Part shown: one piece after another, positions 1 to 64,000 of the stretch
Position numbering within the stretch: position 1 is the stretch's first letter
Layout of the letters: each line of letters opens with the position of its first letter
DNA from: Bacillus cereus
GTDB taxonomy: Bacteria > Bacillota > Bacilli > Bacillales > Bacillaceae_G
Direction: 5' to 3'
NCBI RefSeq assembly: GCF_002584535.1
Contig: NZ_NUOT01000002.1
Coordinates: 26,661-90,660, forward strand
Length of the DNA: 64,000 nt
Program-made: the position numbers and the translations under genes
Notes under the pieces: model-generated
Databases searched by the model: none
The model's input: the letters and a program-made list of their open reading frames with translations, nothing else
What the model was told of the DNA's origin: nothing

Positions 1-1767
1 AATCCCATTATCAAGGTTTTTATCACTATTTACATCAGCTAAAACCTTATTCGCACTCTCTAAAACAGGAATCATATCATCAATCATGCTAATACCTGCT
101 TGGAATTGGCCATTTAAGCTGTTTAAAGCTACTTTCGTTGAATCTAGACCATTTACACCTTTGTTTTGCAAGTCTTCTTTTGCTTTTTGAAGGTCAGATT
201 TAGCATTCTCAATACTATCTCTTGCCTTATTATATTCCGCCTTTGTTTTTTCGTATGTTTCGTTTATTGTATTAGTTGTTTGATCTTTAAACTGACCTGC
301 TTCATCTTTAATTTGTTCAGCAGTACTGACCGCTTTTTCATAATCTGCTACAAACGTTTCATTATAATCTTTTTCAGCTTGATCAATTAAACCATTTACT
401 GCATTTAATTTTTGATTAACAGCGTCTCTTACATCTTGTTTTACTTCTTGACCTGTACCAATAATATTTACAAGATCTTTAAAACCGTTGTTCGTATTTT
501 CCATTAATGCTTTAAGATCATTTAAATGTTTTAATCTCGTTTGGAAAAACTCTTTACCTTTAGGGGGTGCTACCTCTTCAAATTTAGTGAACATGTCAAT
601 GAGATAAGAAACACTATTAATATGACTTTGGAAGTTATCAGAAACCTGATTGATCTCTTTCTTTGCTCCCTCTGAATCAAACTTTCCATTTTGCAATCCA
701 TTCATAACGCCTTGTGCATATGCAGTTCCCGTACGTGCTGAGCCCAACACATTGTTTACCGTTTGATTAATATTTCTTGCAATATTTTTATATCCCTCAG
801 TATTCAACTTTGGAAGATCTGGAAGTTGTGGCATTGCCGGGAACTCTGGAAGTTTAGGTAGTTGAGAAAAATCAGGAAGATTCAAGTCAACTCCTGGATT
901 CATTAAGAAATTAGTAAAGGCTGTTGCCTTATCCATACCATCTTTCACCACAGTTAAGTCTCTTCGTATTGCTCCAGGCGCATCTTTTAACCTTTGGTCA
1001 TTGTTCGCAAAGAACTTATCTAAGTTCCCCAATGTTTCCTGCCCATCATTAATCACACTTTCCACAACCGGTAAATCCTCTTGCGCAACTTTCACAAGGT
1101 CTTGCGCTCTAGAAGCATCATCTAATGCTGTATTCACAAGTGTATACATTTCCGGGAATTGTGCTTCTAGCTTAAACACAAGATCTTTTACTTTTTCAAT
1201 ACTTGGTAAGTTTGTTTCTAAATCGATTCCAAGGTCATTGAAGATTTTAAAAATCTCACCATTCGCTGTTTTAACAAAGTTTTTACTGATTTCTTCTGCT
1301 ATACCTGATGCACCTTTTGCCGTAATTTTCGGTGCAATGGCATTAACCTTTTCATTTACAAAATAGTTCAGCTCTGGTTTTTGTGGATTATCGCTAATGA
1401 CTGTTGTAATTTTTTCAGAGAAGTCTTTTGGAATCGTAATGCTTGCATAATAGTCTCCACGCTCTACTCCATAAATCGCTTGCTTTTCATCAACAAATTT
1501 CCAACCAAAATTCTTGTCTTTCTTAAGTGAATCTATAATTTCTTTCCCGATGTTAATATCTTTTCCTCGTAGGTTCGATCCAACATCTTGGTTAGAAACT
1601 GCAATCGGGATCTCTTTCGTGTTCCCATATGGGTCCCATGAAGCTTTAATGTTAAACCATGCATATAAAGATGGTAAAATCATAAGCCCTATTACAATTA
1701 CAATCGCAGCCCAATGTTTGGCTACATTCCGTAAGTCCGTCGTATAAATACGCCATATCTGTTTCAT
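1..1767 (-). CDS. YhgE/Pip-family membrane protein (3' end outside window)
   Basis: The frame is open from an ATG at 1767 to the window edge, giving 589 codons without a stop. The protein starts MKQIWRIYTTDLRN and has one clear hydrophobic segment at about residues 17-38, then a long extracytoplasmic region rich in charged heptad-like helices with a proline-rich LPKLPEFPAMPQLPDLPKL stretch near residue 310. This matches the YhgE/Pip (phage infection protein) family, in which an N-terminal TM segment, a long coiled-coil ectodomain and a C-terminal ABC-2-like membrane domain are usual. The C-terminal membrane domain would lie beyond position 1. Family members act as phage receptors or in ESX/type VII secretion-like contexts; the role here is not established. 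It is monocistronic as far as visible, with an inverted repeat upstream at 1991-2018. Confidence 0.85.
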   Translation of the reverse strand, partial: MKQIWRIYTTDLRNVAKHWAAIVIVIGLMILPSLYAWFNIKASWDPYGNTKEIPIAVSNQDVGSNLRGKDINIGKEIIDSLKKDKNFGWKFVDEKQAIYGVERGDYYASITIPKDFSEKITTVISDNPQKPELNYFVNEKVNAIAPKITAKGASGIAEEISKNFVKTANGEIFKIFNDLGIDLETNLPSIEKVKDLVFKLEAQFPEMYTLVNTALDDASRAQDLVKVAQEDLPVVESVINDGQETLGNLDKFFANNDQRLKDAPGAIRRDLTVVKDGMDKATAFTNFLMNPGVDLNLPDFSQLPKLPEFPAMPQLPDLPKLNTEGYKNIARNINQTVNNVLGSARTGTAYAQGVMNGLQNGKFDSEGAKKEINQVSDNFQSHINSVSYLIDMFTKFEEVAPPKGKEFFQTRLKHLNDLKALMENTNNGFKDLVNIIGTGQEVKQDVRDAVNQKLNAVNGLIDQAEKDYNETFVADYEKAVSTAEQIKDEAGQFKDQTTNTINETYEKTKAEYNKARDSIENAKSDLQKAKEDLQNKGVNGLDSTKVALNSLNGQFQAGISMIDDMIPVLESANKVLADVNSDKNLDNGI

Positions 1768-1990
1768 ATAAGCTATCACCTAATTATATATTTTTCCTTC
1801 TTTAGAAAATGATGCATGCATTTTGCAATTATATCATTTTCCTCTTTGTCGCTTAAAAGAAAATGTACTATTTTCCAAAAATCTTTTACTTACTTCATTA
1901 TATAACGAAACCGATAAAGTATTCATACAAAATGACCAAATCGGTTTTACATTCAGTAATAACAAATATATAGGAAATGTCATAAGAAAT

Positions 1991-2018
1991 ACAAGTATTT
2001 TATCTTGGAAATACTTGT
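1991..2018. promoter_or_regulatory. Inverted repeat upstream of yhgE-like gene
   Basis: Arms ACAAGTATTT and AAATACTTGT (10 bp perfect) flank an 8-base spacer. It lies about 225 bp upstream of the yhgE-like start and just downstream of the nuclease terminator. It could be an operator for a dimeric repressor or a second hairpin behind the terminator; there is no T-tract directly after either arm. The rest of the 1768-2074 gap is AT-rich and shows no gene. Confidence 0.4.
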
Positions 2019-2025
2019 ATTTGCA

Positions 2026-2065
2026 GAAAAAAAATCCTCATAGCGCTTACATGGCCATGAGGATT
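2026..2065 (-). terminator. Rho-independent terminator after the nuclease gene
   Basis: On the minus strand, stem ATCCTCAT/ATGAGGAT is followed directly by a run of eight T. It sits about 10 bases after the stop of the endonuclease/exonuclease/phosphatase gene. Confidence 0.8.
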
Positions 2066-2074
2066 CCTTCTATA

Positions 2075-2866
2075 TTATATATCCAACTGAACTTCTACTC
2101 CAAAATGGTCTGAAATAACATTTCGATTTACACCATTGAAAATAACTTTTGAAGAAAGAACTGTTGTTGGTTTGTTGCTTAAAATAAGATCAATTCGTAA
2201 GTTCTGCTTATTTTCATCCCAACCAGCAATTTTCCCTTGTACAGTTGTTCCTTCATCTTTTTTCAAAGCTAACTCATATGTGTCATAAAACCCTTTTTGC
2301 ATAAGATAATCATATCCTTCACCTTGCAAACGAGCATTATTATTAAAATCACCCATTAAGAATGAAAGTTCATTTCCATTCACATTCTTGATTAAACAAT
2401 CTACTTGGTCCTGAAACGGCTCTTCTTCATCATTCCACCAGCCGAGGTGACAAGAATACAATGTTATATTCTTCCCTTTATAAGAGATTGTTACACTAAC
2501 AATTTTCCGTGCTTTCCAATAAGAGATATCCTTACTTTCTGATATAAAGAAAGAATTTTGCTTCACAATCGGATGTTTCGTGATAATAGCTAAACCTTCT
2601 TCATATATGTCATAACCAATATGCGAGAAATCCCAAACGATATTGTAATTTCTTAAGCCTAACTTCTCAAGCTCTGCAAGTAATACAAGGCCGTAGTTAT
2701 CCTTTTTCTTATTACCGCATACATTTTGAGCTTTTATAGACTGGCTGACCTCTTGCAAGGCAATAACATCGTAATCTTCTTCTTGAATCGTTTTAGCGAG
2801 ATGTCTTATTTTCTCTATTTGATTCTCTTCTTGCCAAGAATGACAGTTTAAAGTAAGTAATTTCAT
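2075..2866 (-). CDS. Endonuclease/exonuclease/phosphatase (DNase I-fold) protein
   Basis: 263 aa. The DNase I/sphingomyelinase-type fold is recognisable from its ordered motifs: LTLNCHSW at the N-terminus, IALQEVSQS with the metal-binding Glu near residue 40, LYSCHLGWW near 142, MGDFNNNA near 173 (catalytic DxN) and ISDHFGVEV at the C-terminus (catalytic SDH). All key residues are present, so it should be an active Mg-dependent phosphodiesterase or phosphatase. No signal peptide is seen, so it is probably cytoplasmic. The gene starts 3 nt after the stop of the PTS IIBC gene and is surely cotranscribed with it, which is an odd pairing for a sugar transporter. The substrate is unknown. Confidence 0.85.
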   Translation of the reverse strand: MKLLTLNCHSWQEENQIEKIRHLAKTIQEEDYDVIALQEVSQSIKAQNVCGNKKKDNYGLVLLAELEKLGLRNYNIVWDFSHIGYDIYEEGLAIITKHPIVKQNSFFISESKDISYWKARKIVSVTISYKGKNITLYSCHLGWWNDEEEPFQDQVDCLIKNVNGNELSFLMGDFNNNARLQGEGYDYLMQKGFYDTYELALKKDEGTTVQGKIAGWDENKQNLRIDLILSNKPTTVLSSKVIFNGVNRNVISDHFGVEVQLDI

Positions 2867-2869
2867 TTA

Positions 2870-4507
2870 TTATGCACCTAACATATCTTGAATGTCTGAT
2901 TTCAACACATCAGCTTTCGGACCGTATACTGCTTGAACACCTTTGTCTTTTACAATAAGTCCCAAAGCTCCGTTTTGCTTCCACTGTGCCTCTGGTGCAA
3001 CTACATCTAGATTTTTTACTGTTACACGCAGACGTGTCATACAAGCATCTACATCAGCGATATTATCTTTCCCACCTAACAAATCAATAACCTTTGTTGC
3101 TAATGAGCCTTCTTTTACATTCGTTGTGCTTTCTTCTGATTCATCCTCGTTATCAATATAGTTACCTGCACGACCCGGTGTTGGTAAATTGAATTTCTTG
3201 ATTAAGAAATTGAATAATGTAAAGTTTAAACCGAAGAATACTGCTGAGACAACTACAAAGTTAATTAAGTCTCTTGTTAATCCTGCGTTAACCATCATTG
3301 GTGTACGTGTAATCAATTCAATAAATCCAAACGCATGAACACGTAAGTTAATAAGATCTGCTAATGCAAATGCAAGTCCTGTTGTAATTGCATATACAAT
3401 ATATAATACCGGTGCAATAAACATGAACATAAATTCAATAGGTTCCGTTACACCTGTTAAAAATACTGCTAATGCAGCTGATAAAAACATTGGTTTATAT
3501 TTTGCACGTTTATCTTTATCAACATTACGGAACATTGCAAACGCAATACCGATTAATGATGCAGTTGAACCAATCACTTGCCCAACTTTGAAGCGAGCTG
3601 GAACAACATTATTTAATAAATCGTTATACGCTTTTGTGTCACCATTTGCTAATAAATTATTCAAATCAGTAATCCATGCAAGCCATAACGGATCTTGTCC
3701 TGCTACAACCTGACCAACTTTTGCTCCAGTTAACATCGTATACGTTCCGCCAAGCTCTGTATAGTTCATCGGAATCGTTAACATATGATGTAATCCAAAT
3801 GGTAATAACAAACGCTCTAATGTACCATATACGAACGGTGCAACAACTGGTGCACTGTCTTTTGATGCCGCAATCCAACGACCAAATTCGTTTAATCCAC
3901 TTTGGATGAATGGCCATAAAAGTGATAAAACAATAGCAGTAATTGTAGACCAAACAATTACAACGAATGGTACAAATCGTTTTCCATTAAAGAATGCTAA
4001 CGCTTGTGGTAATTTATTATAGTTATAATATTTATTGTATAAGGTAGCCCCTAAGAACCCTGTAATAATCCCTACGAATACTCCCATATTTAATGCTGGT
4101 GCACCAAGTACAGAAGTGAAATAATCTTTTACAATTAAATCCCCTGCTAATAATGAAGAAACTTTCGCTTTTGAATCCGCTAACATTTCAGCGTTCACAC
4201 CGAATATAGCTCCTGTAATTCGGTTTGTTAAGACGAATGCTAATAGCGCTGCAAATGCACCACCTGCCCGATCTTTCGCCCAGGATCCCCCAATTGCTAC
4301 TGCGAATAAAATATGCAAGTTTGTAATAATTGCCCAACCGATGTCTTCCATTACTCTAGCAATTGTATGTACTGCATTTACATCCCCAGCAGACATGCCA
4401 ATTAGCTTACCGATGGAAATCATTAGACCAGCAGCTGGCATAACAGCTACAACAACTAGCAATGCTTTCCCGAACTTTTGCCAAAAATCAAAAGACGTAA
4501 TTTTCAT
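2870..4507 (-). CDS. PTS alpha-glucoside (maltose/glucose-type) EIIBC
   Basis: 545 aa, the usual size of an alpha-glucoside IICB permease. The N-terminal part (to about residue 420) is the membrane IIC domain with about ten hydrophobic segments and the conserved FGLHHMLTIP and GVTEPIEFMFMF motifs (the latter carrying the substrate-site Glu). A charged linker (about 445-465) leads to a C-terminal IIB domain, in which DACMTRLRV carries the phosphorylated Cys. No IIA domain is attached, so it must borrow one, as maltose permeases of Bacillus do from the glucose EIIA. The neighbouring oligo-1,6-glucosidase supports uptake of maltose, isomaltose or similar alpha-glucosides. Three cre-like sites precede it. 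The start MKITSFDFW has a GGAGGAAGAAAC-type ribosome site. Confidence 0.9.
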   Translation of the reverse strand: MKITSFDFWQKFGKALLVVVAVMPAAGLMISIGKLIGMSAGDVNAVHTIARVMEDIGWAIITNLHILFAVAIGGSWAKDRAGGAFAALLAFVLTNRITGAIFGVNAEMLADSKAKVSSLLAGDLIVKDYFTSVLGAPALNMGVFVGIITGFLGATLYNKYYNYNKLPQALAFFNGKRFVPFVVIVWSTITAIVLSLLWPFIQSGLNEFGRWIAASKDSAPVVAPFVYGTLERLLLPFGLHHMLTIPMNYTELGGTYTMLTGAKVGQVVAGQDPLWLAWITDLNNLLANGDTKAYNDLLNNVVPARFKVGQVIGSTASLIGIAFAMFRNVDKDKRAKYKPMFLSAALAVFLTGVTEPIEFMFMFIAPVLYIVYAITTGLAFALADLINLRVHAFGFIELITRTPMMVNAGLTRDLINFVVVSAVFFGLNFTLFNFLIKKFNLPTPGRAGNYIDNEDESEESTTNVKEGSLATKVIDLLGGKDNIADVDACMTRLRVTVKNLDVVAPEAQWKQNGALGLIVKDKGVQAVYGPKADVLKSDIQDMLGA

Positions 4508-4570
4508 CTGTTTCTTCCTCCCTCTTATTTATAAAATCCCTAATGATATAGATAATAATTTCTTTTTTTA

Positions 4571-4635
4571 TGAAAACGATACCTCTTTTTTAACGCAAAC
4601 GTTTTCATAAACCTATTTTAATAAAAGCGTTTTCA
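4571..4635. promoter_or_regulatory. Cluster of three cre-like sites before PTS IIBC
   Basis: 4571-4584 (TGAAAACGATACCT) matches TGNAANCGNWNNCW fully. 4594-4607 and 4622-4635 each match with one mismatch (the second read on the minus strand). All three fall within 65 bp upstream of the PTS gene. They may bind CcpA or a LacI-family maltose regulator with a similar AACGTT core; the sequence cannot tell which. Confidence 0.6.
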
Positions 4636-4663
4636 CATTGCAATATAAATTTATTATTTTTCA

Positions 4664-4695
4664 TAAAAAAAGATGCTACGAGAGCATCTTTTTTT
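4664..4695 (-). terminator. Terminator after the alpha-glucosidase gene
   Basis: AAAAAAAGATGCT / AGCATCTTTTTTT hairpin with a 7-base loop, one base beyond the stop codon of the minus-strand glucosidase gene. The symmetric A/T flanks would let it work on both strands. It implies that the PTS-nuclease pair has its own promoter. Confidence 0.85.
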
Positions 4696-4696
4696 A

Positions 4697-6361
4697 TCAA
4701 GAAATACGATAAACCCTTGTTTCATAAGGTTTTAAAGTAATTGTAGTACATTTGTTATGTTCCGTTACTTCATAGTTATTTAAGAGCAAACGTTTGCGTT
4801 CTAGTGCGAATGAATCCTCATTATACACCGCGTTCTCTTTAGATATATTACTAATTACAATAACTTTCTCATCATTTAACGTACGCGTATACGCATAAAT
4901 TTGCGAATCGTCCTCTAAGATTAAATCATATGCTCCATAATTAAATACATCATGCTCTTTTTTAAGTGCAATCATCTTTTTATAGAAATTAAAAATAGAA
5001 TTAGCCTCTACTTGCTGTTTTTGAACATTAATTTCTTTATAATTTGGATTCATTCCAAACCACGGTGTACCAGTTGTAAAACCAGCGTTTTCTTCATTAT
5101 TCCATTGCATTGGTGTACGTGAATTATCACGACAAGACGCCCAAATGATTTCCATCATCTCTTGATGAGGTACACCTTCAGCAATTTTCTCGCGGTATAA
5201 ATTCTTAATTGCTACATCATCATAATCTTCAATATTCGGGAACTGAACGTTTGTCATACCAATTTCTTGACCTTGATAAATGAATGGTGTTCCATGCATA
5301 AAGAAGTACATTGCTCCTAAAGCCGTTGCACTTTCACGCCAATACTGTTTATCATTTCCCCATGTGGAGACTATACGCGGCTTATCATGGTTCTCAATAT
5401 AAAGTGCATTCCACCCTTTATTCTCTAATCCTTTTTGCCACTTTGTTAACACCTTTTTCAGTTCCACAACATCAAGTACTTTTTTCTTTTCTGCATCCCA
5501 TAAACTTAAATGCTCAAACTGAAATACCATATTGAATTTACCATTCTCTTCTCCAACCCAAAGGTCTGCATCTTCAATTTTGACACCATTGGCTTCCCCA
5601 ACAGTCATAATATCGTATTTTGAAAATGTATTTTCCTTAAGTTCTTCTAAAAGTGGCTGAATTCCATTTACATTCATATGTTTATCAAAAGAAGGAACAT
5701 ACTTTAAGCCTTTTGGATTTGGCATGTCTTTTAGACCTTCTTCTTTTTTGATATGACTGATTGCATCTACACGGAAACCATCAATTCCTTTATCTAACCA
5801 CCAGTTTACAGTATCATATAAGGTTTCACGGACTTCTGCATTCTCCCAGTTTAAATCTGGTTGTTTACGTGAGAATATGTGTAAGAAATATTGGCCTGTT
5901 ACTTCATCATATTCCCAAGCAGAACCACTAAAAATACTTTCCCAGTTATTCGGCTCTTCTCCATCCTTACCATCACGCCAAATATACCAATCACGTTTTG
6001 GATTATCTTTAGAAGAACGTGATTCAACAAACCACGGATGTTCATCACTCGTATGGTTAATCACTAAATCAATAATAAGCTTCATATCACGCTTATGCAC
6101 TTCATCTAGTAATTCATCAAAATCAGCCATTGTACCAAACTCATCCATAATGTCTTGATAATCGCTAATATCATAACCATTGTCATCATTCGGTGATTTA
6201 TACATTGGACAAATCCAAATTACATCTATTCCTAAATCCTTTAAATAATCAAGCTTTGCAATAATGCCTTGTAAATCTCCAATACCGTCACCGTTAGAAT
6301 CCATAAAGCTACGTGGATAAATTTGATAAGCAACAGCTTCTTTCCACCATGTTTTATTCAT
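4697..6361 (-). CDS. malL: Oligo-1,6-glucosidase / alpha-glucosidase (GH13)
   Basis: 554 aa from the ATG at 6361, chosen because AAAGGAG lies 9 bases upstream; an upstream in-frame ATG (6382) lacks a site. The protein begins MNKTWWKEAVAYQIYPRSF, typical of GH13 subfamily 31. Catalytic residues are in place: nucleophile Asp in GFRVDAISH (about 199), acid/base Glu in TVGEANG (about 255) and the third Asp in ENHDKPR (about 329). It has no signal peptide, so it hydrolyses alpha-1,6 and short alpha-1,4 glucosides in the cytosol, including phosphorylated or free products of the adjacent PTS. Length agrees with the known B. cereus oligo-1,6-glucosidase (about 558 aa). A cre-like site lies upstream at 6398-6411. 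Substrate range within the family is inferred. Confidence 0.92.
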   Translation of the reverse strand: MNKTWWKEAVAYQIYPRSFMDSNGDGIGDLQGIIAKLDYLKDLGIDVIWICPMYKSPNDDNGYDISDYQDIMDEFGTMADFDELLDEVHKRDMKLIIDLVINHTSDEHPWFVESRSSKDNPKRDWYIWRDGKDGEEPNNWESIFSGSAWEYDEVTGQYFLHIFSRKQPDLNWENAEVRETLYDTVNWWLDKGIDGFRVDAISHIKKEEGLKDMPNPKGLKYVPSFDKHMNVNGIQPLLEELKENTFSKYDIMTVGEANGVKIEDADLWVGEENGKFNMVFQFEHLSLWDAEKKKVLDVVELKKVLTKWQKGLENKGWNALYIENHDKPRIVSTWGNDKQYWRESATALGAMYFFMHGTPFIYQGQEIGMTNVQFPNIEDYDDVAIKNLYREKIAEGVPHQEMMEIIWASCRDNSRTPMQWNNEENAGFTTGTPWFGMNPNYKEINVQKQQVEANSIFNFYKKMIALKKEHDVFNYGAYDLILEDDSQIYAYTRTLNDEKVIVISNISKENAVYNEDSFALERKRLLLNNYEVTEHNKCTTITLKPYETRVYRIS

Positions 6362-6397
6362 AATAGTTCTCTCCTTTTGCATCCCTTCGGAAATTTA

Positions 6398-6411
6398 TGC
6401 AAACGTTTTCG
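6398..6411. promoter_or_regulatory. cre-like site upstream of malL
   Basis: TGCAAACGTTTTCG matches TGNAANCGNWNNCW except for the last base. It lies 37 bp before the start codon. The remaining gap up to 6575 is AT-rich, with nothing else recognised. Confidence 0.55.
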
Positions 6412-6575
6412 TAACACTATCATAACAAAATATGAGGAGTTTGCAACGAGAATTTTTATCTTATTATTAAATATCTACTTTTCATTAAGAAACAATACTC
6501 TCTTCTGATTGACCTTACACATTTTTTATACTGCTCCAAATTTTTAACTCTCCTTTCTCATGAATATAAGCACAA

Positions 6576-6626
6576 ATAAAAAATCATCCAATTTATGTCC
6601 GATTTCCCGTAACATTTTGGATGATT
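6576..6626 (-). terminator. Terminator after the 227-aa membrane protein
   Basis: On the minus strand, AATCATCCAA pairs with TTGGATGATT over a loop of about 25 bases and is followed by TTTTTTATTTG. It lies 60 bases after the stop at 6689. Confidence 0.6.
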
Positions 6627-6688
6627 AAAGTTTTCTTATCTCTTTCATTTTTAATTATTTCTCCCAAAAATCCCCTTGTTATACTAAG

Positions 6689-7372
6689 CTAATTATATAT
6701 CTTATGATTTTCATTCAATAACTGCAATTCGATATTTGGTACTTTATTTTCTAATACAGTCTCCCCATTGCCAACTGGAATTTGAAATTCAACTTTCTTT
6801 GTTTCATGGCGCTGTAAATAAACAGGTGTTGGCACTTGATAACTTTTCACTTTCTTGTTTTCATCTTGATATAGAACTAGCTGTAACGATTGTGAATGAT
6901 TACGATAATTTTTTAAAGTGACGACGCAATTTTGCTTAAAATGCTCTCCCTTTTTTTCCATCTTACATTGACTATCTTCTTTTTTATATTCAATTGCCTC
7001 TAGTCCTTTTTTTCCTGTATAGTGCCATGTTTTATCAAGGGTTTGAAGTACTTTATTTAAAGTAAATGGCATCATTATAATCAAACTACTTATGCACACT
7101 ACTTTTATTTTATTAAGCTTCTTTAACCAATTCGAATCATTCTTTTCTAACCATTTTATAAGAAATAGAAAAGAAATTACTTGTAGTACTAAAGAACAAA
7201 TCCAGATATTCGAAATCTTATACCCCATATAAATATATGTATCTACTGGAATTCCATATGTATGAAATAGTTTTTCCCCGATTAATTCATTGTCGTTTGG
7301 TATTTTTATTAATAGTAATACTCCAATACTATAAAAAATAGCTACTAATCGATCATATTCAATCCGAATCAT
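6689..7372 (-). CDS. Hypothetical membrane protein
   Basis: 227 aa, not recognised. Residues about 8-23, 53-74 and 88-108 are hydrophobic and probably span the membrane; the C-terminal 110 residues are polar and look extracytoplasmic, with the pattern expected of a beta-sandwich (FKQNCVVTLKNYRNHSQSLQL, then RHETKKVEFQIPVG). Such a tail resembles FxLYD/BsuPI-like domains, but this is only a shape-based guess. The start has a good GGGAGAAAGA ribosome site. It stands alone between the glucosidase and the arc locus with its own terminator. Confidence 0.6.
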   Translation of the reverse strand: MIRIEYDRLVAIFYSIGVLLLIKIPNDNELIGEKLFHTYGIPVDTYIYMGYKISNIWICSLVLQVISFLFLIKWLEKNDSNWLKKLNKIKVVCISSLIIMMPFTLNKVLQTLDKTWHYTGKKGLEAIEYKKEDSQCKMEKKGEHFKQNCVVTLKNYRNHSQSLQLVLYQDENKKVKSYQVPTPVYLQRHETKKVEFQIPVGNGETVLENKVPNIELQLLNENHKIYN

Positions 7373-7574
7373 TCTTTCTCCCTTCCCCTTGTTTTTTATT
7401 ATCGATTTTAGCTAAAATTATCGGAATATACAATCTTTTTATAGGGAATAACATAAAAAAGTTCCTTATAAATATATAAAGAACTTTATTAATATATAAT
7501 ACGAATAAGAGAATTAATATGTAATTTTACTATTTTAATAACACTTCTCTTATCTACTATTTATTATGCAGTTT

Positions 7575-8264
7575 TCACATCGAAATTTCCTCAAAATAAG
7601 TTGGATCATGTATTGTAATTTTTTTACCTAAAACCGTAACAATACTATCATTCTTTAACTGTTTTAATACACTACTCACAGTCTCTCGAGAAGTTCCAGA
7701 TATTTTGGAAATTTCAATTGTCGTGAGCGGGCATGAAATTACAATCTCTTGACCATTCTGCTCACCTAAATCGTTCATTAAATAATTTAATGTCTGAATG
7801 ACGCGATCTTGTGCATTGGGGATTGTAATATTTTGCACACGATTTTCGTTAATTGTTAATATAGAAGATAACTGCTGAACAACATACATGAGCTGTGTTC
7901 TGCTTGACTTCATCATATCTTCAAAAATCACTGTAGGAATATAATATACTTCTACATCTGTCATTGCTTCAGCTGTATAATTATATCTCTCATCAGTAAA
8001 CATACCACCATAAGGAAAAATAGAAAGTCGTTTTACATAGTCTTCATATAATAAATTCCCGCTTTGATTCACTCGCTCTAACTTTACAAAACCATCTAGC
8101 ATGAAATAAATTCTTTCTCTTGAATCACCTTCTAAAAATAAAAATTGACCTTTCTTATAAGTTCGCCAATAAACAAACTCTGTTAGGCCTTTCAATTTTT
8201 TTTCTGTTACATGCGAAAATAATTCAAACTGCTTTAGATCTTTAACTACATTCCGTCTATTCAT
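7575..8264 (-). CDS. arcR: Crp/Fnr-family regulator of the arginine deiminase locus
   Basis: 229 aa. An N-terminal cyclic-nucleotide-binding-like beta barrel (about residues 15-120; GQFLFLEGDSRERIYFMLDG) is joined by a dimerisation helix to a C-terminal winged helix-turn-helix with the recognition helix in ISGTSRETVSSVLKQL (about 185-200). There is no N-terminal Cys cluster, so it is unlikely to be an oxygen-sensing Fe-S Fnr; it fits the ArcR group found at the end of arc clusters in Bacillus, Enterococcus and Staphylococcus. It follows arcC but is separated from it by a strong terminator (8395-8453), so it probably has its own promoter. A TGTGA-N6-TAACT half-matching site before arcA is a candidate target. 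Confidence 0.85.
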   Translation of the reverse strand: MNRRNVVKDLKQFELFSHVTEKKLKGLTEFVYWRTYKKGQFLFLEGDSRERIYFMLDGFVKLERVNQSGNLLYEDYVKRLSIFPYGGMFTDERYNYTAEAMTDVEVYYIPTVIFEDMMKSSRTQLMYVVQQLSSILTINENRVQNITIPNAQDRVIQTLNYLMNDLGEQNGQEIVISCPLTTIEISKISGTSRETVSSVLKQLKNDSIVTVLGKKITIHDPTYFEEISM

Positions 8265-8394
8265 AGAACTCCCTCTCTCTTGCTATATGTTGGAGTGAAA
8301 CGTCAGGAAAGCGCATTCAAGTTTATTTTATCATAGTTAACCTATATATCTTGATCTTATCATGAATACTTTATGAACATTAGTTATCAAAAAA

Positions 8395-8453
8395 TTACTA
8401 GTAAGTAAAAAAGAATGAAGTTATTAACTCCATTCTTTTTTACTTACTAGTAA
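8395..8453 (-). terminator. Long perfect-stem terminator after arcC
   Basis: 23-bp perfect arms (8395-8417 and 8431-8453) with a 13-base loop whose AGTT/AACT ends can extend the stem. Internal runs of A and T supply the U-tract on either strand. It separates arcC from arcR. Confidence 0.85.
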
Positions 8454-8467
8454 TGAAAGAGCTATAT

Positions 8468-9430
8468 TTATACACACACACATGCATCCTGATTAGAAAT
8501 AATAGTACCTGCCTTTTCTTCTAATGCTTCATATACCTTTTCTAAAGAAGTAATAATTGTTTTTCGTTTTGGATCTGTATTAGCAAAGTTTATAGCAGCT
8601 TCAATTTTTGGGAGCATACTACCTGCTGCAAATTGATGATCCTGTATATATCCTTCTAATTCATCAACTGTAACAGCCTCTAATCTCTTTTGATCAGGTT
8701 GATTAAAATTCACATAAACATAATCAACTGCAGTTAAAATGACTAGCGTATCAGCATCTACTAATTCTGCTAACTTTTGAGCTGCAAAGTCTTTATCAAT
8801 AACAGCCTCAGTACCTGTTAAACCTTCCTCAGAGTCAATAACTGGGATTCCGCCACCTCCAACAGCAATGATTATATTTCTATCTTCTACTAATGAATTG
8901 ATTATTTTATGCTCATGAATACTCACAGGCTTTGGCGATGGAACAACTCGTCTCCAGCCCCTTCCTGCATCCTCTTTAAATACCGCTTTTGTTTCTTCCA
9001 TTAACTTTCTCGCTTCTTCTTCTGTATAGAAAGGCCCAATTGGCTTTGTAGGATTTTGAAAAGCTTCATCCTTTTCATCCACGACAACACGTGTTATAAC
9101 CGTTGCTACCTCTTTCTTTATTTTACGCTTTTTCAAAGCCTTCTCAATTGCATTTTCCATCCAATATCCAATCATTCCTTGGCTCATAGCACCACAAGTA
9201 TCTAACGGCATTGCCGGTGTTTTTTCTGTATCGGCAGCTTTTTGTTGCAATAAAATGTTACCTACTTGCGGACCATTGCCATGTGCAATAACAACATCCA
9301 CATCGTTTTCCATAATTTTAACGAGTTGCTCTGCCGTTCTTTCTAACGCTTCTTGCTGCGCCTCAGCAGTAGCCTTTCCAGATTGTATAGCATTTCCCCC
9401 TAGTGCAACTACGATTTTTCTTCGTTTCAT
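8468..9430 (-). CDS. arcC: Carbamate kinase
   Basis: 320 aa, the normal carbamate kinase length. Family motifs are clear: VALGGNAI at the N-terminus, [10 protein letters not shown] near 50, [10 protein letters not shown] near 215 and [13 protein letters not shown] near 275. It converts carbamoyl phosphate and ADP to carbamate and ATP, the energy-yielding last step of the arginine deiminase pathway. It is the last gene of the arcA-arcB-arcD-arcC unit, 37 bp after arcD, with GAGGGTTG as ribosome site. Confidence 0.95.
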
Positions 9431-9467
9431 ATTTCAACCCTCCAATTGATTTCATTTTCACAAAAGT

Positions 9468-10883
9468 TTATAAAGTAATACTTCCTGTAATCAATCCGTA
9501 AATCGCAAAAAATGCTAAGGCACCAATAGCTACAGAAGATGCCAGTTCCACACGAGTAAATATTTGTTTTGGATTCGTTTGCTTTTGAACATTGTAAAAG
9601 ATGAAAATACCTGGCGCATATAATGTCATTGTTAGTAATAAATAATCTAAACCCGCTGCATACACTAACCAAACTCCATAAATACTTGCCACCAAACCAA
9701 TGATTATATTTTTTGTTCGATCTTTTTCTTCAGATTGTAAACTATACTTAAATTGATAGAATGCTGACAAAGCATAAGGAATTAAAATAGCCGAGGAAGC
9801 AAGAGAAAATGCAAAGTTATATGCTTGATCTGAAACAACAAATGTTAATAAGAAAAGTTGAATTAAGCCATTTGTTATCCATAATGAATTTACAGGAGCT
9901 TTGTTTTTATTTTCTTTCGCAAACCACTTTGGAAACACTCCGTCTTTAGCAGCTAAATACGGAATTTCAGATGCAAGTAAAGTCCATCCTAGCCAAGCAC
10001 CTAATACAGAAATAACTAAACCTAAGTTAATAAAGATAGCGCCCCATTTTCCGACAACACTTTCAAATAAATACGCCATAGCTGGGTTTTTTAGATTCGC
10101 AACATCTGCTTGTTGCATAAGTCCAAGAGATAATAATGTAAGTAAAATATAAATGATAAGTGTGCCAATTAATCCGATAACAGTTGCTTTCCCAACATCA
10201 CTTCGGCTTTTAGCACGACTGGATAAGACAACAGCCCCTTCTACACCGATAAATACCCAAAGAGTTACAAGCATTGTACTCTTAACTTGGCTTCCTACCG
10301 CTCCCCAAGAAAAAGAACCTGCTTGGCCCCAAAATCCATCCAAGAAAATATCAAAGTGAAAAGCGAAAATACCCACCACAATAAATACAAATACAGGCAC
10401 TAATTTTGCAATTGTTGTGACTAAATTTACTAGTGCTGCTGATTGTACGCCGCGTAAAATTAGCATGTGAACACACCATAGCAATACGCTCGCTCCGATA
10501 ATCGATGCTACATTTTGTCCACCTTCAAAAACCGGAAAAAAGTATCCAAGTGAAGAAAATAGCAATGTACCGTAAGCTACATTACCAAGCCAAGCAGACA
10601 GCCAATACCCCCACGCACTATTGAACCCCATAAAATTACCAAATCCTGCTTTTGCATAACTAAAGATACCGCCATCTAAATCTGGTCTTTTTACCGTTAA
10701 ATTTTGAAATGATAATCCAAGAGCAATCATCCCGATTCCCGTTATCACCCAACCGATAATAATAGCCCCGGAGCCAGCACCTTTTGCCATATCGCTTGCT
10801 AAGTTAAATGCCCCACCACCTATCATGGAACCAACAACAAGAGCTGTTAAAGTAAATAATCCTAATTTCTTTTCTTCACCCAT
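9468..10883 (-). CDS. arcD: Arginine/ornithine antiporter
   Basis: 471 aa from the ATG at 10883; the GAGAGGTG sequence 5-8 bases upstream supports this over the GTG three codons earlier. It is a 12-13 TM protein of the APC superfamily, with the family N-terminus [22 protein letters not shown] carrying the substrate-binding GSxIGGG loop and a second signature [13 protein letters not shown] near 230. It exchanges extracellular arginine for ornithine across the membrane, so the pathway needs no energy for uptake. Its place between arcB and arcC makes the assignment firm. Confidence 0.93.
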
Positions 10884-10978
10884 TACACTCACCTCTCTTT
10901 AATTGCAATAAGAATAAACTCAATAGTGAATGATAGTGTCTAAAGGAGTAAAGAAGGAAGGAAGATCTCCTTCCTTCT

Positions 10979-11977
10979 TTACTCCATATTTCCTAGAGTA
11001 GCAGCCATAACCGCTTTAATTGTATGCATTCTATTTTCTGCTTGATCAAATACTTTTGAATGCTTACTGCGGAATACTTCGTCACTTACCTCCATTTCTT
11101 TTAATCCATATTTTTCATATATATCTTCCCCATACGCTGTTTCTACATCATGGAATGCAGGTAAACAATGTAAGAACATCACATTATCATTTCCAGTCTT
11201 TCTAATCATCTCCATATTTACTTGATAAGGTGCTAATAGTTCAATACGTTCAGCAAATTTGTCTTCTTCTCCCATTGATACCCATACATCTGTATAAATT
11301 ACGTCTGCACCGGCAACGGCTTCATCTACATTACTTGTTACCATAACTTGATCATTATATTTTTTAGCTGTATCGATTATTTCTTGTGCTGGGAATAATG
11401 ATTCTGGCGTACAAATACATACGTTCATCCCTACAATCGCTCCGCCGACTAACAAGCTATTCGCTACGTTGTTCCGTCCGTCTCCAACGTATACAAGCTT
11501 AACATCTTTTAAACGTCCGACATGCTCTTTAATTGTTAACAAATCTGCAAGTGTTTGGGTTGGATGCCACATATCTGTTAAACCGTTCCATACAGGTACA
11601 CCGGAGTTTTCAGCTAAAGATTCCACTGTTGCATGAGCGAAACCACGGAACTCAATTCCGTCAAACATACGTCCTAAAACTTTTGCTGTATCTTCAACTG
11701 ATTCTTTCTTCCCAAGCTGAATATCATTTTTACCTAGGTATTCAGGATTTGCCCCTAAATCCGTACATGCCACCGTAAATGCACACCGTGTACGAGTGGA
11801 AGTTTTTTCAAATAAAAGGGCTATATTTTTACCTTCTAAATAACGATGCGGAATACCATTTTTCTTTTTCTCTTTTAATTCTGCTGCTAAATCTAGAAAA
11901 TATAACATTTCTTCCTCTGTAAAATCTTTTTCCGCAAGAAAACTTCTTCCTTTTAAGTTTGGTTTAGTCATCAACAT
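10979..11977 (-). CDS. arcB: Catabolic ornithine carbamoyltransferase
   Basis: 332 aa. Carbamoyl-phosphate motif [12 protein letters not shown] (about 55-66), HPTQTLADL (about 135) and the ornithine-binding [11 protein letters not shown] (about 268-278) are all present. In this locus the enzyme runs in the phosphorolytic direction, turning citrulline into ornithine and carbamoyl phosphate. It starts 30 bp after the arcA stop. The first ATG (11977) and one two codons later (11971) both fit the AGGGATG ribosome site; the upstream one is used here. Confidence 0.95.
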
Positions 11978-12007
11978 GATTCATCCCTACTTTCTTCGTT
12001 ATTTATA

Positions 12008-13240
12008 CTAAATGTCTTTTCGAACAATCGGCATACTCATGCAACGTGGACCCCCACGACCGCGTGATAATTCCGAACTTAATACTTCAATAACTTCTAT
12101 ACCATGTTCACGTAATAAAGCATTTGATACATAGTTGCGATCATATGTAACAACTACTCCCGGCGCAATCGCCAATGTATTAGATCCATCGTTCCATTGT
12201 TCACGAGCAGAAGCAATCACATCTCCTCCTCCGCAAGGGATAAGTACTAATTCACTTAAACCTAACACTTCTTTTAACGCTTCAGTTAAAGATGTACGAT
12301 GTGTAATTTTAAGAGTTTCTTCATCCTGTCCTTTTTCTAAAATATAAATGTTCATATTTCCTTTTGGTCCTTGGATAGCTGGGTGAATTGTAAATTTATC
12401 ATAATCGACCATTGTAAATACTGTATCTAAATGCATAAATGCACGACATTTTGGGATTTCTATTGCTAGCACTTTCTTAATTTTATTTTGACGGCTAAAT
12501 AAATTCTTAGCTAAACGCTCAATCGCTTTAGCTGAAGTACGAGCAGATACTCCAATTGCAATTGTTTCCTCATTTAAGATGAGCTCGTCGCCGCCTTCAA
12601 TTGGGAACTTATGATCACGATCTAACCAAACTGGCACATCATGACTTGCAAATCGTGGATGATGTTTAATGATATATTCCATAAACAATGATTCACGTCT
12701 CCGTGCTGGTTCTCTCATTTTGTTAATTGTTAAACCGTCACCTATACTAGCTGCTGGGTCACGAGTAAAATATAAATTTGGCATTGGATCTAAATAAAAT
12801 GGATAATGATCTTCCATTAATTCATACAGGTGCGTTTTTTTACTAGTTTCAATTTCGTTTTTACGTACGCCCCCCATAATTTTCTGAATCAATTCTTCAT
12901 TTGAAAAGGAAAGTAAATATTCTTTTAAAGTTTGATGTGCAACATTTACGTCAGCCTGTCCTTCTTTTAAAATACGATCAACAAATTCTTCACGAAGTTT
13001 TTTATCAACTAACGCCTCAGCTGCTAGTTTTTCTAAATAAAGAACTTCAACACCCCGATTGCGTAATGTTTGTGCAAAATAATCATGTTCTTTTTGAATA
13101 ATTGGTAAATATGGGATATCGTCAAATAATAATTGTTGCAAATAATCTGGCGTTAAGTTTTCCACTTCTTTACCTGGACGTTTTAATAAAACCGTTTGTA
13201 ATTCCCCAATTTCTGAAGTAACATGTATCGGATGTTTCAT
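12008..13240 (-). CDS. arcA: Arginine deiminase
   Basis: 410 aa, normal length. Guanidino-modifying enzyme signatures are complete: [10 protein letters not shown] (about 155-164), EGGDELIL (about 215), [10 protein letters not shown] (about 270) and the catalytic Cys in [10 protein letters not shown] near residue 400. It hydrolyses arginine to citrulline and ammonia, the first step of the ADI pathway used for ATP supply and acid resistance in low oxygen. The ribosome site AGGAGGTACAACAA is strong. It heads the arc unit; a consensus cre and an ArcR/Fnr-like half-palindrome lie upstream. Confidence 0.96.
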
Positions 13241-13311
13241 TTGTTGTACCTCCTTTTAAATTTGTTTGATGTCTACAAGTACATAATAAACGGTACGTGC
13301 TTCCCCCTTTG

Positions 13312-13347
13312 TGAAAACGCTAACACTATCAAGTTAAATATTTCACA
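13312..13347. promoter_or_regulatory. cre site and Crp/Fnr-type box upstream of arcA
   Basis: 13312-13325 (TGAAAACGCTAACA) matches the cre consensus TGNAANCGNWNNCW at every defined position. On the minus strand 13332-13347 reads TGTGAAATATTTAACT, a TGTGA-N6 half site with an imperfect second half, as expected of a Crp/Fnr regulator such as ArcR. They lie 70-110 bp upstream of the start codon. No convincing ARG box was found. Confidence 0.5.
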
Positions 13348-13470
13348 AGTTATTTTTTAAAATAATATATATTTGTATTTTTATAAGGTTTTTCGCTCCC
13401 TATTTTGTAAAACAGCTATATATTACGCATATATAGTGAATATCGATTTCCCTAATTTATATTAAAATCC

Positions 13471-13512
13471 TAAAAAAGTCCTGTTTCTAGTAACAATTAG
13501 AAACAGGACTTT
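13471..13512 (-). terminator. Terminator after argR
   Basis: AAAGTCCTGTTTCTA / TAGAAACAGGACTTT, 15-bp perfect stem with an 8-base loop, followed on the minus strand by TTTTTT. It lies just after the stop at 13516. Confidence 0.9.
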
Positions 13513-13515
13513 CAC

Positions 13516-13965
13516 CTACATAATTAATTTCAACCTTTCTTCTAAAACTTTCCTATCCGATTCTGATTGAGAAATTACAAGGCATGTATCATTTCCACAT
13601 ATACATCCTACTTTTTCTTTCCAATCTAAAGCATCTAATAAGACACCGATAACGTGAGCATTACCAGGTAACGTTTTAATAACCGTTAATTGATCTACAT
13701 AATCAATCTTTACGACAACTTCTCTTAACTTTTTCTTTAACTTCGTATCAGTTTGTAAATTATCCTCTGAGAGAACCTTATATATAGTTAAACCGTTTGA
13801 AGAGGTTGCCTTTATTAAATTTAATTCACGAATATCTCGCGAAATAGTGGCCTGTGTAACTAACACACCATGCTCTTCTAATAATTCTACTAATCTCTCT
13901 TGTGTATCTATTTCATACTCTCTTACCAATTGTTTTATTAGCCGTTGTCTTTTTTCCTTTTTCAT
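13516..13965 (-). CDS. argR: ArgR-family arginine repressor (arc-linked copy)
   Basis: 149 aa from the ATG at 13965, preceded by GAAAGGGTG; the longer frame to 14019 adds 18 residues unlike the family. The N-terminal winged helix (QRLIKQLVREYEIDTQERL, then ATISRDIRELNL as recognition helix, about 1-65) is typical. The C-terminal hexamerisation and arginine-binding domain carries GNAHVIGVLLD and CICGNDTCLVI; the CGNDT loop stands where GDDT binds arginine in E. coli ArgR. It senses arginine and controls arginine metabolism genes. Its position immediately upstream of arcA suggests that it regulates the arc operon, as a paralogue of the housekeeping AhrC/ArgR. Confidence 0.92.
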   Translation of the reverse strand: MKKEKRQRLIKQLVREYEIDTQERLVELLEEHGVLVTQATISRDIRELNLIKATSSNGLTIYKVLSEDNLQTDTKLKKKLREVVVKIDYVDQLTVIKTLPGNAHVIGVLLDALDWKEKVGCICGNDTCLVISQSESDRKVLEERLKLIM

Positions 13966-14088
13966 AAAAGACACCCTTTCGAATATTATAACTTCATTAT
14001 ATCTTGCTATAATTTCCATTCGAAAGAGACAGGGATAAATGTTGCGGAAACGTTCATAGTTTTTAATCTTTATCCAAAGTATTATTTT

Positions 14089-14217
14089 CTAGAATATAAA
14101 GATACAAAACCCAGTATGTACACCTTTTCGTTGTGCTTCCTCTACAATAGCAAATATATCTGCATACGAATGACCAGCACCAATGATTGTATTGCCTTCA
14201 TAATATTTATTTTCTAT
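14089..14217 (-). pseudogene. Unidentified coding remnant (about 42 codons)
   Basis: On the minus strand the codons between two stops read IENKYYEGNTIIGAGHSYA and continue DIFAIVEEAQRKGVHTGFC before ending in IFIF and a stop. The composition and the small-residue motif IIGAGHSYAD look like genuine protein sequence from the middle of an enzyme, but there is no start codon with a ribosome site and both ends are cut. I could not identify the parent family. It occupies most of the argR-oxidoreductase gap (13966-14293), which is otherwise promoter-like AT-rich DNA. Confidence 0.35.
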
Positions 14218-14293
14218 CTATAGTGTAAACACTCCTAAACAAGCTTTCTCATACAATAGTAAAAACCAATCTTATATGGAAAGGAACAATATA

Positions 14294-15628
14294 ATGACAA
14301 AAACAAAATTAACAGGGCGCATTGTAACTCCAGAAGATCCTGAGTATGATGTAGCCCGCATAAACTTAAATTTAAGTATTCCAAAACTCCCCTGCATAAT
14401 TGTCTTCTGTCAAAATACTCAAGATGTATGCAATGCCTTGAAGTGGGCCCGTGAACGTCATATACCATTTCGTATACGAAGTGGTCGCCATAGCTATGAA
14501 AACTTTTCTCTTTTGAATCGTGGACTTATTATTGATGTAAGTGAAATGAATCGAATTATAGTCCAGCAAGACAGCTTGACAGCAACCATTGGAGCTGGAG
14601 CGAATCTTGGTGCTGTTTATAAAGAGCTGTGGAAATATGGCGTCACATTACCAGCCGGCACCAGTGCTAGCGTTGGAATTGTTGGATTAACACTTGGCGG
14701 TGGCATTGGTATGTTATCACGTTTATTTGGATTAACTTGTGATCAACTACTAGAAATAGAAATGGTGCAAGCAGTCGGTAAATCTGGAGCAAAATCTATT
14801 CGTGCCAGCGAAAGAGAAAACGCTGATTTATTTTGGGCATGCCGCGGTGGTGGCGGTGGGAACTTTGGAATTGTTACATCTTTAACATTTCGTGTTCATC
14901 CTATTCAAAACGTCTCTATTTTTTCACTCACCTGGGAATGGAAAGACTTTATTACCGCATTTCAAGCTTGGCAAAACTGGGCACCTTATATAGACGAGCG
15001 TCTTACTTCATCTATTGAATTATTTTCTAAACAGAGAAATAAAATTAAAGTGCAAGGGGAATATGTTGGTCATCCTTCTAAACTCCTCGATTTATTGGCA
15101 CCTTTATTACAAGCTGGAACCCCTTCTCTGTTCATAGAAGAAGTCCCTTATATACAAGCAGTTGAATTCTTTAATAGTGGTAACATCCCAGAAAAATTCA
15201 AACGTTCTGGTTCTTATGTATATAAGACGATTCCACTTAAAGGTATTCAAGTTCTAAAACATTTTCTTAGTCATGCCCCAAACCCTTCAGCCAGCGTTTG
15301 GCATCAATCACTGATAGGAACTGTAGAAGACATTGCTCCTAGTGAAACAGCTTATTTCCATCGAAAGGCAATTATTGCTCAAGAATACCTTACTTCTTGG
15401 AAATGCGACAATGAGGAACAACAAAATATACGTTGGATTAAAAATTTACGAAATGCTATGGCACCTTATACATTAGGTGATTATGTCAATTGGCCTGATA
15501 TTGATATTATAGATTGGCAAAACTCTTACTATGGCACCAACTTTACAAGATTACGTAAAGTAAAAACAGTATATGACCCTTGTAATGTTTTTCGATTCCC
15601 ACAAAGTATCCCTCCCTTCCACAAATAA
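14294..15628 (+). CDS. FAD-dependent oxidoreductase (berberine-bridge-enzyme type)
   Basis: 444 aa from the ATG at 14294, which has GAAAGGA at good spacing. The N-terminal half is an FAD-binding-4 (PCMH) domain: PFRIRSGRHSYEN (about 62-74) contains the His that usually carries covalent FAD, TIGAGANLGAVY and GLTLGGGIGMLSRLFGL follow, and GGGGGNFGIVTSL (about 185) contacts the cofactor. The C-terminus has the BBE box (YYGTNFTRLRKVKTVYDPCNVFRFPQSI). Such enzymes oxidise sugars, alkaloid-like amines or aromatic alcohols with oxygen as acceptor; the substrate is unknown. No signal peptide, single gene. Confidence 0.85.
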   Translation: MTKTKLTGRIVTPEDPEYDVARINLNLSIPKLPCIIVFCQNTQDVCNALKWARERHIPFRIRSGRHSYENFSLLNRGLIIDVSEMNRIIVQQDSLTATIGAGANLGAVYKELWKYGVTLPAGTSASVGIVGLTLGGGIGMLSRLFGLTCDQLLEIEMVQAVGKSGAKSIRASERENADLFWACRGGGGGNFGIVTSLTFRVHPIQNVSIFSLTWEWKDFITAFQAWQNWAPYIDERLTSSIELFSKQRNKIKVQGEYVGHPSKLLDLLAPLLQAGTPSLFIEEVPYIQAVEFFNSGNIPEKFKRSGSYVYKTIPLKGIQVLKHFLSHAPNPSASVWHQSLIGTVEDIAPSETAYFHRKAIIAQEYLTSWKCDNEEQQNIRWIKNLRNAMAPYTLGDYVNWPDIDIIDWQNSYYGTNFTRLRKVKTVYDPCNVFRFPQSIPPFHK

Positions 15629-15775
15629 AACACACATTTTTATTTTCTTCTAAACCTCTTTTTATCACCTTACTAGGAGAATTCTCTTCCTAATTCCACG
15701 TCCCTCAGACAATGTTTTTCGCAAAAAATAAAGGGTTTTGGCACTTTATGACTAATAACAAAAATAAGAGACAAC

Positions 15776-15792
15776 ATTTGTAAAATACAAAT
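15776..15792. promoter_or_regulatory. Dyad before the ABC transporter ATPase
   Basis: ATTTGTA-AAA-TACAAAT, perfect 7-bp arms, lies directly upstream of the GGGGGG ribosome site of the ATPase gene. It could be an operator or a short mRNA hairpin. The preceding 15629-15775 stretch also has a small GAGAATTCTC palindrome at 15677-15686 but no recognised riboswitch. Confidence 0.35.
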
Positions 15793-15809
15793 TTGACTGG
15801 GGGGTTGGT

Positions 15810-16532
15810 ATGATTCAAGTTCAAAATCTAGTAAAATCATTTGGCTCATTAGACGTTTTAAAAGGAATTGATTTAGAAGTAAAAGAAAAAGAAGTTGTTG
15901 TTTTAATTGGCGCAAGCGGTTCAGGAAAAAGTACTTTACTTCGTTGCCTCAACTTTTTAGAAATGTACGATGAAGGATCGATTCATTTACAAGGTGAACG
16001 AATCGATCCCAAAAGTACAAATTTAAACAAAGTCCGCGAAAATGTTGGAATGGTATTTCAACATTTTAACCTCTTTCCACATATGACCTCATTAGAAAAC
16101 ATCATAGAAGCACCTATTCATGTGAAAAAAATGGACAAAACAAAAGCAAAAGAGATTGGTAATGACCTTTTAAAAAAGGTTGGATTACAAGACAAAGCAA
16201 ACGTAACACCTCACCTTCTATCTGGTGGACAAAAGCAACGTATTGCAATCGCACGCGCACTTGCAATGAATCCAAAAATCATGTTATTTGATGAGCCTAC
16301 ATCAGCTCTTGATCCTGAACTTGTTGGAGAAGTACTCCAAGTTATGAAAGAGCTGGCTGGTGAAGGAATGACAATGGTAATCGTCACCCATGAAATGAAC
16401 TTTGCACGAGATGTAGCAGATCGCGTCATTTTCATGGATGATGGACAAATTGTAGAGGATGCACTACCAGAACAATTTTTTTCAGCACCGTCAAACGAGA
16501 GAGCAAAACAGTTTTTACGAAACATTTTATAG
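15810..16532 (+). CDS. Polar amino-acid ABC transporter, ATP-binding protein
   Basis: 240 aa, the typical size of GlnQ/ArtP-class ATPases. All nucleotide-binding motifs are intact: Walker [10 protein letters not shown] (about 34-42), Q-loop [17 protein letters not shown], signature LSGGQKQR (about 137), Walker [15 protein letters not shown] (about 157) and switch VTHE (about 194). It powers uptake by the binding protein and permease encoded downstream. The order ATPase, lipoprotein, permease and the wide gaps (147 and 115 bp) with hairpins between the genes suggest tuned expression of each subunit. Confidence 0.92.
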
Positions 16533-16679
16533 AGATGGACTTCGCTCCCAACGAATACTTAAAGCATTAAAACTCATACGGGTAGCCTAAATTACCCCAC
16601 CCTTAGAAACTTTCTATATAAAATACGAATACGGCGATACAACCCGTATGTGCAGGATAAATATATAGGAGGGGTTTTG

Positions 16680-17465
16680 ATGAAAAAGAAAATACTTACT
16701 GTTTTTGCAACAATTACACTATGTGTCTCTTTCATACTTGGAGCCTGTAGTAAGGAAACTTCAACAAATGAAGGGAACGAATTTCGTTATGCAATGAGCG
16801 GTTTATATAAACCTTTTAATTTCAAAGAAAATGACGGAAAACTAGTTGGCTTTGATGTCGAAATTGGTGAGGCACTCGCAAAGAAGATGGGAATGAAGCC
16901 TGTTCCAGTGACAAATCCTTGGGAAACATTAATTCAAGGTCTAAAAGCAAAAAAATATGACGTCATATTAGGAAGTATGGCAATTACAGAAGACCGCCTA
17001 AAAGCCGTTAATTTTACGAATCCATACTATCGCTCTGGTGCACAAATTTTCGTAGCTAAAAAGAACAATTCCATTTCTTCAGTAGAAGACTTAAAAGGAA
17101 AAAAAATCGGTGTTGTAAAAGCTAGTACATTTAAAACCCTTGTGGAAAAACATACAGATCAAATCACTGAATACGACAGTGACATTACAGCTCTTATGGA
17201 TTTAGAACCAGGCCGAGTAGATGCTGTTATTACGGATCAAATGGTTGGTCTTCGTATGATAAAAGAGGGAAAATCAAATATAAAAGAAGCTGGCAAACCA
17301 TTAAATCTTGAGGAAATGGGAATTGCAATTCGTAAAGACGATAAAGAAATGGTGAAGAAAGTAAACAAAGCGTTGGAGGAAATTATTAAAGATGGCACAT
17401 ATGAAAAAATCAGTAAAAAATGGTTTGGAAAAAATATTCTTGGAGAAGAGGAAAAAACAAAATAA
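16680..17465 (+). CDS. Amino-acid ABC transporter, substrate-binding lipoprotein
   Basis: 261 aa from the ATG at 16680, behind an AGGAGGGG site. A lipoprotein signal peptide (MKKKILTVFATITLCVSF) ends in the lipobox ILGAC, so the mature protein is lipid-anchored outside the membrane. The rest is an SBP_bac_3 (cluster F) fold: FRYAMSGLYKPFNF, LVGFDVEIGEALAKKMG, ILGSMAITEDRLKAVNFTNPYY and KKIGVVKAST are typical. The family binds polar or basic amino acids or cystine; the exact ligand is not visible. Confidence 0.92.
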   Translation: MKKKILTVFATITLCVSFILGACSKETSTNEGNEFRYAMSGLYKPFNFKENDGKLVGFDVEIGEALAKKMGMKPVPVTNPWETLIQGLKAKKYDVILGSMAITEDRLKAVNFTNPYYRSGAQIFVAKKNNSISSVEDLKGKKIGVVKASTFKTLVEKHTDQITEYDSDITALMDLEPGRVDAVITDQMVGLRMIKEGKSNIKEAGKPLNLEEMGIAIRKDDKEMVKKVNKALEEIIKDGTYEKISKKWFGKNILGEEEKTK

Positions 17466-17511
17466 AAGGATGTACCCTTCTAAAAAACAAATCATTTTTC
17501 ATTCATAAGCG

Positions 17512-17536
17512 ATGCCCCACCTCAGCCGTGGGGCAT
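17512..17536 (+). promoter_or_regulatory. Intercistronic hairpin in the amino-acid ABC operon
   Basis: ATGCCCCAC/GTGGGGCAT, 9-bp GC-rich stem with a 7-base loop, between binding-protein and permease genes and without a following T-tract. It probably protects the upstream mRNA or partially attenuates transcription, giving more binding protein than permease. Confidence 0.6.
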
Positions 17537-17580
17537 TCACATCTATTTCTTAAAATAAATTCTATATTGAGGTGACTCTA

Positions 17581-18273
17581 ATGTTTGAAATTTTCATATC
17601 TACGTATCCAACACTTTTAAAGGCTGTTGGTATAACATTACAATTAACGTTAACTTCCTTACTACTCGGTTCATTAATCGGACTACTATTTGCCTTCTTT
17701 CGTATCTCTAATAATAAAATATTAAATAGTATTGCACATGTTTATATTGCTATTATCCGTGGTACACCTTTAATCGTACAAATTGCTATTCTTTACTTCG
17801 GGATTACATCTATCATTGTCTTCACCCCTTTTTGGGCGGGGGCAATCGCTTTAGCTATTCATAATGGAGCATATATTACAGAAATTTTTCGTGGATCTAT
17901 TCAATCCGTCGATCGTGGACAATTAGAAGCTGCCCGCTCCCTTGGAATGTCTTATCCACTTGCTATGCGGCGCATTATCTTACCACAAGCATTCCGGCTC
18001 TCTATTCCGCCCCTAGGAAACCAATTTATTATTGGGTTAAAGGATTCTTCACTTGTTGCCTATGTAGGTATGTCAGAATTATGGGGCTCTGGTCTCTCTA
18101 TAGCAGCTGGTAATTTTCAACAATTAGAAACATATATTGTTGTTGGTATCTATTATCTTGCACTCGTACTTTTATTTACCTATCTCGTAAACCTCTTAGA
18201 GAAAAGGCTTCAACGTAAACAAAGTAATTCTTTGCACTTAAATAAAAAGAAAGAAAAAGCACTCTCTTTATAG
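17581..18273 (+). CDS. Amino-acid ABC transporter permease
   Basis: 230 aa from the ATG at 17581, which has TGAGGTG six bases upstream (the GTG inside that motif is not the start). About five membrane segments; the HisM/GlnP-type coupling region is EAARSLGMSYPLAMRRIILPQAFRLSIPPLGNQ (about 120-152, EAA motif), which docks the ATPase. The N-terminal GITLQLTLTSLLLGSLIGLL is also typical of the family. It forms the membrane channel with the two genes upstream. Confidence 0.92.
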   Translation: MFEIFISTYPTLLKAVGITLQLTLTSLLLGSLIGLLFAFFRISNNKILNSIAHVYIAIIRGTPLIVQIAILYFGITSIIVFTPFWAGAIALAIHNGAYITEIFRGSIQSVDRGQLEAARSLGMSYPLAMRRIILPQAFRLSIPPLGNQFIIGLKDSSLVAYVGMSELWGSGLSIAAGNFQQLETYIVVGIYYLALVLLFTYLVNLLEKRLQRKQSNSLHLNKKKEKALSL

Positions 18274-18365
18274 GAAAAACCGCAAAAAATATTTCATCTA
18301 TTAGATTGAAAAAAATGCATGAAAAGTTACTATTACATACAAAAAAACATGTCAAAATACAAAAT

Positions 18366-18401
18366 AAAAAGCAAACTACTTTTTAGGTAGTTTGCTTTTT
18401 T
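18366..18401. terminator. Bidirectional terminator between ABC permease and desaturase
   Basis: AAAAAGCAAACTAC / GTAGTTTGCTTTTT, 14-bp perfect stem, 7-base loop, with A and T runs on both sides. It sits between two convergent genes and serves both. Confidence 0.88.
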
Positions 18402-18435
18402 ATAGTTAAAGGGTTCTAAATAATCTACTTCACAA

Positions 18436-19521
18436 TCATGGATTCACTTTTTTAATAGTTTCCTGCTCGTCTATATGCTCCTCACGATATGAAATATTAT
18501 CAGGATCTAACCCATTCCCTAAAGAACCATAGAAATGTTCTTTATGAGGGTCAACTAATTCACTGCCTTGATAATATACACGAGGTGTGTTCCAAAGCGC
18601 TGCTAATGCTTTCGTCATCGGCATTTCATGATAACGCTCCGGCCACATTTCTTTAATTTTTTCTTTTACTAATGGGTAATACTTTGAACTCATAGCAGGG
18701 AACAAATGATGTTCCGTATGATATGAGAAATTAAAATGCAAAACATCAACCCAGCGCGGCACTGTTACAGATAAACAGTTAGCTAATGGATCATTTACAG
18801 GAACAATTGGATTTAAGCGGTGATTTGTTGCAATATATGCCATTACAATAAAGTTTGCAATTAATAATGGAATCACGTATGCAAATAACCACTTCGCAGG
18901 CCCCATAATAAATAATAAGCTAATCCAAACCGTCCACGGCAAGACAAGTTGAAGCCATACAGACTTCTGATTCGATGACTTAAACTCTTTTATAAAATGA
19001 AAGAACATACGAGTTGAATGTATTGTAAATTGAATTGTTAGTGACAGAAAACTGAAGAAAGAACGTACATGAAGTGGCATACGATACACCCATCTTAAAA
19101 ATTTACTCTTCTTCATCTTTTCAAGTGTTGGCCACGCATCCGGGTCATGTTCCTCATGTTGTGTATGCACATGGTGCGTCGCATTATGCCACTTTCTCCA
19201 TAGTTTCGGCCCTGTAGACAATGGCATAAATGCAATTGCCCCTAAAAAATCACGAAGCCATGCTTTTCTTACAACCGTTCCGTGCAAAATTTCATGTCCT
19301 AAAAATCCAAGTGAGGCAAAACATAATCCGAGAACAATTGCAATCCCAAGATTTGCCCACACATTCAAGTCAAATAAACCAATCGTTATTAACCCAGCTA
19401 CCGCCACAAGTAAATAAGCCAGTCCACCAAATAAACGAGTTGGAACTGGTTTAAATGCTTTTTTTGGCAAATGCGGCGATACACGCGCTGCATACCATCC
19501 AAACGTATGAAGCTCCTTCAT
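18436..19521 (-). CDS. Membrane fatty-acid desaturase
   Basis: 361 aa. The three histidine clusters of the membrane di-iron desaturases are present: GHEILHG (about 89), WHNATHHVHTQH (about 127) and HTEHHLFPAM (about 270). Hydrophobic segments around residues 32-52, 55-80, 193-212 and 214-235 embed the catalytic site at the membrane. It introduces a double bond into membrane acyl chains, adjusting fluidity in the cold. B. cereus is known to carry more than one acyl-lipid desaturase; which regioselectivity this one has cannot be told from sequence. A sigma-A-like promoter with a long leader lies upstream. Confidence 0.9.
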   Translation of the reverse strand: MKELHTFGWYAARVSPHLPKKAFKPVPTRLFGGLAYLLVAVAGLITIGLFDLNVWANLGIAIVLGLCFASLGFLGHEILHGTVVRKAWLRDFLGAIAFMPLSTGPKLWRKWHNATHHVHTQHEEHDPDAWPTLEKMKKSKFLRWVYRMPLHVRSFFSFLSLTIQFTIHSTRMFFHFIKEFKSSNQKSVWLQLVLPWTVWISLLFIMGPAKWLFAYVIPLLIANFIVMAYIATNHRLNPIVPVNDPLANCLSVTVPRWVDVLHFNFSYHTEHHLFPAMSSKYYPLVKEKIKEMWPERYHEMPMTKALAALWNTPRVYYQGSELVDPHKEHFYGSLGNGLDPDNISYREEHIDEQETIKKVNP

Positions 19522-19707
19522 CCTTTTGCCCCTTTCTTATGCCGCGCTTACGCAACTTGCATAAATCAATTCTTGTTTCCAGATTGATAACACTAGGTAA
19601 TTACAAAAAGCATTTATAATAAGCAAATCATACTCACTCATTTTCGCTTTTATTATCAATGAAAAACATTTCTCTTTTTACTCTTTATCAACCTTTCCAC
19701 ATGATGA

Positions 19708-19737
19708 ATCATATCAATAGACTTTCTGTATTGTCAA
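19708..19737 (-). promoter_or_regulatory. Likely promoter of the desaturase gene
   Basis: On the minus strand TTGACA (19732-19737), an 18-base spacer and TATGAT (19708-19713) fit sigma-A well. Transcription would start near 19700, giving an mRNA leader of about 180 nt. The rest of the 19522-20118 gap is AT-rich, with no gene seen and the Rieske-gene promoter presumably in its last 150 bp. Confidence 0.6.
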
Positions 19738-20118
19738 TAACTTTTATGACCTAGTAATAAAATGTGGTTGTATTTTCATAATAATATTTTATTTCACCAA
19801 AGGAAAAACATAGATTTCATAAGCTTTTATCCATTATATATATAAATACTTTCACATATACGAAAATCAGCTTCATACAAGAGTAGCTTATATGTGAGCA
19901 TAAATAATCCTTTATAAAATTGGCTATCATTTAAAATATCTTTATGACAAAACACACATTTTAAATTATATTAAAATAACATTTTTATTTTACAAATATT
20001 TAAAACTTATTCTTAACTGTACAGTATCCCTTCTTCTGAAGTAAAAGTAATCTACATGAATTTGATAAAAGTTGGAAAAATTAAGTAGTACATTATTTTA
20101 AAACAGGAGGATCATACG

Positions 20119-21645
20119 ATGGCAAACCATTCATTTCCCAAATTTCCAGAACCATATTGGCGTGACTCTACTTCACTCCCTATTTTCCCCAAGTTATCCG
20201 AAAATATAAAAACAGAAGTCGCGATTATCGGCGCTGGAATTACAGGTATCACAACTGCTTATTTACTTGCAAAAGAGGGCTTGAAAGTTGTGTTAATCGA
20301 TTCTGGAAATATTTTAAATGGAACGACAGGCCATACGACCGCAAAGATTACAGCACAACACGATCTCATTTATGATGAGCTAATTCATCATTTGGGGGCT
20401 GATCAAGCTCGCCTATACTATGAGGCAAATGAAAAAGCATTACAATTTATAAAAGAAACAGTTAAAACAAATAACATTGACTGTGATTTTACTGAAGAAA
20501 ATGCCTACTTATATACAAACTGCAATGACGGATTACGGAAATTAACAAAAGAATACGAAGCTTATAAAAAGCTAAATATTCCTTGTGATTATGTAGAGTC
20601 CATTCCACTTCCGATCTCAGTTCAGGCGGCACTTGTTATGAAAAACCAAGCACAATTCCATCCTCTTCATTATTTAAAAAATCTAGTAGAACAGTTTATT
20701 GAAGCAGGTGGAACAATCTATGAACAAACCACTGCAATTGATATCGAAAAAGGTTTCTATCCACAAGTCATTACAAAAGATAGTCATCGCATTACATGTG
20801 GATATGTCGTTTCCTGTTCCCATTTTCCTTTCTATGATGCGAACAGCTTTTTCTTCGCAAGAATGTATGCAGAGCGTTCCTATGTTCTAGCAATCAAAGC
20901 GAAAAAAGATTATCTCGGAGGCATGTATTTAAGCATAGACAACCCTACACGCTCCTTACGCTACACAACAATGAATGGAGAAAAACTTATTCTTGTTGGT
21001 GGTGAAAGCCATAAAACAGGACAAGGAATCAATACAATGCTTCATTATGAAGCACTGTACTCTTTCGCAGAAGAAACATTTGGAATAGATGAAATTCCTT
21101 ATAGATGGTCCACACAAGACTTAATTACTCTAGATAAACTTCCTTACATTGGGCATATCAATGAAAGGAATCCAAACATATTTGTTGCAACAGGCTATCG
21201 GAAATGGGGGATGACAACGGGAACTGCTGCAGCGCAGCTATTAAAAGCCTCGATTACAAAAACAGATAGTCCCTACAAAGAACTCTTTGCTCCATCACGA
21301 TTCCATGCAGATTCAGATATAAAAACATTTGTTTCTCAAAATCTTGATGTGGCAAAACATTTAATTGAAGGAAAGCTAGAGTTTGCTTTGCGTAAACCAG
21401 AAGACCTTGAAAATGGCGAGGGTGCCGTTGTAAGAGTAAACGGAAAACGGGCAGGTGCTTATAAAGATGATGAAGGAAAACTACATATTGTTGATACGAC
21501 ATGTACACACCTTGGCTGTGAAGTAGAATGGAACGACGGTGATTGTACGTGGGATTGTCCTTGTCACGGATCACGTTTTTCAATTGAAGGAGATGTGATT
21601 GAAGGGCCTGCGGATAAGCCATTAAAACGGGTTGATGGAGAATAA
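20119..21645 (+). CDS. FAD-dependent oxidoreductase with C-terminal Rieske domain (YhfW-like)
   Basis: 508 aa. The N-terminal about 370 residues form a DAO-type FAD domain: VAIIGAGITGITTAYLLAKEGLKVVLID (about 35-62) is the ADP-binding beta-alpha-beta unit, and YIGHINERNPNIFVATGYRKWGMT is the C-terminal FAD contact. Residues about 415-505 are a Rieske [2Fe-2S] domain with both motifs, CTHLGCEV and CPCHGSRFS. This architecture matches Bacillus YhfW. Electron transfer from the FAD site to the cluster is expected; substrate and partner are unknown. AGGAGG ribosome site; single gene with its own terminator. Confidence 0.9.
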   Translation: MANHSFPKFPEPYWRDSTSLPIFPKLSENIKTEVAIIGAGITGITTAYLLAKEGLKVVLIDSGNILNGTTGHTTAKITAQHDLIYDELIHHLGADQARLYYEANEKALQFIKETVKTNNIDCDFTEENAYLYTNCNDGLRKLTKEYEAYKKLNIPCDYVESIPLPISVQAALVMKNQAQFHPLHYLKNLVEQFIEAGGTIYEQTTAIDIEKGFYPQVITKDSHRITCGYVVSCSHFPFYDANSFFFARMYAERSYVLAIKAKKDYLGGMYLSIDNPTRSLRYTTMNGEKLILVGGESHKTGQGINTMLHYEALYSFAEETFGIDEIPYRWSTQDLITLDKLPYIGHINERNPNIFVATGYRKWGMTTGTAAAQLLKASITKTDSPYKELFAPSRFHADSDIKTFVSQNLDVAKHLIEGKLEFALRKPEDLENGEGAVVRVNGKRAGAYKDDEGKLHIVDTTCTHLGCEVEWNDGDCTWDCPCHGSRFSIEGDVIEGPADKPLKRVDGE

Positions 21646-21659
21646 ATTCCTGTAAGCTA

Positions 21660-21706
21660 AAATTGACTCATACAGAAAAACGCTTCTTTTTGTATGAGTC
21701 AATTTA
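21660..21706 (+). terminator. Terminator after the Rieske oxidoreductase gene
   Basis: AAATTGACTCATACA / TGTATGAGTCAATTT, 15-bp stem just after the stop codon, ending in TTTATTAT. Confidence 0.8.
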
Positions 21707-21831
21707 TTATGTAAGTACACTTATTTAGGCGAAACGTACATCAGTGGGGATTTACAGAGCGTTTATCTCCTACCTAATTCTCTAGCTCTCACTTTGTTTT
21801 GACGTATCATCTAAAAAAGCAGCACACCAAA

Positions 21832-22611
21832 TTATCGGTGCTCTGTCCCTCTCTTAAATAATATATCCCTAAATAAATCATTCAACTTCTCAACTTCAAT
21901 GCCCTTTCCCTTTTCAATTTCTTTTACATATTCTTGATAATAAGAAATCTGCTCCTCCAAAAATTCATTTAATAATGTAATTTTCGGGCCAGCATCCAGC
22001 TCGACACCACTTTTTTTCTTTATTAGTAAATCATTAATCTCAGCTAGAAGATTTTGTTTTAACGCCAGTTCATTCATTAACTCCTCAAACTCTACAGGCG
22101 GCAATGTCCCTTTCTCTTCTAACCATTTGCAAGCTAAAATAGGACGTAATACATAGAAGTATTTTTTTAACTTCACACTCTCTTCTTGTAGAAATTCACG
22201 ATAGTTTTTTGAAGCCATATGTAAGTAATGATACATTGTTGCCTTTGGATCAAAATCATCTCCGCTTATTTTTTGTAAACGTTCTGGAAGATCCGAGTTC
22301 TTAGAGTAAAAGATTGGCGAACGGATCCACTCTAATAATGCAGGATTTGATTTTGCAAATAGCTGCAAGGCTTTTCGAATATCCCAGCCACTTATATCCA
22401 ATGCATCACTAATTGGATATTCAATGACATCACGCTTCTCATTAATAGATAAATACCAATCTACTTGATGAATATATACAAATCTAACATCATAGTCACT
22501 ATCTTTCGACGGAAATCCCCATGCCCGGCTTCCAGATTCTACTGCAAATAAAATGTTCACATCGTTCTCTTTCTCGATTTTCTCTAATTCCAATTGAATT
22601 TTATCTCTCAT
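21832..22611 (-). CDS. YcgL-type nucleotidyltransferase superfamily protein
   Basis: 259 aa from the ATG at 22611, which follows TGAGGGTG; the frame extends 15 codons further up without a site. The N-terminal motif VESGSRAWGFPSKDSDYDVRFVY (about 23-45) is the GS-x(n)-DxDxR core of the Pol-beta nucleotidyltransferase fold, with both metal-binding Asp present. The rest is helical, as in PF10127/YcgL proteins. Family members are predicted nucleotidyltransferases of unknown substrate. It lies 111 bp downstream of a double P-loop NTPase gene and may be cotranscribed with it. Confidence 0.8.
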   Translation of the reverse strand: MRDKIQLELEKIEKENDVNILFAVESGSRAWGFPSKDSDYDVRFVYIHQVDWYLSINEKRDVIEYPISDALDISGWDIRKALQLFAKSNPALLEWIRSPIFYSKNSDLPERLQKISGDDFDPKATMYHYLHMASKNYREFLQEESVKLKKYFYVLRPILACKWLEEKGTLPPVEFEELMNELALKQNLLAEINDLLIKKKSGVELDAGPKITLLNEFLEEQISYYQEYVKEIEKGKGIEVEKLNDLFRDILFKRGTEHR

Positions 22612-22722
22612 ATGTATCACCCTCATATTCTGATCATTTCCCTGGAAATTCGACAACTATAATACTAATTCTACTACATTTCAAAACAGCTGTCAGGAAT
22701 TTCCTTACAGCCCAAAACTTTC

Positions 22723-23832
22723 CTACTTTTGTTTCTGAGTATCAACCTCTGCAAGTCGCTCAAATTCTCTTTGTATTTCTTTTTTATATTCCTCTACCTT
22801 TGAAAAGTCCATAGCAGCAATATAAATCCGCTCTAACTTATCTCGTACTGCTTTTGCTTTTGCCAAGAAGGACATCGCCTCATTCATTTTTGTTTTATAT
22901 TGAATCGAAACATTGCGAATTTCTGTAGCATATTTTTCATCTGTTCCGGGATTAACAATGAGATCATACATATCAATAACCTTGTCACCTTCTCGCTCTG
23001 GAAAATACTCATGTGGTGCTGTGCTGTCAAAGATTGCAAATCCCAACTCTCTTACAATAATCATATCTAGACTATTTGGATCAAATCCACAATGATATAC
23101 TTCAACTTCAAAACCTTTTTCTTCTGCTGCCGCTGCTATTTTTTTTAACATCGTAGATTTCCCTGACCCAGGGCGCCCTTTTATAAAGTAACGATGAGGA
23201 ATCCCTTCAGTTAAATTCGGAACAAAATCAACCGCACCTTTTGGTGTCGCTGCTCCTAAGAAACGGTGCTTTACAACCGCCTGCATTCCTTTGTTAGTTG
23301 CAAATAACTTTTGTATAAGCTGATTTGTTACTTCATTCGCTTTTTCAAAATCAATATTATCAATATAAATTTTCTCCCAATCATCGTGTATAGCTAATGC
23401 CTCTTTGAAACAAGCATACGCTGATTGAAAGGCACCGCTGGCTTCCGATATATAACGTGTAATCGCATCTTTATGTTTTCGTAACTTTTCTGAATCCCAA
23501 GCAACGCCTAAGTTTACATATTCTTCTACAACTCCAGGTGTTTTTGGCTCAATGACATGTGGTGCTGTTCCATCTACAATTCCTACTTTTAATTTGGGGA
23601 TAATAACACCATCGATGGATTTGTTATCAGAAGAACAATGCAAAAATTCAATATCATATCCTCTTCCAGTCCACTCATGCCCAATCGCTTTCATCAGTGA
23701 GGATTTCCCTGTCCCTGGACCACCTTTCAAGATGAAAAGCCTTTCCAATCCACTTAAGTTTTCCTCGTATAGACTATAAAAACCTCTAGCTGTATTACCA
23801 CCAGCATAATAATTTAAAATCTTCCCTGTCAC
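22723..23832 (-). CDS. P-loop NTPase with duplicated nucleotide-binding domain
   Basis: 369 aa from a GTG at 23832 with AAAGGAG eight bases upstream. It has two Walker A motifs: LKGGPGTGKSSLMKAIG (about 34-50) and IKGRPGSGKSTMLKKIA (about 213-229). The sequence after each is parallel: YDIEFLHCSSDNKSIDGVIIPKL against FEVEVYHCGFDPNSLDMIIVREL, then VDGTAPHVIEPKTPG against FDSTAPHEYFPEREG, so the protein is an internal duplication. It resembles the uncharacterised PRK06851-type ATPases of Firmicutes. No membrane segment or DNA-binding motif is visible. Function is unknown; the nucleotidyltransferase next door hints at nucleotide or RNA chemistry. Confidence 0.8.
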   Translation of the reverse strand: MTGKILNYYAGGNTARGFYSLYEENLSGLERLFILKGGPGTGKSSLMKAIGHEWTGRGYDIEFLHCSSDNKSIDGVIIPKLKVGIVDGTAPHVIEPKTPGVVEEYVNLGVAWDSEKLRKHKDAITRYISEASGAFQSAYACFKEALAIHDDWEKIYIDNIDFEKANEVTNQLIQKLFATNKGMQAVVKHRFLGAATPKGAVDFVPNLTEGIPHRYFIKGRPGSGKSTMLKKIAAAAEEKGFEVEVYHCGFDPNSLDMIIVRELGFAIFDSTAPHEYFPEREGDKVIDMYDLIVNPGTDEKYATEIRNVSIQYKTKMNEAMSFLAKAKAVRDKLERIYIAAMDFSKVEEYKKEIQREFERLAEVDTQKQK

Positions 23833-24011
23833 TGCACTCACTCCTTTGCAGCAGTTTACTTACATAAACCACCATATGCTGGAATCCTTAGTTGGGTGAA
23901 TACCTATTTTTATTCTTGTAACAAAACGCTTTTTCTTTTCAGCAGCACCATTAAAAATTAAAAATAGTGATGACGCTTTTGCTAGGGCATTCGCGGTTAT
24001 TTTCTAATTCA

Positions 24012-24044
24012 ACAAAAAAGCAGAGATCATCATTGATCTCTGCT
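24012..24044 (-). terminator. Terminator overlapping the end of the PqqD-like gene
   Basis: Minus-strand stem GCAGAGATCA/TGATCTCTGC (24020-24029 with 24034-24043) is followed by TTTTTTG. The four-base loop contains the gene's TGA stop codon, so the last coding codons form one arm. Confidence 0.85.
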
Positions 24045-24410
24045 TCGATATTTTCGATTTAAATTAAGAAAAAACTGTTCAACCCGAGGACGAATCCAGG
24101 CAAAATAGTCTTTATCTTTCTTTTTCGTACAAATAATTTCTTCTCCATCAACCATTCCGACAAGCTCTAGTTCTAACAATTGCCTCGCAAATTCCAAAAT
24201 ATTTACTTCTTCTTTTGGATACTCTTCCTTTAGCTTTTCTTCAATTTCTCCCAATAAAAAGCCGTCACGCATCATTGCAAGTGCATCAATGCAAAGTGGC
24301 GGCATTTCATATTTTTCTCCTGTAATTGTATCTTTTACAATATAATTCTTTTGATCTTTTTGAAATTGAATCGTGTGTAAACATACGGTCGAATTTAATG
24401 TTAGTTCCAT
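24030..24410 (-). CDS. PqqD-like (RRE-fold) small protein
   Basis: 126 aa. Residues about 15-95 have the PqqD/RiPP-recognition-element layout: a beta hairpin ending in YIVKDTITGEKYEMPPLC, a helix IDALAMMRDGFLLGEIEEKL, a helix with EEVNILEFARQLLELELV and a final strand VGMVDGEEI. Such domains bind leader peptides or stand at the N-terminus of putative peptide zinc metalloproteases; the tail (FAWIRPRVEQFFLNL) recalls the linker before the M50 domain in those proteins, which is absent here. No radical SAM, cyclodehydratase or precursor gene is nearby. It could be a free-standing RRE or a gene that lost its protease half. AGAGGTGG ribosome site is good. Confidence 0.65.
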   Translation of the reverse strand: MELTLNSTVCLHTIQFQKDQKNYIVKDTITGEKYEMPPLCIDALAMMRDGFLLGEIEEKLKEEYPKEEVNILEFARQLLELELVGMVDGEEIICTKKKDKDYFAWIRPRVEQFFLNLNRKYRSRDQ

Positions 24411-24634
24411 CGTACCACCTCTGTCATAATATCAACATAGAAAAAAGGATGCATGTGCACCCCTCTTTTTTAATTCACATAAACCCAACTTGTTATAACC
24501 ATTCGTACAAGTAAAAACTACAAACCGGTACATGAGTAATAAAACTTCATGTCGATATTTTCCTCCATTATAAACTAAGTATTTTATAAAAAAAAGCATT
24601 CTTGTAACTTTTCATAAAATGTTTATATTTACAC

Positions 24635-24668
24635 AACAAGAGCACTTTTCTGAAAAGTGCTCTTGTTT
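24635..24668 (-). terminator. Terminator after the dehydrogenase-like gene
   Basis: AACAAGAGCACTTTT / AAAAGTGCTCTTGTT stem with a 4-5-base loop, about 90 bases beyond the minus-strand stop at 24757. T-rich flanks on both sides. Confidence 0.75.
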
Positions 24669-24756
24669 TTAAATTCTATATATTCGGCAAGGTTACTTAG
24701 CTTTTTCCCTGTACCAATATAATAAAGGGAGTGCCCCTTCTTTAACAAATAGTTAA

Positions 24757-26022
24757 TTAGATCCACTTCACTCGCTCATGAAGCAATCCATCTGTAAATG
24801 AATTATCACCTATCACAAAATCGTTCATATAAACACGTAAATATTCACCATATTTGCTTTTTGTATTAAGTAATAATTCCTCAACATAATATGCACCTGG
24901 TGAAAATATATCTAACAGCAGGCTGGACAATCCAGCATAAATGCCACAACCAACCTGAAAATAAGTTGCATTCGTCTTATATTTCTGAAAAACCTCACTA
25001 CTATTCATTACATTATACATATATTTTTCATTGTCTTCATAAACAAGTAACACACCAACTAAATCCTCTCCAGCTATTTCGTCCTCTGCCGGATTAAAAA
25101 CCTTTCGATTCCAATTCCATAATTTATCCACATCATCTAGATTTTTTCGAATTAAATCTGTTGTATATTCATTAATACGGTAAAGGAAACCTACTTCCAT
25201 ATCAAATGTTTTTCCAAGAATAAGAACTTCTTCATGTGGCATTAGACAACCATGAAACTCTTTCTCTCCTAATCTCACCTTATACTCCGAAGCATATACA
25301 TCCTCATAAAAATAGATTGGTCGATGATGACTTACATACATTGGATAACTTAATATCGCTTCATCAAGAAAACGTTCTACAGCCCATGAAGCATAAAGAG
25401 TATTTGGTTTTATAAGATTTTGGTCTGCAAAGAAAGAATAATCATGCTCTATAATATAACATGCTCGTGGTTTTTTCTCTGGTTGTTCTTTCATAAGCTG
25501 TACAACCATCCATTGAACAACACCAGGATTCATTCCTGATCCTATAATAGCTCTTGTGTTTGTAAATTTATTTTTTTCCTTTTCAAATCTCGTATAGCGT
25601 TCCGTAAGCTGAAAACCCATTAAACTATCATCTTGATCAACCTGTTCATCCTCTAAAGCTGAATTTATATAAGAAATTCCTAATTCATTACAACAACTCA
25701 GTATACTAATCGTATCTGCTCCAGAAACGTCGATAACTACACCAGTATCCGTTTGCTGTAAATGCTGTTTAAACAGTACCGAATTTTGAAGATTTATTTC
25801 ATGAAGAAAGAATTTGTCCTTCAAGTTTGGAAATAATTCATCATAATAATTTTTTTCCTTTTGCTTTATATCAACAAGATGAAACTTTAAATCTTTTATC
25901 ACGGAATAAATAGGATCATTGATATTTACCACAGATTGGTTTAACACTGCCAATACTGCTTTAGCTGCTCCACCGCCACTACCAAGTAATGTAATTGAAA
26001 ATGAATGTTTAAGCTGACTCAC
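24757..26022 (-). CDS. Saccharopine dehydrogenase / homospermidine synthase-like protein
   Basis: 421 aa from a GTG with AAAGGAG upstream. The N-terminus (SITLLGSGGGAAKAVLAVL) is a nucleotide-binding Rossmann start, followed by VVIDVSGADTISILSCCNELGISYIN and IIGSGMNPGVVQWMVVQLM, the latter being the (GMNPG) signature shared by saccharopine dehydrogenase-like and homospermidine synthase proteins. The C-terminal half has YYEDVYASEYKVR-type sequence and a helix-rich end. It is probably an NAD(P)-dependent oxidoreductase acting on an amino-acid or polyamine substrate in the cytosol. The exact reaction cannot be assigned, and no neighbour explains it. Confidence 0.65.
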   Translation of the reverse strand: MSQLKHSFSITLLGSGGGAAKAVLAVLNQSVVNINDPIYSVIKDLKFHLVDIKQKEKNYYDELFPNLKDKFFLHEINLQNSVLFKQHLQQTDTGVVIDVSGADTISILSCCNELGISYINSALEDEQVDQDDSLMGFQLTERYTRFEKEKNKFTNTRAIIGSGMNPGVVQWMVVQLMKEQPEKKPRACYIIEHDYSFFADQNLIKPNTLYASWAVERFLDEAILSYPMYVSHHRPIYFYEDVYASEYKVRLGEKEFHGCLMPHEEVLILGKTFDMEVGFLYRINEYTTDLIRKNLDDVDKLWNWNRKVFNPAEDEIAGEDLVGVLLVYEDNEKYMYNVMNSSEVFQKYKTNATYFQVGCGIYAGLSSLLLDIFSPGAYYVEELLLNTKSKYGEYLRVYMNDFVIGDNSFTDGLLHERVKWI

Positions 26023-26237
26023 TTTGAAAACTCCTTTAATATTTAATTAGATAATACATAATTTATTCAATTTTGAAAGGGTAGCTTGGACATAATAAAC
26101 ATGCTCGTACACATTTTTTATTATGAAAATATGCCTTATTAACTCATAACTCTATAAATACAAATTGAAAAAACGACATGCAACCTTTCTTTTTAGGTTG
26201 AAGTACTACTCCCCATCCGAATGGGAAGACAAAAATA

Positions 26238-26279
26238 GGCTTGCTTTTTCTTTTACATGCATAAAAGAAAAAGCAAGCC
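26238..26279 (-). terminator. Strong terminator after the third CotB-like gene
   Basis: 18-bp perfect arms GGCTTGCTTTTTCTTTTA and its complement with a 6-base loop, 12 bases after the stop at 26292; CTATTTTTG follows on the minus strand. Two smaller hairpins (AACCT/AGGTT near 26180 and CCCAT/ATGGG near 26215) lie beyond it. Confidence 0.8.
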
Positions 26280-26291
26280 ATCATAACAAAC

Positions 26292-26960
26292 TTACGGAAA
26301 ATGAACCGATTTTACATGTTGAATATTTAAATATACTTTTTCATCACGCGCCTTGATCAATTCAATATGACCGTCTTCAATTTTTGTCATCTTCCCTATT
26401 TTATTTGAGATCTCTCCTAAATCGAACACCATAATTTTCCCTACTACTTTGATTAGCTGTTCTTCGAATGTTCTAGCTAGTGTAATATTTAATGGATTAA
26501 CTGGAAGTTCATTTTTATTGAGAGCATACGGAATTTGATTTTCTTGATAGGGGATTAACCATTTTAAATGTTTTAAAGAAACATATACTGTTTTGTACAC
26601 GGGGCTATAGAATACTAAATAGTCATTCATAATACTTGTAACATAACCATGAATAGCGTAATCACCAGCTACATAAATCTCCGTAAAGATCCCTTTCGAT
26701 GTACTCAAGACTTTCCTTAGCGAAATTGATGGTGACTCTCTTTTAATAACAGAATCTGTTTCTGGCTTTTGTATTTCGGCCATAGGACTCTCCAAAAATT
26801 TATAATATTGAATATGATATGAAGAAATATAGATATAATCTTTCCCATCATAAATAACGACAATATCATTGCCTACATCAATTAATAATCCTTTAAACCT
26901 TTTCTCACCGATTAATTTAACATAGATATATTCTCCAATATTTTTGCTTAGGTCATTCAT
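26292..26960 (-). CDS. CotB-like protein with three LSM-like repeats
   Basis: 222 aa from the ATG at 26960, behind AAAGGAGGACACAG (the longer frame lacks this). Three divergent copies of the same module are visible: YIYVKLIGEKRFKGLLIDV to YISSYHIQYYK (about 9-52), GIFTEIYVAGDYAIHGYVTS to VYVSLKHLKWL (about 90-135) and LIKVVGKIMVF to VYLNIQHVKSVHF (about 170-220). Each ends in the strand-helix pattern Y-x-H-(I/V/L)-K that closes the modules of the neighbouring CotB-like proteins, though the RGGPE motif is lost. It is probably a spore coat or exosporium component. No convincing sigma-K promoter was found upstream. Confidence 0.6.
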   Translation of the reverse strand: MNDLSKNIGEYIYVKLIGEKRFKGLLIDVGNDIVVIYDGKDYIYISSYHIQYYKFLESPMAEIQKPETDSVIKRESPSISLRKVLSTSKGIFTEIYVAGDYAIHGYVTSIMNDYLVFYSPVYKTVYVSLKHLKWLIPYQENQIPYALNKNELPVNPLNITLARTFEEQLIKVVGKIMVFDLGEISNKIGKMTKIEDGHIELIKARDEKVYLNIQHVKSVHFP

Positions 26961-27129
26961 CTGTGTCCTCCTTTCTACAAATACTAATTTTGACAATATC
27001 GCTAAAAATAAGATTGATTATGACCTATTTACAGCACACATTGCTTTTTCATATTTCTAATGACGGAATACAAACATGATCCATTTCTCACAAAAAATGT
27101 GCGGGACATGTAACCAATATTATAAGAAA

Positions 27130-27171
27130 AAACAAGACCTATTGAGCAGTCTCCATTCTCGACCCTTGTTT
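27130..27171 (-). terminator. Terminator after the second CotB-like gene
   Basis: Minus strand: AAACAAG and CTTGTTT arms around a loop of about 28 bases (which has its own GAG/CTC pairing), followed by TTTTTTC. Confidence 0.55.
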
Positions 27172-27198
27172 CCATATGCCCCTTCTTATTTTTAATAA

Positions 27199-27651
27199 TT
27201 AATTTTCTTCTTCATTTTTCTTATTTTTAGTAATTTGATTTACATTTTTAATGTGAAATGTAACAATATAAATCACTTCATCGCGGTTCACTAATGTAAT
27301 ATATTCATCATTCACTTCACTTAATATACCTTCAACACTTTCTGGACCACCACGATTAATTTTTACCCACTTATGCTTCAAAGTAGCAAGTATATCTTGA
27401 AAAGCTTGCCCCGTCACATATGGCTGCTCGATAAAGCTAGCGGCAACACCTAGTTCTTTTGCTTTATTTATCACGCTTTTAACATGCTCTTGTTGATAAT
27501 AAACAACTTCACCCGTATTGGCTTGAAGAACAAGATAGTCATCTCCAACCGCTAACAACACACCAGTTCGACTCTCTGGTCCGCCGAGGTTCACTTTTAC
27601 TCCTTGATACACCAAGCCTTTAATTTGATTGAAAGGCTGTATATTTTTCAA
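27199..27651 (-). CDS. cotB: CotB-like spore coat protein (second copy)
   Basis: 150 aa from a TTG at 27651 with AAAGGAGG seven bases upstream. The longer ATG frame (from 27759) would overlap the previous gene by 71 bases and its extra residues are low-complexity polar sequence, so the TTG is preferred. Two CotB modules: VKVNLGGPESRTGVLLAV to VYYQQEHVKSV (about 15-60) and VKINRGGPESVEGILSEV to YIVTFHIKNV (about 93-138). The (R/L)GGPES motif and the closing H-(V/I)-K match B. subtilis CotB's N-terminal region; the Ser-rich C-terminus of CotB is absent. It follows the first copy by 37 bp and is surely cotranscribed. Confidence 0.8.
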   Translation of the reverse strand: MKNIQPFNQIKGLVYQGVKVNLGGPESRTGVLLAVGDDYLVLQANTGEVVYYQQEHVKSVINKAKELGVAASFIEQPYVTGQAFQDILATLKHKWVKINRGGPESVEGILSEVNDEYITLVNRDEVIYIVTFHIKNVNQITKNKKNEEEN

Positions 27652-27688
27652 TTCCACTCCTCCTTTTCCTCTTTTTCCTTCTTTATCA

Positions 27689-28195
27689 TTATCGGTTTCG
27701 ACTCGACTGTCTTGTTGCTCTTGCTCTATATTGTTGATTATTTGATTGATTATCTTCATCCTCTTCTGCTTGTACTTGTAAACCGTAATTTATGCTTTTA
27801 ATATGATAATGAGCAATCTGTACAACTTCCTCTTTTACGATTAATGTTACAAATTCACAAGATACATCTTGTAAAATCCCTTCAATTTTTTCAGGACCAC
27901 CGCGATTAATTTTCACCCAACGATATTTTAAGTTTTGGAGTAAGCCGTGAAAATCATCACTTTCTACAAATGTTGGTAAACTTACAATTTCCACACCGCT
28001 CTCCTTTACATTCCTTGTAATACTTTTAATATGCTCTAACTGATAATAGAAAACCGTTCCACTTTCACTTAACAAGACAAAGTAATCAGAATAAACCGAA
28101 ACCACTGTACCTTTTTGGGACTCTGGTCCACCTCGATTCACTCTAACACTCTCTCCAATCAATCCATACAGCAAATCACTACTAAGCTCGCTCAT
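27689..28195 (-). CDS. cotB: CotB-like spore coat protein (first copy)
   Basis: 168 aa from the ATG at 28195, preceded by AAAGGAG. Two CotB modules: VRVNRGGPESQKGTVVSV to FYYQLEHIKSI (about 16-60) and VKINRGGPEKIEGILQDV to QIAHYHIKSI (about 92-138), then an acidic and Gln/Asn/Arg-rich tail (EEDEDNQSNNQQY, RATRQSSRNR). CotB is a late coat protein of the spore surface in B. subtilis; B. cereus-group genomes carry several shorter homologues. A sequence with both sigma-K elements lies 42-70 bp upstream, so expression in the mother cell late in sporulation is expected. Confidence 0.85.
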   Translation of the reverse strand: MSELSSDLLYGLIGESVRVNRGGPESQKGTVVSVYSDYFVLLSESGTVFYYQLEHIKSITRNVKESGVEIVSLPTFVESDDFHGLLQNLKYRWVKINRGGPEKIEGILQDVSCEFVTLIVKEEVVQIAHYHIKSINYGLQVQAEEDEDNQSNNQQYRARATRQSSRNR

Positions 28196-28236
28196 GAGAA
28201 AACTCCTTTCATTCATTTATAAGTCGTTTGCACTGA

Positions 28237-28265
28237 TAGTATATGTATCTGTACATGTTACGTTC
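28237..28265 (-). promoter_or_regulatory. Putative sigma-K promoter of the cotB pair
   Basis: On the minus strand GAAC (28262-28265), a 16-base spacer and CATATACTA (28237-28245) match the sigma-K consensus AC-N16/17-CATANNNTA. The spacing to the start codon at 28195 leaves room for a short leader. Confidence 0.65.
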
Positions 28266-28424
28266 TCTATGATTGTCCCATTATATAAAAATATGTTTTT
28301 AACACGGAGGTACATTTATCCAATATGTATGTCTCTTATGTACAAAAGACTAACAGGGCTCCTATCAATACCTAGCATGATATCGGCCTCCATTTATGCA
28401 CATTCTTTTACTATTTCCGCATAA

Positions 28425-28475
28425 AAAAATACCGTTTCAAGATACTGATTCTACACATCTTGAAACGGTATTTTT
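28425..28475 (-). terminator. Terminator after the excisionase-like gene
   Basis: AAAAATACCGTTTCAAGAT / ATCTTGAAACGGTATTTTT, 19-bp perfect stem with a 13-base loop, with T-run on both strands. It fills the 28196-28529 gap together with the sigma-K promoter; nothing else was seen there. Confidence 0.85.
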
Positions 28476-28529
28476 AAAAACGATTCTGTATAGCTTTTCA
28501 TAGGATACTACACCATAGACCCATGAATT

Positions 28530-28769
28530 TTAATCTTCGTCTTTTACATCCATATCCTCTGGAATTGGCTCATTTAATATTTCTTCTACTAACTGTTTAT
28601 ATTTTTCCATCTGCTCTAAATGCGTATTGAACTGTTCTTTATTCAGCAAATATTGCTCACCGTCATATACGGCTCGAATTCGTTTTTGCTGAATCAATTC
28701 TTCAATGTAAGCTTCCGGAAGATTTAAATATTCTGCTGCTTCTTTTACCGTTATATACAATTGTTTCAT
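28530..28769 (-). CDS. Excisionase/MerR-like helix-turn-helix protein
   Basis: 79 aa from the ATG at 28769. The first 50 residues (LYITVKEAAEYLNLPEAYIEELIQQKRIRAV, then YDGEQYLLNKEQF) form an excisionase-family winged helix of the type TVxEAAxxLxVxxxxIxxLIxxGxIxAxxxGxxxxI. The C-terminal 25 residues are an acidic helix ending PEDMDVKDED. It probably binds DNA as a small regulator; there is no integrase nearby, so it is not obviously a phage excisionase. The AAGGGA ribosome site is close to the ATG; a longer frame to 28892 has hydrophobic non-family residues and is rejected. Confidence 0.65.
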   Translation of the reverse strand: MKQLYITVKEAAEYLNLPEAYIEELIQQKRIRAVYDGEQYLLNKEQFNTHLEQMEKYKQLVEEILNEPIPEDMDVKDED

Positions 28770-28922
28770 TCCCTTATTATTTTTTATGTCTAGATCATTA
28801 TAAAAGATTTTGTAAATACAAATCAAAAAGCAGGTAGATGCATTCCATATCTTGTATAGTAATATAGAGGATATAAAAAATACAGATGGCACTTATCCAT
28901 TTACAAAAAGGAGAGTTAACAT

Positions 28923-29291
28923 ATGGCTACTCATCACATCATTACAATGTTAGAGCAAGCATTACAATCTGAAACAACAAACACCGCTGCTCAGCTTTCT
29001 AAAGATTTACCAAAAAGAATTATTGAGCAAAGAAAGGCTATAAATGAAAACGTGAACTATAGTACAATTGGAGAATGGTATCAAAATCATTTCTTATTCC
29101 AACAAGATGATTTTCTTTGGGCTAAATATGCTTACTATGATGCATACTGCGAGGCATTACAAAATCAGGGCCGACTTACAAAACGTGTACGCCACATACT
29201 AGAATCTGTTGCTAGAAAACATGGTAAACAATACATTGCCTCTGTGCAAAACAAGCAATTTCCTGATCATTACGCACAAGGAACAGCATGA
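28923..29291 (+). CDS. Conserved hypothetical protein
   Basis: 122 aa with a strong AAAAGGAGAG ribosome site. Entirely polar and helical in look, no signal peptide or membrane segment. An aromatic-rich centre (IGEWYQNHFLFQQDDFLWAK, then YAYYDAYCEAL) is followed by a basic helix LTKRVRHILESVARKHGKQY. I do not recognise the family. It is divergent from the excisionase-like gene, which may share its promoter region, and ends in a strong terminator. Codon use is like its neighbours. Confidence 0.7.
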   Translation: MATHHIITMLEQALQSETTNTAAQLSKDLPKRIIEQRKAINENVNYSTIGEWYQNHFLFQQDDFLWAKYAYYDAYCEALQNQGRLTKRVRHILESVARKHGKQYIASVQNKQFPDHYAQGTA

Positions 29292-29310
29292 TTTTCCTTG
29301 CCTTAAGAAA

Positions 29311-29376
29311 ATAGATAAACACCCAGCCTACTTCCTTACTTAATAAAGATAAGAAAGTAACTGGGTGTTTATCTAT
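29311..29376. terminator. Bidirectional terminator
   Basis: ATAGATAAACACCCAG / CTGGGTGTTTATCTAT, 16-bp perfect arms around a 34-base loop, between the convergent hypothetical gene and the reductase gene. Confidence 0.75.
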
Positions 29377-29469
29377 TACAAAGATATTTATTTCAAATCC
29401 CTCATCATTCATTTACGCATTTTTCTCTATTCATTTCTTTCTTTTCTTTGGCCTTCTTAACACAACCCA

Positions 29470-30519
29470 TTATTTCACCATTTGCTTAATAAGTTCTCGG
29501 TTACGCTGTTTGAAAACATCATTATGTGAAGAAACCATTCCATATTCACTCGCATCTGGCTGAATAAATTGTTTCGCCTTATTTACAGCATTGCCACCAT
29601 CTTGGAAGGCCCCAGCAATTAAGTGCAATTTCCCTTCATGCTTTAGAATATCCCCAGCAGCATATAACCCTTCTATGGAAGATTCACTGCTTGCACTCCC
29701 AGCAATAAAATAATTATCAACGATTTCAACATTTAGCTCACTATTTTCCAATAACGTCATATCACGTTCATACCCATGATTAATAATGATTTCATCAATA
29801 GATAAATGAGAAACTTCACCTGTTTCTTGATTCGTTAACTCAATATATTCGATTACTTCGTGATTATCATCAGCCATCAACTTTGTAATAGACGTATTAA
29901 AGAAACACTCTACCGAACTATTCATAAGTTGAGTAACTTGTGCTTCGTGGCCAGCTAAAGCATCTTTTCTATATGTTAAATAAACCTTTTTCGCAATGGG
30001 TTCTAATTCATTTGCCCAATCTATCGCAGAGTTTCCTCCTCCTGAAATAATTACAGTCTTATCTTTAAAACGCTTTAAGGATTTTACAGTATAATTTAAA
30101 TTTGAGACTTCAAAACTCTCTGCACCTTCAATTGCTAACTTTTGTGGTTTCAATATTCCACTTCCAGTAGCTACAATAACTGTTTTTGAAAAATGCTTTT
30201 GACCAGAGAAAGTTGTTAGTATAAAAATTCCCTCTTCATTCCGAGTGATTGATTCTACCTTTTCATTCAACACTACTTTTGGATGAAATGTTAACCCTTG
30301 CTCCACAAGTTGCTCAATTAACCGCGCTCCAGTAACTGGTGGCAATCCCCCGATATCCCAAATCATTTTTTCCGGATAAACATGTATCTTTCCACCTAAC
30401 TGTGGCTGAAATTCAATTATCTTTGTTTTCATTTCTCTTAGTCCACTATAAAACGCTGAGTAAAGCCCTGCTGGACCTCCTCCAATCACGGTCACATCAA
30501 ATAACTCTTCTTGATTCAT
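29470..30519 (-). CDS. Ferredoxin/flavodoxin--NADP+ reductase (thioredoxin-reductase-like)
   Basis: 349 aa. FAD motif VTVIGGGPAGLYSAFYSGL (about 10-28), NADPH motif VIISGGGNSAIDWANEL (about 160-176) and the closing FAD contact GLYAAGDIL (about 284). The CxxC of thioredoxin reductase is absent, and the C-terminal extension past the FAD contact is that of the YumC-type FNRs. The enzyme is a cytosolic homodimer passing electrons from NADPH to flavodoxin, ferredoxin or ferric siderophores. A near-consensus Fur box precedes it and the divergent neighbour is a siderophore uptake gene, so a role like staphylococcal IruO (reductive iron release) is likely. B. cereus has several such FNR paralogues. 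Confidence 0.9.
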   Translation of the reverse strand: MNQEELFDVTVIGGGPAGLYSAFYSGLREMKTKIIEFQPQLGGKIHVYPEKMIWDIGGLPPVTGARLIEQLVEQGLTFHPKVVLNEKVESITRNEEGIFILTTFSGQKHFSKTVIVATGSGILKPQKLAIEGAESFEVSNLNYTVKSLKRFKDKTVIISGGGNSAIDWANELEPIAKKVYLTYRKDALAGHEAQVTQLMNSSVECFFNTSITKLMADDNHEVIEYIELTNQETGEVSHLSIDEIIINHGYERDMTLLENSELNVEIVDNYFIAGSASSESSIEGLYAAGDILKHEGKLHLIAGAFQDGGNAVNKAKQFIQPDASEYGMVSSHNDVFKQRNRELIKQMVK

Positions 30520-30548
30520 TTCCGTTCACTCCTCATTCATTGAACAAA

Positions 30549-30567
30549 ATTGATTATCATTATCAAT
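30549..30567. promoter_or_regulatory. Fur box before the FNR gene
   Basis: ATTGATTATCATTATCAAT differs from the ideal inverted repeat ATTGATAATNATTATCAAT by one or two bases. It lies 30 bp upstream of the minus-strand reductase start. Confidence 0.8.
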
Positions 30568-30610
30568 AAAATATATCTTTTTTTCGTTAAATTTACAATT
30601 AAAAATACTA

Positions 30611-30639
30611 TTGACAAGACAAAAAGATAAAATTATATT
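30611..30639 (+). promoter_or_regulatory. Promoter of the siderophore uptake genes
   Basis: TTGACA (30611-30616), 17-base spacer, TATATT (30634-30639). The Fur box at 30655-30673 covers the expected downstream start region. Confidence 0.65.
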
Positions 30640-30654
30640 ATTTAAAGAGTTAAT

Positions 30655-30673
30655 ATTGATAATCATTATCAAT
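30655..30673. promoter_or_regulatory. Perfect Fur box before the siderophore-binding gene
   Basis: ATTGATAATCATTATCAAT is a perfect inverted repeat and a full match to the Gram-positive Fur box, 16 bases past the -10 of the plus-strand promoter. Confidence 0.9.
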
Positions 30674-30735
30674 ATGTAAACTATTAACAAAATTGGTAGG
30701 AAAATAAAGATTCATTTTTAGATCAATCAAGTATT

Positions 30736-30775
30736 TTATTCTTATAAATCTCGATATCAAGATTTATAAGAATAA
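30736..30775 (+). promoter_or_regulatory. Long AT-rich inverted repeat in the leader of the siderophore gene
   Basis: 16-bp perfect arms (30736-30751 and 30760-30775) around the loop CGATATCA, within the predicted 5' leader, about 70 bases before the start codon. No T-tract follows. It could be a stabilising mRNA hairpin or a regulator site. Confidence 0.5.
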
Positions 30776-30843
30776 TTAATAGCGAGACACCTAGCTTGTT
30801 AGAAATCTATACATTACAAACACTTTATAGAAGGAGAAGAAAA

Positions 30844-31767
30844 ATGAAAAAATTATTCATTTCACTTACAGTTCTATTTGTACTCGTTATGAGTGCTTGT
30901 AGCAATGGCTCTACAGATAAGAAAAACGCTTCAAATGCAAAGGAAAGTAAAACAGAAACAATTACATACCAATCCGAAAACGGGAAAGTTGAAGTTCCCG
31001 CAAATCCAAAACGTGTTGTTGTACTATCATCATTCGCAGGTAACGTAATGTCTTTAGGTGTAAATCTTGTTGGTGTAGATTCTTGGTCTAAAATGAATCC
31101 ACGTTTCGAGAAACAATTAAAAGATGTTACAGAAGTATCTGATGAAAATATTGAAAAAATCATCGAATTAAATCCAGATTTAATCATTGGTTTATCAAAC
31201 GTTAAAAATATCGATAAGTTAAAGAAAATCGCTCCTACTGTAACATTCACATATGGAAAAGTAGACTACTTAACACAACATTTAGAAATCGGTAAACTAC
31301 TAAATAAAGAAAAAGAAGCACAAGCTTGGGTCGATGATTTCAAAAAACGTGCACAAACTGCAGGAAAAGATATTAAAGCAAAAATTGGTGAAGATACAAC
31401 CGTTTCTGTTATCGAAAACTTTGACAAACAAATTTATGTATTTGGTGATAACTGGGGACGTGGAACGGAAATTCTTTATCAAGAAATGAAATTAAAAATG
31501 CCTGAAAAAGTAAAAGAAAAAGCGCAAAAAGATGGATACTATGCATTATCTGCTGAGGTTCTACCTGAATATGCTGGAGATTACTTAATCGTAAGTAAAA
31601 ACAATGATGCAAATAATTCATTCCAAGAAACAGAATCGTATAAAAATATTCCAGCTGTTAAAAACAATAAAGTTTTTGAAGTAAATGCAAAAGAATTCTA
31701 CTTTAATGATCCAATTACGTTAGATTTTCAATTAGATTTCTTCAAAAAAAGCTTTCTTGGTAAATAA
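30844..31767 (+). CDS. Iron-siderophore ABC transporter, substrate-binding lipoprotein
   Basis: 307 aa from the ATG at 30844 with AGAAGGAG upstream. Signal peptide MKKLFISLTVLFVLVM ends in the lipobox MSAC, so it is lipid-anchored. The remainder is a FhuD/BtuF-like (periplasmic_binding_2) fold: VPANPKRVVVLSSFAGNVMSLGV, IIELNPDLIIG, KIAPTVTF and the C-terminal PITLDFQLDFFKKSF. It resembles the YxeB type of Bacillus, which binds hydroxamate siderophores, but ligand choice cannot be read reliably. A Fur box controls it. It probably works with the two permeases just downstream. Confidence 0.88.
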   Translation: MKKLFISLTVLFVLVMSACSNGSTDKKNASNAKESKTETITYQSENGKVEVPANPKRVVVLSSFAGNVMSLGVNLVGVDSWSKMNPRFEKQLKDVTEVSDENIEKIIELNPDLIIGLSNVKNIDKLKKIAPTVTFTYGKVDYLTQHLEIGKLLNKEKEAQAWVDDFKKRAQTAGKDIKAKIGEDTTVSVIENFDKQIYVFGDNWGRGTEILYQEMKLKMPEKVKEKAQKDGYYALSAEVLPEYAGDYLIVSKNNDANNSFQETESYKNIPAVKNNKVFEVNAKEFYFNDPITLDFQLDFFKKSFLGK

Positions 31768-31776
31768 TACAACAAT

Positions 31777-31803
31777 GAGGAATTCTTATTTTAAGAATTC
31801 CTC
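31777..31803 (+). promoter_or_regulatory. Intercistronic hairpin after the siderophore-binding gene
   Basis: GAGGAATTCTTA / TAAGAATTCCTC, 12-bp perfect stem with a 3-base loop, 10 bases after the stop. The following TTCCTTTATT is only partly T-rich, so it is likely a leaky terminator or an mRNA stabiliser that keeps the binding protein above the permeases. Confidence 0.6.
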
Positions 31804-31839
31804 TTCCTTTATTCTATGAAAAGAAAAGATGTGAAACTG

Positions 31840-32850
31840 ATGACAAAAGACAATCTACGTTCCACCTCCTTTATATACAAGTTCATTTTAGGAATCATTA
31901 TGTTCTTCCTTATTTTTATGCTTGCCATGGTATTTGGCGCAGCAGATACCACCATACAAGATGTATGGACCGCACTTACTTCTAACGCTACTGGAGAAAA
32001 GCTCTCCCTCATCCGTGAACTTCGGCTACCCCGTGAAATTGCAGCCATTTTTGTTGGAGCTGGGCTCGCTGTTTCTGGTGCAATTATGCAAGGCATAACG
32101 CGAAACCCACTCGCTGATCCAGGATTACTTGGGCTAACTGGTGGCGCCAACGCTGCCTTGGCGATTACAATTGCCTTTATCCCTTCTGCAAACTATTTTC
32201 ATATAATGATTGCTTGTTTTATTGGTGCCGCTGTCGGGGCCATTATGGTCTTCGGAATTGGTATGATGAAAAAAGGTGGCCTTTCTCCTCTTCGTATTGT
32301 ACTCGCTGGTGCCGCGGTTTCAGCATTTTTAATCGCGATTTCAGAGGGCATTGGGATTTACTTTAAAATTTCACAAGATGTATCTATGTGGACTGCCGGA
32401 GGAGTAATCGGAACATCATGGAGCCAACTGCAGGTCATTGTTCCAGTTATTTCAATTAGTATATTCATAGCAATCTTATTTTCAAAGAAACTGACTATTC
32501 TTAGCCTAAGCGAAGAAGTTGCAGTCGGATTAGGTCAAAAAATTATCGTCATTAAAATCATTCTTTTTATCGTTATCATTTTACTTGCTGGTGCTTCTGT
32601 TGCACTTGTTGGAAATACGGCATTTATAGGTTTAATGGTACCTCATATGGTCCGTCCTATTGTCGGACCTGACTATCGGTTTGTTATACCGATGTCTGCC
32701 ATTACCGGTGCTTCTTTTATGTTATTAGCAGACACACTTGGACGTACAATCAACGCACCGTATGAGACGCCAATCGCTGCAATTATCGCAATAGTAGGCT
32801 TACCATTCTTCCTATTTATCGTACGCAAAGGAGGAAGATCGTTCTCATGA
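31840..32850 (+). CDS. Iron-siderophore ABC transporter permease (FecCD family)
   Basis: 336 aa from the ATG at 31840 (MTKDNLRS). A longer frame from 31816 lacks a ribosome site; the start remains uncertain by a few codons. About nine to ten membrane segments. Family marks: LRLPREIAAIFVGAGLAVSGAIMQG (about 60-85), RNPLADPGLLGL (about 87), GLMVPHMVRPIVG (about 265, the ATPase-docking loop) and the end DTLGRTINAPYETPIAAIIAIVG. It pairs with the next gene's product to form a heterodimeric channel. Genes overlap by 4 bases (ATGA), which couples translation. Confidence 0.92.
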   Translation: MTKDNLRSTSFIYKFILGIIMFFLIFMLAMVFGAADTTIQDVWTALTSNATGEKLSLIRELRLPREIAAIFVGAGLAVSGAIMQGITRNPLADPGLLGLTGGANAALAITIAFIPSANYFHIMIACFIGAAVGAIMVFGIGMMKKGGLSPLRIVLAGAAVSAFLIAISEGIGIYFKISQDVSMWTAGGVIGTSWSQLQVIVPVISISIFIAILFSKKLTILSLSEEVAVGLGQKIIVIKIILFIVIILLAGASVALVGNTAFIGLMVPHMVRPIVGPDYRFVIPMSAITGASFMLLADTLGRTINAPYETPIAAIIAIVGLPFFLFIVRKGGRSFS

Positions 32851-33848
32851 TTCAACAATCTAAAAAACAACGAGTAATTGTGCTCATCTTACTTATACTT
32901 ATTGCAACAACCATCACAATTGGAATGGGCCTAGGGGCTGCTTCGCTATCCTATGATAGGCTACTGCCGACACTTTTTGGCCAAGGCACATTTAAAGAAG
33001 AGTTTATTTTATTTTCTCTTCGATTACCTAGAATTGTAATTACACTATTAGCAGGTATGGCCCTTGCACTATCAGGAGCTATACTACAAGGCATAACGCG
33101 TAATGATTTAGCTGAACCTGGTATTATCGGTATTAATTCAGGAGCAGGTGTTGCAATTGCCCTTTTCTTTTTATATTTTCCAATAGATGCAGGGTCATTT
33201 GTTTACTCACTACCAATTGTTGGATTTATCGGCGCCTTTATTACAGCTTGTCTCATCTATGCATTTTCATATAGTAAAACTGCCGGACTTCAGCCGATAA
33301 GACTGACACTAACAGGAATTGGATTTTCATTCGCTCTTTCTGGAATAATGATTGTACTTATTTCATCTGCTGAACGTGCAAAAGTAGACTTTATCGCAAA
33401 GTGGATTGCTGGTAACATTTGGGGGGACGACTGGATTTTTGTTTTCGCACTCCTTCCATGGTTAGCTGTGCTCATTCCATTTACTCTCTATAAAGCAAAT
33501 CGATTGAATCTCCTTGCATTAAACGAGCATGTAGCAATTGGTGTTGGTGTTGCACTCGAAAAAGAACGCCGCTCACTCCTTATAGCAGCCGTTGCATTAG
33601 CTGCTTCTGCCGTTTCGGTCACAGGAGGAATCGCCTTTATCGGACTCATGGCTCCTCACATCGCAAAATCTTTAGTCGGGCCGAGACATCAATTATTTAT
33701 TCCTGTAGCCATTCTAATCGGTGGCTGGTTATTGTTACTGGCAGACACGGTTGGTCGTAATATTGTAGAACCAAGCGGTATTCCTGCTGGGATTATGGTT
33801 GCTTTAATTGGAGCTCCTTATTTTATGTATTTGTTGCTTAAAAAATAA
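32847..33848 (+). CDS. Iron-siderophore ABC transporter permease (FecCD family, second subunit)
   Basis: 333 aa. It has the same layout as the upstream permease: LRLPRIVITLLAGMALALSGAILQG, NDLAEPGIIGINSGAG, GLMAPHIAKSLVG and DTVGRNIVEPSGIPAGIMVALIG. It overlaps the first permease by 4 bases. No ATP-binding gene follows; the operon ends in a terminator right after this gene, so the transporter must recruit an ATPase encoded elsewhere, as Bacillus FhuC-type ATPases are known to serve several systems. Confidence 0.92.
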   Translation: MIQQSKKQRVIVLILLILIATTITIGMGLGAASLSYDRLLPTLFGQGTFKEEFILFSLRLPRIVITLLAGMALALSGAILQGITRNDLAEPGIIGINSGAGVAIALFFLYFPIDAGSFVYSLPIVGFIGAFITACLIYAFSYSKTAGLQPIRLTLTGIGFSFALSGIMIVLISSAERAKVDFIAKWIAGNIWGDDWIFVFALLPWLAVLIPFTLYKANRLNLLALNEHVAIGVGVALEKERRSLLIAAVALAASAVSVTGGIAFIGLMAPHIAKSLVGPRHQLFIPVAILIGGWLLLLADTVGRNIVEPSGIPAGIMVALIGAPYFMYLLLKK

Positions 33849-33889
33849 AAAACCCCCTTGAGAATGAATTTTTTCTCAAGAGGGTTTTT
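33848..33889 (+). terminator. Terminator of the siderophore uptake operon
   Basis: AAAAACCCCCTTGAGAA pairs with TTCTCAAGAGGGTTTTT (one bulge), directly after the permease stop. Confidence 0.88.
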
Positions 33890-34046
33890 GTTCACTTGAT
33901 TTGCTAAGCATTGCTTGTTTCGCTTCCCCTTCATCGATAGACGTATCTGTCAAACCTTCATGAAAGCTCAGCGTTTTACTTGAAATAAAGGCTTTATCAA
34001 TATAAATTGACTCTAAATACTGTTTTAAAGAAGCTCCCCTAACAGA
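33887..34046 (-). pseudogene. C-terminal fragment of a DeoR-family regulator
   Basis: On the minus strand from about 34046 to 33887 the frame reads FLSVRGASLKQYLESIYIDK, then AFISSKTLSFHEGLTDTSID and EGEAKQAMLSKSSEQ before a stop. This is the sensor-domain core of DeoR/GlpR-type repressors (the DKAFI..xG..xEGLTD..xxEAxxKxAM pattern). A stop (TGA at about 34052) lies just upstream, and the adjacent frame gives FYLLGE, the expected preceding sequence, so at least one frameshift is present. The HTH domain and the final part of the sensor are missing. It is a decayed remnant between the siderophore operon and ahpC. Confidence 0.65.
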
Positions 34047-34222
34047 TAAAAATTTTCACCAAATGAGGTTATGGAAAAAGACCGGCTTGAAATTTCAAAT
34101 AATATTCAAATTAGAGTTAGCGTTATTGATGGTATCTTTTACTATAATAGAATGAAAGGAAACAATAAATTTTACCAGTATCGCATCTATTTTAAGAGAA
34201 AAAACATTACATTTCTAAAACA

Positions 34223-34241
34223 ATTGATAATTATTTTCAAT
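34223..34241. promoter_or_regulatory. Fur-like box upstream of the ahpC promoter
   Basis: ATTGATAATTATTTTCAAT has two mismatches to the perfect Fur box at 30655. It lies 18 bp upstream of the ahpC -35 hexamer. Confidence 0.5.
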
Positions 34242-34258
34242 AAAGTTATACATTTCCC

Positions 34259-34313
34259 TTGACAAAATAAACAATTTTATATGATAATTAATATCGAATT
34301 AGAATTATTATTG
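34259..34313 (+). promoter_or_regulatory. ahpC promoter with PerR-like box
   Basis: TTGACA at 34259-34264 and GATAAT at 34283-34288 (18-base spacer) form the promoter. TTAGAATTATTATTG at 34299-34313 matches the PerR box TTATAATNATTATAA at 11 of 14 defined positions and covers the start region, as expected for peroxide-induced derepression. The leader to the start codon is about 80 nt. Confidence 0.65.
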
Positions 34314-34387
34314 TTAATTTAAAAACTTTATTCTATGAGCAAGCTAATCTATAATGCTCAAAACCCACATTTAGGAGGAATTTTAAT

Positions 34388-34951
34388 ATGTTATTAATCG
34401 GAACAGAAGTAAAACCGTTTAAAGCGAATGCTTACCATAATGGAGAGTTTATCCAAGTTACTGACGAAAGTTTCAAAGGAAAATGGAGCGTAGTTTGCTT
34501 CTATCCAGCAGACTTCACATTCGTATGCCCAACTGAACTTGAAGATTTACAAAACCAATACGGGGCTTTAAAAGAACTAGGCGCTGAAGTATACTCTGTA
34601 TCTACAGACACTCACTTCACACATAAAGCATGGCATGATAGCTCAGAAACTATCGGCAAAATCGAATACATTATGATCGGCGACCCTACTCGCACAATCA
34701 CTAGCAACTTCGACGTATTAGTTGAAGAAGAAGGTCTTGCTGCTCGTGCTACATTCATCATCGATCCAGACGGCGTTATCCAATCTGTGGAAATCAATGC
34801 TGACGGTATCGGCCGCGATGCAAGCATCCTTGCTAACAAAATTAAAGCAGCACAATACGTTCGTAACAATCCAGGCGAAGTTTGCCCAGCTAAATGGAAA
34901 GAAGGATCTGCAACACTTAAACCAAGCCTTGACCTTGTAGGCAAAATCTAA
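34388..34951 (+). CDS. ahpC: Alkyl hydroperoxide reductase peroxiredoxin subunit
   Basis: 187 aa, a typical 2-Cys AhpC. Peroxidatic Cys lies in [17 protein letters not shown] (Cys about 47) and resolving Cys in [11 protein letters not shown] (about 166). It reduces hydrogen peroxide, organic peroxides and peroxynitrite in the cytosol as a decamer, and is re-reduced by AhpF. TAGGAGG ribosome site. The codon choice (many C-ending codons) differs from neighbours and indicates high expression. It is followed 14 bp later by ahpF. Confidence 0.97.
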
Positions 34952-34965
34952 GGAGCCTGATCAAA

Positions 34966-36492
34966 ATGATACTAGATGCAGATATAAAAACACAACTAAC
35001 CCAATACCTTCAATTAATGGAGAACGATATTCTACTTAAAGTTAGCGCAGGATCCGATGACGTATCTAAAGATATGTTAGCTCTAGTAGATGAATTAGCT
35101 ACTATGTCATCTAAGATTACAGTGGAAAAAGCTGAGCTTGAAAGAACACCAAGCTTTAGCGTAAATCGCATCGGTGAAGACACTGGAGTAACTTTCGCTG
35201 GTATTCCTTTAGGACACGAATTTACTTCATTAGTGTTAGCGTTACTACAAGTGAGTGGACGTGCTCCAAAAGTTGAACAAAAAGTAATCGATCAAGTTAA
35301 AAACATTCAAGGTGAATATCATTTTGAATCTTATATCAGCTTAAGCTGTCATAACTGCCCGGATGTTGTACAAGCACTTAATGTAATGAGCGTTCTTAAC
35401 CCTGGTATTACACATACTATGATTGACGGCGCTGCATTTAAAGAAGAAGTGGAAAGCAAAGACATCATGGCAGTACCAACTGTTTACTTAAATGGTGAAT
35501 CCTTCGGCAGTGGTCGTATGACACTTGAAGAAATTCTAGCTAAGATGGGTAATGGTCCTGACGCATCAGAGTTTTCTGATAAAGATCCATACGATGTTCT
35601 TGTTGTTGGTGGCGGTCCAGCTGGTGCAAGTGCAGCAATTTACGCAGCACGTAAAGGCATCCGCACAGGTATCGTTGCTGAGCGCTTCGGTGGTCAAGTA
35701 ATGGATACAATGGGCATTGAGAACTTCATTAGCGTAAAACGCACTGAAGGCCCTAAGCTAGTAGCAAGCCTTGAAGAGCACGTAAAAGAGTACGATATTG
35801 ATGTAATGAAATTACAACGTGCGAAACGGTTAGAAAAGAAAGAACTTATTGAAGTGGAACTTGAAAATGGCGCTGTTCTGAAAAGTAAGAGCGTAATCAT
35901 TTCAACAGGTGCTCGTTGGCGCAATGTTGGCGTACCAGGTGAAGCTGAGTTCAAAAACAAAGGTGTAGCATACTGCCCTCACTGTGACGGTCCACTATTC
36001 GCTGGAAAACACGTAGCAGTTATCGGCGGCGGTAACTCTGGTATTGAAGCTGCAATCGACTTAGCAGGTATCGTAAAACACGTAACTGTTCTTGAGTTCA
36101 TGCCAGAATTAAAAGCTGATGCTGTCTTGCAAGAACGTCTTTACAGCCTACCTAACGTAACGGTTCTAAAGAACGTTCAAACAAAAGAAATTACTGGTAC
36201 TGACACAGTAAACGGTATTTCTTATATCGATCGTGAAACTGAAGAAGTTCATCATATTGAACTTCAAGGTGTATTCGTTCAAATCGGTCTTGTACCAAAC
36301 ACAGATTGGTTAGGCGATACTGTTGAACGTGTTCGCGGTGAAATCGTAACAGACAAGCACGGTGCTACAAATGTACCGGGAGTGTTTGCTGCAGGCGACT
36401 GTACAAATAATCCGTACAAACAAATCATTATTTCTATGGGATCAGGAGCGAATGCAGCTTTAGGTGCATTTGATTATCTAATCCGAAATTAA
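34966..36492 (+). CDS. ahpF: Alkyl hydroperoxide reductase flavoprotein subunit
   Basis: 508 aa. The N-terminal tandem thioredoxin-fold domain (1-195) carries the first redox pair [11 protein letters not shown] (about 126-136). The C-terminal part is thioredoxin-reductase-like: FAD motif [21 protein letters not shown] (about 210), redox pair [10 protein letters not shown] (about 335-344), NADH motif [17 protein letters not shown] and final [15 protein letters not shown]. It transfers electrons from NADH to AhpC. It is cotranscribed with ahpC, with codon use equally biased. Confidence 0.97.
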
Positions 36493-36512
36493 TGAACTGA
36501 TATGAACTTTAC

Positions 36513-36545
36513 AAAAGCAGGTGTCTTATCGACACCTGCTTTCTT
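36513..36545 (+). terminator. Terminator after ahpF
   Basis: AAAGCAGGTGTC / GACACCTGCTTT, 12-bp perfect stem with a 5-base loop and a partial T-run; may also serve the convergent methyltransferase gene. Confidence 0.85.
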
Positions 36546-37153
36546 TATAATTCTAATCTATAAACTAAAAACCTCTCATTCCCGTTCTTTTCATAAGCTC
36601 CAGGCAATCTAACTTCCTTGTTCAGGTCAAAAGCAGTCTGATTCTCTAAGAAAAAGATATAATCTTCCGACGGATAATACAAAATAAGTTCAACATCCCT
36701 CTCTACTTCTTCTACCGAAAGCAAAATGTTATTCACTACGTTCATAAATACTTGCACTGAAAATGGATTAAAGAAATAAAATCGATTATCACGTGGATCA
36801 ATTTCATATTCTTGTGCTAAACAACATTGAAATTGAACTTTATCCTTAATATTCTTTGATTTTCTTGCATAACGCTCACGGTTTTCCATTGCTTCCTTAT
36901 AGAACTCTTCATTCATTTCAATCCCAACTGCTGAAGCACCGCACTTATGATGCATATAAAAGTTTAGTCGCCCTTTTCCGCACCCAAAGTCTACTATTCG
37001 ATCATTACTACTTATTTCATATTGATTCAACAGTTCTTCTAGACCACTATATGGCGTTGGTTCATAGCGATGATAATGTAAAGATTTATTAAATCCTTTT
37101 TGTTCTCCAACTGTTTTTATATTTAATACCGCGTCATAATATTGTTCGTTCAT
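36545..37153 (-). CDS. Class I SAM-dependent methyltransferase
   Basis: 202 aa. Motif I is RIVDFGCGKGRLNFYMHH (about 52-70), followed by VGIEMNEEFYKEAM (acidic loop after strand 2), and a motif-IV-like YFFNPFSVQVF near 125. The NPF tripeptide recalls the (D/N)PP(F/Y) of amino-group methyltransferases, but the protein is too short and lacks a recognition domain, so the substrate is open. No membrane segment. Good AGGGTG ribosome site; single gene. Confidence 0.8.
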   Translation of the reverse strand: MNEQYYDAVLNIKTVGEQKGFNKSLHYHRYEPTPYSGLEELLNQYEISSNDRIVDFGCGKGRLNFYMHHKCGASAVGIEMNEEFYKEAMENRERYARKSKNIKDKVQFQCCLAQEYEIDPRDNRFYFFNPFSVQVFMNVVNNILLSVEEVERDVELILYYPSEDYIFFLENQTAFDLNKEVRLPGAYEKNGNERFLVYRLEL

Positions 37154-37328
37154 GTGTTCACCCTACTCTCTACAAAAAGAATCTTGATACAATCCAGAAT
37201 CTTTTCGATTTTCCGTCTTTTATTTTCTACGGAATCCAAATTACATGCGATCCAATTTTATCATATGAATCAATTTCATAATTTCCAATTCTAATATACC
37301 AAGGATTTTGAGGACACAAAAAGGAGTA

Positions 37329-37460
37329 CTATTCCAAATTTTTGTATAATGCAAATAACGACACAAACCAAAAACAAGAGAAGCCGTTAATTTCCTCTAT
37401 GCTTATTATATGATTTAGAGTTAATAAGACGATTCCAAACGTTTTTTCTATCTTGATCAT
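37329..37460 (-). CDS. Candidate small protein (43 aa)
   Basis: An ATG at 37460 with a perfect AGGAGG four bases upstream opens a 43-codon frame: MIKIEKTFGIVLLTLNHIIS, then IEEINGFSCFWFVSLFALYKNLE. The two halves are weakly hydrophobic. Against it: no recognisable family, no terminator of its own. The surrounding 37154-37651 gap holds otherwise only AT-rich sequence and the murR terminator at 37541-37576. It may be a real small gene or chance. Confidence 0.3.
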   Translation of the reverse strand: MIKIEKTFGIVLLTLNHIISIEEINGFSCFWFVSLFALYKNLE

Positions 37461-37540
37461 CGAACCTCCTATCGAAAGTACTTCAAAATCTTGTCTTGAT
37501 GGCGATGCTATGATTCTTCTAATAGTAAAAGTTATACAAA

Positions 37541-37576
37541 GAAAAAAGCCTTATCTTAAATAGACATAGGCTCTTT
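37541..37576 (-). terminator. Terminator after the MurR-type regulator gene
   Basis: Minus strand: AGCCT/AGGCT arms with a 16-base loop and TTTTTTC following, about 75 bases after the stop at 37652. It would end the whole amino-sugar operon. Confidence 0.55.
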
Positions 37577-37651
37577 AAATAACAGTTCAATAACTACGCA
37601 GCAAAAATCACAGGTAAATAATTTGTAATGAGACTTATTACACTTTATATC

Positions 37652-38515
37652 TTAGAAGGATTTTTTTCCTGTGAATCTTAATACTGATTCTCTTGAACGT
37701 TCAATTTCTTTAATATTTTCATCATAATATTTTGATGCATATGCATAAAAGATTATGTCAATAGTCAGAAATTGTGCGAATAACGAACTAGTTGCTGCAC
37801 TACGAAATTTTGCCTCTGGTGCACGAACATGTTGCAAAGACATATCGACTTTGTTAGTTAATCTGTTATTACCAAATCGTGATAATCCAATTGTTTGAAT
37901 ACCAGATGCTTTAGCAATATCAACAAGTTGCAGTACTTCTTCAGTTTCTCCACTATTAGATATACTGAAAAAAACACAATTTTTTGTGGATGCAGCAAGT
38001 GCTGTCGCCATGATATGTGCGTCTTGATTTGCACTTACAATCTTTCCTAAACGTAACCATTTATGAGTAATATCTTCCGCAACAAGCCATGAAGCTCCTA
38101 ATCCATAGGCATAAATAACATCAGCATTTCTCATAGTTTCAACAATTTGATTAAGAATAACTTCATCTAAATAAATCGCTGTTTCTTGTATCGCCTGTAC
38201 AGAGTTAGAAACTATTTTTTCTTTAATTTCCGCTATTGTTTCATTTGGTTCAATATCATAAAAACCTTTCTTCTCTGGTTGTGAGATATACGATGATAGA
38301 GATACCTTTAACTCCGAAAAACTAGCAATTTCGATAGAACGACAAAGTCTAGTGACCGCCGAACTACTAGCATTAGCATGCGCAGCTAATTCATGTATAG
38401 TCATTCTAATCACTTCTTGAGGATTGTCTAAAATATATTGTGCTATTTTCCCTTCAGACTTTGGTAATTGATGTAATAAACTCTCGATTTTTAACAATAC
38501 ATTTACAACATGCAT
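37652..38515 (-). CDS. murR: MurR/RpiR-family regulator
   Basis: 287 aa. The N-terminal HTH_6 domain (about 1-75) contains TIHELAAHANASSSAVTRLCRSI as the recognition region; the C-terminal SIS domain (about 125-260) contains VIYAYGLGASWLVAEDI and VFFSISNSGETEEVLQLV, the sugar-phosphate-binding loops. Such regulators sense a phosphosugar. The position at the end of an operon with murQ and mupG makes MurNAc-6-phosphate the likely effector and this operon the target. GGGAG ribosome site, 25 bp after the kinase gene. Confidence 0.88.
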   Translation of the reverse strand: MHVVNVLLKIESLLHQLPKSEGKIAQYILDNPQEVIRMTIHELAAHANASSSAVTRLCRSIEIASFSELKVSLSSYISQPEKKGFYDIEPNETIAEIKEKIVSNSVQAIQETAIYLDEVILNQIVETMRNADVIYAYGLGASWLVAEDITHKWLRLGKIVSANQDAHIMATALAASTKNCVFFSISNSGETEEVLQLVDIAKASGIQTIGLSRFGNNRLTNKVDMSLQHVRAPEAKFRSAATSSLFAQFLTIDIIFYAYASKYYDENIKEIERSRESVLRFTGKKSF

Positions 38516-38540
38516 ATTGAATGGCTCCCTTACCTTTTAA

Positions 38541-39437
38541 TTAACTCATATATTTCAGAGCTAAATAATATCCCCCTAATGTAGATGATACATCTTCTAA
38601 AATAAATTGGACTTTCGGTTTTTCTTGTTTAATATTTTCAATAAAGGCGGTTTGTACAGACGGTATATTAGTTAATATACCCCCTTTAATAGCAATTGTA
38701 ACATCGTTATCAAAATTTAGTTTCTTCCAAACAGCAAGCGTAGTCTTGGCAAGGTGATAGCCCGCTTGCTTGAGAATATTCTCTGCAAAATCATCTCCTG
38801 CTTTTGCTTGTTGAACGATTATTGGAACAAATGACGCAATATCCGCTTTAGTTGAGGAATAAATAAATGTTTTTAATTCTAGTACATTCTGATAACCAAG
38901 TTTTGTTAGTACCAACTTAGTTAGGTCACTATAATTCCCTTCCCCATCTTCCTCTTGCGTCATTTTAATAAAAGCCTGCATAGCAATCCAATACCCACTT
39001 CCTTCATCTCCAAGAATATGTCCCCAACCACCTGCTAATTTTTCAATACCATTATGAATTCCAATACTAACAGAACCGGTTCCTGAAATTGTTAAAATAC
39101 CATCTTTCCCTTTTAGTAAAGCTGCATGTGCAATAATTCCATCATTGACAATCGTAAACGGAATATGAAACGCCTCAGAGAGAGCATCTTTTATACCTTT
39201 TGTATTTTTAACCCCTCCATACCCGGCCAATCCTAGGCATATATACTGGCATTCTTCCTTTTTTAAAGGAACTAAGCATTGTTCAATCGCACTAATAATA
39301 TTATGCATAGCTTGTTTTTCATCTAAAAGTAAATTTCCGAACCCTGCTTTACCTTCACTTATTTTTTCACCATTTAAATTATAAGCTACCGCTTCCGTTT
39401 TAGTACCTCCACCGTCTACTCCAATAATATAACTCAT
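38541..39437 (-). CDS. BadF/BadG-type amino-sugar kinase (GlcNAc/MurNAc kinase)
   Basis: 298 aa. ASKHA-fold ATPase: IIGVDGGGTKTEAVAYNL (phosphate-1 loop, 3-20), CLGLAGYGGVKN (about 66), ILTISGTGSVSIGIHNG (phosphate-2, about 115) and AGGWGHILGDEGSGYWIA (about 134-151), the last typical of the N-acetylglucosamine kinase branch of BadF proteins. It should phosphorylate free GlcNAc, or both GlcNAc and MurNAc like clostridial MurK, feeding MurQ and the amino-sugar pool. AGGAGG ribosome site. A bcr1 element (39456-39614) separates it from mupG. Confidence 0.8.
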   Translation of the reverse strand: MSYIIGVDGGGTKTEAVAYNLNGEKISEGKAGFGNLLLDEKQAMHNIISAIEQCLVPLKKEECQYICLGLAGYGGVKNTKGIKDALSEAFHIPFTIVNDGIIAHAALLKGKDGILTISGTGSVSIGIHNGIEKLAGGWGHILGDEGSGYWIAMQAFIKMTQEEDGEGNYSDLTKLVLTKLGYQNVLELKTFIYSSTKADIASFVPIIVQQAKAGDDFAENILKQAGYHLAKTTLAVWKKLNFDNDVTIAIKGGILTNIPSVQTAFIENIKQEKPKVQFILEDVSSTLGGYYLALKYMS

Positions 39438-39455
39438 ACAGGTTCCTCCTTGTGT

Positions 39456-39614
39456 ATAAAGTGAAACTTTAATTAGTGGGGGTTTTCTTCATCCCCCACT
39501 GATTATCAGCCCTCACCAATCGGGCTTTTACGGACAGTCGATCTCCCACCTACCTTCTTTGCTTTTGCCGAATTTTGAGGTGGGAGTCTTACTGTCCGTA
39601 AATAACAGTATAAA
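39456..39614. repeat. bcr1-type repeat, copy A (159 bp)
   Basis: Bounded by ATAAA on both sides (39456-39460 and 39610-39614), the TTTAT duplication remembered for bcr1. Conserved core: GTGAAACTTTAATTAGTGG, ATCCCCCACTGATTAT, CACCAATCGGGCTTTTACGG and, near the end, TTACTGTCCGT pairing with ACGGACAGT at 39533-39541. Several stems can form (AGTGGGGG with CCCCCACT; CTCCCACC with GGTGGGAG). It lies between mupG and the kinase inside one operon, so it is transcribed with it. Confidence 0.85.
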
Positions 39615-39677
39615 TAAAAAGAGAAGGAGCGTTCTGTCCCTTCCCTTTCCCTTACTTTGAGGTTTTTCTCGATAAAA

Positions 39678-40763
39678 TCACTTAATTGAAAATTGGAATT
39701 TCTCCCAAGGATCGAGATAATCAAGGAGAAAAATTTCTTCTTCAACTATCCGGCCAACCACATTCGTTTTACCTGAATTCTCCATGTCTTTCAACGCAAT
39801 CTGTAATTCACCCTTGTATTGTCCATATAGCTCATTCTCAATTAAAATGTCTCCTCTTCTAATATCAGGGGTATAGGTTGGTTTAAGTTCTTCTCGTTTA
39901 TATTTTACACGTGATTGAGTCGAGCGAATAAGGTATTCTGAAACGTCTCCACGATAAAAATGAAATTCTTCCAGCACAATCTTTTTCTCTAACTCTGTAA
40001 TTGTGTCATATAGTTCTATATGAAACGTTAGCAATTTACTGTTTAATGTACTGAGGGCTTCTAATTCAATCTTTGATGCATATGCGTTAGCAATAATCAC
40101 ATCATCTATTACTCCAGTTGCAAATAAGTGTTTGGCTTGCGTTACAATTGGTAATTCACGATGCATTTCTAATGTACATAAACCTTCTGTTACCGGCCAA
40201 GGTCCGTAAGTTGCTGCTTGTGAACTAATGAATGCTGCTGTACGAATATTATGGTGTTTAAATTGCTCACAGCATTTTAGAAAATGAGCATAGCTTAATC
40301 CCGCATAACGATGAGGATAGAAATTATGTGACCCTACTAAATTCTCTTTATTAGGCTTATAAGCAATGAGATTATCTAAATAATGCGTTGCATTGCTCAT
40401 ATTAATTTCAACTTTTAAATTATAGGGATTATGTGTCATGATGGACTCTTCAGTTCCTGTAAATCCCATATCTAGACGGATTCCGTACGCTCCTAAATCA
40501 GCAAAGAATGATAAGTCTTTATAGGAAATATCTAAATCTCCAAATACACGAGGAGATATATCAACCATTACTTCCATACCTAATTGATTTGCAAATGCAA
40601 TTGTTTCTTTAAATTCCCTCATAATTTTTTCCTTATCACCTTCTACTGACAGCAAGCAAGTAAAGATTTTTTTAAATCCATATTTGTGTGCAAGTGCAAT
40701 ATACTCTATATCTTTTTCTACGGTTGAATGTTCTGGATAAATGGAGATACCTAATTTTCTCAT
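39678..40763 (-). CDS. mupG: MupG-like 6-phospho-N-acetylmuramidase (DUF871)
   Basis: 361 aa from the ATG at 40763 (AAAGGTGATG upstream). DUF871 marks: LGISIYPEHS at the N-terminus, VMVDISPRVFGDLDISY (about 72-88), LRLDMGF-type GIRLDMGFTG, LVGSHNFYPHRYAGLSY (about 150-166) and a C-terminal cyclophilin-like domain with RRGDILIENELYGQYKGELQI. The S. aureus member MupG hydrolyses MurNAc-6-phosphate-GlcNAc to MurNAc-6P and GlcNAc in the cytosol; the same operon partner murQ is present here. The product would then be processed by MurQ and the kinase. The assignment from DUF871 plus context is strong. Confidence 0.85.
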   Translation of the reverse strand: MRKLGISIYPEHSTVEKDIEYIALAHKYGFKKIFTCLLSVEGDKEKIMREFKETIAFANQLGMEVMVDISPRVFGDLDISYKDLSFFADLGAYGIRLDMGFTGTEESIMTHNPYNLKVEINMSNATHYLDNLIAYKPNKENLVGSHNFYPHRYAGLSYAHFLKCCEQFKHHNIRTAAFISSQAATYGPWPVTEGLCTLEMHRELPIVTQAKHLFATGVIDDVIIANAYASKIELEALSTLNSKLLTFHIELYDTITELEKKIVLEEFHFYRGDVSEYLIRSTQSRVKYKREELKPTYTPDIRRGDILIENELYGQYKGELQIALKDMENSGKTNVVGRIVEEEIFLLDYLDPWEKFQFSIK

Positions 40764-40795
40764 CTTTACATCACCTTTACCTTCCCACATCCCAA

Positions 40796-41125
40796 TTATT
40801 GTTGTGGCGCCAGTTTTTTTATGATACGGATCATATGTTCAATCAATTTTTGTTCGCTTATCGCGGTCATTAAGTGATCTTGAGCATGAATCATTAGCAA
40901 CGTTTTTTCACTTGGAATTCCGTTCAATTCAGCTTGAATTAACTTTGTTTGTGTCTTATGAGCCAAGCTAAGTTCTTCTGCAGCTTGGTTAATAAGATTC
41001 GCTGCTCTTTCAAAGTCAAATTCCTCTGCAGCTGTTAATGCTTCATAAGCTAAACCTCTTGCATTTCCACCATGAGAAATAATTTCAAAAATTTCCATTT
41101 CGTTATTATTGATTTCCGTTGACAT
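40796..41125 (-). CDS. PTS Lac-family EIIA (lactose/cellobiose/chitobiose type)
   Basis: 109 aa from the ATG at 41125; GGAG of the preceding codons is its ribosome site, so the upstream ATG at 41140 is rejected. All-helical Lac-type IIA: GGNARGLAYEALTAAEEFDFERA, NQAAEELSLAHKTQTKLIQAE (phosphorylated His about 79) and MIHAQDHLMTAI. It takes phosphate from HPr and passes it to the IIB encoded upstream. The IIA, IIB and IIC genes of this transporter are spread through the operon rather than contiguous. Confidence 0.92.
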   Translation of the reverse strand: MSTEINNNEMEIFEIISHGGNARGLAYEALTAAEEFDFERAANLINQAAEELSLAHKTQTKLIQAELNGIPSEKTLLMIHAQDHLMTAISEQKLIEHMIRIIKKLAPQQ

Positions 41126-41240
41126 ATCATAGCACTCCATATCGTAGTAAAGTATGGGACAATATTCTCTAACTGAAGTTACGTTTCAGAAAATATCATG
41201 TCTCAATTTGTCTTTCATATTAAATTTATTATTCTCCTAA

Positions 41241-42563
41241 TCATCTAAAAAATTGAGGCAAATACTCTTTATGGGCTTCTAATAACTTCTGTAATATAGC
41301 TTCCGCTAAATCATCACTTGGAATAAGTGGATTAATTGTTAAAGCTAATAAAGCCTTATCATAAGAACCCGTTACGGCTGCCTCAGCACCTACTCTTTCG
41401 AATGATTTGATTTGCTGAATTAATCCTTGAATTTGAATAGGCAATTTCCCCATCGTCAAAGGAACTGGTCCATTTTTTGTTACAATACAACTCACTTCAA
41501 CCGCTGAATCATAATCAACCTCATTAATTGCGCCTTTGTTTTGAATATTTAATACTTGAATTTCCTTTTTGTCATTATAGATAGAAGAAATTACATTACA
41601 CGCTGCATCACTATAGTATGCACCACCCCGCTTTTCTAATTGTGGAGGTTTCATGTCTAGCTTTTCATCTTTATACAACTCAAATAGATCTTCCTCTAAT
41701 TTCTTGACAATTTCAGCACGCGTTTTCCCTGATTTAAATGCTTCTAATTCTTCATCTAGAATATTTTTTGTTTTGTAATAATAACGATGATAGGGGCAAG
41801 GTACTACGCCTAATGATTTCAAAAATCTTGGATTCCAAGGCAGTGGAGCAATGTTCTTCATTGACATTTGTATCGCTGGATTCCCTAGCATTTCAAGTAC
41901 TTTCTCTGTTACTTCTTGATCATCAACATATACATGTATTCCGAATACCATATGGTTTAATCCAGCGAAATCAATGTGTACTCTCTCCATTTCAACACCT
42001 AACATGTTCGAAATAGACATGTGCATATTAAATGGTACATTACATACACCGATTACTTTTTTATGCTCGCTGTAACGAAGGAGTGCTTCTGTTACCATTC
42101 CAGCTGGATTTGTAAAGTTAATTAACCATGCATTTGAGCAAAGTTCTTGCATTTCTTCTGCGATTTCTAGAAGAACAGGGATTGTTCGTAATGCTTTAAA
42201 TAGGCCTCCTGCACCATTTGTTTCTTGCCCAATTAACCCTAGTTGCAAAGGAATACGCTCGTCTTTAATTCGGGCATCTAGTAAACCAACTCTCATTTGC
42301 GTTGTCACAAAGTCAGCATCCTGTAAAGCTTGACGGCGGTCTAACGTCAAATGAATTTCCATAGGAACTCCTGCCTTTTCAACCATTCTTCGTGCTAAGT
42401 TCCCTACAATCTCAAGTTTTTCCCTTCCGGCCTCAATATCCACTAACCAAAGTTCTCTAACTGGTAGCTCATCATAACGTTTAATAAAACCTTCAATTAA
42501 TTCTGGCGTGTAACTAGATCCACCACCAATTGTGGCAATTTTTATTCCGTTTCGCTTTTCCAT
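41241..42563 (-). CDS. GH4 6-phospho-glycosidase (6-phospho-beta-glucosidase type)
   Basis: 440 aa. NAD-binding start IKIATIGGGSSYTPELIEGF (8-27) and the GH4 metal ligands in VIGVCNVPFNMHM (Cys about 172) and DFAGLNHMVFG (His about 201) are intact. GH4 enzymes use NAD+ and Mn2+ and a redox elimination mechanism on 6-phosphorylated glycosides. In this operon the substrate could be a 6-phosphorylated GlcNAc- or MurNAc-containing disaccharide rather than cellobiose-6P; sequence alone cannot decide. It lies between the small membrane protein gene and PTS IIA. Confidence 0.88.
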   Translation of the reverse strand: MEKRNGIKIATIGGGSSYTPELIEGFIKRYDELPVRELWLVDIEAGREKLEIVGNLARRMVEKAGVPMEIHLTLDRRQALQDADFVTTQMRVGLLDARIKDERIPLQLGLIGQETNGAGGLFKALRTIPVLLEIAEEMQELCSNAWLINFTNPAGMVTEALLRYSEHKKVIGVCNVPFNMHMSISNMLGVEMERVHIDFAGLNHMVFGIHVYVDDQEVTEKVLEMLGNPAIQMSMKNIAPLPWNPRFLKSLGVVPCPYHRYYYKTKNILDEELEAFKSGKTRAEIVKKLEEDLFELYKDEKLDMKPPQLEKRGGAYYSDAACNVISSIYNDKKEIQVLNIQNKGAINEVDYDSAVEVSCIVTKNGPVPLTMGKLPIQIQGLIQQIKSFERVGAEAAVTGSYDKALLALTINPLIPSDDLAEAILQKLLEAHKEYLPQFFR

Positions 42564-42602
42564 TTCACTAACACCTCATTTTAGATAACTTACTTTTTTC
42601 AT

Positions 42603-42887
42603 TTACGCATAGACAATTGGGTAACAAATTAGTGCACTCGCTACTAATAAAGACAAGAACAAAATTAACGCTTGTTTCTTGTTTTTAAACTTACCTTCAA
42701 CAAAAATAAGAACAAGAGTTAACCCTGCGCTGATTGCAAAGATATTATCTAGGTACAGTGACAAGCGTTTGTCTATTCCAACTGCATTCATTAAAGGATT
42801 AAAGATAAGATTAAAAACAAGAATAAAACTAAAAAATAGAAACGCACTTTTGTAACTAAAAAAGTGAATTCTAGATGTTGAATTCAT
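42603..42887 (-). CDS. Small membrane protein in the amino-sugar PTS operon
   Basis: 94 aa from the ATG at 42887 (GAAGGGAG upstream). Three hydrophobic segments: about 12-30 (SAFLFFSFILVFNLIF), 47-64 (IFAISAGLTLVLIFV) and 72-92 (ALILFLSLLVASALICY), linked by short basic loops with GKFKNKKQ on the inside. No family recognised. It follows the IIC gene and precedes the GH4 gene, so it may assist the permease or be a minor subunit, but this is only inference from position. A stable hairpin (42912-42954) precedes it. Confidence 0.65.
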   Translation of the reverse strand: MNSTSRIHFFSYKSAFLFFSFILVFNLIFNPLMNAVGIDKRLSLYLDNIFAISAGLTLVLIFVEGKFKNKKQALILFLSLLVASALICYPIVYA

Positions 42888-42911
42888 TTTTATCTCCCTT
42901 CTCTCTTTTAT

Positions 42912-42954
42912 ATGAAAGGAAGTTTGGAGCAATTAGTCCCAAACCTCCTTTCAT
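42912..42954 (-). promoter_or_regulatory. Intercistronic hairpin after PTS IIC
   Basis: ATGAAAGGA-GTTTGG pairs with CCAAAC-TCCTTTCAT (one bulged pair) over a 10-base loop, right after the IIC stop and without a T-tract on the minus strand. It may act as a partial terminator or mRNA stabiliser within the operon. Confidence 0.5.
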
Positions 42955-42960
42955 GTATTT

Positions 42961-44250
42961 TTATAAGGCTACGTTTGTGTCCTCTTTTGTTTCTGTTGGA
43001 TTTTCTTGTGCTAATAGCTTTTGATCATACATTTTAAAGAATGGTAGATAAACAATAACTGAAATCGTAATATTGACTAATACAAGAATAATTGCTCTCC
43101 AGTCACCACCCGTTGAAAGGTAGGCACCTATTGGGGCTGGTAATGTCCATGGAACCATTACATATGTCGGATTTACTAATCCGATTGATGTCGCGACATA
43201 CGCAATTGTTGCACCAATTAATGGTGTCACGACAAATGGAATAATTAAAATTGGGTTTAGCACAATTGGCATCCCAAAAATAACAGGTTCATTGATGTTA
43301 AATATACTTGGAACAATTGTTGCTCTTGCCATCGTCTTACTATAAGTAGATCTTGCTGTTAATAACATCGCAATTACTAATCCTAATGTTGCACCAGATC
43401 CCCCAATCCAAATAAACCATTGGAAGAATGTTTCAGGAGCTACGTGAGGGATCGTCTCACCAGCAGCAACTGCCGCTGAGTTATTAGCCAAGTAAACTTC
43501 CCAAACTGGACGAGCAACAGCACCTACAACTGATACACCATGAATACCGAATGACCAGAAAAATGTTATTAAAAAGACTGGAATTAATACACCTGGTAAT
43601 GTATCCCCAGCTTTAATAAGTGGTGCAACAGCTTTATCAACAAGTGAATGTAGATCAACACCTGCAACTACTGTAATTAATGTCATAATAGAGAGTACGA
43701 TTGTAACTGGTATTAACGCTTCAAATGAACGAGATACGGACGTTGGAACAGAATCTGGCATTTTTATTGTAATATTTTTAGTCTTACATAAACGTATCAT
43801 TTCAACCGAAAATATAGAAACAATCATCGCTACAAAGAGCCCATGCCCACCGAGGTTTGTCATTGGCAATACAAAACCTATATCTTTCACCATTTTTACG
43901 CCTATTGTGAATAAGAAGGCAGCTACCGATAATAATCCTCCTGATAAAGGGTCTAACTTATAGCTTTGAGACAGACTATGACCGATTCCAAAAGTAATAT
44001 ATAGGGTCATAATAAACATTGTTAATCGATAAGGTATTAAAATCTCCGCGATATGTTTTGCTGCCCATTGACCTATTGCGGAATCTGCTGCCACGGGTGG
44101 GAAAGCAATGATAAGAAATATGCTCCCAAAGATGATGAATGGCAAAGCAGAAACTACACCATCACGTATCGCACGTAAATGCTTCTGCTCAGACAATTTA
44201 GCCATAGGTGTCGATAAATTATTTTCTAAAAAAGCTACAAATTTGTTCAT
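42961..44250 (-). CDS. PTS Lac-family EIIC (cellobiose/diacetylchitobiose type)
   Basis: 429 aa with about ten membrane segments. Lac-family marks: HLRAIRDGVVSALPFIIFGSIF (about 24-45), WSFGIHGVSVVGAVARPVW (about 228), FFQWFIWIGGSGATLGLV and, as substrate-site signature, PSIFNINEPVIFGMPIVLNP (about 310-330). It forms the membrane channel for a beta-linked disaccharide and works with the separate IIB and IIA here. No MurP-type IIBC is encoded in this operon. The 233-bp gap to IIB holds a bcr1 repeat. Confidence 0.92.
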   Translation of the reverse strand: MNKFVAFLENNLSTPMAKLSEQKHLRAIRDGVVSALPFIIFGSIFLIIAFPPVAADSAIGQWAAKHIAEILIPYRLTMFIMTLYITFGIGHSLSQSYKLDPLSGGLLSVAAFLFTIGVKMVKDIGFVLPMTNLGGHGLFVAMIVSIFSVEMIRLCKTKNITIKMPDSVPTSVSRSFEALIPVTIVLSIMTLITVVAGVDLHSLVDKAVAPLIKAGDTLPGVLIPVFLITFFWSFGIHGVSVVGAVARPVWEVYLANNSAAVAAGETIPHVAPETFFQWFIWIGGSGATLGLVIAMLLTARSTYSKTMARATIVPSIFNINEPVIFGMPIVLNPILIIPFVVTPLIGATIAYVATSIGLVNPTYVMVPWTLPAPIGAYLSTGGDWRAIILVLVNITISVIVYLPFFKMYDQKLLAQENPTETKEDTNVAL

Positions 44251-44323
44251 TTGTATTTTCCCCTTTAGATTGATTAGTAGTTAAGATTTCTTGCTAGATT
44301 ATGTTTTTACTATCCACAAACGA

Positions 44324-44475
44324 ATAAAGTGAAACTTCCAGCAGTTATTCTTTCTCATCCCCCAATGAGTCTGCACCAATCGGGATTTTACGGGTAGGTA
44401 ATCTCTCACCTACCTTCCTCTTTCCTCTCTGATTCTTGAGGTAGAAGTCTTACTACCCGCGAATAACAAAATAAA
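44324..44475. repeat. bcr1-type repeat, copy B (152 bp)
   Basis: ATAAA borders at 44324-44328 and 44471-44475. It is collinear with copy A but diverged: GTGAAACTTC, ATCCCCCAATGAGT, CACCAATCGGGATTTTACGGGTAG, CTCACCTACC and CTTACTACCCGCGAATAAC; ACGGGTAG pairs with CTACCCG. It lies between the IIB and IIC genes of the same operon. The 44251-44483 gap holds nothing else. Confidence 0.8.
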
Positions 44476-44483
44476 TAACAACT

Positions 44484-44795
44484 TTAATTTGATTGTATTA
44501 TTTCATTAATTAAATTTAATAGAGCAGGTCCACCAAGGGGACTATATGATCGAGCAGGAATCATTAAACACGGGACTCCTGCTTCATCTGCAGAAGCTTT
44601 AAAACCATCAAATCGATGTTTTACTTGTGGGGCAACCATAGCAACATCCCAACCGTTTCGAACCTCTGAATCAAATTCTTGCGTACCAACAGCTAATACT
44701 TCTAAATTTTGACCATGCTTTTCCCCTTCTTTTTTCAACGCATTTACAACAATCGCACTCGACATTCCACCTGAACATACAAATAATACTTTCAT
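44484..44795 (-). CDS. PTS Lac-family EIIB
   Basis: 103 aa. The phosphorylated Cys is in VLFVCSGGMSSAIVVNAL (Cys about 6), the P-loop of Lac-type IIB. VAMVAPQVKHRFDGFK and VPCLMIPARSYSPLGGPALLN are the later conserved stretches. It shuttles phosphate from IIA to the sugar held by IIC. GAGGGGGAG ribosome site, 36 bp after murQ. Confidence 0.92.
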   Translation of the reverse strand: MKVLFVCSGGMSSAIVVNALKKEGEKHGQNLEVLAVGTQEFDSEVRNGWDVAMVAPQVKHRFDGFKASADEAGVPCLMIPARSYSPLGGPALLNLINEIIQSN

Positions 44796-44831
44796 TTTTA
44801 CTCCCCCTCATAATATTTTTATATTGAAGCT

Positions 44832-45716
44832 TTAAATTGCTTTTCTTATAAATCCCTCTGCTGCGTTTAAACGCTCTACGGCTTCCTCATAAGAAACATT
44901 TGTTAAAATCATAACAATGGCAACCTTAGGTTGATTATTTGCTTTTACTAAGTATTTTTCTGCTACTTCATAACTGCATTCAGTGGCATCCATAACAATA
45001 CGTTTTGCACGTTCAACCAACTTTTCATTTGTTAACTGCAAATCTACCATTAAATTCCCATAAACTTTTCCAATCCCAACCATTGAAGCTGTTGAGAGCA
45101 TGTTACATACTAATTTTTGAGCTGTTCCAGCTTTTAAGCGGGTGGATCCTGTAAGTACTTCAGGTCCATTTACAACTTCAATGGCAATTGCAGCAATTTT
45201 TCCAATCTCTGATTCCTTATTGCAACTTATCGCTACTGTGCCTGCCCCAAGTTGATTTGCATAATTTAGCCCCGCAATAACATAAGGCGTACGCCCACTC
45301 GCAGCAATGCCTACTACAACATCGTTACTCGTTAATTGGATTTTTTCTAAATCTTGACGACCTAATATAAAACTATCCTCTGCGCCCTCAACTGCCTTAA
45401 TAAATGCACTTTCTCCACCTGCGATTAAACCTACTACTTTACTAGGATCAGTATTGAACGTTGGCGGGCATTCTACAGCATCCAACAATCCAATGCGCCC
45501 GCTTGTTCCCGCACCCATATAGATTAATCTACCGCCGCGTTTCATCGCCGCAACAATCATCTCTACAGCTTTTGCAATTTGAGGGAGTTCTTTTTGAACA
45601 CAGTAAGCAACTTTCATATCTTCTTCATTCATCACCTCCAATAGATTAAGCATTTTCATTTCATCTAAAAATATAGTCTTTTCATTACGCCCTTCCGTTG
45701 TTAAATGTTCTAGCAT
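44832..45716 (-). CDS. murQ: N-acetylmuramic acid 6-phosphate etherase
   Basis: 294 aa from the ATG at 45716, with GAAGGATG upstream; the ATG three codons earlier overlaps that site. SIS-domain etherase: MLEHLTTEGRNEKT start, GRLIYMGAGTSGRIGLLDAVECPPTF (about 57-82), AGGESAFIKAVEGAEDS (catalytic Glu, about 103-119), VGIAASGRTPYVIAGL and KAGTAQKLVCNMLSTASM. It removes D-lactate from MurNAc-6P to give GlcNAc-6P, the key step in MurNAc recycling. It is first in the operon, behind a sigma-A-type promoter with repeated candidate operators. Confidence 0.95.
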   Translation of the reverse strand: MLEHLTTEGRNEKTIFLDEMKMLNLLEVMNEEDMKVAYCVQKELPQIAKAVEMIVAAMKRGGRLIYMGAGTSGRIGLLDAVECPPTFNTDPSKVVGLIAGGESAFIKAVEGAEDSFILGRQDLEKIQLTSNDVVVGIAASGRTPYVIAGLNYANQLGAGTVAISCNKESEIGKIAAIAIEVVNGPEVLTGSTRLKAGTAQKLVCNMLSTASMVGIGKVYGNLMVDLQLTNEKLVERAKRIVMDATECSYEVAEKYLVKANNQPKVAIVMILTNVSYEEAVERLNAAEGFIRKAI

Positions 45717-45778
45717 ATAAATCATCCTTCTATCATTCGTAATCTAAAAGCTTTTTCGAAACCGCTTTCTTTAATAAG

Positions 45779-45839
45779 ACTATAGCATCATTAAAAATAA
45801 ATTTCAATAATCAAAGATAATTTTAAAATAAAATTTCAA
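45779..45839 (-). promoter_or_regulatory. murQ operon promoter with repeated operator-like sequence
   Basis: Minus strand: TTGAAA (45802-45807), 17-base spacer, TATAGT (45779-45784). A 17-bp sequence, TTAAAAATAAATTTCAA at 45791-45807, recurs with two changes at 45823-45839, 32 bp apart (about three helical turns), the first copy covering the -35. This is a candidate binding site for the operon's MurR/RpiR regulator. Confidence 0.6.
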
Positions 45840-45881
45840 AAAATCTACACAATTAGAAAACTAGTGAGTATAATAACTAAT

Positions 45882-45895
45882 TGTCAACGCTTACA
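45882..45895. promoter_or_regulatory. cre-like site between murQ and anmK
   Basis: TGTCAACGCTTACA matches TGNAANCGNWNNCW with one mismatch. It lies upstream of both divergent genes. The rest of the 45717-46098 gap contains no gene. Confidence 0.45.
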
Positions 45896-46098
45896 TTTTT
45901 TGTAAACTAAAAATAAGAAAAGGATGTATACCATTAAGTAAAGAAAGCATTTCTAAAAAAATTAGGTTCATTGGCAATATCAATTTTTTAGGTGAATCAC
46001 TACTACTTCCACTTAGAGTTTCATCATCGTTTTATAAGAATCACCATTGTCGCTTAGCAAGGAATTAAAAAAATCTATGCAAAGTAGGTGTTATGATA

Positions 46099-47298
46099 AT
46101 GTACATTGTTGGGTTAATGTCTGGAACATCATTGGATGGTATTGATGCTGTGCTTATCCGTGTGAATAATAGCAAACTAAACACCGAGTTAGAAATGATT
46201 GAATTTATAACACATCCTTTTCCAAAAGATGTTAGAGGAGAAATTATACAGTCATTGTCTGTAGATACATCTAATGTGCAGCTAATTTGTAGTTTAAACT
46301 TTAAACTAGGAAAATTATTTGCAGATGCTACAAAGGAAGTTTGCAAAAAAGCCGGATTTCCTTTAGATCAGCTGGATCTTATAGGATCTCATGGGCAAAC
46401 GATTTACCATCAGCCCTTGCAAGAACAAAACTTGGTCCCCTCAACTCTGCAAATTGGAGAACCTTCGGTAATTGCGTACGAAACAAATACAACCGTAATA
46501 TCTAATTTCCGTACTATGGACATAGCAGCGGGTGGACAGGGTGCTCCTTTAGTACCTTATACTGAATATGTTCTTTACCGGAGTGAAACAAAGGGAAGGT
46601 TGTTACAAAACATCGGGGGCATCGGAAATGTAACTGTTTTACCTAAGCAATCTTCACTAGATAACATGTATGCCTTTGATACAGGACCTGGAAATATGAT
46701 TATTGATGAGGTATGTCGCCAATTGTTTAACATAGGATACGATGAAGGTGGTAATTTAGCGAAACAAGGGAAAATAAATGAACAGCTCCTATCATACTGC
46801 ATAAATCACCCTTATATTATGAGCCCTCCTCCCAAAACAACAGGAAGAGAATTGTTTGGTAAGCAATATGTTGAAAAACTATTAAATAAGTTTAATAATC
46901 TTTCAAGCCACGATATAGTAGCAACTGTAACAATGTTTACAGCGCAATCTATTGTAGAGAACTATCGCAACTTTATCCTTCCACAAGTTAAAATCGATGA
47001 AGTCATTATTGGAGGCGGTGGCAGCTATAATACAACTTTACTGAAAATGATTCAATCACTACTTGGGGAGTCAATTCAAATTTACACCCAAGAGGAATTA
47101 GGATACTCTTCGGAGGCTAAAGAGGCTATAGCGTTTGCTCTTCTTGCAAATGAAACCTACCATGGTAATGTAAGTAACGTTCCAAATGCTACAGGTGCAA
47201 AAAACGCTGTCGTTCTTGGGAACGTGTCCTTCCCAACATCAGATCATTGGATTAAGATAAGAAATTCTTTAGAAGAAAGCAGGGATTTCATCAACTGA
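46099..47298 (+). CDS. anmK: Anhydro-N-acetylmuramic acid kinase
   Basis: 399 aa from the second ATG (46099; AGGTG eight bases upstream). Signature [18 protein letters not shown] at the N-terminus, [13 protein letters not shown] (about 93), [12 protein letters not shown] (about 173), [15 protein letters not shown] (about 194) and [17 protein letters not shown] (about 310). It hydrolyses and phosphorylates 1,6-anhydroMurNAc to MurNAc-6P, which MurQ next door consumes. It is divergent from the murQ operon and its last codons run into a diverged bcr1-like sequence. Confidence 0.95.
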
Positions 47299-47390
47299 GG
47301 ATTTCTTCATCCCCACCTGATGCTTAACTCTAACCAATCAGACTATCCCTACCTCGTCATTGAAGTAGGGATAGCGCGATAAAGTAAAGA
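47290..47390. repeat. Diverged bcr1-like sequence at the anmK 3' end
   Basis: From the last codons of anmK the order TTCTTCATCCCCACCTGATG, TAACTCTAACCAATCAGACT and CGATAAAG parallels TTCTTCATCCCCCACTGATT, CACCAATCGGGC and the ATAAA border of the other copies. It is shorter and more diverged. Its stem CTATCCCTAC/GTAGGGATAG (47343-47374) may act as the anmK terminator. The following 47391-47545 is AT-rich with no gene. Confidence 0.55.
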
Positions 47391-47545
47391 AATTATAATG
47401 TCATTCTTATACTCAAAAAATTTTCTCATAGAAATACCGGGAACTATTTGTGCTAGTTTGTATTTCTATCGATTTGAATTTTGTCCTCTAACAAGGCAAA
47501 GGATCAATTATGAAATTGATTCAAATGTAAAAAATAAAAACAATA

Positions 47546-48652
47546 CTAGTTTAAAACTTTCAACACAGTTTGCTTCATTATTTCTACTCCATCCATTATG
47601 CAAGCATGATCAAATTTCATATAAGGGTGATGTAACCCTGGCTTTAAATTTGCTCCTAATCCTAACATAACGGCTTTTAAATGCGGTCTCTTGACTGTAT
47701 AATAATGAAAATCATCACTTCCTGTAGTATAAAGCGGTGGTGCGCAACCTTCTTTCCCATATATTTCAATAATCCCTTTGCGCATGATTTGTTCTGCCTC
47801 TTCCGAAACCTGTGCCCCAGGCGCAATATCAACCCATCCGTAAGAAATCTTTGTTCCCATTGATTCAGCTGACTGAATGACATGCTCTATCCTTTTCATT
47901 AACTCCTCGAGCAATGCATTATTCTCAGCTCTTACATCTAAACCGAATTGTCCATTCCCTGGAATGATATTTAAATTATCTCCACCAGCTTGGCATTTCG
48001 TCATTTTGACAGAATATGATTTTTGCGGAGATAGCCATATATTTTTTAATCCGATATTAATCATAGAAAGGACATCAATTGCATTCACACCTTGATGCGG
48101 TCGTGCTCCATGTGCATCCTCCCCATGTATATTCGCTTCTAAGAAGGCTGCTGCTCCGTGACGGATAGATGGTGCTGCTTTTTTAAAAGGTAATTCCTCA
48201 ATTGGACGTAAATGAACACCAAATAAGAAATCAGCGTCATCAACCACACCTTTCTCCACCATTTTTAAAGCGCCGTTCCCTTTTTCTTCTGCAGGTTGGA
48301 AAATAAATCTAACTGTTCCGCTTTTCCAACTGGCATTTTTCAATTGTAAAATAAGCCCCATCGCAATCGTCATATGGGCATCGTGACCACATGAATGATT
48401 CGCTTTAAATTCTCCATCTACTTCTTGCCACAATGCATCCATATCAGCTCGAATCGCGATAACTGGCTTCCCGTTCCCAACCTCTGCGATCACTCCAGGA
48501 CAATCATCAAATGTTTTATATGAAATTTCTTCTTCTTTTAGAAATTGAGTGATATAAGCTGTTGTCTCATATTCCTTCCAACTCACTTCAGGGTTTTCGT
48601 GTAAATGCTGAAAAATTTCTGTTAAACGCTCTTGTAGCTCTAAAGTTTTCAA
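47546..48652 (-). CDS. M20-family amidohydrolase (N-acyl amino acid deacylase)
   Basis: 368 aa from a TTG at 48652 with GGAAGGAG upstream. M20D motifs: AIRADMDAL (about 70, first Zn-side Asp), NHSCGHDAHM (about 86-95), IFQPAEEKGNGALKMVEKG (about 117, catalytic Glu pair) and a final HHPYMKFDH. Similar to the B. subtilis AmhX/hippurate hydrolase group. It cleaves the acyl group from N-acyl amino acids. Divergence from an N-succinyl-amino-acid racemase gene and an acyltransferase makes an N-succinyl-L-amino acid the likely substrate. Confidence 0.85.
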   Translation of the reverse strand: MKTLELQERLTEIFQHLHENPEVSWKEYETTAYITQFLKEEEISYKTFDDCPGVIAEVGNGKPVIAIRADMDALWQEVDGEFKANHSCGHDAHMTIAMGLILQLKNASWKSGTVRFIFQPAEEKGNGALKMVEKGVVDDADFLFGVHLRPIEELPFKKAAPSIRHGAAAFLEANIHGEDAHGARPHQGVNAIDVLSMINIGLKNIWLSPQKSYSVKMTKCQAGGDNLNIIPGNGQFGLDVRAENNALLEELMKRIEHVIQSAESMGTKISYGWVDIAPGAQVSEEAEQIMRKGIIEIYGKEGCAPPLYTTGSDDFHYYTVKRPHLKAVMLGLGANLKPGLHHPYMKFDHACIMDGVEIMKQTVLKVLN

Positions 48653-48890
48653 CCTTCCAGTCTCCTTCCTAAATTCGAAGCAGTTTTTCGTTTATAAAAA
48701 ATCCTATTTCGAAAAACATATTGAATATTCACTTAAATGTCAAGAGATTGTCCCTTCATTTCTTTTGAAATATAATAAGATAATTAAGATTAAAATTCCG
48801 AAAATTCTTTTAAATCACTCATCATTTATCTAAACTCCTTATGAATACGTATAACTTTAAATCTATGACACAAAGGACGTGAATTATACA

Positions 48891-50000
48891 ATGAAAATTA
48901 CAGCTATTCACATTTATGCAATTCGTTTACCACTTCGTAACCCATTTGTTATTAGCTATGGCTCTTATCCTGATATGCCATCTATTATCGTAAAATTGGA
49001 AACAGATGAGGGCATTATCGGTTACGGCGAGGGAGTTGCTGATGATCACGTTACAGGTGAGTCATGGGAAAGTACTTTCCATGTTTTAAAACACACGTTG
49101 GCTCCAGCACTAATTGGGAAAAACCCAATGAATATCGAAAAAATACACGACATCATGAGTCAAACAATTTACGGTGTACCTACTGCAAAAGCTGCGATTG
49201 ATATCGCCTGCTTTGATGTAACGGGGAAAAAACTTGGCCAACCTGTATATCAACTAATTGGCGGACGCTACCATGAAAAATTCCCTGTCACTCATGTCTT
49301 AAGCATCGCTTCTCCAGAAGATATGGCAGAAGAATCTGCTTCCATGATTCAAAAAGGATACCAATCTTTCAAAATGAAAGTCGGTACAAATGTAAAAGAA
49401 GATGTAAAAAGAATTGAAGCTGTACGTAAGCGTGTAGGAAATGATATCGCCATTCGTGTTGATGTAAACCAAGGTTGGAAAAATAGCGCAAATACATTAA
49501 CAGCACTTCGTTCATTAGGGCATTTGAACATCGACTGGATTGAACAACCTGTTGTAGCAGATGATATTGAGGCAATGGCTCATATTCGCTCTAAAACAGA
49601 CATCCCCCTTATGATTGATGAAGGACTAAAAAGCTCTCGTGAAATGCGCCAAATTATTAAACTGAAAGCAGCCGATAAGGTAAATATAAAACTAATGAAA
49701 TGCGGCGGTATATACCCCGCTATGAAACTCGCTCATCAAGCGGAAATGGCAGGTATTGAATGTCAAGTTGGTTCCATGGTTGAATCATCTGTTGCATCTT
49801 CTGCAGGATTTCATGTTGCCTTCTCTAAAAAAATCATTACAAGTGTCGAGCTGACCGGACCATTAAAATTCACGAAAGACATTGGAGATTTATCTTACGA
49901 CATACCATTTATTCGTTTAAACCAAAAGTCAGGATTAGGTATTGAGGTTAACGAGGATACATTACGTGAATTAACTGTCTTTCAAGACGTTGTTCGCTAA
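48891..50000 (+). CDS. N-succinyl-amino-acid racemase (enolase superfamily)
   Basis: 369 aa from the ATG at 48891 (MKITAIHIYAIRLPLRNPF). Muconate-lactonizing subgroup: catalytic Lys pair in YQSFKMKVGTN (about 160-165), metal ligands in IRVDVNQGW (Asp about 191), WIEQPV (Glu about 219) and MIDEGLKS (Asp about 244), and the second catalytic Lys in DKVNIKLMKCGG (about 268). It is nearly identical, from memory, to the B. cereus ATCC 14579 protein BC0371, characterised as an N-succinyl-Arg/Lys racemase. With the GNAT and M20 neighbours it would convert D- to L-amino acids via N-succinyl intermediates. Confidence 0.88.
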   Translation: MKITAIHIYAIRLPLRNPFVISYGSYPDMPSIIVKLETDEGIIGYGEGVADDHVTGESWESTFHVLKHTLAPALIGKNPMNIEKIHDIMSQTIYGVPTAKAAIDIACFDVTGKKLGQPVYQLIGGRYHEKFPVTHVLSIASPEDMAEESASMIQKGYQSFKMKVGTNVKEDVKRIEAVRKRVGNDIAIRVDVNQGWKNSANTLTALRSLGHLNIDWIEQPVVADDIEAMAHIRSKTDIPLMIDEGLKSSREMRQIIKLKAADKVNIKLMKCGGIYPAMKLAHQAEMAGIECQVGSMVESSVASSAGFHVAFSKKIITSVELTGPLKFTKDIGDLSYDIPFIRLNQKSGLGIEVNEDTLRELTVFQDVVR

Positions 50001-50014
50001 AGGAGGACTACACC

Positions 50015-50710
50015 ATGGATATCCTTTATGAAGGAACATTAAAACAAAATGTGCAAAACTTTCAAGTTACAACATTATCGTTAAATCACGTTGAGGAAAT
50101 CCTATTATTACAGGATATCATAATTGAAGCATTAGAAAATAAGGATCGTCTGCAGCCTCTGACACTAGAAGAATTTCGATACATATTAAACAGTAATGGC
50201 ATGATGATAGGTGCCTTTGCAGGAGACCAATTGATCGCATTCCGTGCCCTATTAGTCCCTCCTATTGATGAGGATCATTTAGGACTTGATATTGGTTTAA
50301 CACATGAAGAATTAGAGCGGGTTATCTATCAAGAAATTTCAAACGTCCACCCTGACTATCGTGGCAATGGCATGCAAAAAATATTAGCGAAAGTCATTAT
50401 GAAAAAGTTACAACAAGCCGATGGTAAATTCGATTACGTTTGTTGCACCGTTGCACCATTTAACATTCCGAGTTTAAAAGATAAATTTGCGCAAGGAATG
50501 GAAATTGCGGCGCTGAAGGAGAAGTATGGCGGTAGTATGCGGTATGTTTTTGTAAAGGAGTTGCGTAAAGATAAGGAAAGAGATTGGACGGATATTAAAA
50601 GCGTTCCGATGAATAATACTAGTGAACAACAGGCATTACTTGCGGAGGGGTATCGTGGGTATGAGATGGAGAAAATAGATGAGAATTTTATTGTGAAGTT
50701 TGGACAATAA
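50015..50710 (+). CDS. GNAT-family acyltransferase
   Basis: 231 aa, AAAGGAGG ribosome site, 14 bp after the racemase gene. The acyl-CoA-binding motif A is YQEISNVHPDYRGNGMQKILAKVIM (about 109-133). The N-terminal third is a family-specific helical region. In N-succinyl-amino-acid racemase operons a GNAT succinyltransferase of this type acylates D-amino acids with succinyl-CoA; that role is inferred here. The stop codon TAA lies within the ATAAA border of a bcr1 copy, so the repeat inserted exactly at the end of the gene. Confidence 0.8.
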   Translation: MDILYEGTLKQNVQNFQVTTLSLNHVEEILLLQDIIIEALENKDRLQPLTLEEFRYILNSNGMMIGAFAGDQLIAFRALLVPPIDEDHLGLDIGLTHEELERVIYQEISNVHPDYRGNGMQKILAKVIMKKLQQADGKFDYVCCTVAPFNIPSLKDKFAQGMEIAALKEKYGGSMRYVFVKELRKDKERDWTDIKSVPMNNTSEQQALLAEGYRGYEMEKIDENFIVKFGQ

Positions 50711-50986
50711 AGTGAAATTTTAATCAGTGGGGGTCTTCTTCATCCCCCACTGATTATTAGCCCCCACCAATCGGGCTTTTACGGGCAGTTTATCTCCCGC
50801 CTAACTTCTTAAAGAAAAGTGGAAGTGGCTCGTCCAGAATGTGAGGGGATGGAGCTTCTGACGTAGAGGTGTTTTTTACCTCGCAGGAAGAAGCGAAGCC
50901 ACCGAACATTCTAGCCACTGGAACTGGACGATGCTTTCACTCAGTTTTGAAGCGGAAATATTACTGCCCGCAAATAGCTGGATAAA
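50707..50986. repeat. bcr1-type repeat, copy C (280 bp, with nested insert)
   Basis: ATAAA borders at 50707-50711 and 50982-50986. The first about 104 and last about 43 bases align with copies A and B (GTGAAATTTTAATCAGTGG, CACCAATCGGGCTTTTACGG, TTACTGCCCGC). Between them, about 50811-50943, is an extra stretch of about 133 bases absent from the other copies. It fills most of the 50711-51047 gap. Confidence 0.85.
50811..50943. repeat. Structured insert nested in bcr1 copy C
   Basis: GC-richer than its surroundings. Pairings: AGTGGCT (50824-50830) with AGCCACT (50913-50919); AGAATGT (50836-50842) with ACATTCT (50906-50912); GAGGT (50866-50870) with ACCTC (50878-50882); and, in competition, CGTCCAG (50831-50837) with CTGGACG (50924-50930), which crosses the first pairing as in a pseudoknot. 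No protein is encoded. It looks like a second short repeat or structured RNA inserted into the bcr1 element. Confidence 0.6.
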
Positions 50987-51047
50987 TTAGGGTTCTACGT
51001 TATTTTAAGCCATATACTCTACATGTCTAGAGTAATAGTAACCGCCA

Positions 51048-51755
51048 CTAAACAGTCATCTTCCAACTTGATAACGCTAACCAGTTTTCCATCTCCTTAT
51101 AATCAGGCATTATCTTCCCAACAAGGCGCCAAAAAGAGCGATCATGATTTAGATGAACCATATGGCACATTTCATGAACGACTACATAGTCGATCACCCT
51201 CTGTGGTGCCATTGCCAGCTTCCAATTAAATGTTAACTGTAGATTTGAATCACAAGTTCCCCATGTACGGTTACTATCTGAAATACGGATGGAACGCGGT
51301 TTTGTTTTAAAGTTGCTTTGATACGATTTAATACTCTTCTCTACTAACGCTTTACACTGCTTATAATAAAACCGTTTTAAAGCTTGTTTTATTTTCTCAT
51401 CTTCAAGCTCTTTCACATATATATGCAGCTTATCACCTTCAAACACTGCATTGTCTTGCCCAATACTTGCATCTTGAGAGATTTGTATCGGATATGTGTT
51501 TCCTAAATACAGAAAACCCTCTCCTTGATCATAAGCCTTTTCCTGCGGTCCAAGCACTCGCTCCTGCATTTCCTTACATGTTCTCTGAATCCAATCCCAT
51601 TTCTCCTCTAACAATTGAATTATATATTCAACTGGCGTCCCTTTCGGAGCTTGCACTTCAACATTCCCATAAGAATCTACATAAAGACGTACGGATTTTT
51701 TCTTCTTATAATTTATATGAAAATTAATCGTCTCACCTAAATATGTATGTATCAT
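51048..51755 (-). CDS. YgjP-type metallohydrolase (DUF45, SprT-like)
   Basis: 235 aa. The zinc motif is YVVVHEMCHMVHLNHDRSFW (about 187-206), an HExxH with a third His as in YgjP/WLM-type minigluzincins. The region before it (KPRSIRISDSNRTWGTCDSNLQLTFNWKL) is the conserved substrate strand of the family. The N-terminal half is a beta-rich domain starting INFHINYKKKKSVRLYVDS. It is probably a cytosolic metalloprotease; the substrate is unknown. Single gene with the DUF1456 gene upstream ending at a terminator. Confidence 0.85.
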   Translation of the reverse strand: MIHTYLGETINFHINYKKKKSVRLYVDSYGNVEVQAPKGTPVEYIIQLLEEKWDWIQRTCKEMQERVLGPQEKAYDQGEGFLYLGNTYPIQISQDASIGQDNAVFEGDKLHIYVKELEDEKIKQALKRFYYKQCKALVEKSIKSYQSNFKTKPRSIRISDSNRTWGTCDSNLQLTFNWKLAMAPQRVIDYVVVHEMCHMVHLNHDRSFWRLVGKIMPDYKEMENWLALSSWKMTV

Positions 51756-51792
51756 TTCATCACCTAGCGTATTTGTTCTTATTATTTTACAA

Positions 51793-51825
51793 ATAAAAAA
51801 GAGTAGGCTATAAACGTCCTACTCT
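51793..51825 (-). terminator. Terminator after the DUF1456 gene
   Basis: Minus strand: AGAGTAGG/CCTACTCT stem with a 10-base loop followed by TTTTTTATTTG. Confidence 0.85.
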
Positions 51826-51868
51826 ACCTATTATATCATTTACTGCTTTACCATGAATGTTACAATGC

Positions 51869-52399
51869 TTATCCTCTATACTTTACAGCTAATCCCTTTA
51901 AGAAATTCCTTGCGTATCTATCACCACACTCTTTGTAATTCTTGTGGCCTTTCTTTCTTAATAGAGCGCCTAACTCTCCTTTTGTCACCTTAACACCCAC
52001 GCTATCTAATATAGCAAGTACATCTTCACTCGTTAATGATAGTGCTATTTTCATTTTCTTTAAAAGAAGATTATTGGCACTCTCATTGCCCTGTAAAGGT
52101 GCTGCTTGTCCTGCAGGTTGCCCCGGTTTCGGATCTTGCTTTCCTCTTTTTAAAGTAATAAAGCCATTTAAAAATGATTCTAACATCATCATATCGCATG
52201 TTAATACATAATCATCTTCGACTACATCCGCATTTTCAGCTTCATGTTGTGGACTTTTCTTTACTTTTGTAAGCATATCAACTACTTCTTCTTTCGTTAC
52301 TTCCATGCCACCAAGTTTAAATATCTCTACCATATCTATATCTTTTATATCCATAGCATATCTTACTCTTTTTAATATATCGTTGTTGCTCATTGCCAT
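51869..52399 (-). CDS. DUF1456 protein (YehS-like)
   Basis: 176 aa, AGGAGG ribosome site. Two copies of the DUF1456 helical module: NDILKRVRYAMDIKDIDMVEIFKLGGMEVTKEEV (about 5-38) and NLLLKKMKIALSLTSEDVLAILDSVGVKVTKGEL (about 108-141), separated by a Pro/Gly/Gln-rich linker (GKQDPKPGQPAGQAAPLQG). The end LLRKKGHKNYKECGDRYARNFLKGLAVKY is also typical. Family members are small cytosolic proteins of unknown function. Confidence 0.85.
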   Translation of the reverse strand: MAMSNNDILKRVRYAMDIKDIDMVEIFKLGGMEVTKEEVVDMLTKVKKSPQHEAENADVVEDDYVLTCDMMMLESFLNGFITLKRGKQDPKPGQPAGQAAPLQGNESANNLLLKKMKIALSLTSEDVLAILDSVGVKVTKGELGALLRKKGHKNYKECGDRYARNFLKGLAVKYRG

Positions 52400-52659
52400 T
52401 GTTAGTCCTCCTAAAATATTGATTATTTATACAGCTGTTAAAGTTTATCCTCTAACATGCTTTAAACTATCATGTTTAATATAACCTTTCAGTTAATGTC
52501 CGCCAAATTAATACTTTAACATTTTAAAGATAGGTTTTATAGTCTCCCTCGAACTTTTCTCCACCATTGTATCTATGGATCTCTTACTTGTTCGTTGTAT
52601 GCTAATAAAAAGGTTTCTCTCTTAACATTAAATAAAAGAAAAAACAGTGCTTTGATTTC

Positions 52660-53628
52660 TCAAATACACTGTTCTTTTCCAAAGTTATCAAGCAATGCAC
52701 GCACTTCATCTGTTGATTTCGTACTCATCAATTGATTTCTTAATTCAGCAGCTCCATGGAATCCTTTTACATAAATTTTGAAAAAGCGATGAAGCCCTGT
52801 AATTGAACGTGGTAGTACTTCTGCATATTGATCTTGAAGATCCAGCTGTAGTCTTAAAAGATCAAGGTATTCTTTACTGCTATGCTCTTTTGGCTCTTTT
52901 TCAAAAGCAAAAGGATTTTTAAAAATACCTCGCCCGATCATAACGCCATCAATACCATATTGCTGGGCAAGCTGCAGCCCAGTTTGACGGTCAGGAATGT
53001 CTCCATTGATTGTTAGTAGCGTATTTGGTGCGATACGGTCACGTAATTTTTTGATTTCCGGGATTAGCTCCCAATGCGCATCTACTTGGCTCATTTCTTC
53101 TCTTGTACGTAAATGAATAGAAAGGTTCGCAATATCCTGTTTTAAAATATGCGTTAGCCACGCCTCCCACTCATTTAACTCCTTATAGCCAAGTCGCGTT
53201 TTCACGCTGACAGGCAGTCCGCCCGCTTTTGCTGCTTGAATAAGTTCTGCCGCAACGTCTGGACGCAGAATAAGGCCACTACCTTTTCCTCTTGATGCCA
53301 CATTCGGTACAGGGCAACCCATATTAATATCGATGCCTTTAAATCCTAGCTCTGCCATGCCAATACTCATTTGACGAAAATATTCAGGATTATCCCCCCA
53401 AATATGTGCCACCATTGGCTGTTCATCTTCTGTAAAAATCAAACGGCCACGCACACTTTTCACGCCCTCTGGATGACAATAGCTATCCGAGTTTGTAAAC
53501 TCTGTGAAAAATACATCCGGTCGCCCGGCTTCACTTACTACGTGACGAAAAACAACATCTGTCACATCTTCCATTGGTGCAAGTACAAAAAATGGTCGTG
53601 GTAAATCACGCCAAAAATTATCTATCAT
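52660..53628 (-). CDS. dus: tRNA-dihydrouridine synthase
   Basis: 322 aa from the ATG at 53628 ([24 protein letters not shown]); a TTG ten codons upstream is possible. TIM-barrel FMN enzyme: LAPMEDVTD (about 16-24), [20 protein letters not shown] with the catalytic Cys (about 97-116), VKTRLGY (about 138), NGDI (about 207) and [15 protein letters not shown] (about 226). It reduces uridine in tRNA D-loops using NADPH. It is one of the short Dus forms common in the B. cereus group beside the housekeeping enzyme; the target position is not deducible. Confidence 0.9.
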
Positions 53629-53817
53629 TTCAAACTCAAATCCTCTCACTATGATCAAAATTTCAAGCTCTCGGTCAAAAATATACAGCCAAATGTTACA
53701 CTTATATCATACTTAATAACTTATTATCAAACACAAATATATGTGGACATTTATAATTTGTAAAAATCGGCAATGTTTATTTTAACTACAATCGGGCCTG
53801 AATGGTATTTTTATAAG

Positions 53818-53862
53818 CCAAAAAGCAGATGGTATAGATTTTTTCTATATCAACTGCTTTTC
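53818..53862 (-). terminator. Terminator after the rRNA methyltransferase gene
   Basis: AAAAGCAG and CTGCTTTT arms with inner TATAG/CTATA pairing, immediately after the minus-strand stop at 53865. Confidence 0.75.
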
Positions 53863-53864
53863 TA

Positions 53865-55241
53865 TTATACCAACTTAAGCCAAGCCACACACTCCACATG
53901 AGTAGTATGCGGGAACATATCAACAGGTTGTACTTCCTGCGTTTTATATCCGCCTTCTTCTAATACTTTTAAGTCACGTGCAAGTGTCGCCGGGCTACAT
54001 GATACATATACAACACGCTTCGGCTTCATATCAATAATCGTGTTTAATAAGGCCTCATCGCAGCCTTTACGCGGTGGGTCTACAACGATTGTGTCTGCGA
54101 TTACACCTTCTTTATACCAGTTTGGAATAACTACTTCTGCTTCTCCTACTGCAAATTCGGCGTTTGTCATGTTGTTTAATGCCGCATTTCGATTTGCATC
54201 CTCAATTGCTTCTGGAACGATTTCAACACCATATACTTTCTTCGCTTTTTGCGCTAGGAATAGTGAGATTGATCCGATTCCGCAGTATGCGTCGATAACT
54301 GTTTCATTTCCAGCTAGTTTTGCGTATTCTAATGCTTTATCATATAGCACTTTCGTTTGTTCTGGGTTTACTTGGTAGAAAGAACGTGCCGAGATAGCAA
54401 ATTTAATATCGCCGATAAAGTCATAAATATATTCCGATCCGTATAGGACTGTTGTTGTGTCTCCAAAGATTACGTTTGTACGTTTCGTGTTTACGTTTTG
54501 AACAATTGATTTTACATTTGGGAACTTCGCTGTAATTTCTTCGATGATTGTCTTATTATTTTGAAGTTCTGCCGTACGTGTAATGAAGACAAGCATAATT
54601 TCCCCTGTTACTTGTCCGTAACGGGCCATTACGTGACGAAGTGTGCCTTTATGACGTTCTTCGTTGTACGCTGTGATTCCGTGTTTTTCACAAATACGTT
54701 TTACTTCTTGAATTAACGTATCGTTTTCTTCTGCTTGAATTAAGCATGTTTCCATATTAATGATCTCATGCGTGCCTTGACGATAGAAACCAGCTACAAG
54801 CCCGCCTTCACGTTCTCCAATCGGTACTTGTGCTTTATTTCGATACACCCAAGGATTTTCCATACCAAGAACCGGATGAACTGGTACATCGTGAAGTCCG
54901 CCGATGCGTTGCATCACGTCACGCACTTGTTTTTCTTTCGCCTTTAGTTGTCCTTCATATGTTAAATGCTGAAGCTGGCAACCACCGCATTGGTTGTATA
55001 CTGGGCATTCTGCATCTTTGCGATATGGGCTTTCAGTATGAAGCTTCATTAAACGACCAAATGCGAAATTCTTCTTTACTTTAATAATTTTAATTTGTGC
55101 TTCTTCGCCTGGTAATCCGTTTTTTACGAAAATAGGATATCCTTTTACCTTCGCAACACCGGCACCATCATGTGTTAAATCTTCAAATACTACATCTATA
55201 AACTCGTTTTTTTCAACTGGTGGCTTCATTTTAGTACTCAT
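53865..55241 (-). CDS. rlmCD: 23S rRNA (uracil-5-)-methyltransferase, RlmCD/RumA type
   Basis: 458 aa from the ATG at 55241 with AGAGAGG upstream. N-terminal TRAM domain (about 10-65), then the 4Fe-4S cluster cysteines in [15 protein letters not shown] (about 79-93) with a later Cys in METCLIQ. The SAM domain contains [16 protein letters not shown] (about 317) and DPPRKGCDE (about 390); the nucleophile Cys is in [13 protein letters not shown] (about 417). It forms m5U in 23S rRNA. In B. subtilis one such protein modifies two sites (U747 and U1939); this is taken over by homology. Confidence 0.92.
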
Positions 55242-55375
55242 CTTCCGACCTCTCTTTTTCATAACACTGCGTTACATTTTATCATACTTATATAGTCTTT
55301 TTCTATTGGAAGAAAAAAACCTATTGACGATGCTTCTCTATTAGTGTTACGCTACTACTAATTTAATACGGACGA

Positions 55376-55453
55376 TGTTACCTCATATATACTCGATAAT
55401 ATGGATCGAGAGTTTCTACCCGGCAACCGAAAATTGCTGGACTATGGGGAAAC
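55376..55453 (+). ncRNA. Guanine riboswitch (purine aptamer)
   Basis: P1 pairs GTTACCTCATA with TATGGGGAAAC (one mismatch). P2 is CTCGAT-AATATGG-ATCGAG, P3 is CCGGCAA-CCGAAAA-TTGCTGG, and the junction AGTTTCTACC and the loop sequences are those of purine aptamers. The specificity base before TATGG is C (GGACTATGG), which selects guanine over adenine. It lies upstream of a nucleoside transporter gene. Confidence 0.93.
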
Positions 55454-55474
55454 TAATGAATATTAGCTTTTTTG
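55453..55474 (+). promoter_or_regulatory. Small hairpin of the riboswitch expression platform
   Basis: CTAAT-GAAT-ATTAG followed by CTTTTTTG directly after P1; it may be a minor terminator or an alternative pairing partner. Confidence 0.5.
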
Positions 55475-55481
55475 TGTATAC

Positions 55482-55548
55482 AAAGACTCATATTGATTAG
55501 CTTTCTCTCATAGATGAAAGTAAATCCATATGGGTCTTTTTTTATTTT
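55482..55548 (+). terminator. Riboswitch-controlled terminator
   Basis: AAGACTCATAT pairs with ATATGGGTCTT and is followed by TTTTTTTATTTTTT. The inner loop has a CTTTC/GAAAG hairpin. It ends transcription 125 bp before the transporter start when guanine is bound. Confidence 0.85.
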
Positions 55549-55671
55549 TTACTTTTCTAAAAGGTCAGACATCTTACGTATGACATGAAACCTCTACTAC
55601 TTTTATTTATTAGTTATATAACGAGCGTTTTATGTAAAAACTTTATACGAACTTCTGAAAGGGGCTACTAC

Positions 55672-56868
55672 ATGCAATATGTAATAAGCATTATCGGCAT
55701 TCTTGCCGTGTTAGGTTTATGTTTTGCTTTGTCAAACAACAAAAGTAAAATCAACTTCCGTGCAATTGCTATTATGATTGGTTTCCAGATTTTAATTGGT
55801 TGGTTTATGTTTGGCACAAAAATTGGTCAAGAGATCATCATTTTTATTAGTAAAGTCTTCAACAAGTTGATTAAGCTTGGTACAACAGGTGTTGACTTCC
55901 TATTTAATGGAATCCAAAGAGACTTTGTCTTTTTCTTCAACGTGCTATTAATTATTATCTTTTTCTCAACACTTCTCTCTATTTTTAGTTATTTAGGCGT
56001 TTTACCATTCATCGTTCGCGTTGTCGGTGGTGCGATTTCCAAAATTACTGGTTTACCACGCGTTGAATCATTTCATGCGGTAAACTCTGTATTCTTCGGT
56101 TCCAGCGAGGCCTTAATCGTAATTAAAAATGACCTAAAACACTTTAATAAAAACCGTATGTTTATCATTTGCTGTTCAGCAATGAGCTCAGTTTCAGCTT
56201 CTGTTACAGCTTCATACGTGATGATGCTAGATGCGAAATATGTACTAGCAGCACTCCCACTGAACTTATTCTCTAGCTTAATTGTTTGTTCATTATTAAC
56301 ACCAGTTGATACGAAAAAAGAAGAAGAAACGGTTCAAAAATTTGAAAGAAGTCTATTCGGTGACAGCTTGATCGGCGCAATGATTAACGGCGCATTAGAT
56401 GGTTTAAAAGTAGCTGGTATCGTTGCCGCTTTAATGATTGCATTTATTGGCGTTATGGAAGTTGTAAACTATGTGATTAGTGCAGTTTCAGGCGCAATGG
56501 GACATGCTGTTACACTGCAACAAATCTTCGGTTATATTCTTGCTCCATTTGCATTCCTAATGGGTATTCCAGTTCATGATATTATCTCAGCTGGTGGAAT
56601 CATGGGAACAAAAATTGTTTTAAATGAATTCGTAGCTATTCTTGATTTAAAAGAAGTTGCTACAACGTTATCTCCACGTACAGTTGGAATCGTTACCGTA
56701 TTCTTAATTAGCTTCGCAAGTATTAGCCAAATTGGTGCGATTGTTGGTACAATCCGTGCCCTTTCTGAAAAACAAGGAAGCGTTGTATCTAAGTTTGGTT
56801 GGAAAATGCTATTTGCATCAACACTTGCTTCTATTTTATCCGCTACGATTGCTGGATTATTTATTTAA
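55672..56868 (+). CDS. nupG: Concentrative nucleoside transporter (NupC/NupG type)
   Basis: 398 aa from the ATG at 55672 (GAAAGGGG upstream); the frame to 55585 overlaps the leader. CNT family with 8-10 membrane segments: VVGGAISKITGLPRVESFHAVNSVFFGSSEALIVIK (about 120-155), where the GSSEA loop binds nucleoside, and a second hairpin GIPVHDIISAGGIMGTKIVLNEFVA (about 300-325). It imports purine or pyrimidine nucleosides with a cation. The guanine riboswitch upstream points to guanosine, as for B. subtilis NupG (YxjA). Confidence 0.9.
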   Translation: MQYVISIIGILAVLGLCFALSNNKSKINFRAIAIMIGFQILIGWFMFGTKIGQEIIIFISKVFNKLIKLGTTGVDFLFNGIQRDFVFFFNVLLIIIFFSTLLSIFSYLGVLPFIVRVVGGAISKITGLPRVESFHAVNSVFFGSSEALIVIKNDLKHFNKNRMFIICCSAMSSVSASVTASYVMMLDAKYVLAALPLNLFSSLIVCSLLTPVDTKKEEETVQKFERSLFGDSLIGAMINGALDGLKVAGIVAALMIAFIGVMEVVNYVISAVSGAMGHAVTLQQIFGYILAPFAFLMGIPVHDIISAGGIMGTKIVLNEFVAILDLKEVATTLSPRTVGIVTVFLISFASISQIGAIVGTIRALSEKQGSVVSKFGWKMLFASTLASILSATIAGLFI

Positions 56869-56873
56869 TAATG

Positions 56874-56918
56874 AATCACCCTTCTCTTTTTATTAAAGAG
56901 AAGGGTGATTTTTTTTAA
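56874..56918 (+). terminator. Terminator after the nucleoside transporter gene
   Basis: AATCACCCTTCTCTTT / AAAGAGAAGGGTGATT, 16-bp perfect stem with a T-run of eight. Confidence 0.92.
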
Positions 56919-57096
56919 TCAAAAGTAACGATTCTAATAATGTAACGATATGCAAAATTGCATACACTCTTCAGCACAATTTCTCTTTTGTAAATCAAGA
57001 AAGAAATATATACTAGTATTGGCACTAAGATATGTTTTGTCTGTTTATAGTGAAAGAAATATCCAACATCAAAACCCCAAAAGAAAAAACGTTTTT

Positions 57097-57139
57097 AAAG
57101 ATACCTTCGAAAATAGCTATTTTCGGAGGTATCTTTTTT
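57097..57139. terminator. Orphan terminator-like hairpin
   Basis: AAAGATACCTTCGAAAATAG / CTATTTTCGGAGGTATCTTT, nearly perfect 20-bp stem, ending in TTTTTT on the plus strand. No gene of convincing length precedes it on either strand. In the gap 56919-57394 it is accompanied by a TATGCAA-AA-TTGCATA dyad at 56949-56964 and the deacetylase promoter region. It may end a small RNA. Confidence 0.55.
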
Positions 57140-57394
57140 CATCAAGTAATATATACATACAATTATTTTTCTTCACAAAAATTTCACATAAGACAAAGCC
57201 TATGTAAATGAACATCACCTTTGTCGAATTCTCCCAAAAGAGATATTCCCCCCTATATGCCATAGTGATATGATGAACAAGGGTATTATTCAAATAGAAA
57301 TATTTGAATGCATAGTCTCTTGTAATCAAAAAAGATAAAGAATCGATTACATATGAGAGACAGCACGATAAAAACACAATAGAAGGATGATATT

Positions 57395-58513
57395 ATGAAA
57401 AAATATGCTCGTATTGCTTTACTTTCTTCTACTATTCTCGTAGGTTGTAACACTAGCACCATTAGTGAGAAACAGACAAAAGAAGCAACTTACAAGAAGC
57501 AAAAGGAAACGCAAGAAGTACAGGCAAAAGCAATAGAAATCCCTGTAACACAAGGACTTATTTCGTGGGATTCCTTTGATTACAACGCAAAAAACACCAC
57601 ACTCTACACTAAAAACTTAAAAGATTCATTTAAAACAGTGCGTTACAATATTTGGCGTACAGCTGATGGACCTGCAAGTAAACAAACATTTGTATCACAC
57701 GACAAAGCTCGTGATTTCGCTCTCCCGTTTCATTTACAATCATTTCATTTAAAACGCGGGGAATTTCAAATTGAAACAGTGGGATTAAAAGAAGATAACA
57801 CAGAAGTTCCTCTAGTGAAATCTACGATTACATTCCAACAGTATGTACCTTTTCTTATGTATCATGCCATTGAGAAATACCCTGGACCAAGTGATGGCGA
57901 TTTAGGTTTATATGTGCCACCAGAGCAATTTGAAAAGCATATGCAGTATTTAAAAGATAACGGTTATACAATGTTAACGTTTGAACGTTGGGGTGATATA
58001 AATCGTGTCAATAAACCTATCTTTATAACAATGGATGATGGTCGAAAAAATAATATGAATGCTCTTCATATTTTACAAAAATTAAAAGATGATAGATTCC
58101 AACCAGCAGCAACAGAATTCCTTGTTTCAAATGATATTGATAAACCAAATCGTCTTACAACAGACGAGGTAAAACAAATGCTTGATTCAGGTATTTTTTC
58201 TATTCAATCTCATACCGCTAACCATGCAATGTTGGCTTATACAAACAACTATGATGAAGAATTACGTAAATCTAAAGAAAAAATTGAAAATCTTACAGGC
58301 AAAAAAATCATCGCCCTTGCTTATCCAGTAGGTTCTTATAATGATCCAGCTGTGGAAGAAACAAAGAAACATTACCAATTTGCAGTAACGACAGATCATG
58401 GAACTCACATTACAAAAGGCTCACCGAACGAACAATACTTAATTAAACGTCATTTTGTTGGTCCTAACACAACAATGGCGCAGTTCATCTCACTTGTAAA
58501 AGAAAAGTATTAA
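57395..58513 (+). CDS. Polysaccharide deacetylase-family lipoprotein
   Basis: 372 aa, AGAAGGATG ribosome site. Signal peptide MKKYARIALLSSTILVGC ends in a lipobox with Cys 18. Residues about 45-155 are a GBS-Bsp-like beta domain (SWDSFDYNAKNTTLYTKNLK, FKTVRYNIWRTADG); about 155-370 is a NodB deacetylase domain: FLMYHAIEKYPG, FITMDDGRKNNM (catalytic and metal Asp pair, about 208-219), IQSHTANHAML (metal His pair, about 270) and IIALAYPVGSYND. It probably deacetylates surface polysaccharide or peptidoglycan. From memory it corresponds to B. cereus BC0361, whose structure is known. Confidence 0.9.
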   Translation: MKKYARIALLSSTILVGCNTSTISEKQTKEATYKKQKETQEVQAKAIEIPVTQGLISWDSFDYNAKNTTLYTKNLKDSFKTVRYNIWRTADGPASKQTFVSHDKARDFALPFHLQSFHLKRGEFQIETVGLKEDNTEVPLVKSTITFQQYVPFLMYHAIEKYPGPSDGDLGLYVPPEQFEKHMQYLKDNGYTMLTFERWGDINRVNKPIFITMDDGRKNNMNALHILQKLKDDRFQPAATEFLVSNDIDKPNRLTTDEVKQMLDSGIFSIQSHTANHAMLAYTNNYDEELRKSKEKIENLTGKKIIALAYPVGSYNDPAVEETKKHYQFAVTTDHGTHITKGSPNEQYLIKRHFVGPNTTMAQFISLVKEKY

Positions 58514-58522
58514 TCATTTTTC

Positions 58523-58553
58523 AGGCTACTTTTTATGAAAAAGTAGCCTTTTC
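58523..58553 (+). terminator. Terminator after the deacetylase gene
   Basis: AGGCTACTTTTT / AAAAAGTAGCCT, 3-base loop, followed by TTTTCTTTT. Confidence 0.88.
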
Positions 58554-58740
58554 TTTTATTTAGAGGTAATCACAGCTTGTTGCTTTAGTCCGTTATATCA
58601 TTTACATAAAAAACCTTTTTGTTTATCTTTCCGTTTGAATACAGCCAGTACCATAATTATAAGGAAGTGTAGCGGGAGACATATATCGATATAACTCTTC
58701 GGTCAATAAAGATCATGCTTGTTTTTGGTTCATATTCATA

Positions 58741-58796
58741 AAAAGCACGTTACTATCCTCATTAGCATAAGAGAATAGTAACGTGCTTTTCAATTC
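58741..58796 (-). terminator. Terminator downstream of the HAAAP transporter gene
   Basis: AAAAGCACGTTACTAT / ATAGTAACGTGCTTTT, 16-bp perfect arms with an 18-base loop; the minus strand continues TTTTTATG. It lies beyond the IS remnant, so transporter transcripts would read antisense through that remnant. Confidence 0.7.
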
Positions 58797-58809
58797 AAAA
58801 ATAGTCTAA

Positions 58810-58998
58810 ATCCTTAAGTTGATAGATGTAGGGCGGCACCCCAATATGCTTGGATTAAAATCATTGCAAACAGCTAAAAAAGTGATTGCTGGAATAGAAG
58901 TTATGCATATGACCAAAAAGGGACAAACTCCCCAAAGTGAGAAGTCTGTCCAAAAACAGATATATCTTATCCATGATCTCTTTGGTTTAACAGCATAA
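58810..58998 (+). mobile_element. IS6/IS240-like transposase remnant (C-terminal 62 codons)
   Basis: Plus-strand codons read HPNMLGLKSLQTAKKVIAG, IEVMHMTKKGQTPQSEK and SVQKQIYLIHDLFGLTA followed by TAA. This is the C-terminus of IS6-family (IS240-like) transposases, in which GFKSFxxAxxTIxGIExMHMIxKGQ and the final LFG are conserved. A stop codon lies directly upstream and the DDE core and inverted repeats are missing, so it is a dead fragment. Apart from it and two terminators the 58514-59073 gap is empty. Confidence 0.75.
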
Positions 58999-59073
58999 AA
59001 TTCAATTCCGCTAAGAATCTTTCGTTCTTTTTTCATACCTCACTATTTTTGCATCAGAACCTACAATAGTGAA

Positions 59074-60393
59074 TTAGAATAATGATTTAATACTTGCTAG
59101 GACAGTCAATATACCTATAATAATAACAAATACATTGCTCGCTTTCCCTTTGTATTTAGCTAGTACTGGTACTTTGTGGATCGCGTACATTGGTAATAGA
59201 CATAAGATAGCAGCAACTAACGGACCGCTAAGGGCATCAATGATTCCAAGAATACTTGGATTTGCATAAGCAACATACCAGCATGTTAATACGACAAAAG
59301 TAAGGATCATTGTCTTAACTGTTTTTTCTCCCATATTTTTTCCGCGTTTTTTACCGAACTTGATAATCACGTCACGCATTACTTCATATGCTCCTATATA
59401 ATGGCCAAGGAAGGACTTTGTTATAGCCACAAAAGCAATGATAGGAGCTGCAATAGTGATTACAGGCGAATTCAGCTCATTAGCAAGATAAGATAGGATT
59501 GATAAGTTCTCTTCTTTTGCTTTCATAAGATCACTTGGAGTCAAACTTAATGTACTGCTCCAAACAAAGAACATAACAACAGCGAATGTCATGATATAAC
59601 AAGCTTTTTGTATTTGAGCACATTTGGCATCAGTAGCTTCTATTCCATAGGTTGCTCTCTGTTTCATAACAAATGATGAAATCATAGGAGAATGATTAAA
59701 CGAGAATACGATGATTGGTAATATCATTAAAATCGTTCCCATATATCCCGTTCCTGTTGAAGCAGTAGAAACACTTGAAAAACTAAGCATTGACGTATTC
59801 CACTGTGGAATCAAAGATATTGCGATAAAAAGTAGAGAAGCTATGAAAGGATATACTAGCATGCTCATTATCTTCACGGTGATATCTTGTCCAAAATTTA
59901 GTATAGCTATAAGACCGAGTACTAATACAAGCGATAAAATGGCCCTTGGAGGCTCTGGCATGTGCAATTGATTCACAATAAAACTACTTGCAGTATTTGT
60001 AAGTGCAACCGAATACATCAGCACGATCGTATAAATTGAAACGAAGTATACTATGTTAAAAATTATACTTGCCTTATTTCCGAAATACTCTCTTATTGTA
60101 CCTGTAATCCCCTCATCAGCAGAATTAGAAGCGTATATCATTTTAGCAAGCGCTCTATGTGAGTAATACATAACAGGATATGCAAGTATGGTAATTAACA
60201 ATAATGATAATAAACCACCTGAACCAGCATTAATCGGTAAAAAGAGTACGCCTGCTCCAATTGCTGTTCCAAAAAGGCTCAATGCCCAGGTAGTATCCTG
60301 TTTATGCCACTTTTTAGGATCTAGATATTTCTCATTTTTTACTGCAGTGTTTTCATCTTGAAATTCTATTTTTTTTGCAGTATTTCCATTCAT
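59074..60393 (-). CDS. HAAAP-family serine/threonine transporter (SdaC-like)
   Basis: 439 aa, AAGGAGG ribosome site. Eleven membrane segments; the start of the transport domain is TTWALSLFGTAIGAGVLFLPINAGSGGLLS (about 33-62), typical of SdaC/TdcC-type amino-acid:proton symporters, with FSFNHSPMISSFVMKQR (about 230) also conserved in the family. It imports serine (or threonine) from outside. The next genes upstream encode both serine dehydratase subunits, which fixes serine as the likely substrate. A perfect cre consensus lies 122 bp upstream, so it has its own promoter. Confidence 0.88.
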   Translation of the reverse strand: MNGNTAKKIEFQDENTAVKNEKYLDPKKWHKQDTTWALSLFGTAIGAGVLFLPINAGSGGLLSLLLITILAYPVMYYSHRALAKMIYASNSADEGITGTIREYFGNKASIIFNIVYFVSIYTIVLMYSVALTNTASSFIVNQLHMPEPPRAILSLVLVLGLIAILNFGQDITVKIMSMLVYPFIASLLFIAISLIPQWNTSMLSFSSVSTASTGTGYMGTILMILPIIVFSFNHSPMISSFVMKQRATYGIEATDAKCAQIQKACYIMTFAVVMFFVWSSTLSLTPSDLMKAKEENLSILSYLANELNSPVITIAAPIIAFVAITKSFLGHYIGAYEVMRDVIIKFGKKRGKNMGEKTVKTMILTFVVLTCWYVAYANPSILGIIDALSGPLVAAILCLLPMYAIHKVPVLAKYKGKASNVFVIIIGILTVLASIKSLF

Positions 60394-60514
60394 ATAATAA
60401 TTCCTCCTTATATCCTATTCTTACGTCTCTTTTTAAGGCTTAGGAATATAGACCATTCTTGAATAATGAATTGCTTACAAGGTGCGCCACATCGTGTGTC
60501 CAACCTGATAGATT

Positions 60515-60528
60515 TGTTAGCGTTTACA
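60515..60528 (-). promoter_or_regulatory. cre site upstream of the serine transporter
   Basis: Minus strand TGTAAACGCTAACA matches TGNAANCGNWNNCW at every defined base. AT-rich promoter-like sequence flanks it at 60530-60600. Confidence 0.7.
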
Positions 60529-60673
60529 AAACAACTCAATTATATAATATATTAGTATACTTTAATTGTATAGTAGTATATTTTAGTGATAATGGCTTTT
60601 AGCATACTGACGCCCTTAGGAGAACAATAGAGAATAGAATTGTTAACTATTTCACAATATTTCCAATAACTGT

Positions 60674-61564
60674 TTATTTATTTAATTGTTTCTCTCCAAA
60701 GATTTTACTTTTAATGGCAATCCCTGTAGGTGTGGCTGCAATTCCACCTAAACCTGTCTCTCTTAATTCGCGAGGCATCTGTCTTCCAACTCTATACATC
60801 GCTTCAATAACTTCGTCAGCATTGATGATATTGTTTACACCGGCTAATGCGATGTCCGCTGCTGCTAAAGCATTGGCCGTTCCAATAGCGTTTCTCTTTA
60901 CACAAGGAATTTCTACCAAACCAGCGACCGGATCACAAACTAAACCGAGTAAATTTTGTAATGCGGTTGAGAAAGCTTCAGAAGATTGCTGCGCTGTTCC
61001 TCCGGCAGCTTCTACCGCTGCTGCTGCAGCCATTGCTGAGGCACTGCCTACTTCAGCTTGGCACCCTCCGTACGCTCCGGAAATACAAGCGTTATTTGCG
61101 ACTATCATTCCAAATAAAGATGAAGTGAATAGAAAATGGACCATATCTTCATGACTTAACTGCAACGTATCTTTAATACTAAATAGGACTCCCGGGATCG
61201 TCCCACTCGCACCTGCTGTTGGAGTTGCACAAATAGCTCCTAATGAAGCATTTACTTCATTAACCCCGATAGCACTTTGAATCCCTAACACCATCAAATC
61301 TCCAGAAAGAGTTTTTCCATTTTCTCGATATTTTTTTATTTTAACAGCATCCCCTCCGGTTAAACCGGTCGGAGAAAATACCCCGTTGCCCCCGATACTT
61401 TTATTTACGGCATTTTCCATAGTCGCTAAGTTCTTTTCCATTTTACTCCAAACTTCTTCATAAGAAGTTTTAGTTTGTTCAATTTCCTGTTCGATTGCTA
61501 ATTCATAAATTGGCTTTTGCCTTTTATTAGCTGCATCTACAATTTCTTTTATGGTCATATACAT
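60674..61564 (-). CDS. sdaAA: L-serine dehydratase, alpha subunit
   Basis: 296 aa, GAGGTG ribosome site. Iron-sulfur L-serine dehydratase alpha chain: NGVFSPTGLTGGDAVKIKKY (about 59-78), AICATPTAGASGTIPGVL (about 110-127), NNACISGAYGGCQAEVGSASAM (about 156-177, cluster Cys) and LVCDPVAGLVEIPCVKRNA (about 209-227, further Cys). It converts serine to pyruvate and ammonia through an oxygen-sensitive [4Fe-4S] cluster. It works with the beta subunit encoded 20 bp upstream. Confidence 0.95.
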   Translation of the reverse strand: MYMTIKEIVDAANKRQKPIYELAIEQEIEQTKTSYEEVWSKMEKNLATMENAVNKSIGGNGVFSPTGLTGGDAVKIKKYRENGKTLSGDLMVLGIQSAIGVNEVNASLGAICATPTAGASGTIPGVLFSIKDTLQLSHEDMVHFLFTSSLFGMIVANNACISGAYGGCQAEVGSASAMAAAAAVEAAGGTAQQSSEAFSTALQNLLGLVCDPVAGLVEIPCVKRNAIGTANALAAADIALAGVNNIINADEVIEAMYRVGRQMPRELRETGLGGIAATPTGIAIKSKIFGEKQLNK

Positions 61565-61584
61565 ATTTTTTCACCTCTTAATAA

Positions 61585-62277
61585 CTAAAGAATAATGATA
61601 TTAGCTATACTGCTTACACTTCCCAATTCCTTCTGAGCATCACCAGGCAATAGCGAATCCAAAGCGAATACATATAAATATTTTCCATTTTCTTCTAAAC
61701 TATAAAAATTGTTAATTTCCACATCATATTGTTTAAAGATTCTGCGTAAGACAAATTCAAAGTCAGCTCTTTCGGAAATCGCAATAATAACTGGTAATGG
61801 CCCCTGCAAATCTAGGCTAAATCCGTCAATTTCAACATGTTTAACTTCAATTAATCCGCCGCCAACCGAAATACCCACTGTTCTAATACTTCGATTTTCA
61901 TCCTCTAAATATACATCTGCCGTATTTGGATGACCAGCAGGGCTATCACCTGCTTTTTCAATAAAGGTAATGTCAATTCCTTTAGATTCTGCTATTTTAA
62001 TAGCATCTGGCACTTTGCTGTCATCGGCAGCAAACCCTAATATCCCAGCAATAATTGCAAAATCAGTTCCGTGTCCTTTATGGGTTTCAGCAAATGATTC
62101 ATAATACCTTACCACGACTTTTTTTGGAAGACCTTGAAGTAACTTATTGGCAACTGTTCCAATAGCTAAAGCACCTGCAGTATGTGAACTTGAAGGACCT
62201 ATCATTACCGGCCCAATTACATCAAAACAACTTTTGTATTTAACGACCTTTTTTTCTTTAATAGATACTACATTCAT
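61585..62277 (-). CDS. sdaAB: L-serine dehydratase, beta subunit
   Basis: 230 aa. The family N-terminus KSCFDVIGPVMIGPSSSHTAGALAIG (about 15-40) contributes to the serine site, GHGTDFAIIAGILGF follows, and the C-terminal about 80 residues (LQGPLPVIIAISERADFEFVLRRI, VEINNFYSLEENGKYLYVFALD) form an ACT domain that may sense serine. It starts the sdaAB-sdaAA unit behind GGAGGTG, with a consensus cre about 90 bp upstream. Confidence 0.95.
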   Translation of the reverse strand: MNVVSIKEKKVVKYKSCFDVIGPVMIGPSSSHTAGALAIGTVANKLLQGLPKKVVVRYYESFAETHKGHGTDFAIIAGILGFAADDSKVPDAIKIAESKGIDITFIEKAGDSPAGHPNTADVYLEDENRSIRTVGISVGGGLIEVKHVEIDGFSLDLQGPLPVIIAISERADFEFVLRRIFKQYDVEINNFYSLEENGKYLYVFALDSLLPGDAQKELGSVSSIANIIIL

Positions 62278-62364
62278 GTTTATATAAGCACCTCCATCAT
62301 TTATTATTTTTAAGTGCAGTTGAATCTAAGTTATTAGAGTGACCAATTCAAAATAAAATCTGGC

Positions 62365-62378
62365 TGATAACGTTTCCA
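62365..62378 (-). promoter_or_regulatory. cre site upstream of sdaAB
   Basis: Minus strand TGGAAACGTTATCA matches TGNAANCGNWNNCW at all defined positions, in the promoter region of the serine dehydratase genes. Confidence 0.7.
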
Positions 62379-63003
62379 TTTTCATATTGAATAAATTTCC
62401 TTCTGATCACACACCTTTCTTAGAGAAGAAATCGTATCAGTTTGTCCAATTTTAGAAGATTACTTGCAAGGTCTTTAAAATTTTTGTATCCGAACCAAGT
62501 TTAATATTTTCTTCGAGGTAATAGATTATTTCTCGACGCCCTCATTATAACTTGTATATTTATAAGTTTAATATTTTTTTATTTTTAGAAAAATTGAATA
62601 AATAAAATTTTGAATGAATAATAAATTACATTTGGCACGTAGCAATTGTGTCCATTATTTGAAGCTGTATTAGTTAGTAGCAAAGCAAAAATAACACAGA
62701 GTTCCTTTGATTAACACATTGACTATATTGGAAAATCATTATAAAGATACTTATATTATTCTTTGTAGAAACATCTTATTTTATGCGTGAAAGCTGTTGT
62801 AATAAATGATTCATGTAGATGAAAAGGAATAAATTAAGAAAATATAAAATTTATTTCGGTTATTTATTATCCATTTTGAATTTATATACATTTTTCAGAA
62901 AAAATAAACTTATTTTTTCAGCAATCGGTCCATATAGTTGCATAAATCCCAATTTCTCAATTATGACAATGAGAGATGACAATATCGAACAAGGAGATAT
63001 AAG
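62379..63003. other. Gene-poor AT-rich stretch
   Basis: No protein gene, RNA gene or clear hairpin was recognised in this stretch. A 63-codon frame at 62819-63010 has no ribosome site and unremarkable composition. The sequence may be debris of decayed genes, as the adjacent broken deacetylase copy suggests. Confidence 0.5.
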
Positions 63004-63066
63004 ATGTTGAAAAAAGCGGATCTGCGGATTATTCGGAATTTCAAAAAGTTACTTTGCGGTCTATGA
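63004..63066 (+). CDS. Candidate 20-aa peptide
   Basis: ATG with AAGGAG seven bases upstream opens MLKKADLRIIRNFKKLLCGL and then stops. The peptide is basic and amphipathic. TGACAG-CAATC-CTGTCA follows at its stop codon as a small hairpin. It may be a small peptide, a leader or the start of a lost gene; nothing further supports it. Confidence 0.2.
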   Translation: MLKKADLRIIRNFKKLLCGL

Positions 63067-63190
63067 CAGCAATCCTGTCACTACCCCATTCCATTCTCCA
63101 ACTTTAAAATTAGCTTAAATCATAGACTTAAACATGTAGCTCCCTCCCTTCAAATGCTATAATTTGTAAAAAAGTTTATTGGAGGCTTCA

Positions 63191-63361
63191 ATGAAATTAC
63201 ATGCTCTTTTGGATTTTCTACATTTATTATTTTTAAGCATTAAAAGTCATTATGTTCTTGGCATCCCTATTTATGTATTTTTAATCCCTTTCATATTTGT
63301 TGTCGGTTACATTATTATCACGATTAACAAACCTATAAAAAGAAAAAGACGCTACATTTAA
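63191..63361 (+). CDS. Small membrane protein (56 aa), possibly truncated
   Basis: ATG at 63191 with TTGGAGG upstream. One amphipathic stretch (LHALLDFLHLLFLSIKSHY) is followed by a strong membrane segment (VFLIPFIFVVGYIIITI, about 29-46) and a basic tail NKPIKRKRRYI. No family recognised. Its stop codon touches the point where homology to the deacetylase remnant begins, so the end may have been created by the deletion that removed the deacetylase N-terminus. Confidence 0.45.
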   Translation: MKLHALLDFLHLLFLSIKSHYVLGIPIYVFLIPFIFVVGYIIITINKPIKRKRRYI

Positions 63362-63729
63362 GCCAATTGCAACCGAATATATGATTGTTGATAACGTCGA
63401 TGCAGAAGGTTCTTTATCCACCGCGAATCTAAAAGAAATGGTTGATTCAGGTATATTCTCTGTCCAATCACACACAGCAACACATGCTGAAAGCCCCAAA
63501 AGAAAAATTTGAAAAGATTACTGGCAAACCTGTCATTGCCTTCGCATACCCATTTGGTCATGTAAATGATCAAGTTGTCGAAGAAACAAAAAAATATTAT
63601 CAATTTGCAACAACGACAAAGCCAGGGCGGTTTATTACGAAAGGTGAGCCTAACGAATTATTCAAAATGAAGCGTTTTCGCATACATCATTCCATAACAG
63701 TGGAACAATTTACACGCTCTATTAAATAA
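63357..63729 (+). pseudogene. Broken polysaccharide deacetylase (C-terminal part)
   Basis: The first frame reads FKPIATEYMIVDNVDAEGSL and then ANLKEMVDSGIFSVQSHTATHA, parallel to FQPAATEFLVSNDID and VKQMLDSGIFSIQSHTANHA of the intact lipoprotein at 57395-58513. After CATGC the homology shifts one frame to LKAPKEKFEKITGKPVIAFAYP and runs to FTRSIK and a stop, with about ten residues missing at the junction. The signal peptide, beta domain and the catalytic DDG region are absent. It is a decayed paralogue, still with a terminator (63735-63770). Confidence 0.85.
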
Positions 63730-63734
63730 CCAAA

Positions 63735-63770
63735 AAATAGAACTCAATCTCATTTGAGTTCTATTTATAT
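63735..63770 (+). terminator. Terminator after the broken deacetylase
   Basis: AAATAGAACTCAA / TTGAGTTCTATTT, 13-bp perfect stem with a 6-base loop and T-rich end. Confidence 0.8.
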
Positions 63771-63830
63771 TTTTGAATTTTTCTTGTATTATGTATATAA
63801 TAAATCTTTTGAATAAAGGAGATCGTACAT

Positions 63831-64000
63831 ATGTCATTTGAACAAACGTTAGAAAAGTATGCTGCTCTTGCAGTAAATGTTGGTGTTAATATTCAACCTG
63901 GGCAAACATTATCTATTAATGCGCCACTTGAGGCAGCTCCATTTGTCCGCCTTGTTACAGAAAAAGCATATAAATCAGGGGCAAAGCATGTATATGTAGA
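63831..64000 (+). CDS. M29-family aminopeptidase (5' part, runs out of window)
   Basis: ATG with AAAGGAG and 9-base spacing. The first 56 residues MSFEQTLEKYAALAVNVGVN, then IQPGQTLSINAPLEAAPFVR and LVTEKAYKSGAKHVYV, match the N-terminus of AmpS/PepS/aminopeptidase T proteins (thermophilic M29 metallopeptidases). These are cytosolic dimeric exopeptidases using two metal ions. The metal ligands lie beyond the window. Confidence 0.88.
   Translation, partial: MSFEQTLEKYAALAVNVGVNIQPGQTLSINAPLEAAPFVRLVTEKAYKSGAKHVYV

Follow-up and report, generated by a model that had tools for sequence, protein, structure and literature searches.

Which sugar does a peptidoglycan-salvage operon import when it carries a Lac-family PTS, and which residue of that sugar would receive the phosphate? 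Most of what is known about how Gram-positive bacteria recycle peptidoglycan concerns MurP, the transporter for N-acetylmuramic acid (MurNAc) or MurNAc-GlcNAc, and the literature searched assigns no uptake route to fragments ending in anhydroMurNAc or to the AnmK of many Bacillota. The locus lies in a 64-kb stretch of Bacillus cereus DNA (the window) and comprises ten genes at 37652..47298, with checked positions, all but the plus-strand anmK lying on the minus strand:

37652..38515, minus strand: RpiR/MurR-family regulator (HTH_6 76.2 bits, cut-off 28.3; SIS 57.9, cut-off 25)
38541..39437, minus strand: BadF-type sugar kinase, probably for MurNAc and/or GlcNAc (PF01869 140.3 bits, cut-off 31.5)
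39678..40790, minus strand: GH170 glycosidase of the Lac-PTS-linked group, annotated MupG (MupG_N 330.4, cut-off 24; MupG_C 145.3, cut-off 24.4)
40796..41140, minus strand: PTS Lac/cellobiose-type EIIA (PF02255 109.7 bits, cut-off 27)
41241..42563, minus strand: GH4 NAD-type 6-phospho-glycosidase, ChbF-like (PF02056 235.2, cut-off 23.2; PF11975 203.1, cut-off 24.1)
42603..42932, minus strand: small hydrophobic membrane protein between IIC and GH4 (no family model)
42961..44250, minus strand: PTS Lac/cellobiose-type EIIC (TIGR00410 Lac/cellobiose IIC 410.2 bits, cut-off 236)
44484..44795, minus strand: PTS Lac/cellobiose-type EIIB (PF02302 43 bits, cut-off 23.6)
44832..45725, minus strand: murQ, N-acetylmuramic acid 6-phosphate etherase (TIGR00274 equivalog 410.5 bits, cut-off 302)
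45881..45896, no strand assigned: candidate cre (catabolite control) site in the murQ/anmK intergenic region, one mismatch on either strand
46093..47298, plus strand: anmK, anhydro-N-acetylmuramic acid kinase, divergent from murQ (NF007142 equivalog 631.8, cut-off 435)

The gene content that the earlier note had claimed for the minus-strand run and the divergent anmK is borne out, every named family scoring above its curated cut-off. PF02255, PF02302 and TIGR00410 all place the PTS in the Lac family, a transporter type that normally serves sugars derived from chitin or cellulose, and the EIIB starts MKVLFVCSGGMSSA, with the expected early Cys; IIB and IIC are separate Lac-family proteins, unlike MurP, a Glc-family EIIBC in one chain. 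Sequence inspection found the motifs that we take to be significant for activity in MurQ (DAVECPP and KAVEGAED), AnmK (DTGPGN), GH4 and BadF. The intergenic gaps along the minus-strand run measure 36, 233, 28, 39, 100, 5, 240 and 25 nt, and the two long ones (233 and 240 nt) contain intergenic-repeat copies. These features support reading the run as an operon for peptidoglycan sugars whose Lac-family PTS has separate subunits.

A gene-neighbourhood survey, which the earlier note had suggested, found a Lac-type IIC and GH170 together with AnmK and/or MurQ at 47 of 169 distinct GH170 loci, and ten of the first 71 loci, all in Peribacillus-type relatives, share the window's gene order, so that the arrangement reflects more than chance. 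AnmK is present at 44, MurQ at 36 and both at 33 of these 47 loci, which are defined by having AnmK or MurQ; BadF is present at 42, and IIA and/or IIB were undetected nearby at 12. AnmK, BadF and GH4 were each found at 0 of 65 MurP-type loci, as would be predicted were the Lac route alone to leave unphosphorylated (anhydro)MurNAc. Among MurQ-bearing loci of an evenly drawn class sample, AnmK occurs at 7 of 8 Lac-type versus 0 of 64 MurP-type loci. In independent, relatedness-controlled pairs AnmK and MurQ came together in 3.6 of 5 versus 0.3, numbers too small for significance, and AnmK with BadF (2.2 versus 1.1) did not stand out. Of 299 genomes, 61 encode an AnmK above the cut-off, and in about 11 of those it neighbours a GH170, so the kinase has other settings too.

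We estimate a probability of roughly 57% that the operon salvages peptide-free peptidoglycan disaccharides with GlcNAc as the non-reducing sugar. The substrates would be GlcNAc-1,6-anhydroMurNAc, the product of lytic transglycosylases, and probably GlcNAc-MurNAc, the product of muramidases. The substrate of AnmK, 1,6-anhydroMurNAc, sits at the reducing end of the chain and offers no free hydroxyl at C6. If AnmK serves the pathway, the PTS must therefore phosphorylate GlcNAc, and its product would be GlcNAc6P-(anhydro)MurNAc, the reverse of the S. aureus arrangement. The pathway that we infer would then run as follows: (a) the Lac-type PTS would bring in the disaccharide and place the phosphate on C6 of its GlcNAc, since anhydroMurNAc has no hydroxyl free at that carbon and MurNAc occupies the reducing end; (b) GH170 would split GlcNAc6P-(anhydro)MurNAc into GlcNAc6P and (anhydro)MurNAc, and the ChbF-like GH4 would perform the same hydrolysis when GlcNAc is N-deacetylated; (c) AnmK would convert anhydroMurNAc to MurNAc6P, and the BadF kinase would phosphorylate free MurNAc (and/or GlcNAc); (d) MurQ would convert MurNAc6P to GlcNAc6P and D-lactate; (e) the RpiR protein would sense a pathway phosphosugar. 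The earlier note had proposed GlcNAc-MurNAc or MurNAc-GlcNAc as the imported disaccharide; MurNAc-GlcNAc cannot feed AnmK, which that note listed but gave no role, and GlcNAc-(anhydro)MurNAc can.

The second part of E. coli recycling is similar, in that AnmK and MurQ carry out the last steps in using GlcNAc-anhydroMurNAc; however, according to the available part of PMC5061867, import there is by AmpG without phosphorylation and hydrolysis is by NagZ, as opposed to the PTS import and phospho-glycosidase proposed here. The closer comparison is mupG-murQ-murP-murR of S. aureus, which, as described in the accessible text of PMC6262408, likewise has a PTS that imports and 6-phosphorylates a disaccharide from peptidoglycan, together with a GH170, MurQ and a MurR/RpiR regulator. 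That account presents MurP as a Glc-family EIIBC and places the phosphate on MurNAc for MurNAc-GlcNAc recycling, with no AnmK, BadF or GH4, whereas the window has a Lac-family PTS, a GH170 of a different group, two kinases and a GH4. The operon could follow the S. aureus orientation, with MurNAc-GlcNAc imported and phosphorylated on MurNAc, MupG splitting MurNAc6P-GlcNAc, BadF rescuing GlcNAc and MurQ finishing. GH170 and MurQ together do define the S. aureus pathway (PMC6262408, in the part available), and GlcNAc kinases exist among BadF proteins. We nevertheless regard this orientation as very improbable: it leaves no role for AnmK, as a reducing-end anhydroMurNAc cannot come from MurNAc6P-GlcNAc, the 65 MurP-type loci that use that route do so without BadF, and both the GH170 and the transporter of the window fall outside the MurP/MupG groups.

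The window GH170 has both MupG_N and MupG_C domains, and the earlier note had named it DUF871/MupG. Phylogenetic analysis puts it outside the MurP-linked MupG group: a 99% branch divides the 55-row side that holds the window protein from all 37 of 37 MurP-linked rows. Against the 57 MurP-linked rows that aligned over a long stretch, its identity is 24-32%. On sequence grounds the GH170s form two groups: a MurP-linked group, taken as true MupG from its mupG-murQ-murP-murR neighbourhoods rather than from the S. aureus MupG sequence, and a Lac-PTS-linked group that includes the window protein; one Lac-linked row (L133) lies on the MurP side. If AnmK serves the pathway, the window enzyme would be a 6-phospho-N-acetylglucosaminidase. 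Many proteins named MupG (6-phospho-N-acetylmuramidase) fall in the second group and probably act on 6-phospho-GlcNAc ends, which matters for automatic annotation and metabolic models.

GH170 beside a Lac-type PTS has precedents outside peptidoglycan salvage. In L. paracasei, a GH170 (ChbE) and a Lac-type PTS are needed for growth on N,N'-diacetylchitobiose, i.e. GlcNAc6P-GlcNAc; the available description of this chb operon (ChbR-A-B-C-D-E; PMC12791066) shares the Lac/cellobiose-type PTS and GH170 with the window but gives chitobiose as the substrate and lists a DUF3284 protein in place of MurQ, AnmK or a sugar kinase. B. coagulans CELO2 likewise combines Lac-type IIB, IIA and IIC with a DUF871 (GH170) gene but is assigned to cellobiose, and the accessible portion of PMC6271610 does not report MurQ, AnmK, GH4 or BadF. 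The earlier note had considered the combination in the window undescribed. The combination is real and recurrent, and its AnmK/MurQ version was not found in the open-access literature searched, but its core of GH170 and a Lac-type PTS has already been reported for chitobiose.

These precedents raise the possibility that a chitobiose or cellobiose PTS is merely parked beside peptidoglycan genes, with IIA/IIB/IIC, GH170 and GH4 acting on chitobiose or cello-sugars, MurQ and AnmK serving sugars from another route, and the cluster forming a general amino-sugar regulon. At 37 of 169 loci a GH170 accompanies Lac-type subunits with AnmK and MurQ both missing, and in Borreliella cp26 the GH170 adjoins Lac-type IIC/IIA/IIB. 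The GH4 is also ChbF-like (50.6% identical to E. coli ChbF over 435 aa; 693 bits against the solved structure 1s6y), and the sole solved relative of the window IIC is B. cereus ChbC (3qnq; 300 bits, 40.5% identity; 32.9% to E. coli ChbC). The NCBIfam equivalogs for cellobiose, lactose and chitobiose IIC (the last PRK10297) were all missed, with 410, 257 and 226 bits against the 434, 614 and 760 needed, so these models do not name the transported substrate. In the IIC tree, a quick one with several long branches, all 27 of 27 peptidoglycan-linked rows lie inside a 96%-supported set of 35, whereas both ChbC proteins lie inside a 99% set of 19 with 0 peptidoglycan-linked rows. By this placement the window IIC belongs to a peptidoglycan-linked group distinct from ChbC. 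E. coli chbBCARFG resembles the window in its Lac-type PTS and GH4 6-phospho-glycosidase, but has a ChbG deacetylase and an AraC-type ChbR, no GH170, MurQ or AnmK, and an IIC of another group. E. coli ChbF needs ChbG; a ChbG-type deacetylase had no match within the 64-kb window and a ChbG-like one was near 1 of 171 loci (L068). With these points, and the MurP-less genomes described below, against it, a parked chitobiose or cellobiose PTS appears unlikely.

A single PTS might instead import chitobiose, GlcN-GlcNAc and GlcNAc-(anhydro)MurNAc alike. GH170 and GH4 would then cleave at the GlcNAc6P or GlcN6P end irrespective of the sugar attached to it, leaving the kinases to deal with whichever sugar is set free. 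In the GH170 tree, loci of the peptidoglycan type are interspersed with other Lac-type loci, the label requiring 9 changes, so GH170 alone cannot separate substrates, and GH4 (10/37) and BadF (9/37) also occur at the loci with neither MurQ nor AnmK. The clustering of peptidoglycan-linked IICs, however, suggests some transporter specialisation, and we hold so broad an importer to be possible though somewhat unlikely.

Within the preferred GlcNAc-(anhydro)MurNAc route, the earlier note had MupG and GH4 each handling one linkage or orientation, for which no evidence was found; the kinship of GH4 with ChbF suggests that the two differ by the acetylation state of the same GlcNAc, and GH4 may take the N-deacetylated substrate. 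Among solved relatives, the window AnmK scored highest against levoglucosan kinase (263.6 bits), with a bacterial AnmK behind it at 240 bits. The closest solved relative of BadF is the C. acetobutylicum MurNAc/GlcNAc kinase MurK (8zo3, 117 bits), but a 100% branch separates the two in the BadF tree, and they did not qualify as orthologues. That MurK phosphorylates both MurNAc and GlcNAc (PMC4858229, available part). At the position considered for active-site room for the lactyl ether (PMC10465942), the window kinase reads GGW and T. forsythia MurK reads SPL, and the MurNAc-accepting C. acetobutylicum enzyme also has GGWG. BadF scored below the cut-off of the GlcNAc-kinase model NF046058. The GlcNAc-rescuing role that the earlier note gave it is possible, and that of a MurNAc kinase equally so.

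The neighbourhoods of relatives suggest a possible source of the disaccharide. A secreted GHL10 lies beside 21 of the 47 Lac-type loci with AnmK/MurQ, versus 0 of 65 MurP-type and 0 of 37 other Lac-type loci; 9 of the 21 are Peribacillus-type, and the evenly drawn class sample has GHL10 at 2 of 11. Beyond these counts, MurP-type L200 has a GHL10 nearby and L196 a SpoIID protein, and GHL10 was not found in the 64-kb window. The GHL10 family includes E. coli DigH (453 bits), which cuts denuded glycans and which the available part of PMC12288456 places in cell separation, with no link to PTS uptake found described. At L017 and L194, beside AnmK/GH170/MurQ genes, GHL10 is joined in one protein with the lytic transglycosylase domain SpoIID (PMC6635528, in the text available). 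Somewhat short of even odds, we tentatively propose a Gram-positive PTS route for lytic-transglycosylase products, in which the Lac-family PTS would yield GlcNAc6P-anhydroMurNAc and a two-by-two enzyme set would cover the variants (for GlcNAc, GH170 when it is N-acetylated and GH4 when it is N-deacetylated; for MurNAc, AnmK on the anhydro form and BadF on the reducing form), the secreted GHL10-SpoIID fusion of some relatives making the disaccharide from denuded glycan. No description of GlcNAc6P-anhydroMurNAc as a metabolite was found in the literature searched.

The PTS had been read as standing in place of MurP. Within the window there is no MurP, only one 50-residue match at 36%. Among 40 related genomes selected for comparison, distinct from the window's own, 27 also carry a MurP-like gene at some position (E of at most 8.6e-81), so that most have both, which argues against plain replacement, but in 13 none was found (best E no lower than 5.7e-58). 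Nine genomes that lack a MurP-like gene have their sole MurQ at the Lac-type locus, and no other PTS is an obvious partner for it. These nine are natural test organisms for the specific, testable uptake route that the operon offers, with the phosphate on the other sugar than in the MurP pathway.

As for regulation, cre-pattern matches are common, with 24 in the 64-kb window at no more than one mismatch versus 13.3 expected. The small membrane protein had no match among Pfam or NCBIfam models; its relatives occur at 29 of the 47 Lac-type loci with AnmK/MurQ versus 2 of the 37 other Lac-type loci.

All ten genes that an earlier note had assigned to this region were found where it placed them, and the named families were matched in profile searches. 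The minus-strand run has the order murQ, PTS IIB, IIC, small membrane protein, GH4, IIA, GH170, BadF and RpiR, and anmK is divergent from murQ, with 367 nt between the two. The IIC belongs to the Lac/cellobiose family and scores too low for the cellobiose, lactose or chitobiose IIC equivalog. The features referred to below are:

39678..40790, minus strand: GH170 glycosidase
42603-42932, minus strand: small membrane protein, between IIC and GH4
45881: candidate cre site in the murQ-anmK gap, weak evidence since the pattern is frequent across the window
39456-39620, 44324-44481 and 50706-50810: three copies of an intergenic repeat
47546-50710: M20 amidohydrolase, enolase-superfamily protein (48879-50000) and an ORF without Pfam match

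GH170 loci were gathered from named genomes (71 loci) and from 299 genomes sampled evenly across the class (100 neighbourhoods), and were annotated with profiles based on one MurP and the proteins of the window. The 299-genome sample gave 103 GH170 matches: 100 were fetched, L001 was already included, and the fragments G146 and G154 were omitted; in G146, AnmK adjoins the GH170 piece. L085 and L087, duplicates of L006 and L048, were removed from the distinct loci and kept in the class-sample count, in which each place counts once. The 169 distinct loci could be sorted into 65 with MurP, 47 with a Lac-type IIC together with AnmK and/or MurQ (peptidoglycan-type Lac loci), 37 with Lac-type PTS subunits and neither AnmK nor MurQ (other Lac loci), and 20 with none or undecided. 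The neighbourhood survey that the earlier note had called for, of a Lac-type PTS with murQ and DUF871 (GH170), thus shows the arrangement to recur. Its 47 representatives include Bacillaceae, Listeriaceae, Enterococcaceae, Carnobacteriaceae, Clostridiaceae and one Lachnospiraceae record, and contain AnmK (44), MurQ (36), both (33), BadF (42), GH4 (28) and the small membrane protein (29). In 33 of the 42 loci with BadF, the gene is no more than 200 bp from GH170. A complete IIA, IIB and IIC set is present in 35 of the 47; IIA and/or IIB went undetected nearby in the other 12, eight of them Enterococcaceae. Sign tests of co-occurrence that controlled for relatedness used a tree with GH170 rows reduced to 48, all Lac-type, the one tree here that is not a quick one; its supported branches yielded just 5 to 7 independent pairs, too few to reach significance. 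Fisher p-values from the class sample take no account of relatedness and carry no weight here. A Priestia megaterium plasmid carries the PTS, GH4, GH170, BadF, MurQ, AnmK and GHL10 on one replicon; the module is found on plasmids in Priestia (L015, L207; nine Priestia records, one of them read) and may move between strains.

The MurP-type loci have a different content: MurQ occurs in 64 of 65, and AnmK, BadF and GH4 each in none. The one without MurQ, L157, is a doubtful member, with a MurP score of 452 bits. Its MurP call and those of L036, L041 and L068 (430-452 bits, versus 597 and up for other MurP calls) are probably other Glc-family PTS genes; L036, L041 and L068 carry a Lac-type IIC and were classed as Lac type, and L157 was left among the 65. 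In a quick GH170 tree without bootstrap (95 of 171 rows after dereplication), a long 99% branch divides all 37 MurP-linked rows from 55 rows that include the window protein and every peptidoglycan-type Lac row; the exception is the Lac-linked L133, which falls on the MurP side. Identity between the window GH170 and peptidoglycan-type Lac GH170s is 60-86%, against 24-32% for MurP-linked ones. Positions that differ between the GH170 clades, among them window S48, H160, S190, the inserted W198-P199 and N235, are candidates for recognition of the lactyl group. MupG activity has been demonstrated for S. aureus (PMC6262408), in a paper that expected remoter family members to differ in function (PMC6262408). 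Because of the tree split and the low identity, neither the name MupG, which the earlier note had used, nor the S. aureus activity should be transferred to the window protein. Three GH170s coexist in the L001 genome: a window-type copy, that of L075 (51% identical), whose Lac locus lacks MurQ, and that of L155 (29%), which neighbours MurP.

A functional precedent for the Lac-linked GH170s is ChbE of L. paracasei, which needs this GH170 alongside a cellobiose-type PTS to use chitobiose (PMC12791066). A search of 19 chosen genomes for DUF3284, the ChbE partner family, placed it inside L099 and L105, two GH170 loci whose GH170 proteins group on the Lac side of the tree. On Borreliella americana cp26 (L205, 4766-5863), a GH170 48% identical to that of the window adjoins Lac-type PTS genes and is annotated, as in many other Borreliella records, as an 'alpha3-beta1 integrin-binding protein'; to judge from the genes around it, it may be a cytoplasmic phospho-glycosidase. 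On a Clostridioides difficile plasmid (L206, 7995-13153), GH170 and Lac-type PTS genes are followed by an amidohydrolase, a DgaE-family lyase, a KDGP aldolase and a sugar kinase, neighbours that suggest a further substrate for Lac-linked GH170s.

For the transporter, in a quick IIC tree without bootstrap and with several long branches (62 of 88 rows after dereplication), all 27 peptidoglycan-linked rows lie inside one 96% set of 35. The ChbC proteins of B. cereus (3qnq) and E. coli belong to another set, of 19 rows at 99%, that has no peptidoglycan-linked member. This grouping of sequences speaks for a specialised transporter rather than a chitobiose importer placed by chance beside murQ; a broad importer with chitobiose among its substrates is possible. 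The claim that the Lac-type PTS stands in place of MurP is too strong: among 40 chosen related genomes, 13 gave no MurP-like hit better than 5.7e-58, and 27 have a MurP-like gene (8.6e-81 or better), so that in most tested relatives the operon is a second system. The single above-cut-off MurQ sits in the Lac-type locus in nine of the 13 MurP-less genomes (G023, G027, G028, G029, G031, G033, G034, G035 and G039); of the remaining four, G009 and G024 have two MurQs, G013 has its MurQ on a contig not shown to be that of the locus, and that of G040 is interrupted.

AnmK bears on the orientation of the imported disaccharide. In 1,6-anhydroMurNAc, which is always the reducing-end unit, the C6 oxygen is locked in the anhydro ring, and a C6-phosphorylating PTS can therefore act only on the preceding GlcNAc. 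If AnmK serves sugars from this PTS, the imported species would be GlcNAc6P-anhydroMurNAc and the glycosidase would have to attack a 6-phospho-GlcNAc end, the activity that ChbE is proposed to have. The S. aureus orientation, MurNAc-GlcNAc, which the earlier note had also considered, would leave AnmK without a substrate. The argument is conditional, and AnmK could take its sugar from another source. The muramidase product GlcNAc-MurNAc would release free MurNAc and create a need for a MurNAc kinase, for which BadF is a possible candidate. MurP-type systems form MurNAc6P directly and need neither kinase, whereas two kinases are present here; the absence of AnmK and BadF from MurP loci matches what the direct route would lead one to expect. 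In a 17 kb record of Mycoplasmopsis columboralis (L204, 1-2202), AnmK directly follows a GH170-like sequence spread over several frames, as if this wall-less organism could use, or once used, other bacteria's peptidoglycan sugar.

Over 435 residues the window GH4 and E. coli ChbF share 50.6% identity. ChbF acts on glucosamine-6-phosphate glycosides produced by ChbG deacetylation (PMC12791066). A ChbG-like gene was found in 1 of 171 loci and not in the window; GlcN ends could also come from N-deacetylated peptidoglycan, with no need of ChbG. Among the 37 other Lac loci, 10 likewise carry GH4. The best solved relative of BadF is C. acetobutylicum MurK, and orthology between the two, suggested by this PDB match, finds no support in a quick tree without bootstrap, where a 100% branch lies between them. 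The MurNAc-favouring residues described in T. forsythia MurK (PMC10465942), when compared with the window BadF, do not discriminate a MurNAc kinase from others.

Neighbouring genes for glycan degradation agree with peptide-free GlcNAc-(anhydro)MurNAc as substrate. A GHL10 gene, often with a signal-like start or wall anchor, accompanies 21 of the 47 peptidoglycan-type Lac loci; nine of these are Peribacillus-type, and the class sample has GHL10 at 2 of 11. The GHL10 family includes E. coli DigH (453 bits), described as a glucosaminidase or muramidase that cuts denuded glycans (PMC12288456). GHL10 is fused to SpoIID in a single reading frame beside the system in L017 and L194, and the fusion is split into two pieces in L195; SpoIID domains are lytic transglycosylases, one homologue being a muramidase on denuded glycans (PMC6635528). 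A GHL10 search of the window found none. GHL10 was rejected as a Lac-exclusive marker: it is in 0 of 65 sampled MurP loci, but a later MurP-type locus, L200, has it. The MurP-type locus L196 has a SpoIID protein.

GH170 with a Lac-type PTS has been published for chitobiose (PMC12791066) and cellobiose (PMC6271610). No description of the AnmK/MurQ/GH170/Lac-PTS combination, nor of PTS uptake of GlcNAc-anhydroMurNAc, turned up in searches of an open-access library.

The best solved relative of the enolase-superfamily gene is 2p88 (771 bits), which we take to be an N-succinylamino-acid racemase, and its candidacy as a muropeptide enzyme, based on Pfam likeness to L-Ala-D/L-Glu epimerase, was rejected; the flanking genes probably serve amino-acid metabolism or racemisation, not muropeptide recycling. 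The intergenic repeat copies (100-170 nt) are 71-90% alike, and two lie within the operon, one in the IIB/IIC gap and one in the GH170/BadF gap. One copy folds far better than its shuffled versions (plus strand z -9.2, minus strand z -7.3), another hardly so (z -2.2 and -1.6), and an Rfam search of 36000-52000 gave no match, the repeat included. Peptidoglycan-type Lac loci repeatedly encode small proteins, some 100 aa long and from several dissimilar sequence families without Pfam matches, often close to IIC; besides the small membrane protein of the window, examples are L084 12238-12540 and L045 7442-7783, and two further groups occur in 11 and 4 of 48 loci before dereplication. They are possibly an accessory subunit of the peptidoglycan-linked IIC group.
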